A stretch of 64,000 nt of DNA. Origin: Bordetella parapertussis (lineage in GTDB: Bacteria > Pseudomonadota > Gammaproteobacteria > Burkholderiales > Burkholderiaceae_B). Position numbers and translations under genes: made by a program. Where the stretch lies: NCBI GenBank assembly GCA_945865935.1, contig CAMBFI010000010.1, forward strand, positions 1 to 64,000, written 5' to 3'. Shown in pieces: positions 1 through 64,000 of the stretch. The notes under the pieces are model-generated. The model saw only the letters and a program-made list of their open reading frames with translations, was not told where the DNA came from and did no database searches. Each line of letters starts with the position of its first letter. Positions within the stretch are counted from its first letter, which is position 1.

Positions 1-1118
1 GTAGCGATTGCTCGTCTCAAGCGCTGGGCAGCCAGATAGTCAACTGCTCGGACAAGCGAGCCGGCCAAGAGCTTATCTCGTAAGGCAAACCCCATCTGAT
101 CAGCATGATGTTTGAGTTCATCCTCATGGATCGCGGCACTTTCTGCAGGCCCGATCATTCGGGATGCTGCAAAGCATTCTGCCGCCGGAATAGGAAGTTT
201 GACGCGCGTCAGGCGTGCACCGAGCTTTTCAAGAACCTCTAGACCTTTAAGGAGCCCGTTTTGTAACGGTCGGTCTGCTTGCGGAAAGCCGGGGCCTGGA
301 TCGTCAACCACGGCAATCCGTAAACCTGAAATCGGCAACCCCACACTACGCGACATCGAGCGCTGAGGCAAAGCGTTTGCCGCGGGTGGTCCCAGCAAGG
401 TATCAAGAATCATCGCGCAGTCTTGAACCGTCCAGGCAAAGGGGCCGGGCGTGTCAAGAGACCAGCAGTTGGGAAGAATTCCTTGGGTCGAGAGACGCCC
501 GGGCGTGGTGATCATGCCCACTGCACCGCAGGCGGCTGCAGGCAGTCGCACCGAGCCTGTTGTGTCGGAACCCAGCGCAAAAAGAGTTGTGCCTGCGGCC
601 ACTGCTGCGCCTGCGCCAGTCGACGAGCCACCCGTAAATCTTTCTACATCCCAAGGGTTGCGTGCCGGCGGAAAAGGTAGATCGAAGTATTCGCCTCCGT
701 TCCCCGTCCCGAACTCCCACGTCGCTAATTTACCAATCAACACCGCGCCTGCGGCTTTAAGGTCAGCGACAAGCGGTGCATCAACCTCCGGTGTGTGCCC
801 TAAGCGCAACCGAGAGCCGGCCGTCGCAGGCAATCCGGCTACGTCGTAATTATCTTTTACTGCGAACGGAATCCCATGAAGTGGACCCTTCCATATTCCA
901 TTTCGCAGTTCACTTTCGGCTTGTTTTGCCGCTTGGCGCGCGGGTTCGACTGCAACACAAATATAAGAATGAATCTTACCGTCTACCTCAGCGATGCGAT
1001 CAAGATAGGCTTCAAGCAACTCGACAGGCGACAAGCTGGCGGCTTGAATGCGAGCGGACGCTTCAGCGAGCGTAATTTTCCATAAGTCCTTGGAAGAAGG
1101 AGGCGTTTTCTTTTTCAT
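1..1118 (-). CDS. Amidase signature family enzyme (C-terminus outside window)
   Basis: The reading frame on the minus strand opens at ATG 1118 and is still open at base 1, giving about 372 residues of a family usually 430-500 long. The amidase-signature catalytic triad is visible: Lys near residue 88 in PFAVKDNYD, the cis-serine around 165-166 in TGGSSTGAG, and the nucleophile Ser near 189 in SDTTGSVR. The family hydrolyses carboxamides to acid plus ammonia in the cytoplasm. The start overlaps the stop of the upstream RraA-like gene by ATGA, so the two are probably translationally coupled. It is the third gene of an operon starting at 2435. The substrate is unknown. GatA is unlikely because there is no GatB or GatC and the setting is catabolic. 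Confidence 0.9.
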   Translation of the reverse strand, partial: MKKKTPPSSKDLWKITLAEASARIQAASLSPVELLEAYLDRIAEVDGKIHSYICVAVEPARQAAKQAESELRNGIWKGPLHGIPFAVKDNYDVAGLPATAGSRLRLGHTPEVDAPLVADLKAAGAVLIGKLATWEFGTGNGGEYFDLPFPPARNPWDVERFTGGSSTGAGAAVAAGTTLFALGSDTTGSVRLPAAACGAVGMITTPGRLSTQGILPNCWSLDTPGPFAWTVQDCAMILDTLLGPPAANALPQRSMSRSVGLPISGLRIAVVDDPGPGFPQADRPLQNGLLKGLEVLEKLGARLTRVKLPIPAAECFAASRMIGPAESAAIHEDELKHHADQMGFALRDKLLAGSLVRAVDYLAAQRLRRAIA

Positions 1119-1795
1119 GCGATCCAATGCACGCCGGCTTGGCTTAATAGGTTCTCAAAGTTTGGCGGCTTCGTTGCGCCTGACGCCACACGATCTTGTA
1201 TTAAGCGATCTTGTGTAAATAGTGCGTCGAGCTTTGGCTCGATGTTGTGGACATTCGTGCTGGGTATCGTCGCGACACCATCCTCATCGACCACAATAAA
1301 ATCACCCGCTTGGATAGTCGTGGTTGAAAGCGTTACTGAGACGCCCACCGTACCTGGACCATGTTTACTTGGTGCACGCGCAGAGGTGCCCAGGGCAAAC
1401 ACGGGCAAATTCAGTTTTCTGAGGCCATCCATGTCTCGAACAAAACCATTCACTAAGACACCGGAGGCCCCTGCGTTTTTGTAGAGACCAATGATGTGAT
1501 CACCTAATAAGGCGCACTTCCCATTGCCGGTGGAGGTCACGATCACAAGATCACCTGGTTTGATGACGCTTAGCGCCGCATAAGGCGCTAAGTTGTCATC
1601 CACAGTGGTCATGATGGGCAGCGCGAGTCCGGCCATGCGCTCGGGTCCTGCCATTCGACGTAAGCTTAGATCGAGCGTGGCAGCCCCAGCGGTGACGTCG
1701 CTGAGCTGACTGCTCGATGCCTGCATCAACGCAGGAATTCCCGCTAGATCGACACGCGCCCAGTCACGCCGGATGGTGAGTGCAGCATTAGCCAT
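1115..1795 (-). CDS. RraA-like / HMG-CHA aldolase family protein
   Basis: This 226-residue protein belongs to the RraA/dimethylmenaquinone-methyltransferase fold, which includes divalent-metal class II aldolases for 4-hydroxy-4-methyl-2-oxoglutarate and 4-carboxy-4-hydroxy-2-oxoadipate and oxaloacetate decarboxylases. Visible family features are KPGDLVIV (about 80-87), the core GVLVNGFVRDMDGL (about 114-127) with the Arg-Asp pair used for substrate and metal binding, KHGPG (about 144) and a D-E-D-G near 173. The usual Asp before the Gly of the core is Asn here. The start lies inside the end of the isochorismatase-like gene (8-nt overlap). The catabolic neighbours favour an aldolase or decarboxylase over the RNase E inhibitor role of RraA. 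Exact substrate not determinable. Confidence 0.85.
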   Translation of the reverse strand: MANAALTIRRDWARVDLAGIPALMQASSSQLSDVTAGAATLDLSLRRMAGPERMAGLALPIMTTVDDNLAPYAALSVIKPGDLVIVTSTGNGKCALLGDHIIGLYKNAGASGVLVNGFVRDMDGLRKLNLPVFALGTSARAPSKHGPGTVGVSVTLSTTTIQAGDFIVVDEDGVATIPSTNVHNIEPKLDALFTQDRLIQDRVASGATKPPNFENLLSQAGVHWIA

Positions 1796-2435
1796 CTAAG
1801 CGGTTAGAAAGCGTATCAAGCCAGGAAATCACTTCGGCTTTAGGCAAGACGTCGCCGTACTTTGCATTAATGTCAAACAGTGCGGCATCGTGAGGAGCAT
1901 CATGACGATCTCCGCAACATTCTTTGGGAACTATCACGCGATAGCCGTACTGTATGGCATCGACGGCTGTTGCCCGGACACAGCCGCTTGTTGAGCAGCC
2001 TATCAGGACGGTCGTATCAATGCCTAAGGTCTTGAGTGTCGAACCAAGCGATGTTCCGAAAAAACTGCTTGGATACTGTTTCGTGACAATAAAGTCTGAG
2101 GGCTGTGGCGTGATGCGATCGTCGATTGCACCAAGAGGTGCGCCTTGAATAAACAACTTGAGCGAAGGCACTTTCTTAAAAAATAGTCCACCATCCAAGC
2201 CAGAGGGGTGATACACCACCTGCGTATAGATGATGGGTGCGCCCGCGCGGCGCGCGGCGGCCAACAAGGGAATCGACTGACCGACCGCATCGACGACACC
2301 TTGACCAAAAAAAGGTGCGCCCTCAGTGGTGTACGCCTTCACAAAGTCGATCACAATGACGGCAGGTTTTTCACCAAATCCTAATCGTGTATCAAACACC
2401 CCCCGGTAATTATCCGCGCGGCTTGCATCCGTCAT
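1788..2435 (-). CDS. Isochorismatase-family cysteine amidohydrolase (N-carbamoylsarcosine amidase-like)
   Basis: A 215-residue cytoplasmic hydrolase of the isochorismatase fold. The Asp-Lys-Cys triad is recognisable: Asp in VIVIDFVKAY (about 30), Lys in FIVTKQYPSSFF (about 114) and Cys in GCSTSGCVRATAVDA (second Cys, about 152). The C-terminal part (GDRHDAPHDAALFDINAKYGD, near 172-192) resembles N-carbamoylsarcosine amidase and maleamate amidohydrolase more than true isochorismatases, so hydrolysis of a carbamoyl or amide group is the likely reaction. An AGGA ribosome site precedes ATG 2435. It is first in a three-gene overlapping operon with the RraA-like aldolase and an amidase, and diverges from the GntR regulator across a 328-bp gap. 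Nicotinate or creatinine routes are possible but other marker genes are absent. Confidence 0.88.
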   Translation of the reverse strand: MTDASRADNYRGVFDTRLGFGEKPAVIVIDFVKAYTTEGAPFFGQGVVDAVGQSIPLLAAARRAGAPIIYTQVVYHPSGLDGGLFFKKVPSLKLFIQGAPLGAIDDRITPQPSDFIVTKQYPSSFFGTSLGSTLKTLGIDTTVLIGCSTSGCVRATAVDAIQYGYRVIVPKECCGDRHDAPHDAALFDINAKYGDVLPKAEVISWLDTLSNRLDG

Positions 2436-2763
2436 TATCGTTCCTCATAAAAAGTTTACAAAACTTGTTCAATATAGTGTTCACAATAAAACCAATGAAA
2501 GCCAAGGCACATAGGTTAAAACCCCAAGAGCAATCAATCTTGTAGCAAAGAAAGGAATGACCCCTTTCACGACAGATTCAACTGGAATTTTTGCAATGGA
2601 ACTCATGATCTGCGGCATGCAACGGTGTCACGGCGAGGCCCTGTCAAGAGAGGGCTGTGCAAAATAAGGCCTATAGCACTGATCTGCGTATAATTTTCAT
2701 CATTATCTCCAGTTAAATAACGACAAGCTGGGTTCAAAAGCTAAAAGGTCAACAGTACTCAAC
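2436..2763. other. Divergent intergenic region between amidohydrolase operon and GntR gene
   Basis: An AT-rich 328-bp stretch with no credible gene. It must carry the promoters of the minus-strand amidohydrolase operon and of the plus-strand regulator. Near its left end is a short inverted repeat ACAA-AAC-TTGT (2458-2468), close to a TTGT...ACAA pair separated by 14 bases. These share only the half-sites TTGT/ACAA with the 15-bp motif at 3547 and 9339. There is no full copy of that motif here. Confidence 0.5.
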
Positions 2764-3534
2764 ATGAAAATAAAGCCTTCCAAAGCAAGCACTGCCAGAA
2801 AGCCACGCCAGCCAATTTATAAACGCTTAGCGGTACAACTCACAACCGATATTGAAAAAGATCTTTACAAAGTCGGCGACATCATGCCGACCGAAGACGC
2901 GCTATCAAAAATGTATAAGGTAAGTCGTCATACGGTTCGCCAAGCACTTCGCGAGATCAAAGAGGACGGATTGATCACGTCGCGCGCACGTATCGGAACA
3001 GTGGTTAAGCGAAAGCCTACAGACTTAATGTTTTTCAATGGTATCAACACGATTGTAGATTTGCTCCAATTCGTTGATGCTACGGAAATGCACATCATAG
3101 AAACTAAAAAAATCAGAACGAATGAACTACTTGCTAAAGACTTGAATTGTCCGGTTGGGCAGCAATGGGTGACGGCAACCATCATCAGAAAAATGCCGGA
3201 GCACGTCAAGCCACTTAGTTACTTAGAGCTGTACCTTATTCCTGAATATGCTGATGTACTAAAAGGTGCGAAGGTGTTTTTTAAACCCATCTACTTGATG
3301 GTTGAAGCTCGGCATAGGGTGAAAATTGTTGAAATTGCCCAAGATATAACCGCCACTAATTTAAGTAAATCGCAAGCTACAGTCCTTAAAGCAACCGAGG
3401 GGCAGGCGGCATTAAAGATTCGACGCACCTACTACGACAAAGCCGGAGCGGTCGTTCAAATCAGTAATAGCTTGTATCCCAGTGGCCGTTTTATACAAAG
3501 TTCAAGATTTCGCGCCCAGTTAAACGAGGGCTAA
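2764..3534 (+). CDS. GntR-family transcriptional regulator with UTRA domain
   Basis: A 256-residue regulator of the HutC/FarR branch of GntR. Residues about 17-80 form the winged helix-turn-helix: QPIYKRLAVQL, then IMPTEDALSKMYKVSRHTVRQALREI, then a wing ending in GTVV. Residues about 95-250 are a UTRA ligand-binding domain, ending with RRTYYDKAGAVVQISNSLYP. Such proteins usually repress neighbouring catabolic genes and release DNA on binding a small ligand. Flanking amidases and CoA-transferases make it the likely local controller, and a repeated 15-bp inverted-repeat motif lies just after its stop and again at 9339. It diverges from the amidohydrolase operon. Ligand unknown. Confidence 0.92.
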   Translation: MKIKPSKASTARKPRQPIYKRLAVQLTTDIEKDLYKVGDIMPTEDALSKMYKVSRHTVRQALREIKEDGLITSRARIGTVVKRKPTDLMFFNGINTIVDLLQFVDATEMHIIETKKIRTNELLAKDLNCPVGQQWVTATIIRKMPEHVKPLSYLELYLIPEYADVLKGAKVFFKPIYLMVEARHRVKIVEIAQDITATNLSKSQATVLKATEGQAALKIRRTYYDKAGAVVQISNSLYPSGRFIQSSRFRAQLNEG

Positions 3535-3541
3535 ATACTGT

Positions 3542-3561
3542 TATATTAATTGTACGGACAA
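3542..3561 (+). promoter_or_regulatory. Predicted -10 box plus operator-like motif (copy 1) before amidase
   Basis: The sequence shows TATATT (3542-3547, five of six matches to the sigma-70 -10) running into TAATTGTACGGACAA (3547-3561). The core TTGT-ACGG-ACAA is an inverted repeat. The expected start of transcription falls inside it, about 40 bases before the amidase ATG at 3594. No good -35 is visible at 17-bp spacing. The same 15 bases recur at 9339-9353. Confidence 0.6.
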
Positions 3562-3593
3562 ATATTTCATCTCACAAGTGTTTTGAGTCAAAC

Positions 3594-4949
3594 ATGAACA
3601 GTCAACACCTATCGTCTCTGCAAAGGTTGGAACAGTGCTTCGAAGCAATTGAGGCATGGAATCCTTTAGTCAACGCGATGATGATTGTCGATACAGACGG
3701 TGCGCGCCGTGCCGCGCAAGCGGCTGATGACGCTGCCGCGCAAGGACGGTCGCTTGGCTTACTTCACGGCATCCCGATTGCCGTTAAAGATAACTTGGAT
3801 ACGGCGGGTTTACGTACGACGTATGGATCTGGTTTTTTTAAAAATCACGTTCCTACAAAGGATGCGACAGTGGTCAGGCGATTGCGCCAAGCGGGGGCAG
3901 TCATTGTCGGCAAGGCGAGTTTGCATGAATTTGCCTTTGGTGTGCGTTCAAACAATCCAGTGTCCGGTCAGTGTCGGAACCCCTGGGACATTACACGCAT
4001 ACCCGGCGGCTCAAGTGGTGGATCCGGGGTTGTGGTCGCAACGGGCATGTCGCAAATGGCGCTTGGAACCGATACTGGAGGGTCAGTTCGAATTCCGGCG
4101 GCGCTCAATGGCGTGACTGGGCTGCGCACTACGCTTGGGCGGGTGCCCAACACAGGGTGCATGCCGGTCAGCGAGACCCACGACACGGTAGGACCGATGG
4201 CGCGCACGGCGCATGAGGCGGCACAGTTATTCGCAGTACTCGCGGGTTTTGATCCTGAAGATCCCATCAGCGAGTCAGTGAGACTTGAGCAATTTTTACC
4301 GAATTTGCGACAGGGCATTAAAGGCGTAAAGATTGGTGTCTCAACCAATCACTATTTCGAGGACCTCGACCCCTGCGTCGCAAAGGCGATGGAGCAAGCG
4401 TTGGATACGCTTAAAAAACTCGGAGCTGAAATCGTCGATATCGCATTACCCGGCGCCGAGTTGGCACATGCAAGTTCGACACATATGATTTATTTGGATG
4501 CGTGTGTCACGCATGCGGAGCGCCTTGCGATCGGAGGTGAGAACTGGAGCCCTCAGACCTTAGAGCGTATGAAAATGGGACTTAGCTATACGGGTACCGA
4601 TTACGCGCGTGCGATGCGCCATCGAGAGGCCTGGGTACGCCAGATGCAGACAGTATTTACAAAAATTGATGTCTTGCTATCACCCACTACAAAGACGGTT
4701 GCCCCCCCGATCATTGAAGACCGAAATTTATTTGAAGCAACGCGCGCGGTCACTGCCAATACCTATGTGGGTGCATTCGCCAAAATACCTGGCCTGTCGG
4801 TGCCTTGTGGCCTATCCATCCAAGGGCTTCCAATCGGCCTCATGCTCGAGGCGGCTGCTTGGAATGAGCCTTTGCTTTTGCAGGTAGGTTGTGCGTTTCA
4901 AGACGTGACGGATTGGCATACCCTACGTCCAGCGATGCCCAAAGGGTAA
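3594..4949 (+). CDS. Amidase (amidase signature family)
   Basis: A complete 451-residue cytoplasmic amidase of normal family length. The Ser-cisSer-Lys triad is intact: Lys65 in PIAVKDNLDTAG, cis-serine at 140-141 in PGGSSGGSG and nucleophile Ser164 in GTDTGGSVRIP. It resembles the GatA/AtzF-like group, but no GatB, GatC or urea carboxylase neighbours exist, so small-molecule amide hydrolysis is likelier than tRNA amidation. It has no signal peptide. A GAG-type ribosome site precedes ATG 3594. It follows the GntR gene by 59 bp, with the operator-like motif between them, and ends 19 bp before the convergent CitE-like gene. It is probably co-regulated with the CoA-transferase operon that starts at 9317. 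Confidence 0.92.
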   Translation: MNSQHLSSLQRLEQCFEAIEAWNPLVNAMMIVDTDGARRAAQAADDAAAQGRSLGLLHGIPIAVKDNLDTAGLRTTYGSGFFKNHVPTKDATVVRRLRQAGAVIVGKASLHEFAFGVRSNNPVSGQCRNPWDITRIPGGSSGGSGVVVATGMSQMALGTDTGGSVRIPAALNGVTGLRTTLGRVPNTGCMPVSETHDTVGPMARTAHEAAQLFAVLAGFDPEDPISESVRLEQFLPNLRQGIKGVKIGVSTNHYFEDLDPCVAKAMEQALDTLKKLGAEIVDIALPGAELAHASSTHMIYLDACVTHAERLAIGGENWSPQTLERMKMGLSYTGTDYARAMRHREAWVRQMQTVFTKIDVLLSPTTKTVAPPIIEDRNLFEATRAVTANTYVGAFAKIPGLSVPCGLSIQGLPIGLMLEAAAWNEPLLLQVGCAFQDVTDWHTLRPAMPKG

Positions 4950-4968
4950 GCGCCCACAAGTATTCAAA

Positions 4969-5856
4969 TCACTTCGTCATCTTTAAGTGACGGGCTAAGT
5001 CTAATGTGCGCTGGGCAGGTGCGATTAGATCGACCGCCACGAACGTGCCATCGACGACTGCAGTACCAAATCCTTTTTTTATACTCTCTTGATACCCCAA
5101 GATTAATTTTTCTGCCGCCTCGATTTCTTCCGCAGAGGGAGAAAATATTTTATTCACGACATCGATTTGGTTCGGATGAAACACCACCTTGCCGCAGAAG
5201 CCAAACTCACGTGCAATGATTGCGTCCGCTTGTGTTGCTTCTGCGTCTTTGACGCGTTCAAAAAAGGCTGCATCGATTGCTTGTATGTTGCACGCCGCAG
5301 CCGCAGCCGTTACGACTGATCTTGGAAAATGTAAGGTGTTAGCAGAAATTTTTGCACCGGTTGCTGAGCAATAGTCCCCTGAGCCAAAAAATAGCGCTTT
5401 AGTGCGAGGCAACGTATCTGAAATAGACAAGGCATTCAATATGCCTCGAGGTGTCTCAAGCATGACGATCAGTTGAAGAGGATGCTGCTGATCTCGATCA
5501 GCCTGTAAGGAATTGAGTCGTTCTTCAAGGAGTAGCAAACTATGACTTGATTCAACTTTCGGGATCATGAGTGAATCGATCATCGAAAGCGGCAGTGCGG
5601 ACAGATCATCCAAACCGTACGGGGTATCCAAACCATTAATGCGAACGCAAATCTCTTGATGATTACGTCGCAAGGCTTGAATGGTTTCACAGGTAATCTG
5701 GCGTGCCGCAGATTTTTCAGCGGGCGGAATACTATCCTCGAGATCAATGACTAGCGAATCACAAGGCAGGCTTGTCGCCTTCATGATCCGGTCTGGGCGA
5801 TTGCCTGGCGTCATTAACATAGACCGACGTACGTAAACCGATTTGCGTGTAAACAT
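4969..5856 (-). CDS. CitE-like CoA-ester lyase (HpcH/HpaI aldolase superfamily)
   Basis: A 295-residue Mg-dependent TIM-barrel lyase of the citrate lyase beta / citramalyl-CoA / malyl-CoA lyase group. Visible elements are RRSMLMTPGNRPDR (10-23), VIDLEDSIPPAEK (36-48), Arg72 in CVRIN, PKVES (99-103), the metal-binding Glu134 in MLETPRG, Asp161 in GSGDY and the C-terminal VVFHPNQIDVVN. The family cleaves 3-hydroxyacyl-CoA esters to acetyl-CoA or propionyl-CoA plus a 2-oxoacid. It is the last gene of the four-gene minus-strand operon 9317-4969, 13 bp after a CoA-transferase, which would supply its thioester substrate. No CitD/CitF partners are present, so it probably acts on free CoA esters rather than as a citrate lyase subunit. 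Confidence 0.9.
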   Translation of the reverse strand: MFTRKSVYVRRSMLMTPGNRPDRIMKATSLPCDSLVIDLEDSIPPAEKSAARQITCETIQALRRNHQEICVRINGLDTPYGLDDLSALPLSMIDSLMIPKVESSHSLLLLEERLNSLQADRDQQHPLQLIVMLETPRGILNALSISDTLPRTKALFFGSGDYCSATGAKISANTLHFPRSVVTAAAAACNIQAIDAAFFERVKDAEATQADAIIAREFGFCGKVVFHPNQIDVVNKIFSPSAEEIEAAEKLILGYQESIKKGFGTAVVDGTFVAVDLIAPAQRTLDLARHLKMTK

Positions 5857-5869
5857 ACTTACGATGTCC

Positions 5870-7084
5870 TTAAATAACGCCTTTGTTTACAAGCTCTGCA
5901 ATCCGTTCAGCCGATAGGCCTAAGCGTCCTCTAAATACTTCGTCGTTGTGTTGACCAAGCGCAGGCCCTAGACTTCGAATTTTTCCTGGTGTGTCAGTCA
6001 GTCGTGGCACTAAATTCGGAATGGCGTGCTCTTGTCCAAAGGCGTCCTTCATATACTTGATGTTTTCTCGTGCGGCATATTGAGGATCGACAAATATTTC
6101 ATCAATTGAATACACCGAGCCACAGGGAACTTGGAAAGATTCGCACGTGGATAAGACTTGTTCTCGAGTCAGTGTCGAAGACCAAGCGCCCACAAACTCA
6201 TCCACCACAGAGCGCTCTGCTTCGCGTTGAGTGATTGTGCCCCATTTGCCGTCCCCTCCAAATTCTGGGACACCCATGGCAAGGGCGAGTCTTTCGAAAA
6301 TTTTGTCACTCGTGCAGGCGATCGCGATCCACTTGTCATCTTTGGTGGGGTAATGACTGTGTGGAACAACATTGACTGTACCGGGGCCCATGCGTTCGCG
6401 AACAAAGCCTTTCATATGATAGGACGGTGCGATTTCATCCAGGATGCGGAAGACGGGCTCATACAGTCCAATATCTACCACTTGCCCACGGCCGGTTTTT
6501 TGTAAAGCTTGGATGCACAGCAATACTCCCAGCGCGCCGTATAAGCCTGCCAGATAGTCGGGGATGGTCGCTGAACCAGGGGTAACGGGCGGTCGGTCCG
6601 GGTAGCCCGCAAGATAAGACAGTCCGCCGAACGCGTTCCCAATGCGACCGAATCCAGGCCTCGGACTGTATGGCCCAGTCTGCCCGTACCCCGAGATCCG
6701 GACCATAATGAGTTTTGGATTGACTTCTTTCAACACGTCCCATCCAAGCCCCCACTTTTCGAGTGTGCCAGGTTGAAAGTTTTCAACTAAGACATCGGCG
6801 TCTTTAATCAGCGCTTTAAGTAGCTCGGCGCCTTCCGGCTTGCGAAGATCCAAGGTGGCAGATTTTTTATTTCGACATTCGGAAAGCCAAGGCAATGAGT
6901 CGCCATTTGGTGTGATGCTGCCAAAGCGCCGCAAGGCATCTCCCACCTTCGGGAGTTCCAACTTAATCACGTCCGCACCAAATTCGGCGAGCTGTGTGGA
7001 ACAAAACGGACCAGCTAGAAAGCTTGATACGTCAATAACTTTTAAACCGTCTAACGGTTGAATGTTGCTATCGTTGAATTGCAT
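5870..7084 (-). CDS. Class III (CaiB/BaiF) CoA-transferase B
   Basis: A 404-residue CaiB/BaiF-family CoA-transferase, full length for the family. Conserved parts are the opening LKVIDVSSFLAGPFC, the nucleotide-contact segment EFGADVIKLELPKVGDALR (about 33-51), NKKSATLDLR, VLVENFQPGTLEKWGLG, and the catalytic aspartate in TIPDYLAGLYGA (about 173). The family swaps CoA between acids, usually from succinyl-CoA or formyl-/acyl-CoA donors. It lies between the lyase-like gene (42 bp upstream) and the CitE-like lyase (13 bp downstream), implying it makes the hydroxyacyl-CoA that one of them cleaves. It is a divergent paralogue of the transferase at 8067-9317. Confidence 0.92.
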   Translation of the reverse strand: MQFNDSNIQPLDGLKVIDVSSFLAGPFCSTQLAEFGADVIKLELPKVGDALRRFGSITPNGDSLPWLSECRNKKSATLDLRKPEGAELLKALIKDADVLVENFQPGTLEKWGLGWDVLKEVNPKLIMVRISGYGQTGPYSPRPGFGRIGNAFGGLSYLAGYPDRPPVTPGSATIPDYLAGLYGALGVLLCIQALQKTGRGQVVDIGLYEPVFRILDEIAPSYHMKGFVRERMGPGTVNVVPHSHYPTKDDKWIAIACTSDKIFERLALAMGVPEFGGDGKWGTITQREAERSVVDEFVGAWSSTLTREQVLSTCESFQVPCGSVYSIDEIFVDPQYAARENIKYMKDAFGQEHAIPNLVPRLTDTPGKIRSLGPALGQHNDEVFRGRLGLSAERIAELVNKGVI

Positions 7085-7126
7085 AAAATACTCCGATTCA
7101 ATTTGGTTAGCGAGGACAATAAGTTT

Positions 7127-8080
7127 TTAGGCGGGATGCTCGCGTGGATGGTCTTTGCCCCATTGCATGACCGCTTCCCGGGTGCAATCAAGAGCGGAAT
7201 GACTTCTTGGGGAGATCTCAAGTAAGGCAGCAATCTCCTTTGAGGCTTGAGTCACGCGCTCGACGTTCAAGCCAGTTTTTATTTGAAGAAGCTCTAGCAT
7301 ACGCACTAAATCTTCTGCTGGGTAGTTTCCCACCGAGCCGAGCGATTCGGGCATGGCGATTCCACCACCAATGCCACAGATAGCGCCTTCTAAAAACGCA
7401 GCGCCGCCATCAAGTGCGGCAAGGATATTTGCTGTCGCCATGCCTGACAAGTTATGAATATGAAAACCGAACTCGACGTCAGGAAACTGATCGCGCAGCA
7501 TTGAAAAGAGAGCGTTGACATGTCGCGGATCTTCCATTCCGACTGAGCCCGCCAAATACATTTTCTGTATACCCGCATTTCGAAACTTTTTCACCATATC
7601 GATGACGCGCTGCTTGGCAATTAGACCTTCGTACGGACACCAAAAAGACATACCGATCGCAATGACGTAGCTACAACCTGCTGTTTGAGCAATTCTAAAG
7701 GCTTCGATCGCTTGATCGTTGGCCTGCTCAGCACTCATATTCTGATTTTTTTTGAGATAAGTATCGCTTGCGATGGCTAGCCCGACAACTTCGTTAACGC
7801 CTGCTGCGACAGCTCGTGTGGCACCTCGCGCGTTAGGCGCAAGCCCGCGATAGACAGTGCCTGGTTTGCGCTTAATGCGTTCGCACACCTCTTCAGCATC
7901 TCGAAGATTTGGGATCACGCGAGGATGCGCAAAACCAGCGACTTCAATCACTGGAAATCCGGTCTCGGTCAAAATATCAATCATCTTAACTTTGTCTTCA
8001 GTGGATACCCAGCGCTTAAAGCTCTGTAGGCCATCTCGTGCAGAGACATCAATGACGGTTATTTTTTCAGGAAATTGCAT
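7127..8080 (-). CDS. HMG-CoA lyase-like TIM-barrel lyase with Cys-to-Gly change
   Basis: A 317-residue DRE-TIM metallolyase. It keeps the metal and substrate residues of 3-hydroxy-3-methylglutaryl-CoA lyase: Arg15-Asp16 in SARDGLQS, Glu47, His207 and His209 in GFHIHN, and the G-N at 251-252. Two departures stand out. The usual HxHD reads HIHN, and the active-site G-loop reads CGIGGGIAMP, so the catalytic Cys (expected at about 240 as G-G-C) is Gly, while a Cys sits at 235. It overlaps the upstream CoA-transferase by 14 nt. The family breaks C-C bonds of 3-hydroxy-3-alkylglutaryl-type thioesters, but the altered loop means the true reaction may differ. Confidence 0.85.
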   Translation of the reverse strand: MQFPEKITVIDVSARDGLQSFKRWVSTEDKVKMIDILTETGFPVIEVAGFAHPRVIPNLRDAEEVCERIKRKPGTVYRGLAPNARGATRAVAAGVNEVVGLAIASDTYLKKNQNMSAEQANDQAIEAFRIAQTAGCSYVIAIGMSFWCPYEGLIAKQRVIDMVKKFRNAGIQKMYLAGSVGMEDPRHVNALFSMLRDQFPDVEFGFHIHNLSGMATANILAALDGGAAFLEGAICGIGGGIAMPESLGSVGNYPAEDLVRMLELLQIKTGLNVERVTQASKEIAALLEISPRSHSALDCTREAVMQWGKDHPREHPA

Positions 8081-9317
8081 CTGGACCTCCTGGATTATTG
8101 AGTACGTGATCGGTGTTGATACCCTCGTGTGCGAGCTGGGTAAGCGTATAGCCTAATTGCTCGACTAACACGGCGTGATTATCTGCACCGAGTCTTGGAC
8201 CTGGATGACGGATATGTCCAGGCGATTCGGAAAGCTTTCCTACGACACCTTGCATGCGAACATTCGACTTGAGTTCGGAATCAAAAAGCTGAGTAATGTT
8301 TTGCCTTGCTTGTATGTGCGGATCAGCAAAAATTTGTTCGACGTCATTCACTGGAGACATCGTAGAACTATTTTTGGCCGCTTGCGCTAATAAGTCGTCT
8401 AGATCAAATTGCGAAACTGCGGATTGAATTGCTTGGTCGAGTGCTTCAACGTTCTTTATCCTTAGGCGATTATTTAAAAATCGAGGATCTTCAATAATTT
8501 CCGGAATTCCAAGCGTTTTACAAATACTCGTGAACGCCGACTGCGCGCTGCCGCCAATCGTTACCCAACGTTCGTCACGCGTCCGATACGTATTGCGGGG
8601 AGCAGTAAATGAAAGTCTGCTGCCGCTGCGTTGTTGGATAATGCCGAGCTGATCATAATTAATGACGTTTGGCCCGATCAGCGTTAACAGGGTTTCATAA
8701 ATGGCCAAATCAATATATTGGCCTTTCCCTGTGCGCCGCTTTTCGGCCATTGCAACAAGCCCAAGATATGCCGCCATGAGACCCGTCGTAGAGTCTGCTA
8801 ACCCAAACCCTGGGAGCAGTGGGGCTTGATCCGGGTAGCCGGAAATAAAGGCGGCGCCTGCATAGGCTTCGGCTAGCGTTCCGAAGCCAGGACGATCGCT
8901 GTACGGTCCTGTTTGCCCATAACCGGTTACGCGAATCATGATCAGGCTTGGATTGATCGCTTTGAGTGTTTCGTACCCGAGGCCCCACTTTTCAAGTGTC
9001 CCCGTTCGGTAGTTCTCGATCACGATATCCGTGTCCAGCACCAGTTTTTTTACGACTTCGACCCCGAAGGGGGTTCGTAGATCAAGCGTGACGGACTTTT
9101 TACCGCGATTGATGACCTTGTAATACAGCCCAACGCCGTCTTTGTTTTCGCCCCAAAACCGCATTTCGTCACCGGAGCCCGGCTTTTCAATTTTTATGAC
9201 CTGCGCACCAAAGTCTGCCATAAACATGGCGCACATCGGGGCCGCGAGGAAGTTTGAGAGGTCTAGCACTTTGACGTCCGAGAGCGCCCCCGCTGTTGAC
9301 TTTTCGTCCGTTGACAT
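8067..9317 (-). CDS. Class III (CaiB/BaiF) CoA-transferase A, first gene of operon
   Basis: A 416-residue CaiB/BaiF CoA-transferase. Key segments are VKVLDLSNFLAAPMC (about 15-29), DFGAQVIKIEKPGSGDEMR, NRGKKSVTLDLRTP, VIENYRTGTLEKWGLG, and the likely catalytic Asp in GLADSTTGLMAAY (about 183). It opens the operon that continues with the lyase-like gene (14-nt overlap), a second transferase and the CitE-like lyase. A well-formed sigma-70 promoter and operator-like motif lie 22-61 bp upstream on the minus strand. Two different transferases in one operon suggest either two acids or two steps needing CoA transfer. Substrates unknown; itaconate-, mesaconate- or methylmalate-type dicarboxylates are plausible. 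Confidence 0.92.
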   Translation of the reverse strand: MSTDEKSTAGALSDVKVLDLSNFLAAPMCAMFMADFGAQVIKIEKPGSGDEMRFWGENKDGVGLYYKVINRGKKSVTLDLRTPFGVEVVKKLVLDTDIVIENYRTGTLEKWGLGYETLKAINPSLIMIRVTGYGQTGPYSDRPGFGTLAEAYAGAAFISGYPDQAPLLPGFGLADSTTGLMAAYLGLVAMAEKRRTGKGQYIDLAIYETLLTLIGPNVINYDQLGIIQQRSGSRLSFTAPRNTYRTRDERWVTIGGSAQSAFTSICKTLGIPEIIEDPRFLNNRLRIKNVEALDQAIQSAVSQFDLDDLLAQAAKNSSTMSPVNDVEQIFADPHIQARQNITQLFDSELKSNVRMQGVVGKLSESPGHIRHPGPRLGADNHAVLVEQLGYTLTQLAHEGINTDHVLNNPGGPDAIS

Positions 9318-9338
9318 TTTTTGTATACCTCGTTAACC

Positions 9339-9378
9339 TAATTGTACGGACAATAGTTAGGTTTAGTTTGACTGTCAA
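9339..9378 (-). promoter_or_regulatory. Sigma-70 promoter with overlapping operator-like motif (copy 2)
   Basis: Read on the minus strand, TTGACA (9378-9373) is followed after exactly 17 bp by TATTGT (9355-9350), a near-consensus sigma-70 promoter pointing at the CoA-transferase gene. The 15-bp motif TAATTGTACGGACAA (9339-9353 on the plus strand) covers the -10 and the expected start point near 9343. This geometry fits repression by steric hindrance. The same region lies 170 bp upstream of the divergent Bug gene at 9524 and could also serve it. Confidence 0.68.
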
Positions 9379-9523
9379 GTATAGATACTGACAAAGCACA
9401 GTCGCTCGATCTAACCGGCAACAGAGTCACTACAGTGCAATGCCCGAACGTGCTGACTACTACGGTCAGAATAAAAGGGTGGAGCTTGTTTCTAGCTGGT
9501 TAATCCACAAATAGGGAGTTGAT

Positions 9524-10507
9524 ATGTCTTTTTTGCAAAAGTACCTGATAAATATCTGCGCTAGTTTTGCCGCATGCTTGGTGATGTCTCCCGCTCACGC
9601 AGACCCAACGTTTCCGAACCGACCGATCAATGTAGTGGTCGCTTTTGGTCCCGGTACCGGTAGCGATACGATCTCTAGAATTCTGTCAGAAAAGATGAGA
9701 GAAATACTTGGGTCACCCGTGACGGTCGAAAATCGATTGGGTGGGGGAGGAGTCATTGGTACAGAGTATGTGGCTCGCGCAAAGCCAGATGGGTATACCT
9801 TAACGATGGGCTCGACTTCATCGCTTGGAACCACACCAGTTTTAAACCCCAATGCAAAATACGATGTCAAAAAAGATTTTGTATTCATTTCAGGCATAGC
9901 AAAGTCTGATTATGTGATTTTCACGTCGACTAGACCAGGCTCGCCTAAAACCCTAGGCGAATTGCTTGCTCGATTAAAGAAAGAGCCAAGCAGTTTTGCC
10001 TCGGCTGGAGTTGGAACAATTACTCACCTTGCGACAGAAATGCTTCTGCACAAAGCATCCCTGTCTGCGACACATGTTCCCTACAAGGGAAGTGGGCAGG
10101 TAATTATGGATGTAGCCGCTGGACAGGTGTTGTTCGCGACGGATTCTCCATCAGCGACATTACCGCTCATTAAGTCTGGCAAGCTGAGAGCGCTAGCTGT
10201 GACAGGCCCGACTCGGCTTGGTGCGCTTCCCGACGTCCCGACGGTTGCTGAGAGCGGTTTCCCTGGCTTTCAAGTTTTAGCATGGTGGTGTTTGGCTGCA
10301 CCAGCCGGTACGCCTCAGGCTGTGATCAATAAGTTGAGTGACGCTGCTCAAAAAGCGGTCGCCTCGCCCGAGATCACTGCCCGGCTACGAAAAATGGAGA
10401 TCGAGCCAATGCTGATGAATGCGGCTGAGCTCACTGACTTCGTCAATAAAGATATTCCAGTGTGGACCAACTTTATCAAAAATAGTGGAATCAAAATTGC
10501 TCCGTAA
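9524..10507 (+). CDS. Bug/TctC-family periplasmic solute receptor 1
   Basis: A 327-residue tripartite-tricarboxylate-transporter receptor. A Sec signal peptide of about 26 residues ends at AHA-D. The Bug hallmarks follow: FPNRPINVVVAFGPGTGSD, VENRLGGGGVIG and AKPDGYTLTMG, then HVPYKGSGQ and DVPTVAESGFPGF. Such receptors bind carboxylates in the periplasm, with the ligand held between two lobes. A GGGAG ribosome site precedes ATG 9524. No TctA/TctB gene is adjacent, so it must use membrane partners encoded elsewhere or act in sensing. It sits 38 bases before the hydro-lyase operon and diverges from the CoA-transferase operon, so it probably captures that pathway's substrate. Confidence 0.93.
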   Translation: MSFLQKYLINICASFAACLVMSPAHADPTFPNRPINVVVAFGPGTGSDTISRILSEKMREILGSPVTVENRLGGGGVIGTEYVARAKPDGYTLTMGSTSSLGTTPVLNPNAKYDVKKDFVFISGIAKSDYVIFTSTRPGSPKTLGELLARLKKEPSSFASAGVGTITHLATEMLLHKASLSATHVPYKGSGQVIMDVAAGQVLFATDSPSATLPLIKSGKLRALAVTGPTRLGALPDVPTVAESGFPGFQVLAWWCLAAPAGTPQAVINKLSDAAQKAVASPEITARLRKMEIEPMLMNAAELTDFVNKDIPVWTNFIKNSGIKIAP

Positions 10508-10571
10508 GGTTGTATGACTAAAACTGGGGTGTGCTAAATATCTTGTGCCTTTAGTTGACGAAAGGATTTAT

Positions 10572-11072
10572 ATGCAAGTTGAGGGATTCGCGACGGTGTT
10601 GGGTGACGACATTGACACAGACGTTATTTTTCCGGCGCGATACCTCGCCGTTTTAAAGCCTGAAGATCAAGCGAAATATTTGTTCGAACCTCTGGGCGAG
10701 GACATACGGCAAAAGGTTCTTGCTGGCGGTGTCGTCATAGGAGGTTGGAATTTTGGTTGCGGCTCATCTCGCGAGCACGCGGTGACGTCTATGATCGGCG
10801 CGAATGTGCGCCTTGTGCTTGCAAAATCTTTCTCACGCATTTTTTTTAGAAATGCAGTCAACAATGGCTTGGCAGTCGTCATTAGCCCGGAAATTGTGTC
10901 TGCGATCGCTGAGGGAGACAAGATTTTTGCGGATCTGCAGGCTGGGCAAGCATCCATCAATGGCAAAGCACTTTCTTTTACGCCGCTTCCACCCGAGGTG
11001 CTTGCGATTCTTAGCGCAGGCGGACTGTGGGCTGCAAAATTGGCTCAGAACAACAAAGAGGTAAAGACATGA
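10572..11072 (+). CDS. LeuD-like small subunit of a two-subunit hydro-lyase
   Basis: A 166-residue aconitase-superfamily swivel-domain protein of the short LeuD/HacB type. It shows DDIDTDVIFPARYL (12-25), GGWNFGCGSSREHA (57-70, the GSSREHA substrate motif) and SFSRIFFRNAVNNGL. The specificity loop reads YLAVLK, unlike the Tyr-Leu-Arg loop typical of isopropylmalate isomerases. I start at ATG 10572 because GAAAGGA sits just upstream; an in-frame GTG at 10545 lacks a site. The stop overlaps the large-subunit start as ATGA. There are no LeuA or LeuB neighbours and the setting is catabolic, so I infer hydration or isomerisation of an unsaturated or methylated dicarboxylate (maleate, citraconate or dimethylmalate type). 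Confidence 0.88.
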   Translation: MQVEGFATVLGDDIDTDVIFPARYLAVLKPEDQAKYLFEPLGEDIRQKVLAGGVVIGGWNFGCGSSREHAVTSMIGANVRLVLAKSFSRIFFRNAVNNGLAVVISPEIVSAIAEGDKIFADLQAGQASINGKALSFTPLPPEVLAILSAGGLWAAKLAQNNKEVKT

Positions 11073-12355
11073 GTCAAACGCTCACGGAAAAAATTATGGG
11101 TCGCCTGGCGGGGCGGACGGTGAAAGCGGGTGATATGGTTGAGATGGGTCCCGATTGGACGTTTGCATTGGATGATGGCGTTGGACTGATTGATCAAAAC
11201 TTTAAGCGCTATGGCGTAAAAAAACTGGCTCATCCAGAGAAGATCAGGCTGTTCTACGATCACTACGCACCTGCGGATACCCCACTACATGCCTTGATGC
11301 ATAAAATTGGCAGAAAGCTGTTTGATCAGTTCGGGATTCCTCGGGAACATTTACACGAGGTTGGCGCGGGAATCTCGCATCAAATTGCAGTTGAAAGTGG
11401 CTTGGTTCATCCGGGTACTATGGTCACAAATATGGACTCACACACCATCACAGTGGGCGCTGTTGGTGCGATTGGTTGCGGCATTGGCGGGGCGGAGATG
11501 GCCTACCTCTGGTCTGAAGGTAAGTTGTGGTTTAGAGTCCCTGAAAGCATAAAAATCGAATTGACGGGACGCATGCCGCCAGGCGTTGCCGCAAAAGATA
11601 TTGTTTTGTCGATACTTCAGTCGATCTCCGCGAGGGGTGCGATCTATGCTGCAATTGAATATCATGGTGAGGCCATTTCCCACATGAGTATTCCTGAGCG
11701 AATGACGCTCTGCAATATGGGAATTGAAATGGGGGCAAAGTTCGCAGTGGTACCCGGTGACGCTGTTACTCAAGCACATTTCGACCGATTAAATATAAAG
11801 ATTGCAGAAATGCCGCAGCCCGATGTAGATGCGCACTATGTATCGCATCATAAAGTTGATTTATCGACATTAGGGCCATTGGTGTCGGCACCAAATAAAG
11901 TGGATAACGTACATCCAGTTGGCAACTTTAGCGCCGTGCGCATTAATCAAGCTTTCATCGGAACATGTACGAATGGGCGCTTTGAAGATTTTGAGATTGC
12001 AGCCTCCATTTTAAAAGGTAAGAAGATCGCGTCGGATGTCCGGCTGGTCGTCACTCCAGCTTCTAGGCAGGTTTACATGCAGGCGCTTACTTCTGGAGTG
12101 CTTGAAATTTTGGTGAACGCTGGCGCTTCGGTGACCACTCCAGGCTGTGGCGCATGCGCTGGAATGCATCAGGGAGTGTTGGCGGAGGGAGAAGTCTGCA
12201 TCTCATCTTCGAGCCGAAATTTTCTCGGCAGAATGGGACATCGCGATGCCTCGGTTTATCTAGGCTCGCCTGCGACGGTTGCGGCGAGCGCACTGACCGG
12301 ATTCATCACAGACCCTCGAGCCCACCTAGTCATCGCACGTGGTTTAGTTAATTAA
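11069..12355 (+). CDS. LeuC-like large [4Fe-4S] subunit of a two-subunit hydro-lyase
   Basis: A 428-residue aconitase-family catalytic subunit. The three iron-sulphur ligands are in place: Cys300 in FIGTCTNGRFED and Cys360/Cys363 in PGCGACAGMHQG. Other family segments are SHTITVGAVGAIGCGIG (124-140) and the terminal SSRNFLGRMGH. The ATG at 11069 overlaps the small-subunit stop (ATGA) and follows AGAGGTAA, so it is preferred over GTG 11027. The length matches the archaeal-type LeuC/HACN and maleate hydratase group, shorter than bacterial leucine-pathway LeuC. It forms the enzyme with the upstream small subunit. Substrate unknown: maleate, citraconate, 2,3-dimethylmalate and homoaconitate-like acids are all handled by relatives. 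Confidence 0.9.
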   Translation: MSQTLTEKIMGRLAGRTVKAGDMVEMGPDWTFALDDGVGLIDQNFKRYGVKKLAHPEKIRLFYDHYAPADTPLHALMHKIGRKLFDQFGIPREHLHEVGAGISHQIAVESGLVHPGTMVTNMDSHTITVGAVGAIGCGIGGAEMAYLWSEGKLWFRVPESIKIELTGRMPPGVAAKDIVLSILQSISARGAIYAAIEYHGEAISHMSIPERMTLCNMGIEMGAKFAVVPGDAVTQAHFDRLNIKIAEMPQPDVDAHYVSHHKVDLSTLGPLVSAPNKVDNVHPVGNFSAVRINQAFIGTCTNGRFEDFEIAASILKGKKIASDVRLVVTPASRQVYMQALTSGVLEILVNAGASVTTPGCGACAGMHQGVLAEGEVCISSSSRNFLGRMGHRDASVYLGSPATVAASALTGFITDPRAHLVIARGLVN

Positions 12356-12359
12356 GACG

Positions 12360-14069
12360 TTACGGATTTTTGCGATGTTCTCTTTTCTTTAAGTGCCGTA
12401 AATCGCAAATTTCCTTTATGCTTCGAGGATCCAAAGAATTTTCGAAAATCATATGTTTTTGAATTTTCTGCGTGCCGGTTGTTGGAAGATCATCAACAAG
12501 CAAAATCCAACCTGGTGCTTTGTAATAAGCTAGGCGTTCAGAACAGTGCTTGAAAAGACTGATTGCAATCTTCTGACGTTCTTCTGTACTCCAATCATTC
12601 TTGATCGATCGTGCGCGCTCACTGAGGCACACACACGCTAACACCTCTTGTTCCCTTACTTCATCAGTCACACCAAGAACAGCTACCATTTTGACTAGTA
12701 GATGCGCCTGTAATATGGCTTCGACCTCTGCAGCCGAAATATTTTCACCGGAGCGACGAATGATGTGTTTATTGCGATCTACAAAGTGCAACATCCCGCC
12801 TGAATCTCGCGTTACCACGTCGCCAGTATGAAACCACCCGCCGCGCCATGCGCTTTCAGTCGCCTCGGGATCATCAAGATAGCCGCTGAAAAAATCTTTT
12901 CTAGGTTCTCGTGCTGAATGGCGAATCAGCATCTCGCCCGGATTATTCTCTAGGACATCTCGACCCTGATCGTCGACCACGCGTACTTCAAGGCCAGGCG
13001 CTTGTTTACCGAAGGCACGTGATCCAACTTGTCGAGGTGGGGAACTAACGGAAAGTGTTCGAACCATTTCCGTCATACCCCAGATCTCAACGAGTGGAAA
13101 GCCAAATCGGTCCTCAAAGGTTTGATGCAGAGTCGGTTCGACACCTGCTCCAAAGCCAAAACGAATACGGTGCTCTCGCTCCCGCGGGACAGTTGGCTGA
13201 TTTAACAGCATAGGAACGATGACGCCCAGGTAGTGAGCAATGGTTGCCCGACTCGTCACAATCTCTTCCCACCAGCGCTTTGGTTGAAATCGATCTGCCT
13301 GTATCTGACAATTTCCGGTTAATAGCATGCAGTAGAAAGACAGAACGGAGGCGTTGACGTGATAGAGCGGGAGTGGATTGAACAAACGTTCCTGGTTTTC
13401 TTGGATATCAGCAAGCCCCCCTGTATTGGCATACCAAGCACCGGCCGCGAGTTCATAGCGATGAGACAACACACACCCTTTGGGCTTACCGGTGGTGCCA
13501 GAGGTGTAAAGGATGCTAGCAGGCGTGTCGCTATTAGGTTTTACATGCTCTTTTAGAATCTTGGGTGGCGATAGTTCCTGCGCAAAGCTTTCCACGCATA
13601 CGATCGACGGCATGCTCGCATGACGGCCCACTGCGTCAATGATGTTTTTTAGGTGAGTCCGCAGACTAATGATTACATCGACGCGTGAGTGACTAATGAT
13701 GTAAGCGAGTTCTTGAGGCCGATAGTCCGGGTTTAACGGAACGCAGCAAACACCTAAGCTGTTGAGCGCAAGCTTGTGCAAAATATGTTCGGGTCGATTT
13801 TCTAGACTTAAGCCCACTCGGTGCCCAACACCGTAACCAGCTTGTGAATATACGGAGATCAGGTATTGAACTTGTTCTGCAGCTTGCGCATAGGTGAGTT
13901 CAAGTCCGTCAGGGAGGTAGACCCGAGAAGGGTTCTTTGGCACTGCGAGCAGCGCGCTTGATCCGTAGCTTCGTACGGCTTCAAAAAAAGCATCTCCTAT
14001 CGTGGAGTATCGGCTGATATCTATCAAAATGGTCTCGATCTGTGTGAAATGCCGAGTGAGTACCGGCAT
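12360..14069 (-). CDS. AMP-binding acyl-CoA ligase, CaiC-like
   Basis: A 569-residue adenylate-forming ligase converting an acid, ATP and CoA to acyl-CoA. The P-loop is LYTSGTTGKPKG (about 188-199). Further motifs are IWGMTE, GWFHTGDV, the hinge HIIRRSGENISAAEVEAIL and a C-terminal GTQKIQKH whose Lys is the catalytic acyl-adenylation residue. The hinge with GEN and the TTGTQKIQKH ending resemble CaiC-type carnitine/crotonobetaine ligases. No signal peptide. It converges on the LeuC-like gene with a 4-bp gap and diverges from the hydantoinase gene with about 36 bp, where no strong ribosome site is seen, so the exact N-terminus (ATG 14069) is uncertain. It may supply another CoA ester to the same pathway. 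Confidence 0.9.
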   Translation of the reverse strand: MPVLTRHFTQIETILIDISRYSTIGDAFFEAVRSYGSSALLAVPKNPSRVYLPDGLELTYAQAAEQVQYLISVYSQAGYGVGHRVGLSLENRPEHILHKLALNSLGVCCVPLNPDYRPQELAYIISHSRVDVIISLRTHLKNIIDAVGRHASMPSIVCVESFAQELSPPKILKEHVKPNSDTPASILYTSGTTGKPKGCVLSHRYELAAGAWYANTGGLADIQENQERLFNPLPLYHVNASVLSFYCMLLTGNCQIQADRFQPKRWWEEIVTSRATIAHYLGVIVPMLLNQPTVPREREHRIRFGFGAGVEPTLHQTFEDRFGFPLVEIWGMTEMVRTLSVSSPPRQVGSRAFGKQAPGLEVRVVDDQGRDVLENNPGEMLIRHSAREPRKDFFSGYLDDPEATESAWRGGWFHTGDVVTRDSGGMLHFVDRNKHIIRRSGENISAAEVEAILQAHLLVKMVAVLGVTDEVREQEVLACVCLSERARSIKNDWSTEERQKIAISLFKHCSERLAYYKAPGWILLVDDLPTTGTQKIQKHMIFENSLDPRSIKEICDLRHLKKREHRKNP

Positions 14070-14105
14070 AATATAGACTACAAAACTACCGTCTATCCGA
14101 GTCCA

Positions 14106-15563
14106 ATGATGAACGAATTTGATTTAACGATACGCAATGGGCGCATATCAGACGCCAATACCACTTATTACGCGGATATCGGCATTAAAGATGGAAAGAT
14201 TGCCATCATCGCTGATCGCCTACCGGCAGCGGCCTCCGACATTGACGCGACAGGCTTATGGATTCTGCCAGGTGGTATCGATAGCCATTGCCATGTAGAT
14301 GAGCGTTCGCCAATGGGCATGCGTGTGGCGGACGATTTTTTAAGTGCAACAACTTCTGCGGTATTCGGTGGCACGACAACGATTATTCCTTTTGCTGTCC
14401 AGCACCGTAAAGATCACTTGCCGACTGTGATCGCTGACTACAAGGCGTTGGCAACACAACGCGCGGTCATTGACTACGCATTACACTTGATTGTTACCGA
14501 TCCCAATCCCGACACGCTTAGCAGCCATTTGCCTGCAGCCATTCGCAGTGGAATCACCTCGTTCAAAGTCTTCATGACTTATGAGGTCTTAAAGCTCACA
14601 GACGAACAAATTCTGGATATCCTTGAGCTAGCGGACGCCGAGGGCGCGTTAGTGATGATTCATGCTGAAAACGATGACATGATTCGTTGGTTAACCCGAA
14701 AATTACTGAGCTTTGGTCATACCTCGCCAAAGTTTCATGGCGTGTCGCATGACCCAATCGCTGAGGCAGAGGCCGCTAATCGAGCGGTGAGCATGGCCGC
14801 GCTGATGGATGTTCCTATTTTGATTGTGCATGTATCGGGCATTGAGCCGTTAAGAATCATTCACGGTGCGCAGGCATTAGGTTTAAATATTTTGGCCGAA
14901 AGTTGCCCACAATACCTTTTTCTGACCGCTGACGATCTCGACCTACCCGGCGTGGAGGGTGCAAAATATTGCTGTAGTCCGCCCCCTCGCGATCCTATCT
15001 CGCAAAAAGCGGTGTGGGATAGTTTGTTAGACGGTACGCTGCAGCTGTATTCGTCTGATCACGCGCCGTACAAGTTTGATGAAAGCGGTAAGATTCCGCG
15101 TGGCGAGCAAACTATTTTTACCGAAATGGCGAACGGTTTGCCAGGTCTTGAACTCAGGATGGCTCTGCTGTTTTCTGAGGGCGTCTTGACAGGCCGCATG
15201 CCGATCGAACGCTTCGTTGCACTGTGCTCGACGAATCACGCCCGAACTTATGGACTATTTCCGCGCAAAGGTGCGATTGCCGTGGGAAGTGATGCCGATC
15301 TGGCCCTGTGGAATCCCACTGTGAAGCGAGTCGTGCAAGCGGAGATGCTCCATGACAAGGCAGGCTATACGCCTTATGAGGGAAGAACGATCACGGGCTG
15401 GCCGACAACCGTGCTAAGCCGAGGACGAGTGGCGGTGCAAGATAATCGCTTGTTGCTTCAGCCCGGCGATGGAGAGCTGCTTGCTTGTGGGACACCAGAG
15501 CCTGTTGTACGTCAAAGACTAAATGGAAATCCTAATAGTGTTCGAAGAAAGTTTTTTACCTGA
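14106..15563 (+). CDS. Dihydropyrimidinase / hydantoinase-family amidohydrolase
   Basis: A 485-residue cyclic amidohydrolase with a complete binuclear metal centre: His61 and His63 in SHCHVDE, the carboxylated Lys154 in SFKVFMTY, His186 in IHAEND, His242 in VHVSG and Asp318 in SSDHAP. This group opens cyclic amides such as dihydropyrimidines, hydantoins and cyclic imides. I start at ATG 14106 (MMNEFDL) because the longer ATG at 14049 would overlap the divergent ligase and adds residues unlike the family. A GST gene follows after 28 bp. Together with two amidases and an amidohydrolase at the left it suggests breakdown of a nitrogen ring. Allantoinase is less likely, since the CCSPPPRD region is dihydropyrimidinase-like. 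Confidence 0.9.
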   Translation: MMNEFDLTIRNGRISDANTTYYADIGIKDGKIAIIADRLPAAASDIDATGLWILPGGIDSHCHVDERSPMGMRVADDFLSATTSAVFGGTTTIIPFAVQHRKDHLPTVIADYKALATQRAVIDYALHLIVTDPNPDTLSSHLPAAIRSGITSFKVFMTYEVLKLTDEQILDILELADAEGALVMIHAENDDMIRWLTRKLLSFGHTSPKFHGVSHDPIAEAEAANRAVSMAALMDVPILIVHVSGIEPLRIIHGAQALGLNILAESCPQYLFLTADDLDLPGVEGAKYCCSPPPRDPISQKAVWDSLLDGTLQLYSSDHAPYKFDESGKIPRGEQTIFTEMANGLPGLELRMALLFSEGVLTGRMPIERFVALCSTNHARTYGLFPRKGAIAVGSDADLALWNPTVKRVVQAEMLHDKAGYTPYEGRTITGWPTTVLSRGRVAVQDNRLLLQPGDGELLACGTPEPVVRQRLNGNPNSVRRKFFT

Positions 15564-15591
15564 TCCTGTCGAAACTTAGAGTGAGTGATTA

Positions 15592-16275
15592 ATGAAACTT
15601 TATATTGCAAACAAAAACTATTCGTCTTGGTCCTTGCGTCCGTGGATTTTGATGCGCGAGAAAGGCATTGCATTTGAAGAAATCATCACTCCGTTTTCAG
15701 ATCACGGAGAGGTCTCGCCATTCATCAATTTTTCACCAACTTGCAAAGTACCTTGCCTGGATGATGGCGGTACGCTTGTTTGGGACTCGCTCGCAATTTG
15801 TGAATATTTGGCTGAGAACACGCCGGGCTGTTGGCCCGCTGAGCGCGTCGCGCGCGCTTGGGCACGTAGCGCTGCAGCCGAGATGCATTCAAGTTTTCAA
15901 ACGTTGCGCACGCAATGCCAAATGAATTGTGGTGTACGAGTCACGCTCAATAAAATTGACGATACCTTGCGCGCTGACATTGAACGAGTAAGTGCTCTGT
16001 GGTGTGAGGGCCTGCAGCAATTTGGTGGCCCTTATCTTGCGGGTAAAACATACACCATCGCGGACGCATTTTTTGCACCAGTTGTTTTTCGGGTGCAAAG
16101 CTATGGCTTGTCTTTGGCAGCACCTGCGCAAGCGTATGCTAAACATGTTCTCAGCTTACCGTCGATGCGACAGTGGTACGACGAGGCAATGCGGGAAGTG
16201 TGGCGCAAAGACGCATATGAAAAAAGCGTTGCTTCCTACGGTTTGATCACTGCGGATGAGAGAGTGGCAGGTTAA
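15592..16275 (+). CDS. Glutathione S-transferase family protein
   Basis: A 227-residue protein with an N-terminal thioredoxin-like GST domain (MKLYIANKNYSSWSLRPWI, then CKVPCLDDGGTLVWDSLAICEYLAE, about 50-74) and an all-helical C-terminal domain with AGKTYTIADAFFAPV near 150. The SSW segment supplies a serine at the usual catalytic position. It would conjugate or isomerise an electrophilic substrate with glutathione in the cytoplasm. It follows the hydantoinase gene by 28 bp on the same strand and is likely co-transcribed. In catabolic settings such GSTs can act as double-bond isomerases, but nothing here proves that. A near-perfect AAGGAGG overlaps its stop codon and serves a downstream small frame or the polyphosphate kinase. 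Confidence 0.9.
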   Translation: MKLYIANKNYSSWSLRPWILMREKGIAFEEIITPFSDHGEVSPFINFSPTCKVPCLDDGGTLVWDSLAICEYLAENTPGCWPAERVARAWARSAAAEMHSSFQTLRTQCQMNCGVRVTLNKIDDTLRADIERVSALWCEGLQQFGGPYLAGKTYTIADAFFAPVVFRVQSYGLSLAAPAQAYAKHVLSLPSMRQWYDEAMREVWRKDAYEKSVASYGLITADERVAG

Positions 16276-16283
16276 GGAGGGAT

Positions 16284-16355
16284 GTGGCTGCTCGTCGAGG
16301 GGCACATTTGTTGTGGTTGTGGGTGTTTAAAGAACAGATCAAGGAGCTCTCATGA
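16284..16355 (+). CDS. Possible 23-residue leader peptide upstream of PPK2
   Basis: A short frame from GTG 16284 to TGA 16353-16355. It is preceded by AAGGAGG (16274-16280, spacing only three bases), and its stop overlaps the PPK2 start as ATGA. The peptide has a basic start and an aromatic stretch (LLWLWVF). An alternative frame from ATG 16282 would give a 25-residue Cys-rich peptide ending at 16359. Either could be a coupling leader, or the strong site could be a chance remnant. No homology is recognised. Confidence 0.25.
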   Translation: MAARRGAHLLWLWVFKEQIKELS

Positions 16356-17110
16356 CTAAAGATGACTACGAAGCCCAGCTGTACGATTTGCAGGTTGAGC
16401 TCGTTAAGCTACAGAAGCACTTCATACATAGTGGAGAGCAGATTCTCGTGATGTTAGAGGGTCGTGATGCTGCCGGCAAAGACGGGGTCATTAAATGTAT
16501 CGTTGAACATTTAAGCCCGAGAGATACCCGTGTTGTCGCGCTGGGTAAGCCCTCTGAGCGTGAGCTGGGTGAGTGGTATTTTCAACGCTACGTGGGGCAG
16601 CTCCCCGGGCGTGGCGAATTCATTTTGTTTAATCGCAGCTGGTATAACCGTGCCGGTGTAGAAAAAGTGATGGGATTTTGTACTGAGACACAGCATGAGC
16701 AATTCATGGCTACCGTCAATGACTTTGAGTCGGTCTTGGTTCGGTCTGGAGTGCGGCTATTTAAATACTATTTGGATATTTCCAAGGATGAACAGGCGCA
16801 ACGCTTACATGCCCGAGAGAAGGATCCTCTCACGCAGTGGAAGATCAGTCCGATCGACCAACAGGCACAAAAAAAGTGGAGCGCCTATAGCGAAGCGCGT
16901 GATGAGATGCTGCGTCGAACCCACCACAGCGATGCGCCTTGGACGGTTGTGCGAAGTGATAACAAAAAGCATGCGCGTCTAAACTTAATGCGCGATTTGC
17001 TAGGACGATTGGACTATCAAGATAAAAATAAAGCTGCGCTTGCGATCGATCCCGCAATCGTCTTGCAGTGGCCTACGGTGAATGCTCACTTGCCAATGTT
17101 AGAGGCTTGA
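16352..17110 (+). CDS. ppk2: Polyphosphate kinase 2 family protein
   Basis: A 252-residue P-loop kinase of the PPK2 family, which transfers phosphate between polyphosphate and nucleoside di- or monophosphates. Visible motifs are Walker A EGRDAAGKDG (36-45), KPSERELGEWYFQRY, the Walker B/lid FNRSWYNRAGVE (about 92-103) and DPLTQWKISPID (about 158-169). The single-domain length fits class I or III; the DPLxQWK block favours class I (nucleoside diphosphate kinase type). AAGGAG six bases before ATG 16352 gives strong initiation. The 3' end overlaps the convergent MFS gene by 25 nt. It is not functionally tied to the neighbouring catabolic genes and may serve nucleotide energy balance or stress. 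Confidence 0.93.
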   Translation: MTKDDYEAQLYDLQVELVKLQKHFIHSGEQILVMLEGRDAAGKDGVIKCIVEHLSPRDTRVVALGKPSERELGEWYFQRYVGQLPGRGEFILFNRSWYNRAGVEKVMGFCTETQHEQFMATVNDFESVLVRSGVRLFKYYLDISKDEQAQRLHAREKDPLTQWKISPIDQQAQKKWSAYSEARDEMLRRTHHSDAPWTVVRSDNKKHARLNLMRDLLGRLDYQDKNKAALAIDPAIVLQWPTVNAHLPMLEA

Positions 17111-18324
17111 CGTTGACGCAGCAGTACCAACGCTACCAGTAGTGCGGGAATTGAGCAAACAATAAAGCCCACCCCATAACTATTGAATATCCCTAACATT
17201 ACGGCAAAGATTATTGGCGCGGTCAGCGCACCAATCTGTCCAAAAGAGAGCACCCCACCCGTCACGCCACCTCGGGAGCCTTCGGGCGCCGCGCGCGCTG
17301 CTTCCGCGAGCAATACGCCATGCCAAGACAAGGCTGTTGCGCTAATGACGGTCGCAATAATTCCGATGACAATCGTGGGCCACCCTTCACTGCTAAGTCC
17401 GAGCAATACCATGCTGATCACCATTCCAAGTGCGAGTGTGGCCATCATGATTCGTGGTTGGATATAACCACTTCCAAGTAAGCCCCAAACGATCCGGCCA
17501 GGTACGGCAATGACGACGACAATAGAGAACAAAAAGCCTGCTGCAACCATCGTGTAGCCGATTGTGGTGAGGTAGACCACGAAATAGATCGTAAAAATAG
17601 TTTGTACCGCATTGAATGCAAAGCAAGAAAAAGCTAGGTTTCGTAAGTCGCGCGTTCCAAGAACAGAACGCAGTGTGGTCCCGAAATCTGAGAAATGAAA
17701 TTTACGCGTTGCGATGCGATCATCGTCAAAATATTTGACAAGTGGCTGCAGCATCAGAGAAAAGATGACACAACTCAATGCGCTGATCAGCATGGTGTAG
17801 CGCCAGTTAGACCACTCTGTCAGTGATGGCCCGACAAATCCCGCGATTAATAAGCCGGCGGGTACGGCAGTTTGTTTAATTGAAAAAATCAGTGGCATGT
17901 ACTTTGGGGGAGAGCAGCGTCCGAGTAAGTGAGAACTTGCTGGTGTGGATACAGAGGCGCCTCCGCCAGCAAGTAATGCCGACAGCACTAAAAAGAAAGG
18001 TGTGCCAATTGCAGCAAAGACGGTTCCGATTGCGAGCAGAATCAGAGCTGCTTGGCTCATGCGCATGGCGCCATAGCGAACAATGAAGTTGCCGCAGCCC
18101 AATTGTGTCATCAGTGCGGCGGCTGCCACGATGGAGAAATAGACCCCGATCCAGGCTGAATCTAGCATCAGATCCGCGATCATTGCTGGCGCGATTACGG
18201 CTGGCAAGGCGCGACCTAGCGCGACAAAAGTTTGCTGAAAGAACATTGCCGATAAGGCAACGAGGAGGCGATTCACCAGAATTAAGTATTTGTTAGAGGT
18301 GTATGTGGCAGGTGCGACGGTCAA
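17086..18324 (-). CDS. MFS transporter
   Basis: A 412-residue major facilitator with about 12 predicted hydrophobic helices and a short cytoplasmic N-terminus. It resembles the CynX/NimT and oxalate/formate-type groups in overall pattern (for example GASVSTPASSHLLGRCSPPKYMPLIFSIKQTAVPAG broken into a TM4-TM5 region, about 128-160). The conserved loop between helices 2 and 3 is degenerate. Cytoplasmic-membrane uptake or efflux of an organic compound is expected. It is monocistronic on the minus strand and its 3' end overlaps ppk2 by 25 nt, an unusual tail-to-tail arrangement. The substrate cannot be inferred. The 92 bp before it, shared with the divergent flavin-reductase gene, holds both promoters. 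Confidence 0.88.
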   Translation of the reverse strand: MTVAPATYTSNKYLILVNRLLVALSAMFFQQTFVALGRALPAVIAPAMIADLMLDSAWIGVYFSIVAAAALMTQLGCGNFIVRYGAMRMSQAALILLAIGTVFAAIGTPFFLVLSALLAGGGASVSTPASSHLLGRCSPPKYMPLIFSIKQTAVPAGLLIAGFVGPSLTEWSNWRYTMLISALSCVIFSLMLQPLVKYFDDDRIATRKFHFSDFGTTLRSVLGTRDLRNLAFSCFAFNAVQTIFTIYFVVYLTTIGYTMVAAGFLFSIVVVIAVPGRIVWGLLGSGYIQPRIMMATLALGMVISMVLLGLSSEGWPTIVIGIIATVISATALSWHGVLLAEAARAAPEGSRGGVTGGVLSFGQIGALTAPIIFAVMLGIFNSYGVGFIVCSIPALLVALVLLRQRQASNIGK

Positions 18325-18416
18325 CTGCCGTCAATGTGGCAAGTAGAATAGCTCAATTCTAGACCCTGTCCAAATAGAGCACTCAAACAAGGAATTCCAA
18401 AGAGCAACCCTCTTGA

Positions 18417-19070
18417 ATGCACCCTATGCAAATTGATTTCGCTAATCTGTCTGACCAAGAAAAATACAAGCTGCTAGTGGGCTGTGTTGTGCCGCGTCCT
18501 ATCGCGCTCATGAGTACGATTAGTCATGACGGTGTCGTGAATGCGGCGCCCTATAGTTTCTTTAATGCAATTTGCGATGTGCCGCCTGCGGTCGCGGTCG
18601 GGGTCAATTGCCTGGCCCCTGGCGTCATGAAAGACACCGCACAAAATATTCGCGATACCGGCGAGTTCGTTGTGAACTTAGTGAGCGAAGAGATTGCGCA
18701 AGCCATGAACTTGACGGCGGTGAGTTTTCCGCCGGAGATTGATGAGTTCAAAATGGCAGGTTTCACACATGGTAAAAGCGTCAAAATTCGTGCGCCGTAT
18801 ATTGAGCAAGCGCCGATTTCTTTTGAGTGCAAGCGGATCGTTAACGTAGAGCTTGGAATTGGTCGCAACGTTGTGATCGGGGAAGTGGTTTACCTACATA
18901 TCCGAGACGACTTGATCGACATGAAAAAGCTGCGTGTCGACCCCGTTGCGGCGCACTTGATTGGCCGCATGCACGGGACCGGCTGGTATGCGCGCACGAC
19001 TGACCTCTTTGATATGCCACGCGTGCCTGATGCGGCCGCGGCTGAGATGATTGTAAATCTGAGGAAATGA
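18417..19070 (+). CDS. Flavin reductase-like domain protein (FMN-binding split barrel)
   Basis: A 217-residue protein of the flavin reductase-like split-barrel family. Diagnostic segments are GCVVPRPIALMSTIS (about 22-36), VNAAPYSFFNAICDVPP, KDTAQNIRDTGEFVVNLV (about 71-88) and MHGTGWYARTTDLF near the end. The family binds FMN and either reduces flavin for partner monooxygenases or acts on its own. No partner oxygenase lies next to it. Start ATG 18417 is kept; ATG 18426 (MQIDF) is equally possible, as neither has a clear ribosome site. It diverges from the MFS gene and is separated by 189 bp from the Bug/TRAP run. Confidence 0.88.
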   Translation: MHPMQIDFANLSDQEKYKLLVGCVVPRPIALMSTISHDGVVNAAPYSFFNAICDVPPAVAVGVNCLAPGVMKDTAQNIRDTGEFVVNLVSEEIAQAMNLTAVSFPPEIDEFKMAGFTHGKSVKIRAPYIEQAPISFECKRIVNVELGIGRNVVIGEVVYLHIRDDLIDMKKLRVDPVAAHLIGRMHGTGWYARTTDLFDMPRVPDAAAAEMIVNLRK

Positions 19071-19168
19071 GGCCTTAGCTGGGTGTGCGGCTGAGCGCCG
19101 GCTCCTATCAGCTCGAATACTAATAAATAATTAGTCTCGCCTCTCGTCTTTCATCCCTGGTGAGGACA

Positions 19169-19180
19169 GGGCAATTGCCC
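19169..19180. promoter_or_regulatory. Perfect 12-bp palindrome upstream of Bug/TRAP operon
   Basis: GGGCAATTGCCC is a perfect palindrome lying 80 bp before the Bug gene at 19260, in the 189-bp gap after the flavin-reductase gene. It could be a dimeric regulator site for the long operon 19260-28316. It could also be chance, and no second copy was noticed. Confidence 0.25.
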
Positions 19181-19259
19181 ATTGCACCCTCTGGGTTGCC
19201 GCCGTAAGATCGGACACAGGAATACAAAATAATTCTTATATTTTTTTAGGAGATTACGC

Positions 19260-20231
19260 ATGACCGATCGTCGCGACTTTTTGCTGTCGAGCGCTGCTGT
19301 GGCCGCTACTGCACTCGCCCCTGGTTTGGCGCATGCGCAGACGTTTCCCACTCGTCCGATCAAATATATCTGCCCTTGGCCAGCGGGTGGCTCCACCGAC
19401 GTTGTCATGCGTGTTCTGGCCGAGAGCGCAAGCAAGGTGCTGGGTCGTAACGTGATCGTAGAGAACAAGCCAGGCGCGGGCGGCATGTTAGGCGCCGCGG
19501 AGTTAGTGCACGCAAAGCCAGACGGCTACACCTTGGCGCAAATACCTCAGGGCGCTTTTCGTATTCCGCATATGCAGAAAGTGACCTACGACACGCTCAA
19601 TGACTTTACATGGATCGTATGCCTGACGGGCTACACGTTCGGCTTAGTGGTGCCCATCGATTCCCCAATTAAAAGCATTGCGGACCTCGTCAAGTTTGCC
19701 AAAGCGAATCCAGACAAATTCACTTACGGAACGCCAGGCATTGGCACGAGTCCACATTTAGCGGTAGAAGAGTTTGCACAGCGGGCAGGGATCAAGCTCT
19801 CCCACATCCCGTACAAAGGTAGTGCACAAAATTTACAGGCCGTGATGGGTGGGCATGTGATGGCCATGAGTGATTCGACCGGCTGGGGCCCAACGGTTGA
19901 CTCCGGCAAGCTCAGGCTGTTGGCGACCTACGGCAGCAAGCGCACATCGCGTTGGTCGAATGTCGCAACATTGAATGAATTAGGGTACGAAACGGTATCG
20001 GACTCGCCTTTCGGCGTGTGTGGACCCAAAGGGATGGATCCAGCGGTAGTCAAAATCTTGCACGATGCGTTTATGAAGACGCTAGATGATCCAGCTGTGA
20101 AAGCGGTTTTCGCGCAGTTTGACCAGCCCACGATCATCATGAACACTGAGCAATACACAAAATTTGCGCGAGAAAGTTTTTTCGCTGAAAAGGCTACTAT
20201 TGAGCGTCTAGGAATGGCCAACAAAGGTTGA
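19260..20231 (+). CDS. Bug/TctC-family periplasmic receptor 2, Tat-type signal
   Basis: A 323-residue Bug receptor. Unlike its paralogues in the window, it begins with a twin-arginine signal (MTDRRDFLLSSAA, cleavage near AHA-Q at about 27), so it is probably exported folded. Bug hallmarks are TFPTRPIKYICPWPAGGSTD, VENKPGAGGMLGAAE, AKPDGYTL and SHIPYKGSAQN. AGGAG precedes ATG 19260. It heads a plus-strand run with a TAXI receptor 46 bp later and a fused TRAP permease, so a TTT-type receptor is combined with TRAP membrane parts. Whether it feeds the TRAP permease is unknown. The late part (WSNVATLNELGYETVSDSP) is typical of the family's second lobe. Confidence 0.92.
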   Translation: MTDRRDFLLSSAAVAATALAPGLAHAQTFPTRPIKYICPWPAGGSTDVVMRVLAESASKVLGRNVIVENKPGAGGMLGAAELVHAKPDGYTLAQIPQGAFRIPHMQKVTYDTLNDFTWIVCLTGYTFGLVVPIDSPIKSIADLVKFAKANPDKFTYGTPGIGTSPHLAVEEFAQRAGIKLSHIPYKGSAQNLQAVMGGHVMAMSDSTGWGPTVDSGKLRLLATYGSKRTSRWSNVATLNELGYETVSDSPFGVCGPKGMDPAVVKILHDAFMKTLDDPAVKAVFAQFDQPTIIMNTEQYTKFARESFFAEKATIERLGMANKG

Positions 20232-20277
20232 CCAAAACGTGTCGCTTTGGATGATATTTAGATTATTGGAGATGAAG

Positions 20278-21228
20278 ATGAAACTATTAAAACTAATTGC
20301 TTTAGGCTTGGCTGTTGTGGCGGGTAGCGTACAAGCGCAGAACCTTTCAATTGCGACAGGCGGAACAGGGGGTGTTTATTACCCCATGGGTGGGGGTCTA
20401 GCGTCCGTACTGACGAAAAAAGTTCCCGGTATGTCTGCCACCGCAGAAGTCACAGGTGGCTCAGTCGATAACTTGAAGCTCATTGGATCGGGTAAGCCAT
20501 ATATTGCGTTTTCGATGGCAGATGCGGCAAAGGATGCACAGGATGGGCTCGATAAGTTTGCTGGACGCAAAGTAGATGTAAAAACTCTTTTGGTTCTGTA
20601 TCCAAACCGTATGCACGTGGTGACAGTTGAGTCCACTGGTATTAAGTCGATGAAAGACTTGAAAGGTAAGCGCGTCAGCACGGGCAGCCCAGGAAGTGCC
20701 ACCGAAGTCATGGCGTTTCGCTTAATTGAGGCGGCCGGGTTGGACAAAGACAAGGACGTTAAACGCGAACGCTTAGGTGTTGCCGAGTCAGTCAACGCGA
20801 TCAAAGATCGCAAAATCGACGCGTTCTTTTGGGTCGGTGGATTGCCTACTGCCGCAGTCACTGATCTGGCAAACACGCCGGGAACCAAGATTGTCATGAT
20901 CGACCATGCTGGCGCTGTGGATGCGATGAACAAGAAGTATGGCAACTTGTACTTCAAGGATACGATTCCAAAAGCAACGTACTCTGGAATGGCGGCAGAT
21001 AATACCAATGCTTCTGTATCAAATATTCTCGTGGTCAACGGGAAAATGTCAGACGACGAAGCCTATAAAATTACCAAAGCCGTGTTTGACAACATGCAAG
21101 AGCTGATTCGTACGCACGGTGAATACGGCAGCGTAAAACTTGCTAACCAGAAATCTGCTTCAACTCCGTTGCCGTTTCACCCCGGCGCGTTGAAATATTT
21201 CAAAGAGAATGGTCAAAGCGTAAATTAA
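20278..21228 (+). CDS. TAXI-family TRAP transporter receptor
   Basis: A 316-residue periplasmic receptor of the TRAP-associated extracytoplasmic immunogenic (TAXI) family. The signal peptide runs to about residue 20 (GSVQAQ). The mature start LSIATGGTGGVYYPMGGGLA is the family signature, followed by VTGGSVDNLKLIGSG and KRVSTGSPGSATEVMA. I start at ATG 20278 because GGAG lies six bases upstream; ATG 20272 and GTG 20239 are alternatives. It delivers a ligand, in known cases glutamate or related acids, to the fused TRAP permease encoded 89 bp downstream. The gap contains a strong hairpin that probably limits read-through, leaving more receptor than permease. Confidence 0.93.
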   Translation: MKLLKLIALGLAVVAGSVQAQNLSIATGGTGGVYYPMGGGLASVLTKKVPGMSATAEVTGGSVDNLKLIGSGKPYIAFSMADAAKDAQDGLDKFAGRKVDVKTLLVLYPNRMHVVTVESTGIKSMKDLKGKRVSTGSPGSATEVMAFRLIEAAGLDKDKDVKRERLGVAESVNAIKDRKIDAFFWVGGLPTAAVTDLANTPGTKIVMIDHAGAVDAMNKKYGNLYFKDTIPKATYSGMAADNTNASVSNILVVNGKMSDDEAYKITKAVFDNMQELIRTHGEYGSVKLANQKSASTPLPFHPGALKYFKENGQSVN

Positions 21229-21248
21229 GGTTTCGTAATGTTGTCCTG

Positions 21249-21290
21249 ACGACGCACCTTGCATCATCGAGGGTGCGTCGTTGTTTTATT
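21249..21290 (+). terminator. Intra-operon hairpin, attenuator between TAXI receptor and permease
   Basis: Two 10-base arms, ACGACGCACC (21249-21258) and GGTGCGTCGT (21272-21281), pair perfectly around a 13-base loop and are followed by TGTTTTATTT. This is a rho-independent terminator shape placed between two genes that must both be expressed, so partial termination or 3'-end protection of receptor mRNA is likely. Confidence 0.75.
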
Positions 21291-21317
21291 TGATATTTAA
21301 ATTGTGTAGGTAGAGCC

Positions 21318-23330
21318 ATGAGTCAGCATGCAATTGATCGCGAAACCCAGGAAAAGCTTGATGCGTTCATCAAGCAGGAAGAGGGGGACGCGAATGACTA
21401 TCGTGGCGCACTCGCTGTATTTTTGACTTTGTGTGCAGTGGGGATGTCGTTGTTTCATCTCTATGCCGCGTATTCGATCGTAACCACTCAAACATTAAGA
21501 ACGGTACATGTTGGCATTGTCTTATTCTTGGTGTTTCTGAGTTTTCCAATGACGGCGCGCTTAAAAAACCGCTTGATGTGGTGGGATGTCATTGCGGCCT
21601 TAGTCTCGGTCGCGATCGTGTTTTACATTTTGTTGGGCGGCGATGACTTAACTGATCGAAATACCGACCCATCAACCTTAGACACAGCCGTTGGCATCGT
21701 GCTGATTGGCTTGATTCTTGAGGGATTGCGCCGAACCAACGGAATGATTCTGGTGGTTGTGACGGGATGTTTCGTGTTGTATGCCTTGTTTGGAAACTAT
21801 TTGCCTGCACCCTGGACGCACAAAGGCTATGACATCGGCCGTTTTGTTGGTTTCATGTACATGACGCTCGAGGGCATTTACGGCACGGCTATCGACGTGT
21901 CAGCGACCTTGATTATCTTGTTCACAATCTTTGGTGCCTTTTTGCAATTTACAGGTGCTGGGAAATTCTTTATTGACTTCTCTTTTGCTGCGATGGGCGG
22001 CAAGTCCTCTGGCGTTGGTCGCACGATCGTATTGTCTTCCTTTTTGATGGGTGGACCATCGGGATCAGGGGTCGCCACTACCGTGACGGTTGGTTCTGTT
22101 GCAGCGCCCATGCTCGAGAAAGTTGGCTACGAGCGCAATGCAGCAGGTGGCTTACTCGCTGCTGGGGGCTTGGGTGCCATTATTTCCCCGCCCGTGTTGG
22201 GTGCAGCCGCATTTCTGATTGCTGACTTCTTGAAAATTTCGTACCTCGATGTGTTGTTGATGGCTTGTATACCAACCATCCTGTTTTACCTCGGATTGTT
22301 TGTCATGGTCGAGATCGATGTGCGCAAGTACGGCATGAAGAATATTCGTTTTGAGTCTGTTGAAAGTGCGTGGAGTCTTACCAAAAAATACTGGTTTCAT
22401 TTCTTCTCATTAGTCTCAATCATTGTTTTCATGATATGGGGTTTTTCACCGATCATGTCGGTGTTTTTGGCTACGGTTGTCTCAATCTTTACAAGCATGT
22501 TGCGCCGCGATACGGCGATTATTTCGTATGACTGGCTGCGTGGCCGTCAGCCTTTCCTCAAAGGCCTATACGAGTCCAACCTGATCAAAGCACTTGCCTC
22601 TGGCTCGACAGGTGTACTGGCCATTGCTGTCACGTGCGCCGGTGCAGGGTTGATCGTTGGTACCGTTACGCTGACCGGGCTTGGCCTTAAGTTCAGTTCG
22701 ATCGTCATTGAGTATGCGGGTGGGTCTTTACTGTTGACCGCAATCTTTACTGCGTTGGTCGTGTGGGTGGTCGGCTTGGCGGTTCCCGTGACGGCTTCCT
22801 ACATCATCTGCGCGGTCATTGCAGCACCAGCGCTCATCAATCTGGGTGTACCGGCTTTTGCGGCCCATATGTTTATCTTTTATTATGCTGTGCTGTCGGA
22901 GGTATCGCCGCCGACAGCGCTTTCACCGTTTGCGGCAGCGGCGATTTGTAAGGGCGATCCTTACAAAACAACGTTGCAGACTTGGAAGTATGTCGCACCC
23001 GCTATTCTTGTGCCGTTTATGTTCGTGTTGGGTGACTCAGGTACTAGCTTGTTGTTGATGGGCTCAACCAAGGCGCTTGCGAACGCTGATTGGTGGCAAA
23101 TTGCCTGGATTTCGTTTACGGCTGCTGTTGGTATCGTGTGTTTAGCGGGCGGACTGCAGGGCTGGTTCATCGAGAAGACGCACGTGCTCGAGCGTATCGT
23201 GATGGTGGTTGCAGGTGTGGCGCTAGCGTATCCGGATAACTGGGCCGACTTAGTGGGCTTTACCGGATTTATTCTTGTGCTCATCACCCAGACGAGACGA
23301 CACCTCAAGACTAAATCAATACACGCCTAG
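21318..23330 (+). CDS. Fused TRAP transporter permease (TAXI type)
   Basis: A 670-residue inner-membrane protein in which the small four-helix (DctQ-like) and large twelve-helix (DctM-like) TRAP subunits are fused, as is usual for TAXI systems. The N-terminal 35 residues are hydrophilic. The DctM part shows MGGPSGSGVATTVTVGSVAAPMLEKVGY (about 244-271, a TRAP signature in two pieces), GGLGAIISPPVLGAAAFLIAD and, in the second half, LAVPVTASYIICAVIAAP and LSEVSPPTALSPFAAAA. It uses a sodium or proton gradient to import the ligand bound by the upstream TAXI receptor. The next gene (MmgE/PrpD) is 35 bp away, suggesting it metabolises the imported acid. Confidence 0.94.
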   Translation: MSQHAIDRETQEKLDAFIKQEEGDANDYRGALAVFLTLCAVGMSLFHLYAAYSIVTTQTLRTVHVGIVLFLVFLSFPMTARLKNRLMWWDVIAALVSVAIVFYILLGGDDLTDRNTDPSTLDTAVGIVLIGLILEGLRRTNGMILVVVTGCFVLYALFGNYLPAPWTHKGYDIGRFVGFMYMTLEGIYGTAIDVSATLIILFTIFGAFLQFTGAGKFFIDFSFAAMGGKSSGVGRTIVLSSFLMGGPSGSGVATTVTVGSVAAPMLEKVGYERNAAGGLLAAGGLGAIISPPVLGAAAFLIADFLKISYLDVLLMACIPTILFYLGLFVMVEIDVRKYGMKNIRFESVESAWSLTKKYWFHFFSLVSIIVFMIWGFSPIMSVFLATVVSIFTSMLRRDTAIISYDWLRGRQPFLKGLYESNLIKALASGSTGVLAIAVTCAGAGLIVGTVTLTGLGLKFSSIVIEYAGGSLLLTAIFTALVVWVVGLAVPVTASYIICAVIAAPALINLGVPAFAAHMFIFYYAVLSEVSPPTALSPFAAAAICKGDPYKTTLQTWKYVAPAILVPFMFVLGDSGTSLLLMGSTKALANADWWQIAWISFTAAVGIVCLAGGLQGWFIEKTHVLERIVMVVAGVALAYPDNWADLVGFTGFILVLITQTRRHLKTKSIHA

Positions 23331-23365
23331 GCGTTTCTTGTGCGTAGAGAGTGGAAGCAGAAAAA

Positions 23366-24721
23366 ATGGATCGTTCGTCGACGCTTGGAGTGACTCAAGA
23401 GCTAGCAGAATTTGTTGCTGGTTTCGACAAAAGTCAGTTGCCGTTAGAGGTAAAGCATCAGGTCGCAAGAAGTTTAGTGAATTGGGTGGGTTGTGCGGTC
23501 GGGGGCTCAGCGCATCCGGCGCTATTGAAAGCCCTGGACGCGTTCAAGCCCTTTCTGGGATCCGGGCACGCGTCGATAGTGGGTCGTGCAGAACGAGTCG
23601 ACGCGTTGCATGCAGCACTCTTTAACGGCATCAGCTCACATGTGCTGGATTTTGATGACACCCATCACGCGACCTTAGTCCATCCGAGTGGCCCTGTTTT
23701 CTCTGCGTTATTGGCACTGTCTGAGTTCTACCCGATTGATGGCGAAACCTTTGTTGCCGCCATTGCCTTGGGAATTGAAGTCGAGTGCAGAATCGCACTG
23801 GGTGTATGTCCGGCGCACTACGATATCGGGTGGCATGTGACGGGTACCGTAGGGGGATTCGGCGCTGCGGCTGCGGTTGGTTACGCACTGAAGTTGAATG
23901 TACAACAGATGTCCTGGGCCTTCGGAATCGCTGCCACTCAAGCGGCTGGATTACGTGAAGTGTTCGGCACCATGTGCAAAAGTTTGCATCCGGGACGAGC
24001 GGCACAGAGTGGGCTGAGTGCGGCCTTGATGGCACAGCAGGGATTCACCAGTTCAGAGCGGGTGCTTGAAGCCCCAAGAGGCTTTGGTCATGTTCTGTCG
24101 GTTAACCCACATTTGTCCGATAGCGTGATTGATTTAGGTAAGCGTTGGGTTGTCATGGATAACGCGTTTAAACCTTACGCGTGTGGCTTGGTTATTCACC
24201 CTGTCATCGATGGTTGTATTTCATTACACAGACAGATCGGCACCCGTACGGAAAAAATAGAACGTGTTCATTTGCGTGTACATCCGTTGGTGCTTGAGCT
24301 GACAGGAAAATCAGAGCCACGCACAGGCCTTGAGGGTAAGTTCAGCGTTTACCATTCAGCTGCAGTCGTGCTGCTGGATGGAATGAGTACATCGAAACAC
24401 TATACCGATGCAGTCGTCAATAGACTCGATGTGGTTGCCTTGCGTCCGAAGGTAAGTGTAGAGATAGATAGCTCGGTCTCTGTGGATGAGGCGTTCTTAG
24501 TGATTGAATTAAACGACGGCTCCGTTTTGTCTCAACACGTTGAGCACGCATTGGGCAGCTTAGAAAAGCCTATGAGCGACGCGGAAATTAATTTGAAATT
24601 TTTAGATTTAACGGCAGGAAAGTTTTCACAAGAGAAAAGTCATCGTGCGTTAGAGCAATGCTGGCTTGTGGGTCAGCTAACGAATGCCGGAGACCTCGGC
24701 GTACTACTTAGAGGAGAGTAA
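23366..24721 (+). CDS. MmgE/PrpD family protein
   Basis: A 451-residue member of the 2-methylcitrate dehydratase / cis-aconitate decarboxylase / itaconate-related MmgE/PrpD fold. Recognisable parts are LVNWVGCAVGGSAHP (about 36-50), NGISSHVLDFDDTHHATLVHPSG (two pieces, about 91-113, with the conserved DDTH), FGTMCKSLHPGRAAQSG (about 207-223) and MDNAFKPYACGLVIHPVID (about 269-287). The family eliminates water or CO2 from tricarboxylates and related acids. I start at ATG 23366, preceded by GGAAG; GTG 23351 is in frame. It lies between a TRAP permease and a Bug receptor, which supports a role in use of the imported acid. Substrate unknown. Confidence 0.9.
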   Translation: MDRSSTLGVTQELAEFVAGFDKSQLPLEVKHQVARSLVNWVGCAVGGSAHPALLKALDAFKPFLGSGHASIVGRAERVDALHAALFNGISSHVLDFDDTHHATLVHPSGPVFSALLALSEFYPIDGETFVAAIALGIEVECRIALGVCPAHYDIGWHVTGTVGGFGAAAAVGYALKLNVQQMSWAFGIAATQAAGLREVFGTMCKSLHPGRAAQSGLSAALMAQQGFTSSERVLEAPRGFGHVLSVNPHLSDSVIDLGKRWVVMDNAFKPYACGLVIHPVIDGCISLHRQIGTRTEKIERVHLRVHPLVLELTGKSEPRTGLEGKFSVYHSAAVVLLDGMSTSKHYTDAVVNRLDVVALRPKVSVEIDSSVSVDEAFLVIELNDGSVLSQHVEHALGSLEKPMSDAEINLKFLDLTAGKFSQEKSHRALEQCWLVGQLTNAGDLGVLLRGE

Positions 24722-24724
24722 AAA

Positions 24725-25693
24725 ATGAAAGTACTTCAACAATTAGGCAGTGCACTTGTTTCCATCAGTTTCGCTTTAGTAAGTGGAGCAGCGTTCGCAC
24801 AAAAATTCCCGGAGAAGCCCGTTAAGATCGTGGTCCCCTTTGCACCCGGTGGTGGAGCTGATATGCTCGCGCGTACGCTGAGTGCTAGCCTCGCTGACAT
24901 GTGGGGACAATCGGTCGTCGTTGAGAACCGCGCTGGTGCAAGTGGAAATATTGGTGCAGAGGCGGTGGCACGCTCAGAGCCTGATGGCTACACCCTGCTG
25001 CTAACGAGTAGTGCCTTTGTGATTAGTCCGGGGATGTCGAACAAGCTCCCGTTTAATGTAGAAAAGGACTTTACACCGATTACGCTAGCGGCTGAATTGC
25101 CGAATGTGCTGGTGGTTCACCCTGGCGTTAAGGCAAGTACAGCGAAAGAGCTTGAGGCGCTGATACGTAGTAACACAACAAAGATCAGCTATGCGTCCCC
25201 CGGGAACGGTACGGGCGGACATTTGGCGGCAGAGTTGTTCAAGCAGTCGGCGGGCGTTGAGATTACTCATGTTCCGTACAAGGGCGGTGGGGCCGTTATT
25301 GCGGACTTATTAGCAGGGCATGTGCAGATGACGTTTGCGACCTTGCCCTCGGTGATTGCATACATCAATGCTGATAAAGTGCGCGCGCTTGCCTTGACGA
25401 CAAGTAAACGCGCATTTATTACGGCTCCCACTATGATTGAGTCGGGATACCCAGGGTTTGATATTTCTACATGGCTTGGCTTTTTAGGCCCAGCTAACAT
25501 GCCCCCCGCAGTCGTTCAAAAGATCTACGGTGATATTCAAAAACTGATGCGTTCCGATGCCATCGCGGAAAAGCTTAAACAACAAGGCATGCTTGAGGTT
25601 GGGCTATCGCCGGTAGAGTTTGGCAAGAAAATCACCAAAGATGTCGACATGTACAAAAATATTATTCAGAAGTCTGGCTTAAAGGCGGGCTAA
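24725..25693 (+). CDS. Bug/TctC-family periplasmic receptor 3
   Basis: A 322-residue Bug receptor with a Sec signal ending near AFA-Q (about 25). Hallmarks: KFPEKPVKIVVPFAPGGGAD, VENRAGASGNIGAE, SEPDGYTLLL, THVPYKGGGAV and the late MIESGYPGFDISTW. A strong GGAGAG precedes ATG 24725, three bases after the MmgE/PrpD stop, so the two are translationally close. No TctA/B partner is adjacent. It is followed after four bases by a GT39-type membrane protein, an unexpected neighbour. Confidence 0.93.
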   Translation: MKVLQQLGSALVSISFALVSGAAFAQKFPEKPVKIVVPFAPGGGADMLARTLSASLADMWGQSVVVENRAGASGNIGAEAVARSEPDGYTLLLTSSAFVISPGMSNKLPFNVEKDFTPITLAAELPNVLVVHPGVKASTAKELEALIRSNTTKISYASPGNGTGGHLAAELFKQSAGVEITHVPYKGGGAVIADLLAGHVQMTFATLPSVIAYINADKVRALALTTSKRAFITAPTMIESGYPGFDISTWLGFLGPANMPPAVVQKIYGDIQKLMRSDAIAEKLKQQGMLEVGLSPVEFGKKITKDVDMYKNIIQKSGLKAG

Positions 25694-25697
25694 AGAC

Positions 25698-27251
25698 GTG
25701 TCAGTTTTTAATTCAATTGGACCAATAAAGTCGTTGTTCAATCAACTGGATGCGACGAACTCGCGGCAACTGCGCAATGTCACGCTGGCTTATATTGCAT
25801 TTCATGCCGTGTTTTGGTTTTTCATTGCGGTCGTGAGCCATACAGCTCCTCACAAAGATAGTATCGAAGAGTTGTTTTGGTTGCAGCACTTTGATTGGGG
25901 TTACCCAAAGTTTGGACCAATTGGTACATGGTGGGTTCATCTGTTTGTTGTGGTTTTTGGCCGCGCTGTCTGGGTGACCTATTTAGCGGGTGTCGTTAAC
26001 GTTGCATTGATGCTTTTCGTCGTTTGGCGGATTGCGCTCTTGATGGCAACGCCGGCTCGCGCACTGATGGCGGTTGTGCTGACGAGCCTCGTGATTTATC
26101 ACAATGTGAATGGCTTGCAAGTCAGCTCAAATTTGATGCAGCTATTGCCGACAGCGCTATTTTTGTGGGCAGTTTTAGTAGCCGTTCAGCATCAGAAGTG
26201 GTGGCAGTGGGCACTCTTGGGTTTGATGGGCGCCATTTGTCTGCTAACGAAATATGCTGCGGGTATTTGGTTTGCTGTGATGGGAATCTGGATCTTGCTG
26301 GACTCGCGTATGCATAGCCGGCGCGCCATGATGGGCATTGGTATCGCAATGGTTGCGGGTGCGCTTGCGATGATCCCGCATATTGAGTGGATGATCCGTG
26401 AAGATGCACCTACCTTGCGCTATATGCAACGACAAGTTGGCGGGCAAGTCAATCACCTGTCGGAGGTCTTCAAGTTTCTAGCGAGCCAGTTAGGAAAGCT
26501 AACCCCGTTGCTGCTTGCGTTGCTCATCATCAACTTACAATTCCGCCGTGACGGAGCACCCGGGCTGTCATGGAAGGGCTCAGCTAATACAACGACCGAG
26601 GCACGCTACGTCTCGTTCACAGCCTACGGCCCGATGTTAGTGACGTGCGTCTTGGGTGCGATATGGATTGATCTAAACGCGAATTGGGCAACAGCGTATT
26701 TCGTTGTGCTTGGCTTGTGGGCACTACGTTATGTACCGCGAGTCGATACGTCTTTAGCGTTGCGTCGTGTCGTGGGTGTTGGTCTATTCCTAAATATTTT
26801 GATTGCCGTATCGGTTGGCTTGTATTACGGTTTTATTGTTGATTTGACTGGGCGTGTGGCGCGGGCGAATTACCCTGCCCAACAGCAGGGGGCTTTGCTC
26901 GATGAGGTGTGGGACGCTAAGACACGCGGGCCATTAAAAGTCGTGATCGGTGAAACCTGGGTGGCCGGTGTGACATCAGTGATGTCCAAGGATCAACCGC
27001 TAGTTGTGCCTTACGGGCTTTATCATCAAGGCCCTGCCGTCACTCCTGCGCTCATTAAAAAGTGTGGCGCACTGATTGTGATTGATGCGTCCGAGGCATC
27101 TCGGCCGTTGAACGAGGGGATGAAAAGTTTTCTTTCTCAAGCAAGCAAGACAGGATCGATCAATATGTATTGGAATCGATTTAAGAATAAGAACCCGATT
27201 GAAATTAAGTGGGCCATCATCGAACCGGAGTCCAACGGCACCTGCCGCTGA
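25698..27251 (+). CDS. GT39/ArnT-like polytopic glycosyltransferase
   Basis: A 517-residue membrane protein with roughly ten hydrophobic helices and a soluble C-terminal part (about 400-517). The first periplasmic loop carries acidic residues after helix 1 (HKDSIEELFWLQHFDWGYPKF, in two pieces about 52-72), matching the catalytic-loop layout of GT-C enzymes of the PMT/GT39 group that use polyprenyl-phosphate sugars. The usual Asp-Glu pair appears as Glu-Glu and the His-Pro-Pro element as YPKFGPIG, so assignment is by fold and moderate. GTG 25698 is used, four bases after the Bug stop. A possible role is sugar transfer to lipid A or another envelope molecule. Its place between two Bug genes is odd. 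Confidence 0.72.
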   Translation: MSVFNSIGPIKSLFNQLDATNSRQLRNVTLAYIAFHAVFWFFIAVVSHTAPHKDSIEELFWLQHFDWGYPKFGPIGTWWVHLFVVVFGRAVWVTYLAGVVNVALMLFVVWRIALLMATPARALMAVVLTSLVIYHNVNGLQVSSNLMQLLPTALFLWAVLVAVQHQKWWQWALLGLMGAICLLTKYAAGIWFAVMGIWILLDSRMHSRRAMMGIGIAMVAGALAMIPHIEWMIREDAPTLRYMQRQVGGQVNHLSEVFKFLASQLGKLTPLLLALLIINLQFRRDGAPGLSWKGSANTTTEARYVSFTAYGPMLVTCVLGAIWIDLNANWATAYFVVLGLWALRYVPRVDTSLALRRVVGVGLFLNILIAVSVGLYYGFIVDLTGRVARANYPAQQQGALLDEVWDAKTRGPLKVVIGETWVAGVTSVMSKDQPLVVPYGLYHQGPAVTPALIKKCGALIVIDASEASRPLNEGMKSFLSQASKTGSINMYWNRFKNKNPIEIKWAIIEPESNGTCR

Positions 27252-27305
27252 TATGCAGTATCTATATTCAGATTATCAACAGATATTTTTTATGAGGGTA
27301 AGTCA

Positions 27306-28316
27306 ATGCGAATCAAAATAGCAATCTCAAGATTATTGCGCCGTGTCATGTTTCCTGGCGCAGCCTTACTCGGTATTTCTGCAACGTTAATCAGCGCTCA
27401 AGCCCAGCAAACATATCCTAATCAGCCGATTCGAATTGTTGTGGGATACGCGGCCGGTGGGACGACAGATATTTTGGCCCGTTCACTCGGCGAGCAAATG
27501 GGGAAAATCCTCGGGCAAACCATTATTGTGGACAACAAGCCCGGCGCAGCAAGCAATATTGGCGCAGCCTATGTGGCACAGTCAAAGCCTGATGGCTATA
27601 CGCTCTACATGGCGACTGTCGCGAGCCACGGCATTAACCCTGCTTTGTATAAAGGTAAGCTCACCTTCGATCCCTTGAAGGATTTTGCGCCGATTTCATT
27701 AGTCGCTTCGATACCACTCGCCTTAGTAACGAGCATTAAGTTGCCCGTCAAATCACTCACGGAGTTTGTTGACTACGCCCGGAAGAATCCTGGTAAATTG
27801 AATTATGCGTCAAGTGGTAATGGCTCTCCCGGACACCTTGCCGCTGCCATGTTTAACGACGCAATGAAGCTTGATATTGTGCATATTCCCTTCAAAGGGG
27901 GCGCCTTAGCGAATACATCGGTTATGGCAGGTGACACACAGTTGACTTTTGCCACCTTACCCGGGGTGCTACCTCACGTGCAGGCAGGTAAGTTGAATGT
28001 GCTTGCGGTCACCACGGCAGCGCGGTCAAAAGAGATTCCAAACACGCCCACCATAGCAGAGGCCGCGAAGTTGCCTGAGTATGAAATCAACACTTGGAAT
28101 GCGTTGCTTGCCCCTAAGGGCACACCGTCAGTCGTCATTGAGCGCTTAAATGCAGCAATTACTCTGGCAATGAAGTCACCGGATTTGATCCAGCGCTTTG
28201 AGCGTGAAGGCGCAACGCCCGGGACAAGCACCCCCGAGCAACTCAATACCTTTGTTGCGAATGAAATCGTTAAATGGGGTAAGGTCGTTGATCGTACCCC
28301 GATGAGTTCTAACTGA
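27306..28316 (+). CDS. Bug/TctC-family periplasmic receptor 4
   Basis: A 336-residue Bug receptor with a longer Sec signal (basic n-region with two Arg pairs, cleavage near AQA-Q at about 34). Hallmarks: TYPNQPIRIVVGYAAGGTTD, VDNKPGAASNIGAAY, SKPDGYTLYM, VHIPFKGGAL. GAGGG stands six bases before ATG 27306. It ends the plus-strand run begun at 19260 and meets the convergent Bug gene 5 with only two intervening bases and no terminator visible. The two proteins are divergent paralogues, so this is not a fresh inverted duplication. Confidence 0.93.
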   Translation: MRIKIAISRLLRRVMFPGAALLGISATLISAQAQQTYPNQPIRIVVGYAAGGTTDILARSLGEQMGKILGQTIIVDNKPGAASNIGAAYVAQSKPDGYTLYMATVASHGINPALYKGKLTFDPLKDFAPISLVASIPLALVTSIKLPVKSLTEFVDYARKNPGKLNYASSGNGSPGHLAAAMFNDAMKLDIVHIPFKGGALANTSVMAGDTQLTFATLPGVLPHVQAGKLNVLAVTTAARSKEIPNTPTIAEAAKLPEYEINTWNALLAPKGTPSVVIERLNAAITLAMKSPDLIQRFEREGATPGTSTPEQLNTFVANEIVKWGKVVDRTPMSSN

Positions 28317-28318
28317 AG

Positions 28319-29347
28319 CTAGTTGGTTTTAAGGTTCGCTTCGCGTACGATTTTCTGCCATCGCGGGACATCGATGCTCAGAAATTTTGCAAATTCTGCA
28401 GGTGAGTCGCCAACCGTGCGGCCACCTTCTTTCGCAATTTCTTTGACGAAGTCAGGGGAACTGAGGATTTTCTTTAGCTCACGGTTTAGGCGATCTACGA
28501 TAGCGGGTGGCGTGCCTGCAGGCGCGAGCAGTGCATACCAATTTTCTGCCTCATAGCCAGGTAGACCCGACTCGGCAACCGTTGGTACGTTGGGGAAACT
28601 GGGTAAGCGTTCTTTTGAGGTAATCGCAAACGCCTTGATGCGACCGCTTTCTACGTGTGGGCTGATCACTGCAATAGTACTGAAGTAAAGCTCCACCCGG
28701 TTACCGATAATGTCGGTAATTGCAGCAGACTGACCTTTATATGGCACGTGTACGGCCTTGATTTTCGCTTGGCTCACGAACATCTCTCCGGCTAAGTGCC
28801 CGAGTGTCCCAGAGCCGGGCGAACCGAAACTAAGTTTGTTTGGGTTTGCTTTGGCAAGCGTAATGACTTCTTTCATGTTGGCCGCAGCAAGCGTTGTTGG
28901 GCCAACGACAAGCAGCGGTGCGGCGGCTAAGCGCGTAATGGGTGCGAAGTCTTTAATTGGATCGTAGTTAAGCGTGGACATCATTGCCGGCGCAATGCCC
29001 AGGTTTGCGGCTTGCCCAAATAGAATGGTGTAGCCGTCAGGCTTGGATTTAGCGACGAACGATGCGGCAATAGTCGAACCTGCGCCGGGCTTATTGTCAA
29101 CAATCACGGGTTGACCGATCAAAGGCGAGAGACGTTCAGCAACCGTACGCGCCATTAAATCTGATCCCCCGCCAGGAGGAAAGCCCACAACAATCTTTAG
29201 AGGCTTATCAGGAAAGGTTTGGGCAAGACTGCTTTGAGCAAGGGACAAACTGAGACTTGTAAAGAGTGCTACGCCGGCTAAGCGCCCAGCGACTTTCAAT
29301 GAAAACCGCTTCTGAGCATGTGGACTGCACGAATAAACCGAAACCAT
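28319..29347 (-). CDS. Bug/TctC-family periplasmic receptor 5
   Basis: A 342-residue Bug receptor with a long Sec signal (cleavage near SLA-Q, about 42). Hallmarks: TFPDKPLKIVVGFPPGGGSD, VDNKPGAGSTIAAS, SKPDGYTILFG and VHVPYKGQSAA. AGGAG precedes ATG 29347 on the minus strand. It is a single-gene unit, tail to tail with Bug 4 and diverging from a GST gene 83 bp away. No transport-membrane gene is next to it. Confidence 0.93.
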   Translation of the reverse strand: MVSVYSCSPHAQKRFSLKVAGRLAGVALFTSLSLSLAQSSLAQTFPDKPLKIVVGFPPGGGSDLMARTVAERLSPLIGQPVIVDNKPGAGSTIAASFVAKSKPDGYTILFGQAANLGIAPAMMSTLNYDPIKDFAPITRLAAAPLLVVGPTTLAAANMKEVITLAKANPNKLSFGSPGSGTLGHLAGEMFVSQAKIKAVHVPYKGQSAAITDIIGNRVELYFSTIAVISPHVESGRIKAFAITSKERLPSFPNVPTVAESGLPGYEAENWYALLAPAGTPPAIVDRLNRELKKILSSPDFVKEIAKEGGRTVGDSPAEFAKFLSIDVPRWQKIVREANLKTN

Positions 29348-29430
29348 GACCTAATCTCCTATATATTTGTAATCTTTCAGTTTCACCTTACACCAGCAAA
29401 TCGCACTCCACAAGACGGGTATTCAATAAC

Positions 29431-30057
29431 ATGACCATACAATTTTTTGCGTTTGACACGCCTAATGCCCGAAAGATCTCTGTTGCGCTTGAGGAAATGG
29501 GGTTGTCCTATCAAGTGACGACCGTCAATATCGGTAAAGATGAACAGTTCAATCCTGATTTTTTGAAGTTCAGCCCAAACAACAAAATTCCTGCAATCAT
29601 CGATACGGACGGCCCTGGTGGGAAGACCGTTACGGTGTTTGAGTCAGGTGCGATCCTTCTGTACCTCGCCGAAAAAACCGGCAAATTTCTGCCGACAGAA
29701 CTGGTCGCGCGCGTACCCGTATATGAATGGCTGATGTTTCAAATGAGTGGCTTTGGGCCGATACCCGGTCAGGTCCATCACTTTCTTGGACTCGCCAACG
29801 AAGACGACAAGCGTTATGGTGTTGAGCGCTTTAGTAAAGAAACGCGCCGTTTGTATTCTGTGATGGATAAGCGCTTAGCAACAAACACCTATTTCGCAGG
29901 CGACTTATCGATCGCAGACTTCGCGATTTTAGGTTGGGCGTGGCGTCATCAACGCCATCAGGTAGATCTTGTTGATTATCCAAACATTAAGCGTTGGTAC
30001 GAGGGCATGATGGCGCGTCCGGCGGTCCAGCGGGGGTTTGCGGTTGCTCTTAAATAG
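29431..30057 (+). CDS. Glutathione S-transferase, YfcG/YghU-like
   Basis: A 208-residue GST of the nu/Ure2-like type. The N-terminal domain contains FFAFDTPNARKISVALEEMGL (two pieces, 5-25), the threonine/asparagine active-site region TPN, and FSPNNKIPAIID (about 48-59) with FESGAILLYLAE. The C-terminal helical domain includes SIADFAILGW. Relatives reduce disulfides or peroxides with glutathione. It is followed eight bases later by an EamA permease, with which it is probably co-transcribed. Confidence 0.9.
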   Translation: MTIQFFAFDTPNARKISVALEEMGLSYQVTTVNIGKDEQFNPDFLKFSPNNKIPAIIDTDGPGGKTVTVFESGAILLYLAEKTGKFLPTELVARVPVYEWLMFQMSGFGPIPGQVHHFLGLANEDDKRYGVERFSKETRRLYSVMDKRLATNTYFAGDLSIADFAILGWAWRHQRHQVDLVDYPNIKRWYEGMMARPAVQRGFAVALK

Positions 30058-30065
30058 CGGCGCGT

Positions 30066-30971
30066 ATGAAAACACAAGCGATTTCAGGGCCGGCCTTTGC
30101 TGCATTACTGTTGGTGGCCTTGCTGATGGGTTCGAATCATATCGCGGCCCGAATCGCATTTGATCATGGTGCGGATGTCGCAGCGGCTGTCGTCATGCGC
30201 AGTAGCATGACAGCCGTTGTAGTTGGCTTGATCATTTTGGTTCAAGGCGTGTCGATTCAAATGACGCCTAGACACAAAAAAATATTACCGCTCGTCGGAA
30301 TTCTTTTTACGATTCAAAGCGTCACTCTGTATTCCTCTGTGGCTAGGTTGCCTGTCTCGCTCGCGCTATTGGCATTCAACACCTATCCGTTATGGATCGC
30401 GATGTGGGCACGTGTTTTGTATCAAGAGCGTCCAGAGCCGTTGGTGCTGAAGGCCATGCCGATCATGCTGATTGGATTAGCCTTGGCGTTGGATGTCTTT
30501 GGTGCCGCTTCTGGATTAGGTGTTCAGCGACAATGGCAAGAAATCGGTTTAGGCGTGGCTTTTGCGCTGACGGCTGGATGCTCTTTTGGACTGGGGATGG
30601 TGCTCATTCAGCACAAGGCGGCGGACTTAGATGGTCGTGTGCGGACCGTCGCGACAATGGCGATGGTCGGCGTTTTAACGATCATCGGCTCACAATTCAC
30701 CCATTCGATGCAATGGCCGACCGCTGCAGTGGGCTGGTGGGGGCTGATTGCTCTGAGCTTCCTGTACGGAACGGGGTTTACGATCATGTTTACGGTGTTG
30801 CCACGTTTGGGTGTGGTCGGTAACTCCGCAATCATGAACGTTGAGCCGATCATTGCTTTAGTGCTTGGCTGGTTGATTTTGGGACAGAAGATCGCAGTCA
30901 TGCAGGTCGTCGGCGCGTGTATTGTCGTGACGACCGTCATTTTGCTTGGCTTACGAAAAAAGAAAACTTAA
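30066..30971 (+). CDS. EamA/DMT-family permease
   Basis: A 301-residue inner-membrane protein with ten predicted helices in two repeated EamA halves; the second half ends with NVEPIIALVLGWLILGQ (about 258-274), the family's typical glutamate/proline helix. Drug/metabolite transporters of this type commonly export amino acids or metabolites. ATG 30066 follows the GST stop by eight bases. The convergent methyltransferase gene ends ten bases after it. Substrate unknown. Confidence 0.9.
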   Translation: MKTQAISGPAFAALLLVALLMGSNHIAARIAFDHGADVAAAVVMRSSMTAVVVGLIILVQGVSIQMTPRHKKILPLVGILFTIQSVTLYSSVARLPVSLALLAFNTYPLWIAMWARVLYQERPEPLVLKAMPIMLIGLALALDVFGAASGLGVQRQWQEIGLGVAFALTAGCSFGLGMVLIQHKAADLDGRVRTVATMAMVGVLTIIGSQFTHSMQWPTAAVGWWGLIALSFLYGTGFTIMFTVLPRLGVVGNSAIMNVEPIIALVLGWLILGQKIAVMQVVGACIVVTTVILLGLRKKKT

Positions 30972-30981
30972 TCGTATGCAG

Positions 30982-31809
30982 CTAGCGGCTACCGATGATC
31001 TGAACGGAGGGATCATCTTTTAGCGTACCGGTAAAGCTATCGCTCGTTACCTCACCATTAAATGTTTGCATAGTGCCCTGTGCATCCGCGTAGCTAAAGG
31101 TAATGTTTGTACCGTTCAGCTTCCCTTCAATACGCTGAAAAGCTTTGCCTGCAGGCGTGAAGTCAGCATGAAACTCTTGGCTTTTTTGGGCGATTGAAAT
31201 CGTAGCTTGATCAAAACCAGGGACACCCTCAAGGCGCCAAAAGCCGTTGACTTTCGCCGGCACGACCCAAAAATATCCGACCGTTCCGCTATCACCATAA
31301 AAGGTTTTATCTGGACTCCAGCTTCCAATTGTGAAAGTGTTAGACACAATTCGTGTCCCGGGCTTCATATTAAGCAGGGTTGGGTGAAGCTTTCCGTTCA
31401 AAGAGGGTAGCAAGTACAACGTCACGACTGTCGCTTGTGAGAAATCCTCCACAAAAATATCGCCGGTGATAATCGTCACGTTGTCAGCGACCCCTGCATT
31501 TTTGGCATTCTGTCTGGCATGGTCTGCCATGTGTGGGTCGAATTCAATCCCCACAGCGCGCGAACCATAGCGTCGCGCTGCTTCAATGGCAATCTTGCCA
31601 TCTCCCGCACCCAGGTCATAGACGATATCTTTGTTCGTGACTTGAGCAGTCTCAAGCATTTTGATTAGGAGGCTATCGGGTGTCGGAACCCAAATAACGT
31701 CCTTCCCCTGTTGCGCCATGACAGGCTGATAACCGGTGCTTGGGGAAGAGGGCACAGTACAGCCCATGAGATAAATACCAACCGCTATGCCAAGAACTAG
31801 ATTTTTCAT
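30982..31809 (-). CDS. Lipoprotein-signal methyltransferase (FAM173/ATPSCKMT-like) with C-terminal domain
   Basis: A 275-residue protein with a clear lipobox (YLMGC, Cys17) followed by a class I SAM-methyltransferase core: VPTPDSLLIKMLE, VYDLGAGDGKIAIEAA (about 62-77, SAM-binding glycines), VGIEFDPHMADHARQNA and TVVTLYLLPSLN (about 128-139). This pattern resembles the FAM173 lysine methyltransferases and their bacterial homologues. Residues about 185-275 form a beta-rich tail not needed for the fold. A SAM enzyme tethered outside the cytoplasm would lack cofactor, so the signal or the activity is puzzling. An AGG-type site precedes ATG 31809. Confidence 0.82.
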   Translation of the reverse strand: MKNLVLGIAVGIYLMGCTVPSSPSTGYQPVMAQQGKDVIWVPTPDSLLIKMLETAQVTNKDIVYDLGAGDGKIAIEAARRYGSRAVGIEFDPHMADHARQNAKNAGVADNVTIITGDIFVEDFSQATVVTLYLLPSLNGKLHPTLLNMKPGTRIVSNTFTIGSWSPDKTFYGDSGTVGYFWVVPAKVNGFWRLEGVPGFDQATISIAQKSQEFHADFTPAGKAFQRIEGKLNGTNITFSYADAQGTMQTFNGEVTSDSFTGTLKDDPSVQIIGSR

Positions 31810-31862
31810 AAGACCTGAGGGTAAGACGGTATGCTTGATCGTAGCAAAAATATGTCTAGAAA

Positions 31863-32942
31863 TTAATGTTCTACGAATCGGAGCTCTTGCGAGGGCACGC
31901 GAAGATGGACTTCAGAGCCCGCTGTGAGCGCAGGTTTCCCGCGCGCATGAGAGATATCTGCGCGTACGATTGCCTGACCTACCCGTACGTCGTAACGGAA
32001 AGCCTCGCCTAAGAACTCTGCACTGAGTATGGTTCCTTTGAGTGCTAGCTGCCCCTCCAGATCGCTCTGCGTATCGGTTGTGAATCGCACCGCATGGGGT
32101 CTGAATGCCAGATCCATTTCGCTAGTCTGCCGTGTGAGGCCATTGGGCAGGACAACTTCGCCGAGCGTCGGTGAGTTGAATCGCAGGTGATCGCCTTCGG
32201 TAAAAAAACGACCCGAAAATAGATTGATCGAGCCAACGAATTGCGCGACGAAACGATTCACCGGAAAATCAAAAAGATCCATCGGTGAGCCTACTTGCTG
32301 AATCACGCCTTGATCCATGACAGCGATCCTGTGGCAAGTGGTCAGGGCCTCTTCTTGATCGTGCGTCACAAAAATAGTGGTCAGGCCAAGTCGTCGTTGC
32401 AGTTCGACAAGCTCGTGCCGCGTCTGTGTTCTGAGTTTCGCATCGAGATTGGACAGCGGTTCATCTAACAGCAGAACCTGAGGCTCGATCGCGAGTGTGC
32501 GAGCGATTGCCACGCGCTGCTGCTGTCCACCGGATAGCTGCCCAGGACGGCGTTCTGCCAAGCCGGTGAGGTCAACGAGTTCGAGTGCTTCATGAACCTT
32601 CTTGCGGATTTCGGCGCTAGGCAGCTTTCGCGCCTCAAGTCCGAACGCTACATTTTGCGCAACGGTCATATGAGGCCACAGCGCGTAACTTTGAAACACC
32701 ATTCCGACGTTGCGCAGCCAAGGTGCCGTACCGGTCACATCTTTGCCGTCGATCAATAGCTCGCCATGCTGGTGCTGGTTAAAACCGGCGATGAGACGAA
32801 GCAGTGTCGATTTGCCTGAACCGGACGGCCCGAGCAACGCGAAAAATTCACCCGGCTCGATATGCAGGTTGATATCTTTCAAGACCGACGTTGTGCCGAA
32901 CGAAAGCGCGATATTGCGGATGTCGATTGCGACGGATTTCAT
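31863..32942 (-). CDS. ABC transporter ATPase, iron/phosphonate/spermidine type
   Basis: A 359-residue import ATPase. Walker A is GPSGSGKST (about 38-46), the Q-loop VFQSYALWPHMTV, signature LSGGQQQRVAIARTL (about 140-154), Walker B VLLLDEPLSNLDAKL and the H-loop FVTHDQ. Residues about 240-355 form the TOBE regulatory region found in FbpC/PotA/UgpC-like proteins. It energises the two-domain permease encoded directly upstream (4-nt overlap) with the binding protein before that. It is the last gene of the three-gene minus-strand operon. Confidence 0.94.
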   Translation of the reverse strand: MKSVAIDIRNIALSFGTTSVLKDINLHIEPGEFFALLGPSGSGKSTLLRLIAGFNQHQHGELLIDGKDVTGTAPWLRNVGMVFQSYALWPHMTVAQNVAFGLEARKLPSAEIRKKVHEALELVDLTGLAERRPGQLSGGQQQRVAIARTLAIEPQVLLLDEPLSNLDAKLRTQTRHELVELQRRLGLTTIFVTHDQEEALTTCHRIAVMDQGVIQQVGSPMDLFDFPVNRFVAQFVGSINLFSGRFFTEGDHLRFNSPTLGEVVLPNGLTRQTSEMDLAFRPHAVRFTTDTQSDLEGQLALKGTILSAEFLGEAFRYDVRVGQAIVRADISHARGKPALTAGSEVHLRVPSQELRFVEH

Positions 32943-34624
32943 GTCCGGGCTCCAACGTTTTGGTGTGGTGTCGCCGTTGCAGCGATACGATGACTTAAAT
33001 ACGTACCCAGCGCAACTAAGGTAATGGCGATGACGCTCAGTGCGGCGCCAGGGCCACGCCCTGCAATCGATTGAAAGTAAAGATAGATGCCATAGGACAT
33101 GGGCGCCATGCTTTCTTTGCTGGTTAACAAAATAGTCTCTGAAATTTCTGCTGCAGCAGTGATGAAGCTTGTGACAAATCCGGCAAGCAGGCCACCCATC
33201 ATCAGGGGGAGAACGATTTTACGAATAATACGCCAGCGACTAGCACCGACGTTCTCGGCAGCTTCCTCTAGTGCTGGGTGTACTTGCGTCAGGGCTGCCA
33301 TGCACGACCTTAAGGCATAGGGTAGTCGTCTGACCGAATAAGCCAAAACAAAAATGAGCCAACTTGCAGTTAAGGCACCACCTCCGAAGGGTAGTTCAAT
33401 GCCGCGAAAGGTTCGCAAATAGCCGATACCCAGTACCAAGCCAGGCATTGCAAGCGCGACGGTAACGAGATGATCCAGAATTTGCCTGCCTGGAATCGTG
33501 GTGCGGATCACAATGTAGGCAATGGCTGCGCCCAATACGACGTCAATCACGGCTGCTAGGCCACAATAGAGAATCGTGTTCCAAATCATCTGTTTCGCAT
33601 CACCAAAAATAGTGATGTAGTGTGCGAGCGTGAACTGCTCGGGAAGAACGCTGAAGCTCCATACTTTAAAGAGCGACATTAATAAAATGCCTAGATGTGG
33701 GGAGAGCACGAGCATCAACACCCCTATGATCCAGCCATAGGCCATCACAGTCTGCCAGGATGAAAGCTTACGTTTCGGAGCTTGCGCGCCACCGCGTGAT
33801 ATCAAGGCATAGTCACGCCGTTTGACGAACCACCAGGAGCCGCCCATAGCGGCAATCGAAAAGAGCACAAGGATGACGCAGATTACGTAGCCGATGGGGT
33901 CTTCAAGTCCGATTGAAGTGACGCGTAAATACGCTTGAGGAGCAAGCATATTTGTGACGTTGAGCACGAGCGGCGTGCCGAGGTCATCAAAGACCTTGAT
34001 GAACACGAGGGAAGCGCCAGCGATGTAGCCTGGGAGAGCCAGAGGGAAAATAATTTTCCGAAAGAGTCGCCAGCCGGAAGCCCCCAGATTTTGGCCTGCT
34101 TCTTCCATTGAGGAGTCGATCGTTGCGAGCGATGCGGACAGATTCAGCAGGATAAACGGGAAGTAATGTAATGTTTCTACAAAAATAATGCCGCTTAGTC
34201 CTTCCATAATAGGGATGCTGAATCCGAACAAATCCATCAGGATCAAATTCACTGCACCCGAGCGGCCAAAAATCAGTTGCATGGCTGCCGCGCCAACAAA
34301 GGCCGGCATGACTAAAGGCAGCACTCCTAAGGTTTGGATTAATACTGCGCCTCGAAACTGAAAGCGCATGGTGAGGTACGCGAGCGGGATGGCGATGAGT
34401 GTCGCACCCAGAACGGTCATGCCAGCAACAAACAAGCTGTTCGCGAACGACTCCCGCATTAACGAGATTTCAAAGAACGCGAAAAAGTGAGAGAGCGTTA
34501 AGCCGCCATGCCCATCTGAAAAAGCGGTGTAGACCACCGAGATAACTGGGCTAATGAGGAATACCGCTAAAAAAATCGCAATCGCTAATGCGATTGCGAT
34601 CATGCCGGGACTATTACGCTTCAA
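32939..34624 (-). CDS. ABC transporter permease, two fused domains (FbpB-like)
   Basis: A 561-residue permease containing two BPD-type domains, each with the EAA cytoplasmic loop: EEAGQNLGASGWRLFRKI (about 177-194) and EEAAENVGASRWRIIRKI (about 451-468). About twelve helices are expected. The fused form is normal for ferric-iron and 2-aminoethylphosphonate-type importers. Its stop overlaps the ATPase start by 4 nt, and it begins 11 bases after the binding-protein stop. It forms the membrane channel of this importer. Confidence 0.94.
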   Translation of the reverse strand: MKRNSPGMIAIALAIAIFLAVFLISPVISVVYTAFSDGHGGLTLSHFFAFFEISLMRESFANSLFVAGMTVLGATLIAIPLAYLTMRFQFRGAVLIQTLGVLPLVMPAFVGAAAMQLIFGRSGAVNLILMDLFGFSIPIMEGLSGIIFVETLHYFPFILLNLSASLATIDSSMEEAGQNLGASGWRLFRKIIFPLALPGYIAGASLVFIKVFDDLGTPLVLNVTNMLAPQAYLRVTSIGLEDPIGYVICVILVLFSIAAMGGSWWFVKRRDYALISRGGAQAPKRKLSSWQTVMAYGWIIGVLMLVLSPHLGILLMSLFKVWSFSVLPEQFTLAHYITIFGDAKQMIWNTILYCGLAAVIDVVLGAAIAYIVIRTTIPGRQILDHLVTVALAMPGLVLGIGYLRTFRGIELPFGGGALTASWLIFVLAYSVRRLPYALRSCMAALTQVHPALEEAAENVGASRWRIIRKIVLPLMMGGLLAGFVTSFITAAAEISETILLTSKESMAPMSYGIYLYFQSIAGRGPGAALSVIAITLVALGTYLSHRIAATATPHQNVGART

Positions 34625-34635
34625 AATAGTCTTGG

Positions 34636-35940
34636 CTATTTAGCGGAGTTGGCGAGAGTGATCGCGCGTGCGTAATTTGCTTTGGCGCGTGTCGCCCATT
34701 CTTCCTCTATTTTTGCTTTCGTCCTTGAGGCTTCCGCATCGGACTTATTGCTCTTAAATAATTTGAGCAGCGCTGCATCCTGAATTTGTTTTTCATCCAC
34801 CGCCGGAGAGAAGGCCAGTTGGCGCGCCTCCTCAAGTTGAGCGCTAGGCTTTCCACCTAACCGCTTCTCTGCATCGTGAATCGCTTTGGTGGCGGCTACC
34901 AGCTCTTTGTGGCGGAAGGTGATCATTTGATCGAACAGCGATCGCACAACCATGTAGCGTGTTTCCGACAGCTGAGAGTCAAAATTCACCTTGGCCTGAA
35001 TTGTGCCGCTAAAAGGATTGGGATAGTCTGCAGGCGCATTTTTATAGGTGGCCGGCAGAACGGGTAGACGACTAATTTGCTTGTCTAGTAGTAACTGCTG
35101 ACCCTCTGGCGACAACGTGAACTCGATGAAGCGCTTTCCCGCTGCCGGAGATTTGGCGCCCTCTACCAGTGCGATATTCGCTGGAACAATTGAGGTGACA
35201 GAGGGGTATATGAACTCTACAGGCATGCCCGAGTTTTTTGCTGCCAAGCCAAAGAAATCGATCACTAAACCGATACCGAACTGACCATTGGATACACCAT
35301 CTGGCACCCCAAAACTGCGCTCGGTGATCGCTGCGCAGTTCCCGCCGATAGCCATAATTTGCGCCCAGCCTTTCGTCCAGCCCTCGCCCTGAAGAATCGT
35401 TTCAACGGTGAGATGCGTCGTACCAGAACGCGAAGGGCTTGAGGTGGCAACATGACTAAAGTAAATAGGCTTGACCAGATCTGCCCATTCTTTTGGGGCG
35501 GGTAATTTGTTGGCCTTCATGTAACGCGTGTTCCACATCAAGCCGTAGCCTGCAAGTGCTTGACCGCGATAAAAACCTTTAGGGTCATTAACGGGGTAGT
35601 TGCCAATCTTGGTGGGGATCTCAGGATTTCCGGGGCCAATGTTTGCCAGTAATTTTTGTTGGGATAGGACTTCAAAGGCGTCCGGAGCGGATGCCCAAAA
35701 CACCTCTACACGCGAACCTGGCGGCTGTTCGCGCACGTAGGCGATGCCAGCGGCTGTATTTTTATTAAGAATTTCAACTGTATCCGAGGGGTATTTCGCC
35801 TCGTACGCCTTTTTGTAAGCGGCGGTCAGCTCTTTAGGGAACGATGTGACAACCGAGATTGTCTCCGCATGCAACGCATAGGGCGTGGCCAAGGCGAGAG
35901 CAAGCGCGGTCAGAATCAAGCGGGAAGTGGTAAGTGGCAT
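34636..35940 (-). CDS. ABC periplasmic binding protein, FbpA/PhnS/PgtC-like, extended C-terminus
   Basis: A 434-residue periplasmic binding protein. I start at ATG 35940 (MPLTTSRL), where a Sec signal ending at HA-E (about 28) and a GAG site fit; an upstream in-frame start at 36018 would add non-signal sequence. The fold core (SVVTSFPKELTAAYKKAYE to KQISRLPVLP) is about 330 residues, and roughly 100 charged, probably helical residues follow, unlike ordinary FbpA but like PgtC-type proteins. The tyrosine pair of ferric-binding proteins is not evident, so an organic phosphate or phosphonate is as likely as iron. It heads the operon with permease and ATPase. Confidence 0.9.
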   Translation of the reverse strand: MPLTTSRLILTALALALATPYALHAETISVVTSFPKELTAAYKKAYEAKYPSDTVEILNKNTAAGIAYVREQPPGSRVEVFWASAPDAFEVLSQQKLLANIGPGNPEIPTKIGNYPVNDPKGFYRGQALAGYGLMWNTRYMKANKLPAPKEWADLVKPIYFSHVATSSPSRSGTTHLTVETILQGEGWTKGWAQIMAIGGNCAAITERSFGVPDGVSNGQFGIGLVIDFFGLAAKNSGMPVEFIYPSVTSIVPANIALVEGAKSPAAGKRFIEFTLSPEGQQLLLDKQISRLPVLPATYKNAPADYPNPFSGTIQAKVNFDSQLSETRYMVVRSLFDQMITFRHKELVAATKAIHDAEKRLGGKPSAQLEEARQLAFSPAVDEKQIQDAALLKLFKSNKSDAEASRTKAKIEEEWATRAKANYARAITLANSAK

Positions 35941-36160
35941 GGCGATCTCAAGGTGGTCGATACAAAAGGCTTGCGTGGAAAGGGTCAGCGGCCAAACGTG
36001 TAAATAGTAACAGGGCAATCCCTTGTTTTATCGGGATTATTTGGTCTGAAGGCCTACTTTGGCTTGAGTTTCTCGCAGCAATATGACACCCCCATTAAAA
36101 ATCGGCATTCGAGCGGAATTCTTTGCGCACGGCCGCGATGTTCAATTATCATGCAGATGC

Positions 36161-36189
36161 TCTTTGACTAAGACGGCGTTGGTCAAAGA
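36161..36189. repeat. 8-bp inverted repeat upstream of Tct operon
   Basis: TCTTTGAC (36161-36168) and GTCAAAGA (36182-36189) are perfect inverted arms separated by 13 bases, with no T-run after them. The position, about 125 bp before the first Tct-operon gene, fits a regulator site or an RNA hairpin in the leader. Confidence 0.4.
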
Positions 36190-36212
36190 ATCATAAAAAT
36201 AAAGGAAATGTA

Positions 36213-36290
36213 ATGAGACAAGTTTTTAAGCGCAGCGTTGCGATGCTGTTTGCGCAGCCCCATCCGTCCCCAAGCCATAACGACACGTAA
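36213..36290 (+). CDS. Possible 25-residue peptide or decayed signal sequence
   Basis: ATG 36213 follows AAAGGAAATGTA, a fair ribosome site, and runs to TAA 36288-36290. The peptide opens with a basic, then hydrophobic stretch (MRQVFKRSVAMLFAQ), like the first half of a Bug signal peptide, then turns hydrophilic. It may be the stump of a lost receptor gene, a leader peptide or chance. Confidence 0.22.
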   Translation: MRQVFKRSVAMLFAQPHPSPSHNDT

Positions 36291-36314
36291 ATATATTTCT
36301 CTAGGAGAGTGGCC

Positions 36315-37037
36315 GTGGACGGTTGGAGAGCGAGACTCGGGTTTTTGTTGCCCCCTGGGAATCCAAATGTAGAGCCTGAGTTGATTTCGATGGCGCCTAA
36401 AGGTGTGTCCGTACATTTTGGCCGGATGATCGCGCGCGGGGTTACCGGAGACCATGCTGGTCAGGATGCCCGCACTCGCTGCCAGTTGGATCACATTGAT
36501 GAGCAAACCGAAATGTTGTCTCACTTGCGACCTCAGGTCATCGCGATGGCGCATACAGCCTCGAGCTATATGCTCGGTCGAGAGGGCGAAATTGCGCTGA
36601 CGGCACGCCTTGAGAAGCAATACGACATTCGTTTTACCTCCGCCTTTGTCAGTGTCGTCGCGGCCATGAAAGAGTTAGGCGTAAAAAAAGTCGCTCTCGG
36701 GACACCGTATGCCGAAGCCCAGACGCTGGCGGGTAAAGCAACGCTAGAAAGCTATGGTCTAACGGTTGTGAATTATCACCGACTCGAAAACGTACGCAAC
36801 ATTTATGAAGAAACCCCAGCGCGTGCCTATGCCTTAGCGAAAGCCGCGAATACGCCAGAGGCTGAGGTAGTATTTTTAAGCGGTGTGGGGATGCCAACAG
36901 TCGCGGTGCTGGAAGCGCTGGAGCAGGACCTAGGTAAGCCGGTCATCTCTAGTGTTGCTGCCATGATGTGGAACTGTTTGCGTATCGCAGGTGTGCAGCC
37001 TGTCGTGCCTGGCTACGGCCGTCTACTTGCAGGCTAA
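36315..37037 (+). CDS. Asp/Glu racemase-fold protein (AMDase/maleate isomerase family) lacking both catalytic Cys
   Basis: A 240-residue protein of the Asp/Glu racemase superfamily, closest in layout to arylmalonate decarboxylase and maleate cis-trans isomerase: opening LGFLLPPGNPNVEPEL, middle VKKVALGTPYAE and closing GKPVISSVAAMMWN. In those enzymes a Cys-Thr-Ser stretch near 75-80 and a Ser-Cys near 190 are catalytic. Here the first reads HTA (in MAHTASSYML) and the second Ser-Gly (FLSGVGMPT), so neither cysteine exists. GTG 36315 fits the GGAG site better than GTG 36309. It is first in a run with TctB, TctA and a receptor, so it may bind or process the imported acid by another mechanism. 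Confidence 0.82.
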   Translation: MDGWRARLGFLLPPGNPNVEPELISMAPKGVSVHFGRMIARGVTGDHAGQDARTRCQLDHIDEQTEMLSHLRPQVIAMAHTASSYMLGREGEIALTARLEKQYDIRFTSAFVSVVAAMKELGVKKVALGTPYAEAQTLAGKATLESYGLTVVNYHRLENVRNIYEETPARAYALAKAANTPEAEVVFLSGVGMPTVAVLEALEQDLGKPVISSVAAMMWNCLRIAGVQPVVPGYGRLLAG

Positions 37038-37070
37038 TGATGCGCTCGGCAGTTTATCGGGAGGTCGTGC

Positions 37071-37511
37071 GTGATTGAGCGCGGATTAAATTTGCTTTGG
37101 GTTGTGCTGGGTTTAGCAACCATGGTGAATGCTTGGACGCTGGGATTGTTTGGATCTATGGGCCCAGACAGTGGTCTGTTCCCAATGATTTGCGGGGTCA
37201 TCATTACCTTGTGTGGCCTGCTGTTGATGATCAAAAAGTCGACACGAGTGGAGAATCCTGAGTGGCCAGCCTCCACGGGTCGCCGGCGCATACTGGGTGT
37301 GTTGGGTGGACTCGTTGGTTTGACCGTGATGCTGCCTTACTTAGGCTTTGCGATTTCAAGCGCACTGACAACGTTTGTTTTGCTGCAAACAATTGAGCGT
37401 TCGCGTGTCCTAGAGTCAGTGGTGTTGACGCTCGTGTCGGTTTCAGTGATTGTGTACGTGTTTGGCCATTTGCTCGGCATGTCGTTGCCTCGTGGCCCCT
37501 GGGGTTGGTGA
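37071..37511 (+). CDS. tctB: TctB-family small permease subunit
   Basis: A 146-residue inner-membrane protein with four predicted helices and the TctB look: an N-terminal helix (LLWVVLGLATMVNAW), then SMGPDSGLFPMICGVI (about 27-42, the conserved PdSGlFP turn), two helices in the middle and a last helix near 125-140. It is the small membrane subunit of a tripartite tricarboxylate transporter. GTG 37071 follows GGGAGG. Its stop TGA overlaps the TctA ATG. This is the only TctAB pair in the window. Confidence 0.92.
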   Translation: MIERGLNLLWVVLGLATMVNAWTLGLFGSMGPDSGLFPMICGVIITLCGLLLMIKKSTRVENPEWPASTGRRRILGVLGGLVGLTVMLPYLGFAISSALTTFVLLQTIERSRVLESVVLTLVSVSVIVYVFGHLLGMSLPRGPWGW

Positions 37512-39004
37512 TGGACGCAATCAACGGTTTAGCGATGGGATTTTCGGTGTTGTTCACACCTGAAAATTTGTACTTCTGTTTTCTCGGGAGTCTGGTTGGC
37601 ACCTTGGTTGGCGTGCTGCCAGGAATTGGACCTCTTGCTGCCTTAGCGCTTTTGTTGCCCGTCACTTTTCAGTTGGCTCCAGTCGCTGGGCTCGGGATGC
37701 TGTGTGCGATTTTTTATGGCGCGATGTATGGAGGATCGACAACCTCTATCTTGGTAAATATTCCTGGTGAGGCGGCTTCTGTCGTGACCGCCTTAGACGG
37801 GCATGCGATGGCCAGGCAAGGTCGAGCGGGCTCTGCACTCGGGATCGCGGCGATTGGTTCGTTTATCGCTGGCACCATCTCCCTAGTCGCTTTGACTTTC
37901 TTTTCTCCCTTATTGGCCTCCGTTGCGATTAGCTTTGGTCCTCCTGAAAATTTTGGGCTGATGGTGCTTGGGTTGGTGTCGACGCTCTATATGATTGGCG
38001 GTTCGAAAGTGAAGGGCGTTCTGATGATCGCCTTAGGATTCCTTGCGGCAACCGTCGGGATGGATATCGTCAATGGTCAGGACAGATTCACATTAAATAA
38101 TGTCAATCTTGCTGGAGGGATTGAGATCCTATCGGTGGTGATCGGTCTTTATGGCGTTTCGGAAATTCTCACTAACTGTGAGACCATCGTAAAGAATCAG
38201 TTGCTCGCTGAAAAAGTTCGTGGCCTCTGGCCATCGTTCAACGATTGGAAGGCCTCCTGGAAACCCATGATGCGCGGCAGCTTCCTAGGATTTTTTCTTG
38301 GACTTGTTCCGGGGGGTGGTCCGGTCACGGCATCGTTTGTGTCCTATACCCTCGAGAAGCGGTTGGCGAAAAATCCTGAGCGTTTTGGTAAAGGGGCAAT
38401 CGAGGGCGTTGCGGGTCCAGAGGCCGCAAACAATGCAGCCGTTTCGGGGGGAATGATCCCGTTATTTACCTTAGGTATCCCGGGCAATGCTGTCACGGCC
38501 TTACTGCTTGGGGCCTTGGTCATTCAAGGTGTACAGCCAGGCCCGACTTTCATCACCCAGCGGCCGGACTTGTTCTGGGGTGTTGTCGCAAGTATGTATG
38601 TAGGCAATGTCTTTTTGCTGCTGCTCAACTTACCCCTGATCGGCTTGTGGGTACAGTGTCTTAGGGTGCCATATCGGGTATTGTTTCCCTTGATACTATT
38701 ATTGGCTGTAGTAGGAACATATTCTGCTAATAAAAATGTTTTTGACTTATGGGTCATGCTGGGCTTCGGCTTGGTGGGTTATGTCCTGCGTAAACTACAG
38801 TATGAGTTTTCACCATTCTTGATTGCGTTTGTATTGGCTCCGATGCTTGAGCAGTCGCTGCGACAGTCGATGGTGATGTCTCCGCATGGTATGTTTATTT
38901 TTGCGGAGAGACCCATCGCAGCCTGTTTGATCGGTATAAGCTTAATTTTGGCAGTACTAGTTTTTCGTCAACGAAAGTTGAATCAACCCGGAGGAGACAT
39001 ATAA
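37511..39004 (+). CDS. tctA: TctA-family large permease subunit
   Basis: A 497-residue polytopic permease with TctA signatures: GVLPGIGPLAALALLLP (about 35-51), FYGAMYGGSTTSILVNIPGE (about 69-88), GLVPGGGPVTASFVSYTLEK (about 260-279) and GAVEG-like AIEGVAGPEAANNAA with GIPGNAVTALLLGAL. It is the carboxylate-importing channel of the tripartite system with TctB and a Bug receptor. ATG 37511 overlaps the TctB stop (TGATG). The receptor gene follows immediately (stop and next ATG adjacent), making a complete tctBAC-type operon. Confidence 0.95.
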   Translation: MDAINGLAMGFSVLFTPENLYFCFLGSLVGTLVGVLPGIGPLAALALLLPVTFQLAPVAGLGMLCAIFYGAMYGGSTTSILVNIPGEAASVVTALDGHAMARQGRAGSALGIAAIGSFIAGTISLVALTFFSPLLASVAISFGPPENFGLMVLGLVSTLYMIGGSKVKGVLMIALGFLAATVGMDIVNGQDRFTLNNVNLAGGIEILSVVIGLYGVSEILTNCETIVKNQLLAEKVRGLWPSFNDWKASWKPMMRGSFLGFFLGLVPGGGPVTASFVSYTLEKRLAKNPERFGKGAIEGVAGPEAANNAAVSGGMIPLFTLGIPGNAVTALLLGALVIQGVQPGPTFITQRPDLFWGVVASMYVGNVFLLLLNLPLIGLWVQCLRVPYRVLFPLILLLAVVGTYSANKNVFDLWVMLGFGLVGYVLRKLQYEFSPFLIAFVLAPMLEQSLRQSMVMSPHGMFIFAERPIAACLIGISLILAVLVFRQRKLNQPGGDI

Positions 39005-40009
39005 ATGAAATTGATCCACTCTTTTATTGGTGCGATTGCTGCAGTGGCAGCCGCGACAGCCGTTGCTCAAGTATCACCTGATGTTACGAAATTAAAGCCT
39101 AAAGACTTTCCAACACAATCAATCGAGTACACCGTGGTGTACCCGGCTGGTGGAGGAATGGATCTCACGGCACGCCAGCTAGGCAAATATGCCGAACAAG
39201 TGAGCGGTGACAAGATTTTGGTGAACAATCGTACAGGTGGAGCCGGAATGGTCGGCCACACTTATCTAGCCACTCAAGCTAAGCCAGATGGCTATACGGT
39301 TGGGATTCTGGCTAACTTAGTATGGGGCGACGCAATGTTGCGCGGCAAGGATAAATGGTCTTTGTCAAACTTAGAAACAATCGCGTATATCAATAGTGAC
39401 GCACTTGCCTGGGTGGCAGCCACAAAAGGCCCGTTCGCTGGAAAGTCTGCTAAAGAGATCGTCCAGACCGCGAAGGATAAGCCTGGCACGGTGCGCGTTG
39501 CGATTGTTCCCGGCAGTATGTGGGAATATCTGATTGATCAGATCGAAGCTGCCACAGGCGCGAAATTCTTGCGCGTTCCATTTCAGGGTGGTAAGCCAGG
39601 TGTGGTCGCTTTGTTGGGTGGAAACGTAGACATCGCGCAAGGCTTTTACGGCGAATTTGAAAGCTATCTACAAGCCGGTCAGGTCAAGCCAATTGCCGTG
39701 GCGAGCGCTAGTCGTCTGGGCAACATGAAGGACGTTGCAACCTTTAATGAAATCTTTGGTACAAAAGATATCGTTTGGAACATCATCCGTTTAGCTGTTG
39801 TCCCCAAAGGAACGCCGGCAGACCGTAAGGCCTATTTGGCGGCCACAATTAATGCTGCGGTACGAACCCCCGCATTAGCTGCAGAGTTTGCAAAGTTAGG
39901 CGCATACTCTGACCCACTCTTGACCAACCCTGCGACAGCGGCTGCTGAACTCGACAAAATGGCGCAAGCCGAACGTGCGTTCTATGTAAAAACTGGTCGA
40001 CTGAAGTAA
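39005..40009 (+). CDS. tctC: Bug/TctC-family receptor 6, partner of the local TctAB
   Basis: A 334-residue Bug receptor with a Sec signal to about residue 22 (AVA-Q). Hallmarks are altered: an insert VSPDVTKLKPKDFPTQS comes before EYTVVYPAGGGMDLTARQLG, the asparagine motif is VNNRTGGAGMVGHT, then AKPDGYTVGI, and the second-lobe RVPFQGGKPG replaces the usual PYKG. GGAGGAG lies just upstream of ATG 39005. Its operon position makes it the natural receptor for TctAB here. Its difference from the ten other Bugs suggests a distinct ligand. Confidence 0.94.
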   Translation: MKLIHSFIGAIAAVAAATAVAQVSPDVTKLKPKDFPTQSIEYTVVYPAGGGMDLTARQLGKYAEQVSGDKILVNNRTGGAGMVGHTYLATQAKPDGYTVGILANLVWGDAMLRGKDKWSLSNLETIAYINSDALAWVAATKGPFAGKSAKEIVQTAKDKPGTVRVAIVPGSMWEYLIDQIEAATGAKFLRVPFQGGKPGVVALLGGNVDIAQGFYGEFESYLQAGQVKPIAVASASRLGNMKDVATFNEIFGTKDIVWNIIRLAVVPKGTPADRKAYLAATINAAVRTPALAAEFAKLGAYSDPLLTNPATAAAELDKMAQAERAFYVKTGRLK

Positions 40010-40016
40010 GACTAAA

Positions 40017-42449
40017 GTGATGGAGTCGCTGCTCTCGGAACCGCTTGTCTTAGCCGGCAAGCGGTTACGTAATCGGGTTGCTCATGCGTCCATGACGACT
40101 CACATGGGATATCAATCTCAAGTAAGCGATCGTCAAATTCAATACTACGAGAATCGGGCAAAAGGCGGCGCGGCGCTGATCGTGACCGAGCCCTTGCTCA
40201 TGGCACCGCATCAGACAAACCCTGCGCGTATCCGTGCCTGGAATGACGACAACTTAGGCGGGCTCAAGCGTTGGGCTGATGCAGTGGAAAGCCACGATTG
40301 CCGGCTGCTTGGTCAAATCCAAGATCCTGGTCGAGGCCATCATGATGCCGGCCGAAATTACAGCGCGCTCGCACCGTCTGCATTGCCAGATGATTTGAGC
40401 TGGACGATGCCACACGCCTTGACAGGCGCCGAAATAAAAAATCTGATTGCTGACTTTGCGATGTCCTCAGCGCGTCTACAACGTTGTGGTTTTAGCGGCG
40501 TTGAACTGTCTGGAGCCCATGGACATTTGTTTAGCCAATTCATGTCGCCATGGTCAAACCGTCGGACCGATGAGTATGGTGGCGATTGGGAAAACCGCAC
40601 ACGCTTTGTACGCGAGTTGATAAGCTGTATTCGCGACTTATGCGGCCGACACTTCATTGTTGGGCTAAAGTTGCCGAGCAATGACGGTATTGCAAAGAGT
40701 ATTGGGCCCGCGGAGGCAGCGATTCTGGCTGATCTCTTTACAAGGTCTAAAGAAGTGGACTATGTCTGCTTTGCGCAAGGGGCGCACGCGCGTTCACTCG
40801 AAACGCATGTGCCTGATCGCAATGGCCCGAATGTTCCGTACATCGGCTTGATTAAATCGTTGAAAGCCTCTTGCAATGGCGTCGCTGTGATGGCGCTGGG
40901 ACGGATCACGGACCCAGCCGAAGCCGAAGGGATTTTGACGCGAGGGGATGCCGACCTAATCGGTATGGGCCGCACATTGTTAGCGGACCCTGCTTGGTAT
41001 AACAAAGCCATGCAAGGTCGAACGAACGATATCCGCTACTGCATTTCCTGTAATAACTGTTGGGACACCATTATTACGTATGGTGAGCCCTTGGCTTGCG
41101 TCAATAACCCTCGCGTAGCAGAGAAGAGAGAGGTGGATTGGTGGCCGAAGCCCGCACAGCGCAAACATCGCGTTGTGGTCGTAGGCGCGGGCATTGCGGG
41201 AATGGAAGCGGCTTGGGTCGCTGCCGCAAGAGGCCATTCGGTGACGGTGTTTGGGACGGGGTCCGAGGTTGGCGGTAAGGCTCGATTGCGTGCACGGCTG
41301 CCGGGTGGTGAGACCATCACGAGTATTTATGATTACCAGATGGTTTGTGCACAGCGGGCCGGGGTAGATATTCGTTTGGGTGTGCGGGCTAGCCTACAAG
41401 ATATTTTGTCTTTGTCTCCGGACTCTGTGATCTTAGCAACCGGTGGCACAATGCATTGCCCCGAATGGGTCCCGGTTGAGATTGCCCGTGAGGGATGGGT
41501 GACTGACTTGCATGCTGCCATGCAAGAAGTCGTCAAGCTCTCTTCGCGACAGGCAGGAACGGCTGTGGTCTATGACATGGACCACACGGAAGGCACCTAT
41601 GCCGCGGTGGAGCTTTTGGCGCAGCGCTTTGAGCGAGTGGTCTTAATGACGCCTCGCGCGTTGATTGCTCAGGACGAGTCCTTAGTGACTCGACAAGGAA
41701 TTTTGCGACGGTTATCTGTGGCAAGAGTAGAAATGCTCGTAATGAGTGAGCCAGTATGGTCCGCACATTTCGAAGACGGGGTGCTTGAGTACAAAAATGT
41801 TTACAACGGAGATCTTGGACGAATCGAAAATATTTCTTTTCTGTCTTATTCAACGCCACGCGCGGCTAACGTAGAGCTTGTCGAACCTTTAAAAGCGCAT
41901 GATGTCGAACTGTATCTTGTAGGGGATTGCCGTGTCGCGCGAGGGTTGATGGGCGCCACGCGAGATGGGCATAAAGCAGGTAATTCTGTAGGTCGTTACA
42001 TTAACTTTAGAAAGGAGATACCAATGTCAAGTACAACCAACCGTAATATAGATGTAGATACCGCTTTAAAAGCGATCAAAGCCGCACGCGAAAAAGCGGG
42101 TGCGTTAAAGGTGAACATGTCGATTGCTGTCTGCGATACAGCAGGGCACCTCAAGGCCTTTGTCCGAATGGACGGTGCATCGTTAATCTCGTTGCAAATC
42201 GCGCAGGATAAGGCGCATACAGCGATATCTGGCGGCTTACCGACACATAAGTGGCACGAGTACATTAAAGACGATGCACCTTTGATTCATGGGCTTGTGC
42301 ATACCCCCAGGTTCATCATTTTCGGTGGCGGCTATCCTATTATGGAAAACGGCCAAATGATTGGAGGGATAGGCTTGAGTGGCGGGCATTACTCTCAGGA
42401 TATGGAATGTGCCGAGGCAGCTCTGAAGGCGATAGGTCTGCCTGACTAG
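40017..42449 (+). CDS. OYE/dienoyl-CoA reductase-like flavoenzyme fused to a GlcG/HbpS domain
   Basis: An 810-residue protein. Residues 1-335 are an FMN TIM barrel of the old-yellow-enzyme family (RVAHASMTTHMGY, SGVELSGAHGHLFSQFMSPW in two parts, NRRTDEYGG). Cys342, Cys345, Cys348 and Cys361 have the [4Fe-4S] spacing of trimethylamine dehydrogenase. Residues about 385-660 are the FAD/NAD part (GAGIAGMEAAW). Residues 670-810 are a complete GlcG/HbpS (DUF336) domain (SIAVCDTAGHLKAF, IGGIGLSGG). The first part resembles complete bacterial enzymes alone, so this is a real gene fusion. A textbook ribosome site lies before Met670. It follows the Tct receptor by seven bases, tying it to the imported compound. 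Confidence 0.9.
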   Translation: MMESLLSEPLVLAGKRLRNRVAHASMTTHMGYQSQVSDRQIQYYENRAKGGAALIVTEPLLMAPHQTNPARIRAWNDDNLGGLKRWADAVESHDCRLLGQIQDPGRGHHDAGRNYSALAPSALPDDLSWTMPHALTGAEIKNLIADFAMSSARLQRCGFSGVELSGAHGHLFSQFMSPWSNRRTDEYGGDWENRTRFVRELISCIRDLCGRHFIVGLKLPSNDGIAKSIGPAEAAILADLFTRSKEVDYVCFAQGAHARSLETHVPDRNGPNVPYIGLIKSLKASCNGVAVMALGRITDPAEAEGILTRGDADLIGMGRTLLADPAWYNKAMQGRTNDIRYCISCNNCWDTIITYGEPLACVNNPRVAEKREVDWWPKPAQRKHRVVVVGAGIAGMEAAWVAAARGHSVTVFGTGSEVGGKARLRARLPGGETITSIYDYQMVCAQRAGVDIRLGVRASLQDILSLSPDSVILATGGTMHCPEWVPVEIAREGWVTDLHAAMQEVVKLSSRQAGTAVVYDMDHTEGTYAAVELLAQRFERVVLMTPRALIAQDESLVTRQGILRRLSVARVEMLVMSEPVWSAHFEDGVLEYKNVYNGDLGRIENISFLSYSTPRAANVELVEPLKAHDVELYLVGDCRVARGLMGATRDGHKAGNSVGRYINFRKEIPMSSTTNRNIDVDTALKAIKAAREKAGALKVNMSIAVCDTAGHLKAFVRMDGASLISLQIAQDKAHTAISGGLPTHKWHEYIKDDAPLIHGLVHTPRFIIFGGGYPIMENGQMIGGIGLSGGHYSQDMECAEAALKAIGLPD
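42011..42449 (+). other. Internal ribosome site and in-frame start for a separate GlcG-domain protein
   Basis: AAAGGAGATACC (42011-42022) is a near-perfect Shine-Dalgarno with ideal spacing to ATG 42024, which begins the 141-residue GlcG domain in the same frame as the long protein. The linker codons therefore double as a translation signal. Either two proteins are made (fusion and free GlcG), or a former gene border lost its stop codon. Confidence 0.65.
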
Positions 42450-42451
42450 GC

Positions 42452-42482
42452 TAAGGTTTGATCAGCGACGCTGCGAACCTTA
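42452..42482 (+). terminator. Hairpin after fusion gene
   Basis: TAAGGTT (42452-42458) pairs with AACCTTA (42476-42482), and an inner CAG/CTG pair shortens the loop. It starts two bases after the fusion-gene stop. There is no T-run, so it may protect the mRNA end or act with Rho. Confidence 0.4.
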
Positions 42483-42557
42483 ACTGCTAGCGTATTTGCT
42501 CTGTGCCAACATTAAGGCCTGGAGCATTCAATCAAAGTGAAGTGGGGTGAGTCGTCA

Positions 42558-43526
42558 ATGCGAATGTTCAAAATAGCAGTGTTGTTGAGTTCTCTGTGCG
42601 TGACTGTGTCGGCGGCCGCAGGGCCGGCCGACAAGTATCCTGAAAGACCTTTGCGGATTGTGGTGCCCTTTGTAGCCGGTGGTGGTGGGGACTTCATCGC
42701 GCGGGCTTGGGCCGATAAGCTGTCAGAGGTCATTAAACAGCCCGTCATCATTGAGAACCGAGGGGGCGGCAATACTGTTGTTGGCACAGAGCAAGTCGCC
42801 AAAGCAGCGCCTGATGGGTACACCTTGTTACTGGTGAGCCCAACGATCTCAACTAACCCTACGTTGTTGCCCAATCTCCCTTATAAAACTCCTGACGCTT
42901 TCGCGCCGGTTGCGCAGATTATTACGTATGCGATGGGGGTTGCCGTTCACGCGGGCTCCTCCATTCAGAACATTCCGGATCTTGTCGCTTACGCAAAAAA
43001 GAATCCGGGTAAGGTGACGACAGCAACCTCTGGAGAGGGGTCAGCGACAGACCTGGCGGCAGAGTTGTTTATGGCCAAGACTGACACCAAAATCACCAAG
43101 GTTCCCTACAAAGGTGCGGGGCAAGGCGTACTGGATGTGGCCAGTGGACATGTCGATATGTTGTTTACCGGTATGTCGCAACTCAAGCCGCAACTCGACG
43201 GAAAGCGCATTCGTTTGATTGCAACGTCAGGCTTACAGCGATTGAATTCGGCGCCTGAGGTGCCTACTATCGCAGAGCAAGGTTATCCTGGCTTTGAGGC
43301 AGTGGTGTGGTGGGCCGTGCTTGCACCCGCCGGCACGCCTGCCGAGATCGTTGAAAAAATAAACGCAGCACTCAAAACGAGTCTTGCGCACCCTGATGTA
43401 GGCCGGCGCTTGGCCGTGATTGACGGAGTGGTCAAAGTCTCATCACCTAAAGAGTTTGATACCTTTTTACGCTCAGAAATTGAGACGTGGCGACGGCTCT
43501 TAAAGCCATCGACATCGAATAAATAA
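42558..43526 (+). CDS. Bug/TctC-family periplasmic receptor 7
   Basis: A 322-residue Bug receptor. The start is set at ATG 42558 (MRMFKIAVLL), with GGTGAG upstream and a Sec signal ending near SAAA-G; the in-frame start at 42537 would put charged residues first. Hallmarks: KYPERPLRIVVPFVAGGGGD, IENRGGGNTVVGTE, AAPDGYTLLL, KVPYKGAGQGV and IAEQGYPGFEAV. A 2-hydroxyacid dehydrogenase follows 41 bp later, which hints at hydroxy- or oxo-acid ligands. Confidence 0.92.
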   Translation: MRMFKIAVLLSSLCVTVSAAAGPADKYPERPLRIVVPFVAGGGGDFIARAWADKLSEVIKQPVIIENRGGGNTVVGTEQVAKAAPDGYTLLLVSPTISTNPTLLPNLPYKTPDAFAPVAQIITYAMGVAVHAGSSIQNIPDLVAYAKKNPGKVTTATSGEGSATDLAAELFMAKTDTKITKVPYKGAGQGVLDVASGHVDMLFTGMSQLKPQLDGKRIRLIATSGLQRLNSAPEVPTIAEQGYPGFEAVVWWAVLAPAGTPAEIVEKINAALKTSLAHPDVGRRLAVIDGVVKVSSPKEFDTFLRSEIETWRRLLKPSTSNK

Positions 43527-43567
43527 TTGAAGTTAACGTTGTAAGTTCGAACAGCAGGACAGTCTAG

Positions 43568-44518
43568 ATGAACGTGCATGCACTGGTAATGGTATTTTTG
43601 ACCGAAGCGCACCGAGAGCTGGTTGCGCAAAACTTTGAGCTTATTTACGCGCCAAACGAAGGTGCTGGTGTGGATCGCAGCAACAGTGCGGCAAAGATTA
43701 CTGCGCACGGTCACGAAATTCGCGTTGTGCTGACGAACGGCGCAACAGGAATCACCATTGATGAGATCAATGCGTTGCCAAAGTTAGAGATACTCTGTAC
43801 CTTGGGCGTGGGTTACGAAAATGTGCCCGTTGAGTATTTGAAACAGCGCGGCATTCGCGTCTGTAATGCGGCTGGAACCAACGAGGATTGTGTTGCGGAT
43901 CACGCGATGGGTCTTTTGCTTGCGGCAATTCGTGGTATCCCCTTTCTTAATCATGCTGTGCGCCAGGGTATCTGGCGCGACGCCATCCCTAGGCCAACCA
44001 ACGTGTCGTATAAGCGTCTCGGTTTTTTAGGGATGGGAGGCATAGCGAAGAAGATTGCTAAACGAGCGCGCGCCTTTGATATGCATATTGGTTATCACAG
44101 CCGGACACGTCGGGACGAAACGGGGTTTGATTTTTTTCCCGACTTGCGGTCTCTTGCGACGTGGTGTGATTTTCTTGTGGTTGCAGCCCCGGGGGGAAAG
44201 GAAACCTTTCACATCATTAATGCGGAAATATTAACGGCCCTCGGTCCTGAGGGGGTGTTGGTCAATATTGCTCGGGGTAGTTTGGTTGATACGGAAGCGT
44301 TGGCTGTCGCGTTGCGCGACAACGTCATTGCGGCAGCCGCGATCGATGTATACGAAAGCGAACCGAAACCGCCCCTTGCTTTACTGGAATTTGAAAACGC
44401 AATTATCACGCCCCATGTAGCAGGCCTCTCACCGGAGGCGATGCTCGCCTCGGTTGTGTGCTTTATAGATAACGCTCACTTGCACTTGGCGGGCAAACCC
44501 TTGCGCACTCCGCTTTAA
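43568..44518 (+). CDS. D-isomer-specific 2-hydroxyacid dehydrogenase
   Basis: A 316-residue NAD(P)-dependent dehydrogenase, full length for the GhrB/phosphoglycerate-dehydrogenase-like group. The Rossmann motif is GFLGMGGIAKKIAKRA (about 155-170). Catalytic Arg sits in NIARGSLVDTEAL (about 237), Glu in DVYESEPKPP (about 266) and His in ITPHVAG (about 285). It interconverts a D-2-hydroxyacid and a 2-oxoacid. AGGACAG precedes ATG 43568. It is co-directional with a Bug receptor upstream and convergent with Bug 8. Glyoxylate/hydroxypyruvate reductase activity is possible but not shown. Confidence 0.92.
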   Translation: MNVHALVMVFLTEAHRELVAQNFELIYAPNEGAGVDRSNSAAKITAHGHEIRVVLTNGATGITIDEINALPKLEILCTLGVGYENVPVEYLKQRGIRVCNAAGTNEDCVADHAMGLLLAAIRGIPFLNHAVRQGIWRDAIPRPTNVSYKRLGFLGMGGIAKKIAKRARAFDMHIGYHSRTRRDETGFDFFPDLRSLATWCDFLVVAAPGGKETFHIINAEILTALGPEGVLVNIARGSLVDTEALAVALRDNVIAAAAIDVYESEPKPPLALLEFENAIITPHVAGLSPEAMLASVVCFIDNAHLHLAGKPLRTPL

Positions 44519-44536
44519 GGCCGCATCGGTAGAGGC

Positions 44537-45520
44537 TTATTGCGGGGTGATGTTGGCCGCTTTGATCAAGGCATTCCATTTTTTGATCTCGGCGTCTAAA
44601 AACACCCCCAATTCTTTTGCGCTACCGCCGCCGGGTAATAGGCCGTGCGCTTGGATCTTTTCCCGAACATCAGGCATTTGCAGGATCTTCACGACCTCGG
44701 TGTTCAGACGTTCAATAATTGCGGTTGGCGTCTTGGCTGGTGCAAACAGCCCAAACCATCCCACGACGTCATAACCTGGTAGACCCGCCTCAGACATTGT
44801 CGGAATGTCACTGAGGCTCGGTATTCGCTGGGGACTCGTGATGGCGATGGCGCGAAGCTTACCTGCTTGTGTTTGAGGTAAAGCCGCCGGAACAGTAGAG
44901 AAGTAGATTTGAATACTTCCCGCAATCAAGTCGGTGACGATCGGCCCACCGCCCTTGTAAGGGACGTTGATAATGTCGAGTTTTGCTGTGTATTTGAATA
45001 GCTCGGCCGCTAAATGCGAGGTTGTGCCAACGCCAGCGGTGCCATAGTTAAGTGTGCCGGGCTTTTGCTTTGCCAGCGCGATTAAATCTCCTAGCGTTTT
45101 GACAGGGAGTTGTGTGTTGACGACCAATAGCAGTGGGGCTGACGCAACTAAAGTGATCGGAGCGAAGTCCTTTTGTGTGTCAAAGGGCAGCTTGGCGTAC
45201 AGGCTGGGATTAACCGAAAACGAGGTAATTGGCATGACAAGGGTGTAGCCGTCTGGGTCGGCCTTGGCCGCCACATCAACGCCTACATTGCCCGCACCAC
45301 CAGGCCGGTTTTCGATGATGACGGGGGTTGAAAGAGCTTCCCCCAGTTTTTGACCAACTACGCGTGCGACAAAATCAGTTCCGCCTCCTGCGGCGACCGG
45401 TACGATTATTTTGATGGGTTTCTGTGGGTAGGTGCCTTGAGCATGCGCAGACAGCAAAGGCATGAAAAGCAAACAGCTCAGAAGTGCCATTGTGGGGCGA
45501 ATTCGCTTAAGTCCAAGCAT
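44537..45520 (-). CDS. Bug/TctC-family periplasmic receptor 8
   Basis: A 327-residue Bug receptor. ATG 45520 (MLGLKRIRP) is chosen because GGAG lies seven bases upstream and a Sec signal follows (cleavage near AHA-Q); an in-frame start at 45556 exists. Hallmarks: TYPQKPIKIIVPVAAGGGTD, IENRPGGAGNVGVDV, ADPDGYTLVM, NVPYKGGGPIV. It ends 18 bp from the convergent 2-hydroxyacid dehydrogenase and is otherwise alone. Confidence 0.93.
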   Translation of the reverse strand: MLGLKRIRPTMALLSCLLFMPLLSAHAQGTYPQKPIKIIVPVAAGGGTDFVARVVGQKLGEALSTPVIIENRPGGAGNVGVDVAAKADPDGYTLVMPITSFSVNPSLYAKLPFDTQKDFAPITLVASAPLLLVVNTQLPVKTLGDLIALAKQKPGTLNYGTAGVGTTSHLAAELFKYTAKLDIINVPYKGGGPIVTDLIAGSIQIYFSTVPAALPQTQAGKLRAIAITSPQRIPSLSDIPTMSEAGLPGYDVVGWFGLFAPAKTPTAIIERLNTEVVKILQMPDVREKIQAHGLLPGGGSAKELGVFLDAEIKKWNALIKAANITPQ

Positions 45521-45731
45521 GTCGTTGTCTCCGGGTGTTGTAGAGGTCGCAAGCATGAATGCTTTTGACTAATCTCTACTAAGTATTTATTTAATTTGAT
45601 TTTTATCAAGCAATCATAAGGCAGCTCTTGGCAAAATGCTACTGGGTCGTGTTTTAGGAAAAGCACGGACTAGTTTTCGCTTATGATTATCCAAATTATT
45701 GTTAAAAAACTTAGAACATTTGGGGCAGAGC
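45521..45731. other. Divergent promoter region between Bug 8 and dioxygenase
   Basis: About 210 AT-rich bases separating the divergent Bug 8 and TauD-like genes. They should carry both promoters. No gene, clear repeat or copy of the 15-bp motif is seen. Confidence 0.4.
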
Positions 45732-46559
45732 ATGCATATCAAGCGACTATCTGGCTCGGTGGGAGCCGAGATTCTTGACGTTGACCTCGTCGGCAATATT
45801 TCGGATGCCTTAATTGCGGACATCCGCAAAGTCTGGTTAGAAAACGGCGTTGTTTTCTTTCGCGATCAGAACATGACGATGGATCAGTTCCAGAGTTTTG
45901 CCCAACGCTTTGGCGAGATCGTGGAGTATCCCTTTGTAAAAGGGATACCAGGGCATCCGATGATTATCCCGGTGTTGAAGTTGCCGCACGAAAGAAATAA
46001 CTTTGGTGGGATTTGGCATACCGACACCACCTATCTTCAGACGCCTCCCATGGCGACAATGCTGATCGCCGAAGAGTTGCCTCCTTACGGTGGTGACACC
46101 TTGTTCTCGAGTAATTATGCGGCGTATGAAGCCTTATCCCCTGATCTACAGCGTGTGCTGCAAGGTTTGCGTGGAGTCAACTCATCAGCTAAAGCAACGG
46201 TAACCAAGACGCGTGAAGATCGTGTTGGCGATTCGGCAAAAGAAGAAAATGTGCGTAAAGAGCTTGTATCAGAGCATCCCGTTGTGCGCACGCATCCCGA
46301 GACGGGTCGCAAAGCGCTTTACGTCAATCCAGGGCATACGATGCGCTTTGTGGGCTGGACCGAAGAGGAGAGCACCCCACTACTTGAATTTCTGTATCAG
46401 CACCAAGTTAAACCAGAGTTCACATGTCGCTTTTCTTGGGCGCCAAAGTCGATCGCTCTCTGGGATAACCGCTGTGTGATGCACAATCCAGTCAATGACT
46501 ATCATGGACACAAGCGCCTGCTCTATCGCATTACTTTAAAAGGCGACACACCAGCTTAG
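45732..46559 (+). CDS. TauD/TfdA-family 2-oxoglutarate-dependent dioxygenase
   Basis: A 275-residue Fe(II)/2-oxoglutarate oxygenase. The metal triad is His96-x-Asp98 in IWHTDTTYLQ and His251 in MHNPVNDY; Arg266 in LLYRITL is the oxoglutarate-binding arginine. The N-terminus (MHIKRLSGSVGAEI) is standard for TauD, so ATG 45732 is chosen over TTG 45699. Relatives release sulfite from taurine or hydroxylate aryloxyacetates. The adjacent convergent ABC importer is of a type that includes sulfonate systems, which makes sulfonate use attractive but unproven. The stop overlaps the convergent binding-protein gene by four bases. Confidence 0.93.
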   Translation: MHIKRLSGSVGAEILDVDLVGNISDALIADIRKVWLENGVVFFRDQNMTMDQFQSFAQRFGEIVEYPFVKGIPGHPMIIPVLKLPHERNNFGGIWHTDTTYLQTPPMATMLIAEELPPYGGDTLFSSNYAAYEALSPDLQRVLQGLRGVNSSAKATVTKTREDRVGDSAKEENVRKELVSEHPVVRTHPETGRKALYVNPGHTMRFVGWTEEESTPLLEFLYQHQVKPEFTCRFSWAPKSIALWDNRCVMHNPVNDYHGHKRLLYRITLKGDTPA

Positions 46560-47575
46560 CGAGCACTTGGCGCGAGAGATTTCTTAAGGTCGATACCAAG
46601 CTGTTTGTTGACAAACTGTGTCGTGGCGACTTTGGATAGATCAACATCTTTGGCCTGATAGAGTCCCGCTTTCACCATCTGATTGAAAAAATCTTGAATC
46701 CGCGCTGCGTTCATGGCGCCAATACCCATGGTTTGAGCTTCACCAGAATCAACAATCCCTTGCTGCTTCATGAGCACCACTGAGGCTTCGATTTCAGCAA
46801 GAGAAATCTCCGGATTGTCTTTCATCATCAAGGCATTGGCCGCTGAACGGTTGCCATACATAAAATTCACCCAGCCGATCACCGAGGCATCTACAAAACG
46901 CTGCACCAGCTCAGGATTGTTTTTCACGGTTTCTGTGCGCGTTTCAATCAAGGTGCTATAGGTCGAGAATCCGTGATCGGCCAACAGGTGCACCACAGGC
47001 TTGAACTTTCCTTGCTCCTGGATATAGATCGGCTCGGCAACTGAATAGCCTTGTTGAATCGCTTTTGGCTGTGCGAGGAAGGGGCCTAGGTTGTAGTTGT
47101 ACGGCTTGAGTGTTTCATCTTTGAAACCGTGAACCACTTTCAGCCATTGCCACCAAGTGAATTGTCCGTCTTTAGCGATGAGCGCAGTCGGCGCGTTCTT
47201 CAGTGCAGCGAAGTTTTCGTAACCTTGACCAGGGTGCGCCATCAACGCTTGTGGATCTTTTTGAAACATCGCCGCAACCACAACAACTGGGATGCCATTT
47301 TTGACATTGTCAAAGCTATGAAGCAGGTTGCCAGTCATGAGGAAATCAATGCGCCGTGCCGGCAACAGTGGGCGGTTATTGACTTGAGGGCCGCCCTGAC
47401 GAATCGTCACGTCTAAACCGTATTTCTTATAAGTCCCATCAGCGACTGCTTGATAGAATCCACCGTGCGCAGCTTGCGCTTTCCAATTGGTTGCGAAGGT
47501 AACGGCTTGTTGAGCCTGCGCCGCGGGCAGCAACAAGCTCAACAAAAAAATAGACTGAACAATTCGTAAGGCCAT
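46556..47575 (-). CDS. ABC binding protein, NMT1/THI5-like (SsuA/ThiY group)
   Basis: A 339-residue periplasmic binding protein with a Sec signal ending near AQA-Q (about 22). The NMT1/THI5-like domain opens with VTFATNWKAQAAHGGFYQAV and KYGLDVTIRQGGPQVN, includes FLMTGNLLHSF and ends about residue 235. ThiY relatives bind the thiamine pyrimidine, SsuA relatives bind sulfonates; the opening block is closer to NMT1/THI5. It is third in the minus-strand operon ATPase-permease-binding protein and ends against the dioxygenase gene. Confidence 0.9.
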   Translation of the reverse strand: MALRIVQSIFLLSLLLPAAQAQQAVTFATNWKAQAAHGGFYQAVADGTYKKYGLDVTIRQGGPQVNNRPLLPARRIDFLMTGNLLHSFDNVKNGIPVVVVAAMFQKDPQALMAHPGQGYENFAALKNAPTALIAKDGQFTWWQWLKVVHGFKDETLKPYNYNLGPFLAQPKAIQQGYSVAEPIYIQEQGKFKPVVHLLADHGFSTYSTLIETRTETVKNNPELVQRFVDASVIGWVNFMYGNRSAANALMMKDNPEISLAEIEASVVLMKQQGIVDSGEAQTMGIGAMNAARIQDFFNQMVKAGLYQAKDVDLSKVATTQFVNKQLGIDLKKSLAPSAR

Positions 47576-47584
47576 ATCAAGTTC

Positions 47585-48382
47585 CTAGGAGTTGTGATCG
47601 ACGGGATGGCTTTGCTCTGAACTATGCCAGCCGCCGAGTAGCAAACGCGACAAAGCATTAAACAACAAAAATATGACGACACCGGTTAATACCAACAATG
47701 CGAGTGCGGCAAACATTTTTGGCGTCTCGGTGCGAAAACTTGCCTCGAGAATGCGTGAGGCAAGACCGGTTTCCCTGCCTGCAGACCCGGCTACCATTTC
47801 TGCTGTGACCGCACCGATTAGGCTCAAGCCGCCAGAAATCTTTAAGCCTGTTAAGAAATAGGGCAGTGCTGCAGGCGCCCGTAACAAAACGAGTCGTTGC
47901 CAAGGACTGGCGCGGTACAGTCGAAAGAGCTCGACCAAATTACGATCTGTCGCGCGTAGCCCAGTGACTGTATTAGAGAGGATGGGGAAAAAAGCAACGA
48001 TCCAGGCGCACAATAAAAGCGCTGCGGTCGTACTCTCGATATAAATCAACATAAGTGGTGCGATTGCGACGATCGGTGTGACTTGTAGTACGACTGCAAT
48101 CGGAAAAAAAGCGCGTTCTACTTGCGGGGAAAGAGAGAAGACCGAGGCAATAAGTACTCCGCCAAGACAAGCAAGAATCAGCGCCCCGAGTGTGATCTTA
48201 ATGGTGAACCACCAGCTCAGGGCAAGAGAGGGCCAATGATCAATCAGGCTCGCTGCGATTACGCTAGGTGTTGGTAAGGTGTAGGCGGGTATGTTGGCCC
48301 AGCGAACACCTAACTCCCACAGCAGCAGAAATGTAAGTAGCGTGAGGGCAGGCAACAGCTTGTGAAAGATACGTTTCATCAT
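47585..48382 (-). CDS. ABC permease, SsuC/TauC/ThiX-like
   Basis: A 265-residue inner-membrane permease with about six helices. The EAA-like loop is ELFRLYRASPWQRLVLLRAPAALP (two parts, about 160-183). This single-domain form pairs as a homodimer in SsuABC-type importers. Its start overlaps the ATPase stop by four bases and the binding-protein gene follows after nine bases. Confidence 0.92.
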   Translation of the reverse strand: MMKRIFHKLLPALTLLTFLLLWELGVRWANIPAYTLPTPSVIAASLIDHWPSLALSWWFTIKITLGALILACLGGVLIASVFSLSPQVERAFFPIAVVLQVTPIVAIAPLMLIYIESTTAALLLCAWIVAFFPILSNTVTGLRATDRNLVELFRLYRASPWQRLVLLRAPAALPYFLTGLKISGGLSLIGAVTAEMVAGSAGRETGLASRILEASFRTETPKMFAALALLVLTGVVIFLLFNALSRLLLGGWHSSEQSHPVDHNS

Positions 48383-49161
48383 GTCGGCTGTGGTTGCTCG
48401 GTCGACTGCTCGAGCGCGATGGCAAGTGCGCGGCAGTAGTCCACAAAACGCATTGACTCACGAAATGCAGGTCTTCTAGGGTAGGGTTCTTCGATGCTGA
48501 CCTCATGAATGATCCTGCCGGGACGTGCTCCCATAATCAATACTCGGCTACTTAAAAAAACTGCCTCTGCAATATTATGTGTGACAAAAAGCGTAGCAAT
48601 AGATCGTTCTTGCTGCCAATGTAAGAGATCATTGTTTAGTCGGTGTCGAGAAAAATCATCGAGCGCCGCAAAGGGCTCGTCCATTAGCAAAATCTTTGGT
48701 TCGGTGATGAGTGCACGAGCAATTGATGCACGCATTTTCATGCCGCCAGACAGTTGCGCAGGATAGGCGTGTGCGAAGTCCTCAAGCCCGACACTCTTGA
48801 GCGCGGCATCAACGCGTGCGCAAGATGTGTCGCGGCTAGAGCCCTGCAGTCGTAGTGGTAGCCAAACGTTGTCAAAGACGCTTGCCCAAGGCATGAGTGT
48901 GGGTTCTTGAAACACAAACGCGGTCGCGTATTTCTGCGCGTGCTGTTGTGCAGGCGAACGAAGCACCCCAGAGCTCGGCAACTCTAGTCCGGCAATCAAG
49001 CGCAGTACTGTACTCTTTCCGCACCCAGAGGGCCCAAGCAGGGTGACAAGCTCACCTGAACTGATTGACAGCGATACGCTAGATAACGCAAGCACGCCGG
49101 TACTAAATCGCTTGGACGTATTAACCAGTTCTGCAGTTGGTAAAGGAGCTGGAATTTCCAT
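48379..49161 (-). CDS. ABC ATPase, SsuB/TauB/ThiZ-like
   Basis: A 260-residue importer ATPase. Walker A GPSGCGKST (about 43-51), Q-loop AFVFQEPTLMPW, signature LSGGMKMRASIARAL (about 137-151), Walker B ILLMDEPFAALDDFS and H-loop LFVTHN are all intact. The short length without a TOBE domain fits nitrate/sulfonate/thiamine-precursor importers. It is the first gene of the three-gene operon ending at 46556 and lies 50 bp downstream of the TRAP operon's last gene, so read-through is possible. Confidence 0.94.
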   Translation of the reverse strand: MEIPAPLPTAELVNTSKRFSTGVLALSSVSLSISSGELVTLLGPSGCGKSTVLRLIAGLELPSSGVLRSPAQQHAQKYATAFVFQEPTLMPWASVFDNVWLPLRLQGSSRDTSCARVDAALKSVGLEDFAHAYPAQLSGGMKMRASIARALITEPKILLMDEPFAALDDFSRHRLNNDLLHWQQERSIATLFVTHNIAEAVFLSSRVLIMGARPGRIIHEVSIEEPYPRRPAFRESMRFVDYCRALAIALEQSTEQPQPT

Positions 49162-49211
49162 CGCAGTATGTTGCCGAAAAACCCGATATTGACAAGATTA
49201 ACAGCAACTGG

Positions 49212-50555
49212 TTACTTAATTAGGTACATCGGCAACCACATCACCAAGCTTGGGAAAATGACTGCGAGTGACAAGCCAATCAACTGCAGAATGACGAAGG
49301 GGATAATCGCCTTGCAAATGTCCGTCATACTGATCTCAGGTGGGGCAATGCCTTTAAGGTAAAAAAGAGCATAGCCAAACGGAGGCGTAAGAAAGCTGGT
49401 TTGTAAATTGATTGCCACCAAAATCGCAAACCACGTTAGCTGTTGGGCTGGAGTCAGTCCCAGACCAAAATCTAGCGCTGAAATGATTGGAGCAAACAGG
49501 GGCAAAACGATGAAGCTAATTTCAATCCATTCAAGAAAAAATCCTAGGACAAATATAAGCAACATAATTACTGCAAGAGTGCTGTATGGGCCACTGGATA
49601 GCGCGTTGACCGTGTCCTCGATCATTGAGTTGCCGCCAATGCGCTTAAACACGACAGAAAAACATGTTGCACCGATCGCTACAAACAGAACCATGCCGGT
49701 CGTCTTTCCTGTCTCAAGTACAACCTCTTTCAGGTTTGAAAAACTCAATTTCCCAGCGAAAGCCGCCATAATAATAGTGCCCGCCGCACCAATGGCCGCC
49801 GCCTCCGTTGGAGTCGCGATACCCGCAATGATGGATCCGAGCACGCCCATAATCAGGCAGACGGGCGCAAGCAAGTCACAACTTAAAGCAAACCAAAGAG
49901 GCCGCTTATCGTCAACATCCGCGACGCCGGCAGGTGCTTTGTGGGGATAGAAAAATGCGATGACTAAAATATAAGCAATGTAGAGAGCACCCAACAATAG
50001 GCCAGGGATTAGAGCGCCCATGAACAAATCGCCTACTGATATTTGGAGGATATCCCCGACGAGCACCAACATAATTGAGGGTGGGATCAGTATCCCGAGT
50101 GTGCCCGAGGCACACACAATACCTGCCGCAAGGCCTTTGTCGTACTTCTGGCGGAGCATAACGGGTAAAGACAGGACGCCAAGCAGGACAACTGAGGCGC
50201 CGACGATACCCGTTGAAGCCGCCATGACGATGCCTAACAGTGCTACTGATATGGCCATGCCCCCGCGCATGCCAGCGAACAGTCGCTCCAACGAAAGTAA
50301 GAGCTTTCGTGCTACATCCGACTTATCGAGCATTAAGCCCATAAATATAAATAAAGGTACCGCTAACAAAAGCCAGTTTGCAAGGGTGCCGGTAAAAATT
50401 CGTGAGACAACCGTCCCTAAAAATAAGACTGGGATGTCTCCAAAAAAACAAAAGGCAACACCGACGCCTGCTAACAGAAACGCGACTGGATAGCCTGTGA
50501 AGATCCCTGCGATCAGTGCAAGAATCATCGCTAATGGTAGGAAGTAGTCGCCCAT
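49212..50555 (-). CDS. dctM: TRAP transporter large permease (DctM-like)
   Basis: A 447-residue permease with about twelve helices. TRAP-large features are YPVAFLLAGVGVAFCFFG (about 22-39), GIVMAASTGIVGASVVLLG, ASGTLGILIPPSIMLVL and ATPTEAAAIGAAGTIIMA (about 241-258), ending LTPPFGYALFYLKG. It forms the transport channel with the DctQ-like subunit encoded 19 bp upstream and the binding protein before that. The longer-than-average C-terminal loops fit the 2-oxoacid/mannitol-chloroaromatic branch. Confidence 0.94.
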   Translation of the reverse strand: MGDYFLPLAMILALIAGIFTGYPVAFLLAGVGVAFCFFGDIPVLFLGTVVSRIFTGTLANWLLLAVPLFIFMGLMLDKSDVARKLLLSLERLFAGMRGGMAISVALLGIVMAASTGIVGASVVLLGVLSLPVMLRQKYDKGLAAGIVCASGTLGILIPPSIMLVLVGDILQISVGDLFMGALIPGLLLGALYIAYILVIAFFYPHKAPAGVADVDDKRPLWFALSCDLLAPVCLIMGVLGSIIAGIATPTEAAAIGAAGTIIMAAFAGKLSFSNLKEVVLETGKTTGMVLFVAIGATCFSVVFKRIGGNSMIEDTVNALSSGPYSTLAVIMLLIFVLGFFLEWIEISFIVLPLFAPIISALDFGLGLTPAQQLTWFAILVAINLQTSFLTPPFGYALFYLKGIAPPEISMTDICKAIIPFVILQLIGLSLAVIFPSLVMWLPMYLIK

Positions 50556-50574
50556 GATTGCTTTGGTCTTTTTA

Positions 50575-51177
50575 TTAAGTTGTAGTCGAGGAAGCGTCGA
50601 CGCGTTGTTTCGTTCTGCCGCTTAGCAAAAACCCGATATTACGAATAATGCGTCCAAGACCGCAGGCAAAAAGCAAGGCAAGTCCGATGGGAATGACGGC
50701 CTTGACCAGGTAGCGATCAGTCAGACCGCCGTAGTCTGATTTCTCTCCTGAGCGGAAAGCCATATCGACGAAGCCAAGCGATAACCAAAAAATAATTGCA
50801 CAGAAGGGCAGCAGTAAAAATATATCGCCCAACACATCCAAGATGACTTTTTTTCGATCGGGTAGGGTCGCATAGATCAGATCGACTCGGACATGGCGCT
50901 CTTCGACCATCGTAAACGCTGCCCCGAACATCACAATGACGCCTAGAAGATGCCATTCCAATTCAGTTAGGCTCGCCATTGTTAAGCGCGAACCCAAAAG
51001 TGGAATGGAAAAGCCCCAGCCAAATAGCTCACCAAGTCGCATCAACCCCCCCACTACTCCAACCAAAACGGAAAGAATAATGGGAAGAATGAGCCAAGAG
51101 CTGATGCGTCCCGGCCAGGCACTTAACTGCATCAAGTTCTGGCCGAACCGCTCTAGTGCGTGCGTCTTGGTGTGCAT
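50575..51177 (-). CDS. dctQ: TRAP transporter small permease (DctQ-like)
   Basis: A 200-residue protein with four predicted helices and the DctQ-like central loop (VMFGAAFTMVEERHVRVDLIYA, two pieces, about 77-98; the RVDL element is conserved). It is the small membrane subunit of the TRAP system. It begins ten bases after the binding-protein stop and precedes dctM by 19 bp. Confidence 0.92.
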   Translation of the reverse strand: MHTKTHALERFGQNLMQLSAWPGRISSWLILPIILSVLVGVVGGLMRLGELFGWGFSIPLLGSRLTMASLTELEWHLLGVIVMFGAAFTMVEERHVRVDLIYATLPDRKKVILDVLGDIFLLLPFCAIIFWLSLGFVDMAFRSGEKSDYGGLTDRYLVKAVIPIGLALLFACGLGRIIRNIGFLLSGRTKQRVDASSTTT

Positions 51178-51187
51178 GGATTAAGCC

Positions 51188-52234
51188 TTATTTGGTTGGG
51201 AGGCTTTGCAGTTCCATCCAGGCATTCGCAGTTTTTGCATAAGCATTCAGTGAATCTAAAGCCTCTTTGAAGATAGGATCGCTCTTGGCTTCCTCTTGGA
51301 GTACTTCAGCCGAAGCTTTGCGCAAGGCTTGAAGCACAGGATCTGGGAAACGTAGAACCTTGACACCTTTAGCTTTGAACTCTTCAAGTACGGGGCCTTG
51401 TGCAGCGGGCGCAACGGCCATAGACCAAATCACATTGGCTTTGCAGGCAGCAATAAATTGCTTTTGCTCGGTCTCTGAATATTTTTTCCAGACATTCATA
51501 TTGATAATCAGAGAGTTCCAGCTTGCTGGCTGATGCCAACCGGGAAAGTAGTAGTACTTGGAGATGTTTTGAAAGCCGAGCGACTTATCGATGATCGGCA
51601 GAGAAAACTCGGTGGCTTCGATGCGCCCCCTTTCAAGTGCAACGTAGATTTCGCCGCCCGCGATCATCTGTGATGAAGCGCCCAGTTTGTTGATGACCTT
51701 GCCGCCCAGCCCAGAAATGCGCATCTTCAGACCTTTAAAGTCTTCGGGTGTATTCATTTCTTTGTTAAACCAGCCGCCGGCTTCCGGTGCGGTTAAGTGA
51801 CAGGGGAGCACTTTTACGTTGTACTTGTCATAGGCTTTTTGCAAAATTTCGAGGCCACCACCTTCCCACATCCATCCTAGGAAGACCTCAGGCCCGGGAC
51901 CAAAAGGCATGGCGCCCATCAGGCCAGTGACTGGCACAGTGCCGGCCCAATAACCAATCCAGTCCCAACCTGCTGGAACAGCGCCCGAGCTAACGGCGTT
52001 AAATACTTCGAGCGCGGGGACAAGTTCGCCGGCGCCGTGTACTTTCATGCGTAACTTGCCACCAGATACGTCGGCGAGAAGTTTGCCCAGGTTCTCTGCG
52101 CCTTCGCCCAGATAGACCATATTTTTTGGAAACGTACTCGCAACGTCGAGTGCGCGTTGCGCTTTTGCTTCTTGAGGTTGAGATACGCCGAAAACAAATG
52201 CGGCGGCAGCGGCGAGTGCTAGGATTTTTTTCAT
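51188..52234 (-). CDS. TRAP periplasmic receptor, DctP/TakP-like
   Basis: A 348-residue TRAP receptor with a Sec signal ending near AKA-Q (about 25). The middle part (KGLKMRISGLGGKVINKLGA, GGEIYVALERGRIEATEF and SKYYYFPGWHQPAS) closely follows the pattern of TakP-type 2-oxoacid receptors, including the Arg in LKMRISG and the Trp in PGWHQP. A 2-oxo acid such as pyruvate or 2-oxobutyrate is therefore a reasonable ligand (inference). AAGGAG six bases before ATG 52234 gives strong initiation. It heads the minus-strand TRAP operon. Confidence 0.92.
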   Translation of the reverse strand: MKKILALAAAAAFVFGVSQPQEAKAQRALDVASTFPKNMVYLGEGAENLGKLLADVSGGKLRMKVHGAGELVPALEVFNAVSSGAVPAGWDWIGYWAGTVPVTGLMGAMPFGPGPEVFLGWMWEGGGLEILQKAYDKYNVKVLPCHLTAPEAGGWFNKEMNTPEDFKGLKMRISGLGGKVINKLGASSQMIAGGEIYVALERGRIEATEFSLPIIDKSLGFQNISKYYYFPGWHQPASWNSLIINMNVWKKYSETEQKQFIAACKANVIWSMAVAPAAQGPVLEEFKAKGVKVLRFPDPVLQALRKASAEVLQEEAKSDPIFKEALDSLNAYAKTANAWMELQSLPTK

Positions 52235-52530
52235 GGATTCTCCTTCGAGAGCTCGATTGATTCAAATCGACCATGATAGGCGGCTGCCCAATACCAACCT
52301 CATAAACCAGCTAAACGAGTCTGGCCTAAAAAGGCGGTACAGCGTGCAGCATGCTCCTCTCACGGCCGACGGCGTAGGTATAGTGCTAGCGGCTTCACAG
52401 TGTCTATCGCACTGTTGATTCGATTCTCGCAATAGAAACTTCCTCTGTCAATCAAACAATGAGCGTACGCGGGTAAGTCTTATGTGACAATTCAGCTCAA
52501 ATGTAAACAATTTCCTAAGGTTAGTTAGGT
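52235..52530. other. Divergent intergenic region with inverted repeat
   Basis: 296 bp between the TRAP operon and the BT1-type transporter, with both promoters expected. TCGATT (52253-52258) and AATCGA (52265-52270) form a perfect 6-bp inverted repeat around GATTCA, about 20 bases before the TRAP receptor start and so in its leader. No gene is supported here. Confidence 0.4.
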
Positions 52531-54156
52531 ATGCTCACACGCGTAACGCATTGGATGCAGCAACATATGATCGCGATTCGCCGCGACTTCCATCTGTCCT
52601 ACCTGCCCCCTCTAATGGTTTATTTGGCTGCGGGTGTCTCAAGCTTAACGTCCATTGTTGGCATATTTTTTGTCAAAGATTACCTCAGCCTGTCTAGTGC
52701 CGTCTTAGCTTCTCTAAGTTTTTGGATCGCGATCCCGTGGTCTTTAAAGATGGTTTTTGGCCATTTGGTGGACTTGTTTTGGCGCGCTAAAAATCTGATT
52801 TTATTTAGCGGCGCGCTGCTGATTGCTTCAAGCCTGTTCATTATGATTGGCTTGATCGCTGAGCGCGAGGCCATGCAAGCGATCTTGCCGGTCGACACTT
52901 GGTATGTCGTTAGTGCCTTACTCGCACCAATGGGCTACGTCTTGCAAGACTCCGTAGCAGACGCCATGACGGTTGAGGCAGTACCGCGCTTTGATAGTGA
53001 TGGACAGCCGATTGAACCCGAAAAGTTACGCTTGATGCACACGACCATGCAAACCTTAGGGCGCGTTGCTGTTGTGGGTGGATCGCTGTTGGTCTCAGTC
53101 GTTAACCTCTATGTTTTTTCAGGCGTAGAGAAGATGAGTGAAGCACAAAAGGTACAAGGCTATTTGTACGTCTATTGGGTAGCGTTGATTATTCCCTTGC
53201 TGTCTGTTCTGGGTGTGGTGATTGCTGCATGGCTCAAAGGGCGAACACGTGCGCAGTTGGAATCTAAGGGATGGAATCCAGCTCAACTTGAGCAGGCCAT
53301 TGAGGTACACGGCAATGAAACGAAGCCGAATTGGACAATCTTGATCGGTGGCTTGGTCTTCGTGCTCTTTACCCTGAGCATCGGGTTAAGTCAGATTCCT
53401 TACGGTCAGGAAATCATATTTGTTGGTTCGCTCGCGATTATTGTGTATCTCATTGCAGGGATGACGAGTGCGCTCACCCCAGAAATGCGGATCACGTTAG
53501 TGGGGACGGCATTCGTTATTTTTATGTTCCGTGCAGTGCCGACACCTGGGCCGAGTATTGCGTGGTGGGTAATCGATGAGTTGAAGTTTGATCAGTATTT
53601 CATCTCAGTACTGACCTTATTAAGTGGAGTCTTGTCGCTTGTGGGCATGTTTATTTTTCGCCGTTTTATGGCCGAGAAGCCCATTACGTTTGTGATCGGC
53701 ATGTTGGCTATTTTTAGTACTATCCTGGCACTTCCCACCTTAGGGATGTATTACGGACTACATCATTGGACAAGCGCAATGACGGGTGGGATTGTCGATG
53801 CGCGCTTTATTGCGCTCGTTGATGCAGCGGTTGAGTCTCCTTTGGGGCAGCTAGCCATGATTCCGATGCTTGCGTGGATAGCACGTTCGGCACCAGAAAA
53901 TCTTAAGGCCACGTATTTTGCAGTGATGGCTTCGTTTACCAATCTGGCGCTTTCGGCTAGTCAGTTGGGCACGAAGTACTTGAATGAAATATATATCGTG
54001 ACCCGTGAAGTGCGTGACCCCGTGACAGGTATTGTGAAAGTTGCAGCTGACTACAGTCAGCTGGGTTCAATATTAACGATCTGCCTAGTGCTGAATTTAC
54101 TCTTTCCCTTTTTAGCAGTGGCGTTCGTCAAGTGGACCCGCTTCAAGGCTATTTAG
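52531..54156 (+). CDS. Folate-biopterin transporter (BT1) family membrane protein
   Basis: A 541-residue membrane protein with about twelve to thirteen helices. It carries the BT1/FBT pattern: FWIAIPWSLKMVFGHLVDLFW (two pieces, about 65-86) and YVLQDSVADAMTVEAVP (about 135-151), then a long cytoplasmic loop near 225-260. Known relatives in Leishmania and cyanobacteria move folates or pterins; bacterial members are mostly untested. AAGG lies eight bases before ATG 52531. It is monocistronic and converges on the DUF6279 lipoprotein gene with an eight-base gap. A generic MFS assignment is the alternative. Confidence 0.82.
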   Translation: MLTRVTHWMQQHMIAIRRDFHLSYLPPLMVYLAAGVSSLTSIVGIFFVKDYLSLSSAVLASLSFWIAIPWSLKMVFGHLVDLFWRAKNLILFSGALLIASSLFIMIGLIAEREAMQAILPVDTWYVVSALLAPMGYVLQDSVADAMTVEAVPRFDSDGQPIEPEKLRLMHTTMQTLGRVAVVGGSLLVSVVNLYVFSGVEKMSEAQKVQGYLYVYWVALIIPLLSVLGVVIAAWLKGRTRAQLESKGWNPAQLEQAIEVHGNETKPNWTILIGGLVFVLFTLSIGLSQIPYGQEIIFVGSLAIIVYLIAGMTSALTPEMRITLVGTAFVIFMFRAVPTPGPSIAWWVIDELKFDQYFISVLTLLSGVLSLVGMFIFRRFMAEKPITFVIGMLAIFSTILALPTLGMYYGLHHWTSAMTGGIVDARFIALVDAAVESPLGQLAMIPMLAWIARSAPENLKATYFAVMASFTNLALSASQLGTKYLNEIYIVTREVRDPVTGIVKVAADYSQLGSILTICLVLNLLFPFLAVAFVKWTRFKAI

Positions 54157-54164
54157 TCTTGTCG

Positions 54165-55043
54165 CTACTTAACGGTTTGTGCGATACGTGTGGGCGAGAG
54201 ACTCGCAAAGTCGTCGGCGTAGTCTCGCAACTTGCCTTTTAAGTGACGGGTTTGAGTCGGTGTGAGGCTGTTCAACACCTCTGCGGTTGTTGTGGCCCAG
54301 TCTTTCCTGAGAGACTCTTGCTGCTGCACAAGTTCAGGGTTGCGATAGTCCGACAGGCTTTTTGTATAGTCTGCTAAGGCCACCTCTGCTTGCTCGGGAG
54401 CTTTTGCTCGCTGGGCTTCAAGGGTGTCAAGAAGCGCCTCTTGTCTGAGTTGCCGCTCGGTGGCCCAAAGCGAGAACGTTGCCGCACGTCGATCCGAGAG
54501 TTGTATCAGACTCGTTTTTTGTTGCTCTGTCAGCGATCCAAGCCAGTCCTCGTAGCGTTTGAGCATGCGTACGTGATGTTTTTTACGTGTGCTGCTACTA
54601 GTGGGATTTTTTAAGTAGTCTTCCGCGTAGTCCTTGTTCTCAATTTCAAAGCGATTGCGCAACCGCGTTGTTTGACTCGTCTTGAGTGTGGTCGCAATCG
54701 GTGCCAGCTGCTTTGCGGCTTGCAGGCTCAGTTCAAGAAGCGCATCTTGAACGTGTTGGTACATGAGGACAACCTCCTCAGGCGTGAAGGATTTTTTCTC
54801 ATCAAGCCGTTCGGACCATTGTTGCAACGTACGCGTGTATTGCGGTAGCGCCGTTGTACTGTGCCAAGTCGAAAAACCTGCTAATTCAGCATCGAGTAAC
54901 TCTTGCTGCTGCGAATCAAGATCGAAGTATGTGTTCAAACGATACGACAAATAGTTAGGCGCATAGTTATAGGCGATCTTAATAGAACTGCACGCAGCGA
55001 GCGAGGCTGCGCAAATCAGTAGGGCAATGAGTGATCGCGACAT
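54165..55043 (-). CDS. DUF6279-family lipoprotein
   Basis: A 292-residue predicted lipoprotein: signal with lipobox SLAAC (Cys18, followed by Ser-Ser, so outer-membrane sorting is expected). The mature start IKIAYNYAPNYLSYRLNTYFDLD is the family signature (two parts, about 21-43), and the rest is almost wholly helical and charged (for example QQQELLDAEL, EQQKTSLIQL). Function is unknown; the family is common in gammaproteobacteria and betaproteobacteria. It is a single gene diverging from the HDAC-like gene across 99 bp. Confidence 0.88.
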   Translation of the reverse strand: MSRSLIALLICAASLAACSSIKIAYNYAPNYLSYRLNTYFDLDSQQQELLDAELAGFSTWHSTTALPQYTRTLQQWSERLDEKKSFTPEEVVLMYQHVQDALLELSLQAAKQLAPIATTLKTSQTTRLRNRFEIENKDYAEDYLKNPTSSSTRKKHHVRMLKRYEDWLGSLTEQQKTSLIQLSDRRAATFSLWATERQLRQEALLDTLEAQRAKAPEQAEVALADYTKSLSDYRNPELVQQQESLRKDWATTTAEVLNSLTPTQTRHLKGKLRDYADDFASLSPTRIAQTVK

Positions 55044-55142
55044 TGGTGGGGTGTAGCCTGTTTACCGAAGATTAGAAGGGGTTATTGTGACAGTTACCTT
55101 GCATAGATCATAAAATAAAATTCTCTTGAGTACGACATTGCA

Positions 55143-56063
55143 ATGAACGCTTATTATTCCGATCACTTTGTACTGCCGCTGCCCGAAGGGCATCGTTTTC
55201 CGATGTCGAAATATAGGTCGTTGCGCGATGCGTTGATCGATACGCCTGGTATTCGCTTGCAAGAGGCCCCAGCAGCAAGCGATACCGAGCTCTTATTGGC
55301 GCATGATCCCCTCTATGTCACGAAAGTGATCTCCGGAACCTTGGATGCAAAGGAGCAGCGTGAAATCGGCTTTCCCTGGACACCAGCGATGGTTGAGCGG
55401 TCGCGCCGCTCGGTTGGGGCCACGATCGCCGCCTGTCGCTCGGCACTTGAGTCGGGTGTCGCCGTCAATTTGGCGGGTGGCACCCACCACGCGTATCGCG
55501 AGAAAGGCAGTGGGTTTTGTGTATTCAATGACGCCGCAATTGCTGCGAGAGTGATTCAGCGAACGTTTGCCGCAGACTGCAACGTAGCCATCATTGATCT
55601 GGATGTGCATCAAGGTAATGGCACGGCGGCTATCTTTCGCCATGATCCCAGCGTATTTACGTTGTCCTTGCATGGCGACAAGAACTTCCCTTTCCGTAAA
55701 GAACCAAGCGATCTCGACGTTCCGCTCCCAGATGGGTGCGACGATCAACGCTATCTTGATGCGCTGCAGCATGCGCTCGCCGAGCTCGAGCAACGATTTT
55801 CCGCTGACTTGTTCATTTTTTTGGCAGGCGCAGATCCCCATGAAGGCGATCGCTTAGGGCGTTTAAAACTGACACAGGAAGGCCTGCGGCAGCGAGACCA
55901 GTGTGTCTTTGATTATGCGCATAAACAGAGCATTCCATTAGCTGTCTGCATGGCGGGTGGTTACGGGACGAACATTGAGACGACCGTAGCGGTGCATCGT
56001 CAAACGGTGCTATTGGCCTTGGATCACCACAATCAAATGCGCAGAAAATCAGAGGTAGAATGA
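55143..56063 (+). CDS. Histone deacetylase-superfamily hydrolase (acetylpolyamine/AcuC-like)
   Basis: A 306-residue arginase/deacetylase-fold enzyme. The His-His dyad is in [20 protein letters not shown] (about 115-134), zinc ligands Asp and His in [10 protein letters not shown] (about 153-162) and Asp in [11 protein letters not shown] (about 229), and the catalytic Tyr in MAGGYG near the end. Bacterial members remove acyl groups from lysines, polyamines or small amides. Its start ATG 55143 has only a weak ribosome site. A cupin gene follows 40 bases later on the same strand. Confidence 0.92.
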
Positions 56064-56103
56064 AAAGGTCGGTTTTCAAATACTTTTAAAGGAATTTTGC
56101 ATC

Positions 56104-56604
56104 ATGGGCCACACACTGGAGCAATTTACGAGCCAATGCCACAAATTTTTGAAGAGCAATCCAGGCCCGGCGGGACGAGAGCAGGTCGCGAATTTGCTGA
56201 AAGAAGTTTTGCTAGATGAACAGTTTCTTGAAAAGCATCTTCACGCAAATGTTGGCGAACGCGAAATCATTTACGAAGACCCAGAGCTTGGCTTCTGTGT
56301 AGTGGCACATAACTACCCCGGGGCAAAAAATTCGACTCCTCACGATCATGCGCATTCCTGGGCGATTTACGGTCAGGCGCGAGGCGAGACTGAAATGTGC
56401 GATTATGAATTGCTTGAGGCCGCTACGGCAGATAAGCCTGGCAAGGTGAAGTTTACGAAGCGCTACAAGTTGGTTCCGGGTGTTGCGCACGTGTATAACG
56501 AAGGTGATCTGCATTCACCCGAGCGTAAAGCGTCGACGAGTTTGATTCGTATCGAAGGCACTAATATGGCCAAAGTCAATCGCTTCAAGTTTGAAGCAAT
56601 CTAA
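56104..56604 (+). CDS. Cupin protein, cysteine dioxygenase-like
   Basis: A 166-residue cupin. The metal-binding motif region is TPHDHAHSWAIYGQARGETEM (two pieces, about 80-100, giving His-x-His and a Glu), and a later His lies in LHSPERKASTSLIRIEG (about 139). This layout matches the cysteine-dioxygenase-type cupins, though the second-sphere residues cannot be judged by eye. A thiol or small-acid oxygenase is plausible, but a non-catalytic cupin is possible. AAAGGAA precedes ATG 56104. A strong terminator follows the stop. Confidence 0.78.
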   Translation: MGHTLEQFTSQCHKFLKSNPGPAGREQVANLLKEVLLDEQFLEKHLHANVGEREIIYEDPELGFCVVAHNYPGAKNSTPHDHAHSWAIYGQARGETEMCDYELLEAATADKPGKVKFTKRYKLVPGVAHVYNEGDLHSPERKASTSLIRIEGTNMAKVNRFKFEAI

Positions 56605-56618
56605 ACGTTCTCGATAAC

Positions 56619-56657
56619 AAAAAAGGCGTTTGACAGTGTCGTCAAACGCCTTTTTTT
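56619..56657. terminator. Bidirectional rho-independent terminator
   Basis: GGCGTTTGAC (56625-56634) and GTCAAACGCC (56641-56650) form a perfect 10-bp stem with a six-base loop, flanked by six A bases on the left and seven T bases on the right. It ends the cupin transcript on the plus strand and the convergent Bug 9 transcript on the minus strand. Confidence 0.93.
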
Positions 56658-56699
56658 ATGCCCGTTAACTTTTGATGTTCGTTAACTTTTTAGCTGTAT

Positions 56700-57701
56700 T
56701 TAGTTCGTGGTTGAAATCCCCGCATTTTTAATCACGATACCCCAGCGTTCATACTCCGCTTTCATGTAAGCCTGCGAATCTTCTGGCTTACCAAATACGA
56801 GTTGTGCCCCACCGGCCTCTAAGCGCTTCTGTGCTTCTGTCCCATTCAACGACTTCACCAATGCTTGATTCAGTCGCTCGACGACCTCTTTAGGCGTCTT
56901 GGCGGGCACCATTGGCATATACCAAAGTGATGAAATCATCTTAGGAAAGCCGAGCTCTCCGAACGTAGGAAGATCTGGCGCAAGGCTGTTGCGCTTGGGG
57001 CTCACTGCTGCGATGGCACGCAACTTGCCGCTCTTGATGTGTGGCATGAGCGAAGGGAAGCCGTCGAACATAATGTCAACCTGCCCACTCGCTACGTCGA
57101 CCACAGCGGGTGCCGAGCCCTTGTAGGGCACGTGCAGCATTTTGATTCCCGCTTCAGTCATAAAGAGCTCTGCCGTCAGATGGGGCGCGCTGCCGGCACC
57201 GGGCGTAGCAAAACTCATTTGTCCATTCTTCTTTTTGGCAAGATCGATGAGCTCTTGCACACTGTTAACCGGCAGATTCGCGTTGACGGCGAGCACGAGA
57301 GAAAACTCTGCCACAACGCCCAGTGGCATGAAGTCCTTGAAGAAATCATAAGACGTCTTCGTGTAAAAGTGTGGGCCGATTCCGTGCGTGGAGATTGCAC
57401 CTTGCAGCATCGTATAACCATCTGCGGGTGCTTTTGCGACAAACGCGGTTGCAATCGTGCCGCTCGCCCCAGCTTTGTTTTCAATCAGCACGGACTGTCC
57501 GACTTGTTTGGAGAGCGCTTCACCAATTGTGCGTGCGACGAAATCTGCAGCACCGCCCGGGGGAACTGTCACTACCATGGTGATAGGCTTGTCTGGATAG
57601 CCGGTCTGGCTGTGTGCCGTGACGCTTGCGAAGGCAAGCGGAAGTGCTAGGGCAAGGGCGCGGCTAGCGAATAGTTTTAAGAGTTTGCGAGTATGCATCA
57701 T
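56700..57701 (-). CDS. Bug/TctC-family periplasmic receptor 9
   Basis: A 333-residue Bug receptor with a long Sec signal (cleavage near AHS-Q, about 32). Hallmarks: GYPDKPITMVVTVPPGGAAD, IENKAGASGTIATA, APADGYTMLQ (Ala replaces the usual Lys/Asp-Pro) and LHVPYKGSAPA. It lies 41 bp downstream of the PuuE-like deacetylase gene on the same strand and is probably co-transcribed with it, so it may import that enzyme's substrate. Confidence 0.92.
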   Translation of the reverse strand: MMHTRKLLKLFASRALALALPLAFASVTAHSQTGYPDKPITMVVTVPPGGAADFVARTIGEALSKQVGQSVLIENKAGASGTIATAFVAKAPADGYTMLQGAISTHGIGPHFYTKTSYDFFKDFMPLGVVAEFSLVLAVNANLPVNSVQELIDLAKKKNGQMSFATPGAGSAPHLTAELFMTEAGIKMLHVPYKGSAPAVVDVASGQVDIMFDGFPSLMPHIKSGKLRAIAAVSPKRNSLAPDLPTFGELGFPKMISSLWYMPMVPAKTPKEVVERLNQALVKSLNGTEAQKRLEAGGAQLVFGKPEDSQAYMKAEYERWGIVIKNAGISTTN

Positions 57702-57742
57702 AGATATCCGGCTGGGTTATAAATTGAACAAGATAAAACAGC

Positions 57743-58651
57743 TTACTTGACGGTGCTTCCAGGAACAACCCCGTCTGGCAGGCTATTAATGTGGTCATAG
57801 ATCTCACCGGGTTTTGCAAGCCAAATCTGGTCGCGATGCGACAGAATGTGTTGCATCACTCGGCGTAATTGACGCAGACGATAGGGCTGCCCAAGAATAA
57901 AGCTATGCAACACAATGCTCATCACGAGCGGCCGTTTGGCTGATTCTTCGAGCATTTCATCAAACTGGTCGATCAGATTTTCGCAAAACAATTGAGCGGG
58001 GGTGCGCCGCGAGACGCACTCAATCGAGTCATTGAGGTCATGAGAATAGGGGATCGAGAGAATACGCCCATGTTTGGTACGAAACCAAACCGGTTGGTCG
58101 TCTAACGGCCAGTCCATCATGTATGTAAACCCCTGCTCTTTGAGTAGGTCAGGAGAGTCGTATGTTTGGGAAATATAGGGTGCTAACCATCCCTTGGGGG
58201 CAACACCTTCGTGTTTAAAAATGGTTTGCGCTGCTTCGCGAATACAGGCGCGTTCTTGTTCAAGCGACATGTCCACTTGCCGCTCTGAATTCGTGCGCCC
58301 GTGCCCGACGATCTCGTCGCCTCGCTTACTAAATGCGGCAATCATTTCTGGGCAGTACTCGTAGAGCTCTGTGTTGACCAAGAGCGCATAGGGAAAATCA
58401 AGATCTTGGGCCAGCTCAAGTAGACGCCAGGCACCCACTCGGTTGCCGTAGTCTCGCCACGCAAAACTACGGGAATTGGGTTGGGGGTGAGGAACGGCAT
58501 AATCGTTGCCCATCCCTTCGCCGAAAGCAAAGTGTTCGACGTTTAGGCTAAAGTGGATCGCTAGGCGTTTGCCGTCCGGCCAACTGTAGTCGGGTCGATT
58601 CGAAATCGCCGAATAGTCATACCGATCGTGAGATTTCAACATTGCGGCCAT
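57743..58651 (-). CDS. Polysaccharide deacetylase-fold protein, PuuE-like
   Basis: About 302 residues of the NodB/CE4 fold as found in cofactor-independent allantoinase PuuE and related amide hydrolases: opening PDGKRLAIHFSLNVEHFAFGEG (two pieces), RDYGNRVGAWRLLELAQDL, EIVGHGRTNSERQ (about 115-127) and GWLAPYISQTYDS. The usual catalytic Asp of CE4 enzymes is Asn here (SLNVEH), as in PuuE-type relatives. ATG 58651 and ATG 58642 are both possible behind AGGAG; TTG 58663 is less likely. It precedes Bug 9 on the same strand. A ureide or cyclic-amide substrate is inferred; sugar deacetylation is unlikely. Confidence 0.85.
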   Translation of the reverse strand: MAAMLKSHDRYDYSAISNRPDYSWPDGKRLAIHFSLNVEHFAFGEGMGNDYAVPHPQPNSRSFAWRDYGNRVGAWRLLELAQDLDFPYALLVNTELYEYCPEMIAAFSKRGDEIVGHGRTNSERQVDMSLEQERACIREAAQTIFKHEGVAPKGWLAPYISQTYDSPDLLKEQGFTYMMDWPLDDQPVWFRTKHGRILSIPYSHDLNDSIECVSRRTPAQLFCENLIDQFDEMLEESAKRPLVMSIVLHSFILGQPYRLRQLRRVMQHILSHRDQIWLAKPGEIYDHINSLPDGVVPGSTVK

Positions 58652-58716
58652 GCTCCTAAACAAGCGAAAGAGTGATGTAATTGAACAGATGGTAGCCCCA
58701 CCCTCGCGGAAAATCT

Positions 58717-59619
58717 ATGAAAATTAAATTAGCTGAAAACTTTAGGGCTGTTTTTTATGCTCCTTTTTATGCCACAAAGGCTTTAGGGCTGTTTAAACGG
58801 GAAGGTATAGAGATCGAACTGATCGACTCCGCATCGCCGGGCAGCGGAATTGCCGACATGTTGGCTGGAAACATTGATGTTGTCTGGGGTGGGCCGCTAC
58901 GTGTGATCAAACAACGAGATCAGGAAGCCGATTCCGAAAATGCGCTGATTGCATTTTGCGAAGTGGTCGGCAAAGACCCGTTCTTTTTGGTTGGACGCAC
59001 CCAAGACAAGAAGTTTCAGCTACCGGAGCTAGTCGGAAAGAGGATTGGTGTTGTGACCGAAGTGCCGACGCCCTGGCTTTGCCTGCAGCAAGATCTTCGG
59101 GATGTTGGCGTAGAGATTGACTCGCTTAAGGTAAATGCCGAACGCAGCATGGCCGAAAACTTAGAAGGGCTGAAAACCGGCACGATTGATTATGCGCAGT
59201 ATTTTGAACCCTATGTTTCGCAGACGCTGTCGAGCGGTGTAGGTCAGGTGTTGCATGCCGCGAATAGTCGTGGCCCGACTGCCTACACTACATTTATCTC
59301 CACCCGAAAAATCATTACTCAAAAGAAAGACTTGTTCGAGGCCATGATTCGTGCCGTTGAACAAATGGGTCCTTGGATTGACGCTCACACAGGCAAGGAA
59401 CTTGCCGAGCTCGTCGCGCCGTTTTACCCACATGTGGCGACAGACATACTCATTCAGTCTATGGATCGATACAAGGCTGCGGGCTTGTGGTTTTGTAAAC
59501 GAACGATCTCTAGAGTTGGGTTTGAACGCTTGAAGCTGAGTATGCGTCAAGGGGGCTTTATCAGCAGCGACCCGGCCTATGAAAACTGTATCGCAGAGTT
59601 TTCTCAGGAAGTATCCTAG
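58717..59619 (+). CDS. SsuA/NMT1-type substrate-binding protein without signal peptide
   Basis: A 300-residue protein with the fold of ABC binding proteins of the SsuA/NMT1 group: IKLAENFRAVFYAPFYATKALG (two pieces), GIEIELIDSASPGSG, DMLAGNIDVVWGGPLRV and GKRIGVVTEVPTPWLCL (about 108-124). It begins directly with the first beta-strand at ATG 58717: there is no signal peptide, and no in-frame extension is evident upstream. It would therefore stay in the cytoplasm. No ABC permease or ATPase is adjacent. A D-threonine-aldolase-like gene follows 56 bp later. It may be a cytoplasmic ligand binder or a THI5-like enzyme. Confidence 0.85.
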   Translation: MKIKLAENFRAVFYAPFYATKALGLFKREGIEIELIDSASPGSGIADMLAGNIDVVWGGPLRVIKQRDQEADSENALIAFCEVVGKDPFFLVGRTQDKKFQLPELVGKRIGVVTEVPTPWLCLQQDLRDVGVEIDSLKVNAERSMAENLEGLKTGTIDYAQYFEPYVSQTLSSGVGQVLHAANSRGPTAYTTFISTRKIITQKKDLFEAMIRAVEQMGPWIDAHTGKELAELVAPFYPHVATDILIQSMDRYKAAGLWFCKRTISRVGFERLKLSMRQGGFISSDPAYENCIAEFSQEVS

Positions 59620-59675
59620 AATTCATACATTAAGCGCATCTCTGTGTGCGTATTCACATAAAGCGGAATTTAATT

Positions 59676-60791
59676 ATGTCCCCCTGGAAAGCTGCCCACG
59701 TTGGCGACTCTTTTGATGAAATCGATACCCCTGCGCTCGTACTGGACCTGGATGCCTTCGAGCGCAATATGCAGCGCTTGCAGGATGCGCTTGCGGGCAC
59801 AGGCGTGCGTTTGCGCCCCCATGCAAAAAGTCATAAGTGCCCTGACATCGCGCTACGTCAGATCAAGCATGGCGCTGCGGGTATCTGCTGTCAGAAAGTG
59901 AGCGAAGCTGCAGCGTTTGTCGCGGCTGGCGTGCAAGATGTGTTGATTACCAATCAAGTGGTCGGCGCTAAAAAAGTCTCTCATGCGCTTGATCTGGCCG
60001 AGCGCGCGCGAATCGGTGTATTGGTTGATCACGCCGATCAAGTGCTCGCCTTTGCTCAAGCGAGTGCCAACCGCAAAGTAAAAATCGATGTGTATATTGA
60101 AGTCGACGTCGGCATGGGGCGTTGTGGCACGGTGTCGATCGATCAGACCGTCGCGCTCGCGCGTCAAATTGACCAGGCTCCTTATTTAAATTTTATGGGA
60201 CTGCAGTGCTATCACGGAGGTGCGCAGCACTATCGTTTGCCGCAAGAGCGTCAAAATGCAATTGCGGCAACGTGCGAGACCGCGACAGCGACTAAAGAGG
60301 CGATCGAAAAGCTTGGCATCAAGGTTGAGCGGATCACGGGCGCGGGAACAGGTTCAGTCATGCTTGAGCGAAATTCGAAGGTGTTCAACGAGGTGCAGGC
60401 GGGTTCCTATATTTTTATGGACCGCGACTATGCAGCGAATCAGCGCGATGGACAGGACTTGCCTTTCGAGCACGCCCTGTTTATCAAGACCGCTGTGCTG
60501 AGCCACCCGACGAAAGACCGCGCAATCGTCGATGCGGGGCTAAAGGCGTCTAGCGTCGATTCGGGAATGCCTGCTGTTTGGCAGCGTAAGGATGCAACGT
60601 ACTTGAAGGCTTCCGATGAGCATGGTGCGCTAGAGCTTACTGCTGGATCGACGCTTAAGCTCGGAGATGCGGTGATGTTGATTCCCGGCCATTGCGATCC
60701 GACCGTCAATTTGTATGATGAACTGATTTGTATTCGCGGTGATAAGGTAGAGGACGTTTGGCCAATTTCGGCACGCGGTGCTTTGCTATAA
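59676..60791 (+). CDS. D-threonine aldolase / D-serine dehydratase-like PLP enzyme
   Basis: A 371-residue fold-type III PLP enzyme. The cofactor lysine is Lys51 in LRPHAKSHKCPD, and the C-terminal metal site His339-x-Asp341 in PGHCDPTVNLYD matches D-threonine aldolases and D-serine dehydratases. The N-terminal barrel opens with DTPALVLDLDAFERNM. These enzymes cleave D-3-hydroxyamino acids to glycine plus an aldehyde, or deaminate them. ATG 59676 is chosen because family N-termini begin here; ATG 59646 is in frame. A Bug receptor gene follows 20 bp later, consistent with import of the substrate or a relative. Confidence 0.9.
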   Translation: MSPWKAAHVGDSFDEIDTPALVLDLDAFERNMQRLQDALAGTGVRLRPHAKSHKCPDIALRQIKHGAAGICCQKVSEAAAFVAAGVQDVLITNQVVGAKKVSHALDLAERARIGVLVDHADQVLAFAQASANRKVKIDVYIEVDVGMGRCGTVSIDQTVALARQIDQAPYLNFMGLQCYHGGAQHYRLPQERQNAIAATCETATATKEAIEKLGIKVERITGAGTGSVMLERNSKVFNEVQAGSYIFMDRDYAANQRDGQDLPFEHALFIKTAVLSHPTKDRAIVDAGLKASSVDSGMPAVWQRKDATYLKASDEHGALELTAGSTLKLGDAVMLIPGHCDPTVNLYDELICIRGDKVEDVWPISARGALL

Positions 60792-60811
60792 AACATAAAA
60801 GGGAGAGAACG

Positions 60812-61801
60812 ATGATTAATAAGAAATCTTTGCAGGTGATGTTTGGTGCCGTGATAGCTTCGGGCTTGGTGTTTGCGAGTGCGGTTACTCAAGCGCAAAC
60901 CGCCTCAAACTACCCGCAGGAGCCCGTCAAGTTTGTTGTGCCTTACCCGGCAGGGGGCGTCAGTGATGTCTCGAGTCGTACCATTGCCGCAGCATTAGGT
61001 AAAAAACTTGGCGCAAATATGGTGATCGAGAATAAAGCGGGTGCGGCCTCGACCGTAGCCAGCACCTACGTCGCCAGTCAAAAGCCAAACGGTTATACGC
61101 TCTATGCTGCCCCCGTCTCGATTGTGATCAATCCAGCGCTTCAAGGTACCGTGAGCTATAAGCCTTACGAGAGTTTCACGCCGCTTTCCATGATGATGAG
61201 TTCGGCATTTGTGCTGCAAGTCAACAAGAGTCTGCCGGTCAATAATGTGAAAGAGCTTATCGAGCTGATTAAAAAGAATCCGGACAAATATGCGATTGGA
61301 ACTTCTGGGGTGGGTTCGATCAACCACCTTGCTGCAGAGTACTTTATTCGTGAGTTTGGTCTAAAGATGGTTGTTGCACATTACAAAGGTGGCATGCCCG
61401 CCGCACAGGACTTGCTTGGTGGGCAAGTGCAAATGATGTTTTCGGCGGCAAATGAAGCCATCCCGTTTGTCACAAGCGATAAGACAAAGGGCCTGGCTGT
61501 GACGTCTTTAGAACGGATTGCTACGCTGCCAAACTTACCAACGATGAATGAGGCCACTGGAATAAAGAATTTTGAGGCAACCTTCTGGCTTGCGCTTGTT
61601 GCGCCCGCGGGCATGGATAAGTCGCTGCAAACACGTATTTCTACAGCGATGAGTGAGCTTGGGAAAGACGATGACTTGCGCCAACGTTTAAATCAATTGG
61701 GGATTAATCTGGTCACCTCGACACCAGAGATCGTGACAGCCAATCTTAAACGTGATGAAGAAAAATGGACAACGCTGATTCGTTCGATCAAAATTAACTA
61801 A
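60812..61801 (+). CDS. Bug/TctC-family periplasmic receptor 10
   Basis: A 329-residue Bug receptor. ATG 60812 follows GGGAGAG, and a Sec signal ends near AQA-Q; an in-frame start at 60758 lies inside the aldolase gene and adds unrelated sequence. Hallmarks: NYPQEPVKFVVPYPAGGVSD, IENKAGAASTVAST, AHYKGGMPA. The PDGYT block reads PNGYT, replacing a conserved ligand-region Asp by Asn. It ends an apparent three-gene plus-strand unit (binding protein, aldolase, Bug) and is closed by a hairpin at 61814. Confidence 0.92.
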   Translation: MINKKSLQVMFGAVIASGLVFASAVTQAQTASNYPQEPVKFVVPYPAGGVSDVSSRTIAAALGKKLGANMVIENKAGAASTVASTYVASQKPNGYTLYAAPVSIVINPALQGTVSYKPYESFTPLSMMMSSAFVLQVNKSLPVNNVKELIELIKKNPDKYAIGTSGVGSINHLAAEYFIREFGLKMVVAHYKGGMPAAQDLLGGQVQMMFSAANEAIPFVTSDKTKGLAVTSLERIATLPNLPTMNEATGIKNFEATFWLALVAPAGMDKSLQTRISTAMSELGKDDDLRQRLNQLGINLVTSTPEIVTANLKRDEEKWTTLIRSIKIN

Positions 61802-61813
61802 AGATCGCGCATC

Positions 61814-61843
61814 TGATGTGTCGCGCGCTCGTGCGACACATCA
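61814..61843 (+). terminator. Strong hairpin after Bug 10
   Basis: TGATGTGTCGC (61814-61824) and GCGACACATCA (61833-61843) pair perfectly over 11 bp around an eight-base loop, 13 bases after the Bug 10 stop. No T-run follows, so it may work as an mRNA 3' stabiliser or a non-canonical terminator. Confidence 0.6.
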
Positions 61844-61937
61844 CTGAGCTTGCTTAGACGGATGTGAAGACTTGTGATGGTTGTGTGTGAGGCTTCAATT
61901 TCTGATAGCTGTGCTCATGCGCGCTTCCTGTTGCTGT

Positions 61938-61971
61938 CAAAAAAAAGGCGTGTCAAGAAGACACGCCTTTA
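61938..61971 (-). terminator. Rho-independent terminator for Bug 11
   Basis: AGGCGTGTC (61946-61954) and GACACGCCT (61960-61968) form a 9-bp stem. On the minus strand it is followed by a run of eight T bases, placed just after the Bug 11 stop at 61984. On the plus strand the T-run is shorter, so the main direction is minus. Confidence 0.88.
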
Positions 61972-61983
61972 TTCAGGTCACGA

Positions 61984-62976
61984 TTATTGCGGTTTGATAT
62001 TTGCCGCTTTGACTACGGCTGCGTAGCTTGCCAAATCATTTTTGATTTGATCGCCGTAGGCTTTCGGCGTTCCGGGTGTGGCTGTTATGCCTAACACCTC
62101 AAGGCGTTTCTTGACGGGCGGATCATTCAGCACTTCATTCAACGTACTGTTCAGCTTCGTGATGACGGCCGCTGGAGTTTTGGCGGGAGCCACAATACCC
62201 ACCCATGAGGCTAACAAGAAATTAGGCAAGCCGGCTTCGATGAATGTTTGCGTATCGGGTAAAGAAGGTGAGCGCGCAGCACTTGGCACACCAAGTGCTT
62301 TGATCCGACCTGCCTTAATATGCGGGAGTGCCCCGGCAACTGCCGTGAAGACCAGAGGGATGTTACCTCCTTGAAGATCAATCATTGCTTGGCCGCCTCC
62401 CTTGTAGGGAACGTGTACGAGCTTAGAGCCACTTTTCATATTGAGCGTTTCGCCAGCGATATGTGGTGTGCTACCTAAACCGGATGTGCCGTAGTTCAGT
62501 CCGTTGGGGTTCGACTTAGAAAGCGCAATAAGCTCCTTAATGTTATTGGCCTTCACGGAGGGATGTGCAACGATGACCAGATCTGCATCGCCGATCTTCC
62601 CAACAGGAGCAAAGTCCTTTACGGCATTAAAAGGTACCGAGGCAAACACATGGGGATTAATCACCATTGTGCCGTCAAAGCCGAGCAACAAGGTGTAGCC
62701 ATCTGGGTCTGCTTGAGCGACCAGACTTGTGCCAATATTGCCTGAGGCGCCTGGTTTGTTTTCGACAATGACCTGTTGACCAAGCCGCTTTGACATTTGG
62801 TCAGCAATGAGCCGTCCGCTTGTATCGGTGACACCGCCGGGCGTAAACGGGACAATGAGGCGAATGGCCTTGGTCGGATATGTACCTTGTGCATAGGCAG
62901 CACCGCTTAGGGTGCCAATTGTCGCTGCGAAGGCAGTGAATACTACGGCAAGAGCTTTTCTTCTTTGTGTTTGCAT
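61984..62976 (-). CDS. Bug/TctC-family periplasmic receptor 11, downstream of a TRAP permease
   Basis: A 330-residue Bug receptor with a Sec signal ending near AYA-Q (about 30). Hallmarks: TYPTKAIRLIVPFTPGGVTD, VENKPGASGNIGTS, ADPDGYTLLLG, VHVPYKGGGQA. GAGGAAAATC precedes ATG 62976. It begins 27 bp after the stop of the partial TRAP permease on the same strand, so the two are probably co-transcribed. This repeats the Bug-plus-TRAP pairing seen at 19260-23330. A strong terminator follows. Confidence 0.93.
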   Translation of the reverse strand: MQTQRRKALAVVFTAFAATIGTLSGAAYAQGTYPTKAIRLIVPFTPGGVTDTSGRLIADQMSKRLGQQVIVENKPGASGNIGTSLVAQADPDGYTLLLGFDGTMVINPHVFASVPFNAVKDFAPVGKIGDADLVIVAHPSVKANNIKELIALSKSNPNGLNYGTSGLGSTPHIAGETLNMKSGSKLVHVPYKGGGQAMIDLQGGNIPLVFTAVAGALPHIKAGRIKALGVPSAARSPSLPDTQTFIEAGLPNFLLASWVGIVAPAKTPAAVITKLNSTLNEVLNDPPVKKRLEVLGITATPGTPKAYGDQIKNDLASYAAVVKAANIKPQ

Positions 62977-63003
62977 GATTTTCCTCAGTTTTAGTGTTAA
63001 CTA

Positions 63004-64000
63004 TTACACCGTAGCCCGCTTGGTGTTATTCCATTGCAAAAGCGCCACGGTAGCCATTATTCCAAAGCCAATGACATCTGTGATCAGTCCTGGTTTAATA
63101 AGGCAAGCGGCCGCGATAAGCAACAGCACGCGATGGGTAAGCGTTGCATACCCCACCAGCCAGCCAAAAAATCCTCCTGCTAGGGCGATGACGCCAATCA
63201 GGGCTGTGATCACTGACCACAAGACCGTAATATAAGACGTGTCGTCTTTAAAGATAAGAAGTAATGTGGGCTCGTAAACAAACATGAACGGGACAATATA
63301 GGCTGGCGCTGCGGCTCGCATGGCTGCGAAACCCGTCTCCCACATGTTGGCTTTTGCAAGCGCAGCAGCCGCAAATACAGCTAACGCCACCGGTGGCGTA
63401 ATGGCCGATAAAATTGCAAAATAGAGGGCAAACATGTGGGCAGAAGGCGCATCCACTCCCAGCTTAATAATAGCAGGAACGAGCAGTGACACCATGACGA
63501 TGTATGCAGGGGTGGTGGGCATCCCCATGCCGAGCACGATGCCAGCAAGAGCTGTCAGCAGTAGGGCAAGAAATAAGGAGTTATTGGCAAGTTCAATCAC
63601 GACTTGCGTGAAAACAATACCTAAACCAGTTATCGTGACACAGCCAATCACAAGGCCGGCGCATGCGCACGCCATCGCGACTGAGAGTGCGCTGCGAGCA
63701 CCATCCTCTAGGGCCTGAATCACCGTCATCCAAGTGATTCCCGTTCGCGTTAGCTTTCGCATTAGCGCGACGGGCAAACAAGAAATTGCTGCAATCAATG
63801 CACAAAGAGGTGCAGAAAATCCCAAAAACAAACCGAAAAGAATAATAAAAATTGGAATGAACAAATGACCTCGTTGGAGCATCACCTGCTTGAATCTTGG
63901 TAACTCGCTCAGAGGCACTCCGGCAAGTTTGTAGCGTTTCGCTTCAAAATGTACCGCGAAGAAAACAGAGGCGTAATAGAGGAGCGCTGGAATGACTGCC
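63004..64000 (-). CDS. TRAP transporter fused/large permease (N-terminus outside window)
   Basis: The minus-strand frame is open at base 64000 and ends at 63004, giving about 332 residues of a C-terminal half. TRAP features are VIPALLYYASVFFAVHFEAKR, ALSVAMACACAGLVIGCVTITGLG (two pieces), GMGMPTTPAYIVMVSLLVPAI and LSAITPPVALAVFAAAALA, with a final stretch (LLIAAACLIKPGLITDVIGFG) typical of the fused 4TM/12TM permeases of TAXI systems. A GTG at 63918 is internal, because coding continues with conserved sequence beyond it. A TAXI or DctP receptor may lie outside the window; the next gene inside is Bug 11. Confidence 0.9.
   Translation of the reverse strand, partial: AVIPALLYYASVFFAVHFEAKRYKLAGVPLSELPRFKQVMLQRGHLFIPIFIILFGLFLGFSAPLCALIAAISCLPVALMRKLTRTGITWMTVIQALEDGARSALSVAMACACAGLVIGCVTITGLGIVFTQVVIELANNSLFLALLLTALAGIVLGMGMPTTPAYIVMVSLLVPAIIKLGVDAPSAHMFALYFAILSAITPPVALAVFAAAALAKANMWETGFAAMRAAAPAYIVPFMFVYEPTLLLIFKDDTSYITVLWSVITALIGVIALAGGFFGWLVGYATLTHRVLLLIAAACLIKPGLITDVIGFGIMATVALLQWNNTKRATV

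Follow-up and report, generated by a model that had tools for sequence, protein, structure and literature searches.

A candidate two-locus GntR regulon for the breakdown of an amide or imide in Bordetella parapertussis

The locus that runs from an amidase gene to a LeuC-like gene on Bordetella parapertussis contig CAMBFI010000010.1 raises the question of which catabolic pathway its genes serve. The window, that is the whole 64,000-nt stretch analysed here out of a 3.25-Mb genome, would be one half, the half with the regulator gene, of a catabolic regulon that occupies two loci and serves to break down an amide or imide to a branched acid that is then cleaved; this reading was given a probability of about one half. 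The genes named in the first-pass annotation were all real, with intact frames at the coordinates given below, as were the neighbouring hydantoinase and acyl-CoA ligase genes. The features were as follows.

1788..2435, minus strand: isochorismatase-family hydrolase (PF00857)
2764..3534, plus strand: GntR-family regulator, HutC-type with a UTRA domain (Pfam GntR and UTRA)
3547..3561, no strand: operator copy 1, TAATTGTACGGACAA, 5′ of the amidase gene
3594..4949, plus strand: amidase-signature hydrolase (PF01425, E 1.5e-112)
4969..5856, minus strand: CitE-like beta-hydroxyacyl-CoA lyase (PF03328)
5870..7084, minus strand: class III CoA-transferase B, CaiB_B (PF02515)
7127..8080, minus strand: HMGL-like lyase (PF00682)
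8067..9317, minus strand: class III CoA-transferase A, CaiB_A (PF02515)
9339..9353, no strand: operator copy 2, between the divergent CaiB_A and Bug genes
9524..10507, plus strand: Bug/TctC periplasmic binding protein (PF03401)
10545..11072, plus strand: LeuD-like small subunit (PF00694; TIGR02087 136.6 bits, cut-off 108.95)
11069..12355, plus strand: LeuC-like large subunit (PF00330; TIGR01343 486.8 bits, cut-off 385.7)
12360-14069: acyl-CoA ligase, CaiC-like, intact frame
14049..15563, plus strand: D-hydantoinase/dihydropyrimidinase (NCBIfam PRK13404, 705.6 bits, cut-off 647)

The CaiB_A gene and the HMGL-like lyase gene overlapped by 14 bases. The LeuC frame was open from 11027, and its ATG at 11069 overlapped the LeuD stop codon as ATGA. 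Base composition was even across the window, with no sign of a foreign island.

A GntR-type operator, TTGTACGGACAA, was located 5′ of the amidase gene (3550) and 5′ of the CaiB–HMGL–CaiB–CitE operon (9342), within two identical copies of a 15-mer. The 12-mer pattern had two exact copies in 64 kb against 0.09 expected, and two copies were obtained in 0 of 100 shuffles. WTGTACGKACAW had four sites in the 3.25-Mb genome (two in the window, two on contig C25, and 0 for the reversed control), about the 3.1 strand hits expected under a uniform base model, and the weight of the four sites is in where they fall, not in their number. The broad pattern TTGTNCGNACAA was not enriched in the genome (7 sites vs 8 in the control), and specificity resides only in the narrower operator form. 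Operator copy 2 was 25 bases from CaiB_A and 171 from Bug, and overlapped the −10 element of a promoter-like match for CaiB_A, a position kept in relatives. This promoter match adds little weight because the promoter and terminator scan of the window gave counts at or below those of shuffles. The gap between the isochorismatase and GntR genes (2436-2763) had zero 9–10-mers in common with the other gaps, so that neither the GntR gene itself nor the isochorismatase gene has a recognized operator in the window.

GntR homologues (44–57% identity) adjoined CaiB_A/HMGL or CitE′/CaiB_B in relatives. Ten such loci, each with a GntR homologue of at least 44% identity, were compared, and operator sites (one or two, with at most one mismatch) were present in eight, 5′ of CaiB_A, GntR/CitE′ or the amidase gene; the misfits were L047, which was without a site, and L084, whose one site was away from these genes. 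The sequence TTGTCCGGACAA, one mismatch off, was also seen in L084, L087, L242 and L243, at the CaiB_A start only in L087, and its occurrences were left out of the operator counts. An operator-like site also preceded the orthologous amidase genes of two other genomes, G015 and G038. The locus thus has what marks a GntR/HutC regulon, a regulator gene and, 5′ of target genes, a palindromic operator that is conserved. That the predicted operator is common to the amidase gene and the CaiB–HMGL–CaiB–CitE operon is well supported, and the GntR protein is probably the repressor of the regulon.

The two operator sites on C25 were located beside genes for an HpaB monooxygenase, a TRAP transporter, two isochorismatases and a second CitE. 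The C25 amidase was a degenerate copy, and the C25 GntR was a remnant of residues 52–112 only; the intact regulator and amidase are therefore held by the window. LeuC was absent from the 20 kb of C25 that was read. On contig C37 of G015, HpaB, an amidase–TRAP–isochorismatase–isochorismatase run, GntR and CitE′–CaiB_B formed one block with the same operator, and the C25 locus looks like a decayed copy of a block of this type. The window and C25 are likely to form a two-locus regulon. Alternatively, unrelated catabolic genes could have accreted here, with an operator that marks only the amidase and the CoA-transferase operon of different pathways. The genome is rich in Bug receptors (at least six in a Pfam scan of 40 window proteins) and CitE-like lyases (10 HpcH/HpaI matches), and the spread of the genes is patchy, as none of six genomes of the same genus had an HMGL relative with more than 40% identity, all of which would suit accretion. 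It is nevertheless unlikely, given the single G015 block that unites amidase, isochorismatases, TRAP, GntR, CitE′ and CaiB_B under the same operator, and the apparent decayed copy of that block in this genome.

The amidase carried the motifs VKDN, GGSSGG and TDTGGS, and 3 of 199 other genomes of the family had a relative of it at E ≤ 1e-120. Both CoA-transferases kept the expected Asp (D175 and D176), and relatives of CaiB_B (61–89%) were found in 11 of the 199. The motif residues of the CoA-transferases, LeuC, LeuD, the HMGL-like protein and the amidase presumably have their customary roles. The best PDB matches of the CitE-like lyase were 3qll and 5vxc, and its best NCBIfam match was RipC, at 186.7 bits against a cut-off of 375, with citE at 177.5 (cut-off 443.4). 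The adjacency of a CoA-transferase and a lyase closest to RipC recalls the known degradation of itaconate and (S)-citramalate (Ict/RipA, Ich/RipB, Ccl/RipC). That pathway was rejected as very improbable: the RipC score fell short, no MaoC-type (itaconyl-CoA) hydratase was present among the 40 window proteins scanned, which are part of the window ORFs, and the HMGL-like lyase, LeuCD and the amidase would be left unexplained. The NCBIfam results for the window proteins included no model of an (R)-citramalate CoA-transferase/lyase pair.

When the HMGL-like lyase was aligned with human HMG-CoA lyase (EC 4.1.3.4; 2cw6), the two proteins were similar over their full length and shared the RDG and HxH motifs, with R15-D16, H207, H209 and N252 in matching positions. 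R15-D16 are taken to be the catalytic Arg-Asp, and the His-x-His residues metal ligands. The G-x-G-G-C-P signature loop of HMG-CoA lyase provides the catalytic Cys. In the window lyase this loop was replaced by CGIGGGIAMP, a G-x-G-G-G form with three additional residues. The HMGL-like assignment of the first-pass annotation was borne out for an intact family member that is missing the HMG-CoA lyase Cys motif, and canonical HMG-CoA/leucine catabolism is disfavoured by the loss of that motif. Relatives at 62–72% were found in 5 of 150 other genomes of the family. Among at least 80 lyase loci listed, GGCP was found in 73 and GGG in the seven closest. Searches widened to the class and the phylum did not add to the GGG lyases: of 41 matches other than the window's own, 29 were inspected and every one was GGCP, and 397 genomes had no other lyase match at E ≤ 1e-62. 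By its sequence, the window lyase is a member of a rare GGG subfamily of HMGL-like proteins.

The CaiB_A–HMGL gene pair was kept in relatives. Among the best 12 plasmid matches of the lyase, LeuC adjoined in nine, all haloarchaeal. The five haloarchaeal loci that were read had CaiB–HMGL–LeuC–LeuD operons with a GGG-type lyase in each, and an isochorismatase and an amidohydrolase came first in four. The haloarchaeal GGG lyases carry a hydroxymethylglutaryl-CoA lyase label in the records read, which may be wrong. In four bacilli the gene order was CaiB–LeuC–LeuD–HMGL, and these lyases are outside the window subfamily because they are GGCP-type.

The LeuCD pair was assigned to its family by large- and small-subunit models above cut-off, by three Cys residues of LeuC for the cluster (C314, C374 and C377, counted from 11027) and by the GCGSS motif of LeuD. 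Leucine biosynthesis is disfavoured, as TIGR00170 and TIGR00171 scored 232.6 (cut-off 560.25) and 47.5 (cut-off 116.25). The genome carries other LeuC homologues. The closest LeuCD relative (G539; LeuC 79–80%, LeuD 72%) accompanied an isocitrate-lyase-type gene, an arrangement compatible with the cleavage of a substituted malate, and LeuC was absent from stretches of 10–21 kb at 16 other loci with CaiB_A/HMGL or CaiB_B relatives. The single, closed six-gene island proposed at first was rejected because LeuCD is separable, and other regulon genes are likely on C25. The orthologues of LeuCD were scattered without a common context; those of the other genes were not. In a LeuC tree, from which L091 (fused type) and L124 (biosynthetic-looking type) were left out, the window LeuC did not group with haloarchaeal or bacillar LeuC, and the deep splits were weak; common descent of the LeuCD+CaiB+HMGL sets was not shown, and no clade is claimed.

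The regulon may be real and Bug–LeuD–LeuC a separate arrival without relation to it; the two CoA-transferase/lyase pairs would then act on tertiary hydroxydiacids that other enzymes produce, for example both stereo-forms of HMG-CoA or citramalyl-CoA. Five loci (L047, L048, L050, L239 and L240) with CaiB_A–HMGL–GntR–CitE′–CaiB_B and an ABC transporter were without LeuC in the 20 kb read, in keeping with such a separation, as is the isocitrate-lyase-type company of the closest LeuCD. According to PMC6689899, the CitE-like enzyme Rv2498c acts specifically on (S)-citramalyl-CoA and (R)-HMG-CoA and the TIM-barrel HMGL enzymes take (S)-HMG-CoA, so that an HMGL enzyme and a CitE could between them handle two stereo-forms. 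However, a contiguous LeuCD+CaiB+HMGL operon recurs in haloarchaea and bacilli, and the HMGL-like protein is without the HMG-CoA lyase Cys motif and has its loop in common with the haloarchaeal operon enzymes. An unrelated LeuCD is regarded as possible but doubtful, and we infer that LeuCD belongs to the pathway.

Cyclic imides are degraded by an imidase and a half-amidase. Isochorismatase-family genes also accompanied these genes in some relatives, in haloarchaea and on C25, and the window isochorismatase (1788-2435) is a possible half-amidase of the regulon. The hydantoinase and the CaiC-like ligase, which had been proposed as extra steps, are tied to it by position only. The hydantoinase had no operator copy nearby and no conserved link; the amidohydrolases of the haloarchaeal operons were 29% identical to it, and the one tested was D-hydantoinase-like with a score below the NCBIfam cut-off. 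Membership of the hydantoinase and the ligase is unsupported, and that of the Bug/TctC receptor is based on position only.

In the preferred reading of a two-locus regulon, the GntR-type repressor would bind TTGTACG[G/T]ACAW 5′ of the amidase gene and over the CaiB_A–HMGL–CaiB_B–CitE promoter, and would also act at the two C25 sites, on the HpaB-type monooxygenase/TRAP–isochorismatase group and on the second CitE. The substrate would be taken up by TRAP and oxidized by the flavin monooxygenase, and the amidase and isochorismatases would hydrolyse an amide to an unsaturated or hydroxylated dicarboxylate. A substituted maleate, of which citraconate is the simplest, would be hydrated by LeuCD, and the resulting 2-alkylmalate, for example (R)-citramalate, would be activated by CaiB_A and cleaved by the HMGL-like lyase. 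LeuCD-type isomerases can also yield 3-alkylmalate, and the CaiB_B/CitE arm could cleave this or another hydroxyacyl-CoA. After activation by the class III CoA-transferases, the HMGL-like and CitE-like lyases would carry out retro-Claisen cleavage to acetyl- or propionyl-CoA and a 2-oxoacid. This chemistry is probable; the substrate, an amide- or imide-derived, citraconate-like alkylmaleate, is unproven. Citraconate needs no monooxygenase, and the first substrate would therefore be more complex. The route first suggested, from amide hydrolysis to C–C cleavage, fits the operons of haloarchaea and bacilli in which LeuCD is joined to CaiB and an HMGL-like lyase. More tentatively, the split regulon might convert an N-heteroaromatic compound or imide to an alkylmaleate for a CoA-dependent route of LeuCD, class III CoA-transferase and GGG lyase, the last being a new (R)-2-alkylmalyl-CoA lyase, with the same route in haloarchaea and, with a GGCP lyase, in bacilli.

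The enzyme types are known, and no description of their combination was found in the literature searched on citraconate and maleate hydratases, dimethylmaleate, cyclic imides, HMG activation, (R)-citramalyl-CoA lyase and the gene set. The (R)-citramalate pair of Chloroflexus origin consists of a class III CoA-transferase and an HMGL-family lyase. By description, the window pair is like it in these families and unlike it in the divergent gap with LeuCD and in the operator common to amide hydrolases and a monooxygenase. In nicotinate fermentation, the dimethylmaleate hydratase DmdAB, a LeuCD-type hydratase of an alkylmaleate, is followed by dimethylmalate lyase. This hydratase–lyase pair resembles the LeuCD and isocitrate-lyase-type neighbours seen in relatives, but its lyase is CoA-independent, whereas the window has a CoA-transferase and an HMGL-like lyase. 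The haloarchaeal plasmid operon (Natrinema, Halorubrum and Haloferax; isochorismatase–amidohydrolase–CaiB–HMGL–LeuC–LeuD) matches the window in enzyme families and in the GGG form of its lyase, at 29–44% identity to the window proteins; unlike the window genes it is one operon, an LLM-class oxidoreductase was nearby in three of four, and its function was not described in the literature searched. The (R)-citramalate enzymes, succinyl-CoA:(R)-citramalate CoA-transferase and (R)-citramalyl-CoA lyase, appear as the pair EC 2.8.3.20 and EC 4.1.3.46 in PMC8307300. In P. aeruginosa PA0878-0886 (ict–ich–ccl), a CoA-transferase and the lyase Ccl yield acetyl-CoA and pyruvate, as proposed here; the branched-dicarboxylate genes of P. 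aeruginosa, tested in P. putida, use neither citraconate nor (R)-citramalate (PMC9875883).

In the literature searched, little seems to be known about the pathways by which bacteria use citraconate and (R)-citramalate, and the alkylmaleate reading, if true, would supply a pathway for both that is absent from the Pseudomonas cluster. The question is open to direct test because the operator is defined, there is a regulator gene, and the enzymes are few and purifiable. Remnants of regulator and amidase persist at C25, and the split regulon points to a pathway that has been rearranged and that the operator may hold together.

The draft genome comprised 3.25 Mb in 54 contigs, and the window took up the initial 64 kb of its 128,270-base contig C10. 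The first-pass annotation had read positions 3594–12355 as an unassigned catabolic island, and all genes that it listed there were confirmed with Pfam and NCBIfam.

Features of the proposed module and its putative regulator
2764–3534, GntR/UTRA regulator, directly before the amidase gene
3594–4949, amidase, 3' of the regulator gene
4969–5856, minus strand, CitE-like lyase
5870–7084, minus strand, class III CoA-transferase CaiB_B
7127–8080, minus strand, HMGL-like lyase (HMG-CoA lyase family)
8067–9317, minus strand, class III CoA-transferase CaiB_A
9524–10507, plus strand, Bug receptor
10545–11072, plus strand, LeuD
ATG at 11069, plus strand, LeuC, start overlapping the LeuD stop as ATGA

The CaiB_A, HMGL-like, CaiB_B and CitE-like genes succeeded one another on the minus strand with an operon-like spacing of −14, 42 and 13 bases. 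The Bug, LeuD and LeuC genes form an operon divergent from it. Position alone tied in the Bug gene; it was also the sole tie of the hydantoinase and acyl-CoA ligase, which had been suggested as possible further pathway members.

Several other genes of the window were recorded. The contig start truncated an AtzE-like amidase gene (1–1127), and the row of isochorismatase, RraA and amidase genes is therefore incomplete in the assembly. An NMT1_3 (TAXI-type) receptor and a fused TRAP permease (20239–23330) were of a transporter type that also follows the CaiB–HMGL–LeuCD operon in Natrinema zhouii. An arylmalonate decarboxylase-family (PF17645) protein (36309–37037) had TctA and TctC genes close by, and in Peribacillus an Asp/Glu racemase adjoins the CaiB–LeuCD–HMGL operon. 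An 810-residue protein (40017–42449) carried an N-terminal NADH:flavin oxidoreductase domain and a C-terminal HbpS-like domain, which looks like an unusual fusion.

The 15-mer TAATTGTACGGACAA was present both in the gap before the amidase gene (3547–3561) and in the CaiB_A/Bug gap (9339–9353). The pattern TTGTNCGNACAA matched twice in the 64-kb window against 0.09 expected, and none of 100 shuffles reached two matches. The second copy of this putative operator lay about 25 bases 5' of CaiB_A, where it overlapped the −10 element of a promoter-like sequence (TTGACA-17-TATTGT) for that gene; overall, such matches were not above chance in the promoter scan of the window. Ten related loci (L047, L048, L049, L050, L051, L082, L084, L237, L239 and L240) were tested; in each, a homologue of GntR (44% identity or more) accompanied either CaiB_A/HMGL or CaiB_B and CitE', a second CitE-like lyase. 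Eight of the ten had a site, exact or with one mismatch, 5' of CaiB_A, GntR/CitE' or the amidase gene, and seven of these eight had two such sites. L047 had no site at this threshold, and the sole site of L084 (2682) lay away from those genes. A one-mismatch site also preceded the amidase gene of genome G038 on a stretch lacking GntR (L241). The sequence TTGTCCGGACAA, one mismatch off the operator, lay a short distance 5' of a gene start in each of two genomes (L242, 15019; L243, 17472), and no GntR homologue was seen near it at either locus.

Genome-wide, WTGTACGKACAW gave four sites, two in the window and two on contig C25 (5008 and 10917), and its reversed control gave none. Under a uniform model, about 3 strand hits are expected from chance, and therefore the placement of the four sites, not their count, carries weight. 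On C25, the order was HpaB (minus strand), site, amidase remnant, TRAP genes DctP, DctQ and DctM, two isochorismatases, GntR remnant, site and CitE'. The amidase remnant (5119–5601) kept residues 13–116 and 394–423, and the GntR remnant (10269–10826) kept residues 52–112; each lay beside an operator and had an intact copy in the window. In genome G015, HpaB, a site, the amidase (63%), TRAP genes (DctP alone profiled), two isochorismatases, GntR, the site TTGTACGGACAA, CitE' and CaiB_B (84%) followed in that order, and this block looks like a complete version of the C25 arrangement. The simplest history would place the working regulator, amidase and CaiB_B in the window and the oxygenase, uptake and isochorismatase genes on C25, with one operator for both. 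We infer that the window GntR protein acts on the C25 sites.

Most of the HMGL-like protein aligned with human HMG-CoA lyase (E 5.9e-53), and R15-D16, H207, H209 and N252 were retained. HMG-CoA lyases carry the loop GLGGCP, whereas the window protein has CGIGGGIAMP, three residues longer. Among the 80 loci listed in a scan of genome contigs, 7 lyases were of the GGG form and the other 73 of the GGCP form, and a CaiB_A-like gene was directly upstream in 5 of the 7 GGG loci. The GGG form was also found in lyases of five haloarchaeal plasmids and in one from Aminobacter.

Five of 150 other family genomes had relatives of the HMGL-like lyase (62–72% identity); none of the six same-genus genomes within that search did. 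Lyase relatives such as that of Bordetella petrii MY10 (70% identical) point to a host in the Burkholderiales. Among 199 other family genomes, CaiB_B relatives (61–89%) were found in 11, two of them same-genus, amidase relatives at E ≤ 1e-120 in three, and a close LeuC relative (79–80%) in one. The related loci took two forms. The first was CaiB_A–HMGL–GntR–CitE'–CaiB_B, adjoined by another CitE and an ABC transporter of the branched-chain type (G005, G030, G047, G539 and G551), and the second was amidase/TRAP/isochorismatase/CaiB_B (G015, G144 and G146; G038 on separate contigs). Transporter names in these relatives were judged by eye from N-terminal sequence, except for two profiled proteins at L048 and one at L237. 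In the same-genus genome G144 (L242, 1842–6837), genes for a PuuE-like allantoinase (below cut-off), an RraA-like and a beta-keto-acid-cleavage-like protein adjoined an isocitrate-lyase-type gene and the CaiB_B/isochorismatase/TRAP/amidase block.

LeuC was next to the lyase in 9 of its 12 best plasmid matches, all nine haloarchaeal; the LeuC side of this comparison covered 30 of 51 records, so the other three lyase matches may have a LeuC as well. Five of the nine operons were read: isochorismatase–amidohydrolase–CaiB–HMGL–LeuC–LeuD in Natrinema versiforme, N. zhouii, Halorubrum and Haloferax, and CaiB–HMGL–LeuC–LeuD in Halomarina. Four bacilli (L043, L117, L161 and L162) had CaiB–LeuC–LeuD–HMGL with a lyase of the GGCP form. 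L117 and L162 carried LLM monooxygenases as well; that of L117 came near the RutA and SfnG models (below cut-off), and the two of L162 lay upstream of the operon, each followed by a small ArsC/Spx-like protein. L117 had small proteins without a Pfam match at these positions; still farther downstream it carried an isochorismatase and a permease of the xanthine/uracil type.

The LeuCD closest to that of the window (LeuC 80%, LeuD 72%), in G539, was accompanied by an isocitrate-lyase/PEP-mutase-family gene, which counts against a bond of LeuCD to CaiB/HMGL in the window. The same type of partner was found for a second LeuCD set, present in this genome and in four relatives. On contig C1 (319000–338900), this set lay with Bug, the isocitrate-lyase-type enzyme, CitE and a distant CaiB, an arrangement repeated in two same-genus genomes (L210 and L211). 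No LeuC turned up in the 10–21 kb read at 16 other loci with CaiB_A/HMGL or CaiB_B relatives or in the 20 kb read of C25, and in the LeuC tree the window stood apart from haloarchaeal and bacillar sets alike. A LeuCD hydratase thus recurs together with a lyase that acts on the product it makes, and the lyases are interchangeable, but in the window the bond to CaiB/HMGL is supported by the divergent gap that they share and by analogy.

Enzymes of the LeuCD type add water to the double bond of cis-dicarboxylates in which this bond bears both carboxylates. In the window, LeuCD would convert such compounds to alkylmalates, which would be activated with CoA and split by retro-Claisen cleavage into an acyl-CoA and a 2-oxoacid. 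From citraconate, the successive products would be (R)-citramalate, (R)-citramalyl-CoA and finally acetyl-CoA and pyruvate. The module probably works in this way. PMC8307300 lists the EC pair for (R)-citramalate. According to PMC6689899, the CitE-like Rv2498c takes (S)-citramalyl-CoA and (R)-HMG-CoA, and its activity on (S)-malyl- and beta-methylmalyl-CoA is much weaker. The presence of the amidase, the isochorismatases and the HpaB enzyme points, speculatively, to a first substrate that contains nitrogen and is probably ring-shaped, for example of the pyrrole, maleimide or hydroxypyridine type.

The component enzymes belong to known families. In the accessible text of the literature searched, which covered few subscription papers, no description was found of this gene combination under one operator, of the GGG form of the lyase or of the link between that form and LeuCD. 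According to PMC9875883, the Pseudomonas aeruginosa genes PA0878–0883 gave P. putida no growth on citraconate or (R)-citramalate; the window module is therefore a candidate for the citraconate/(R)-citramalate route missing from that gene set.
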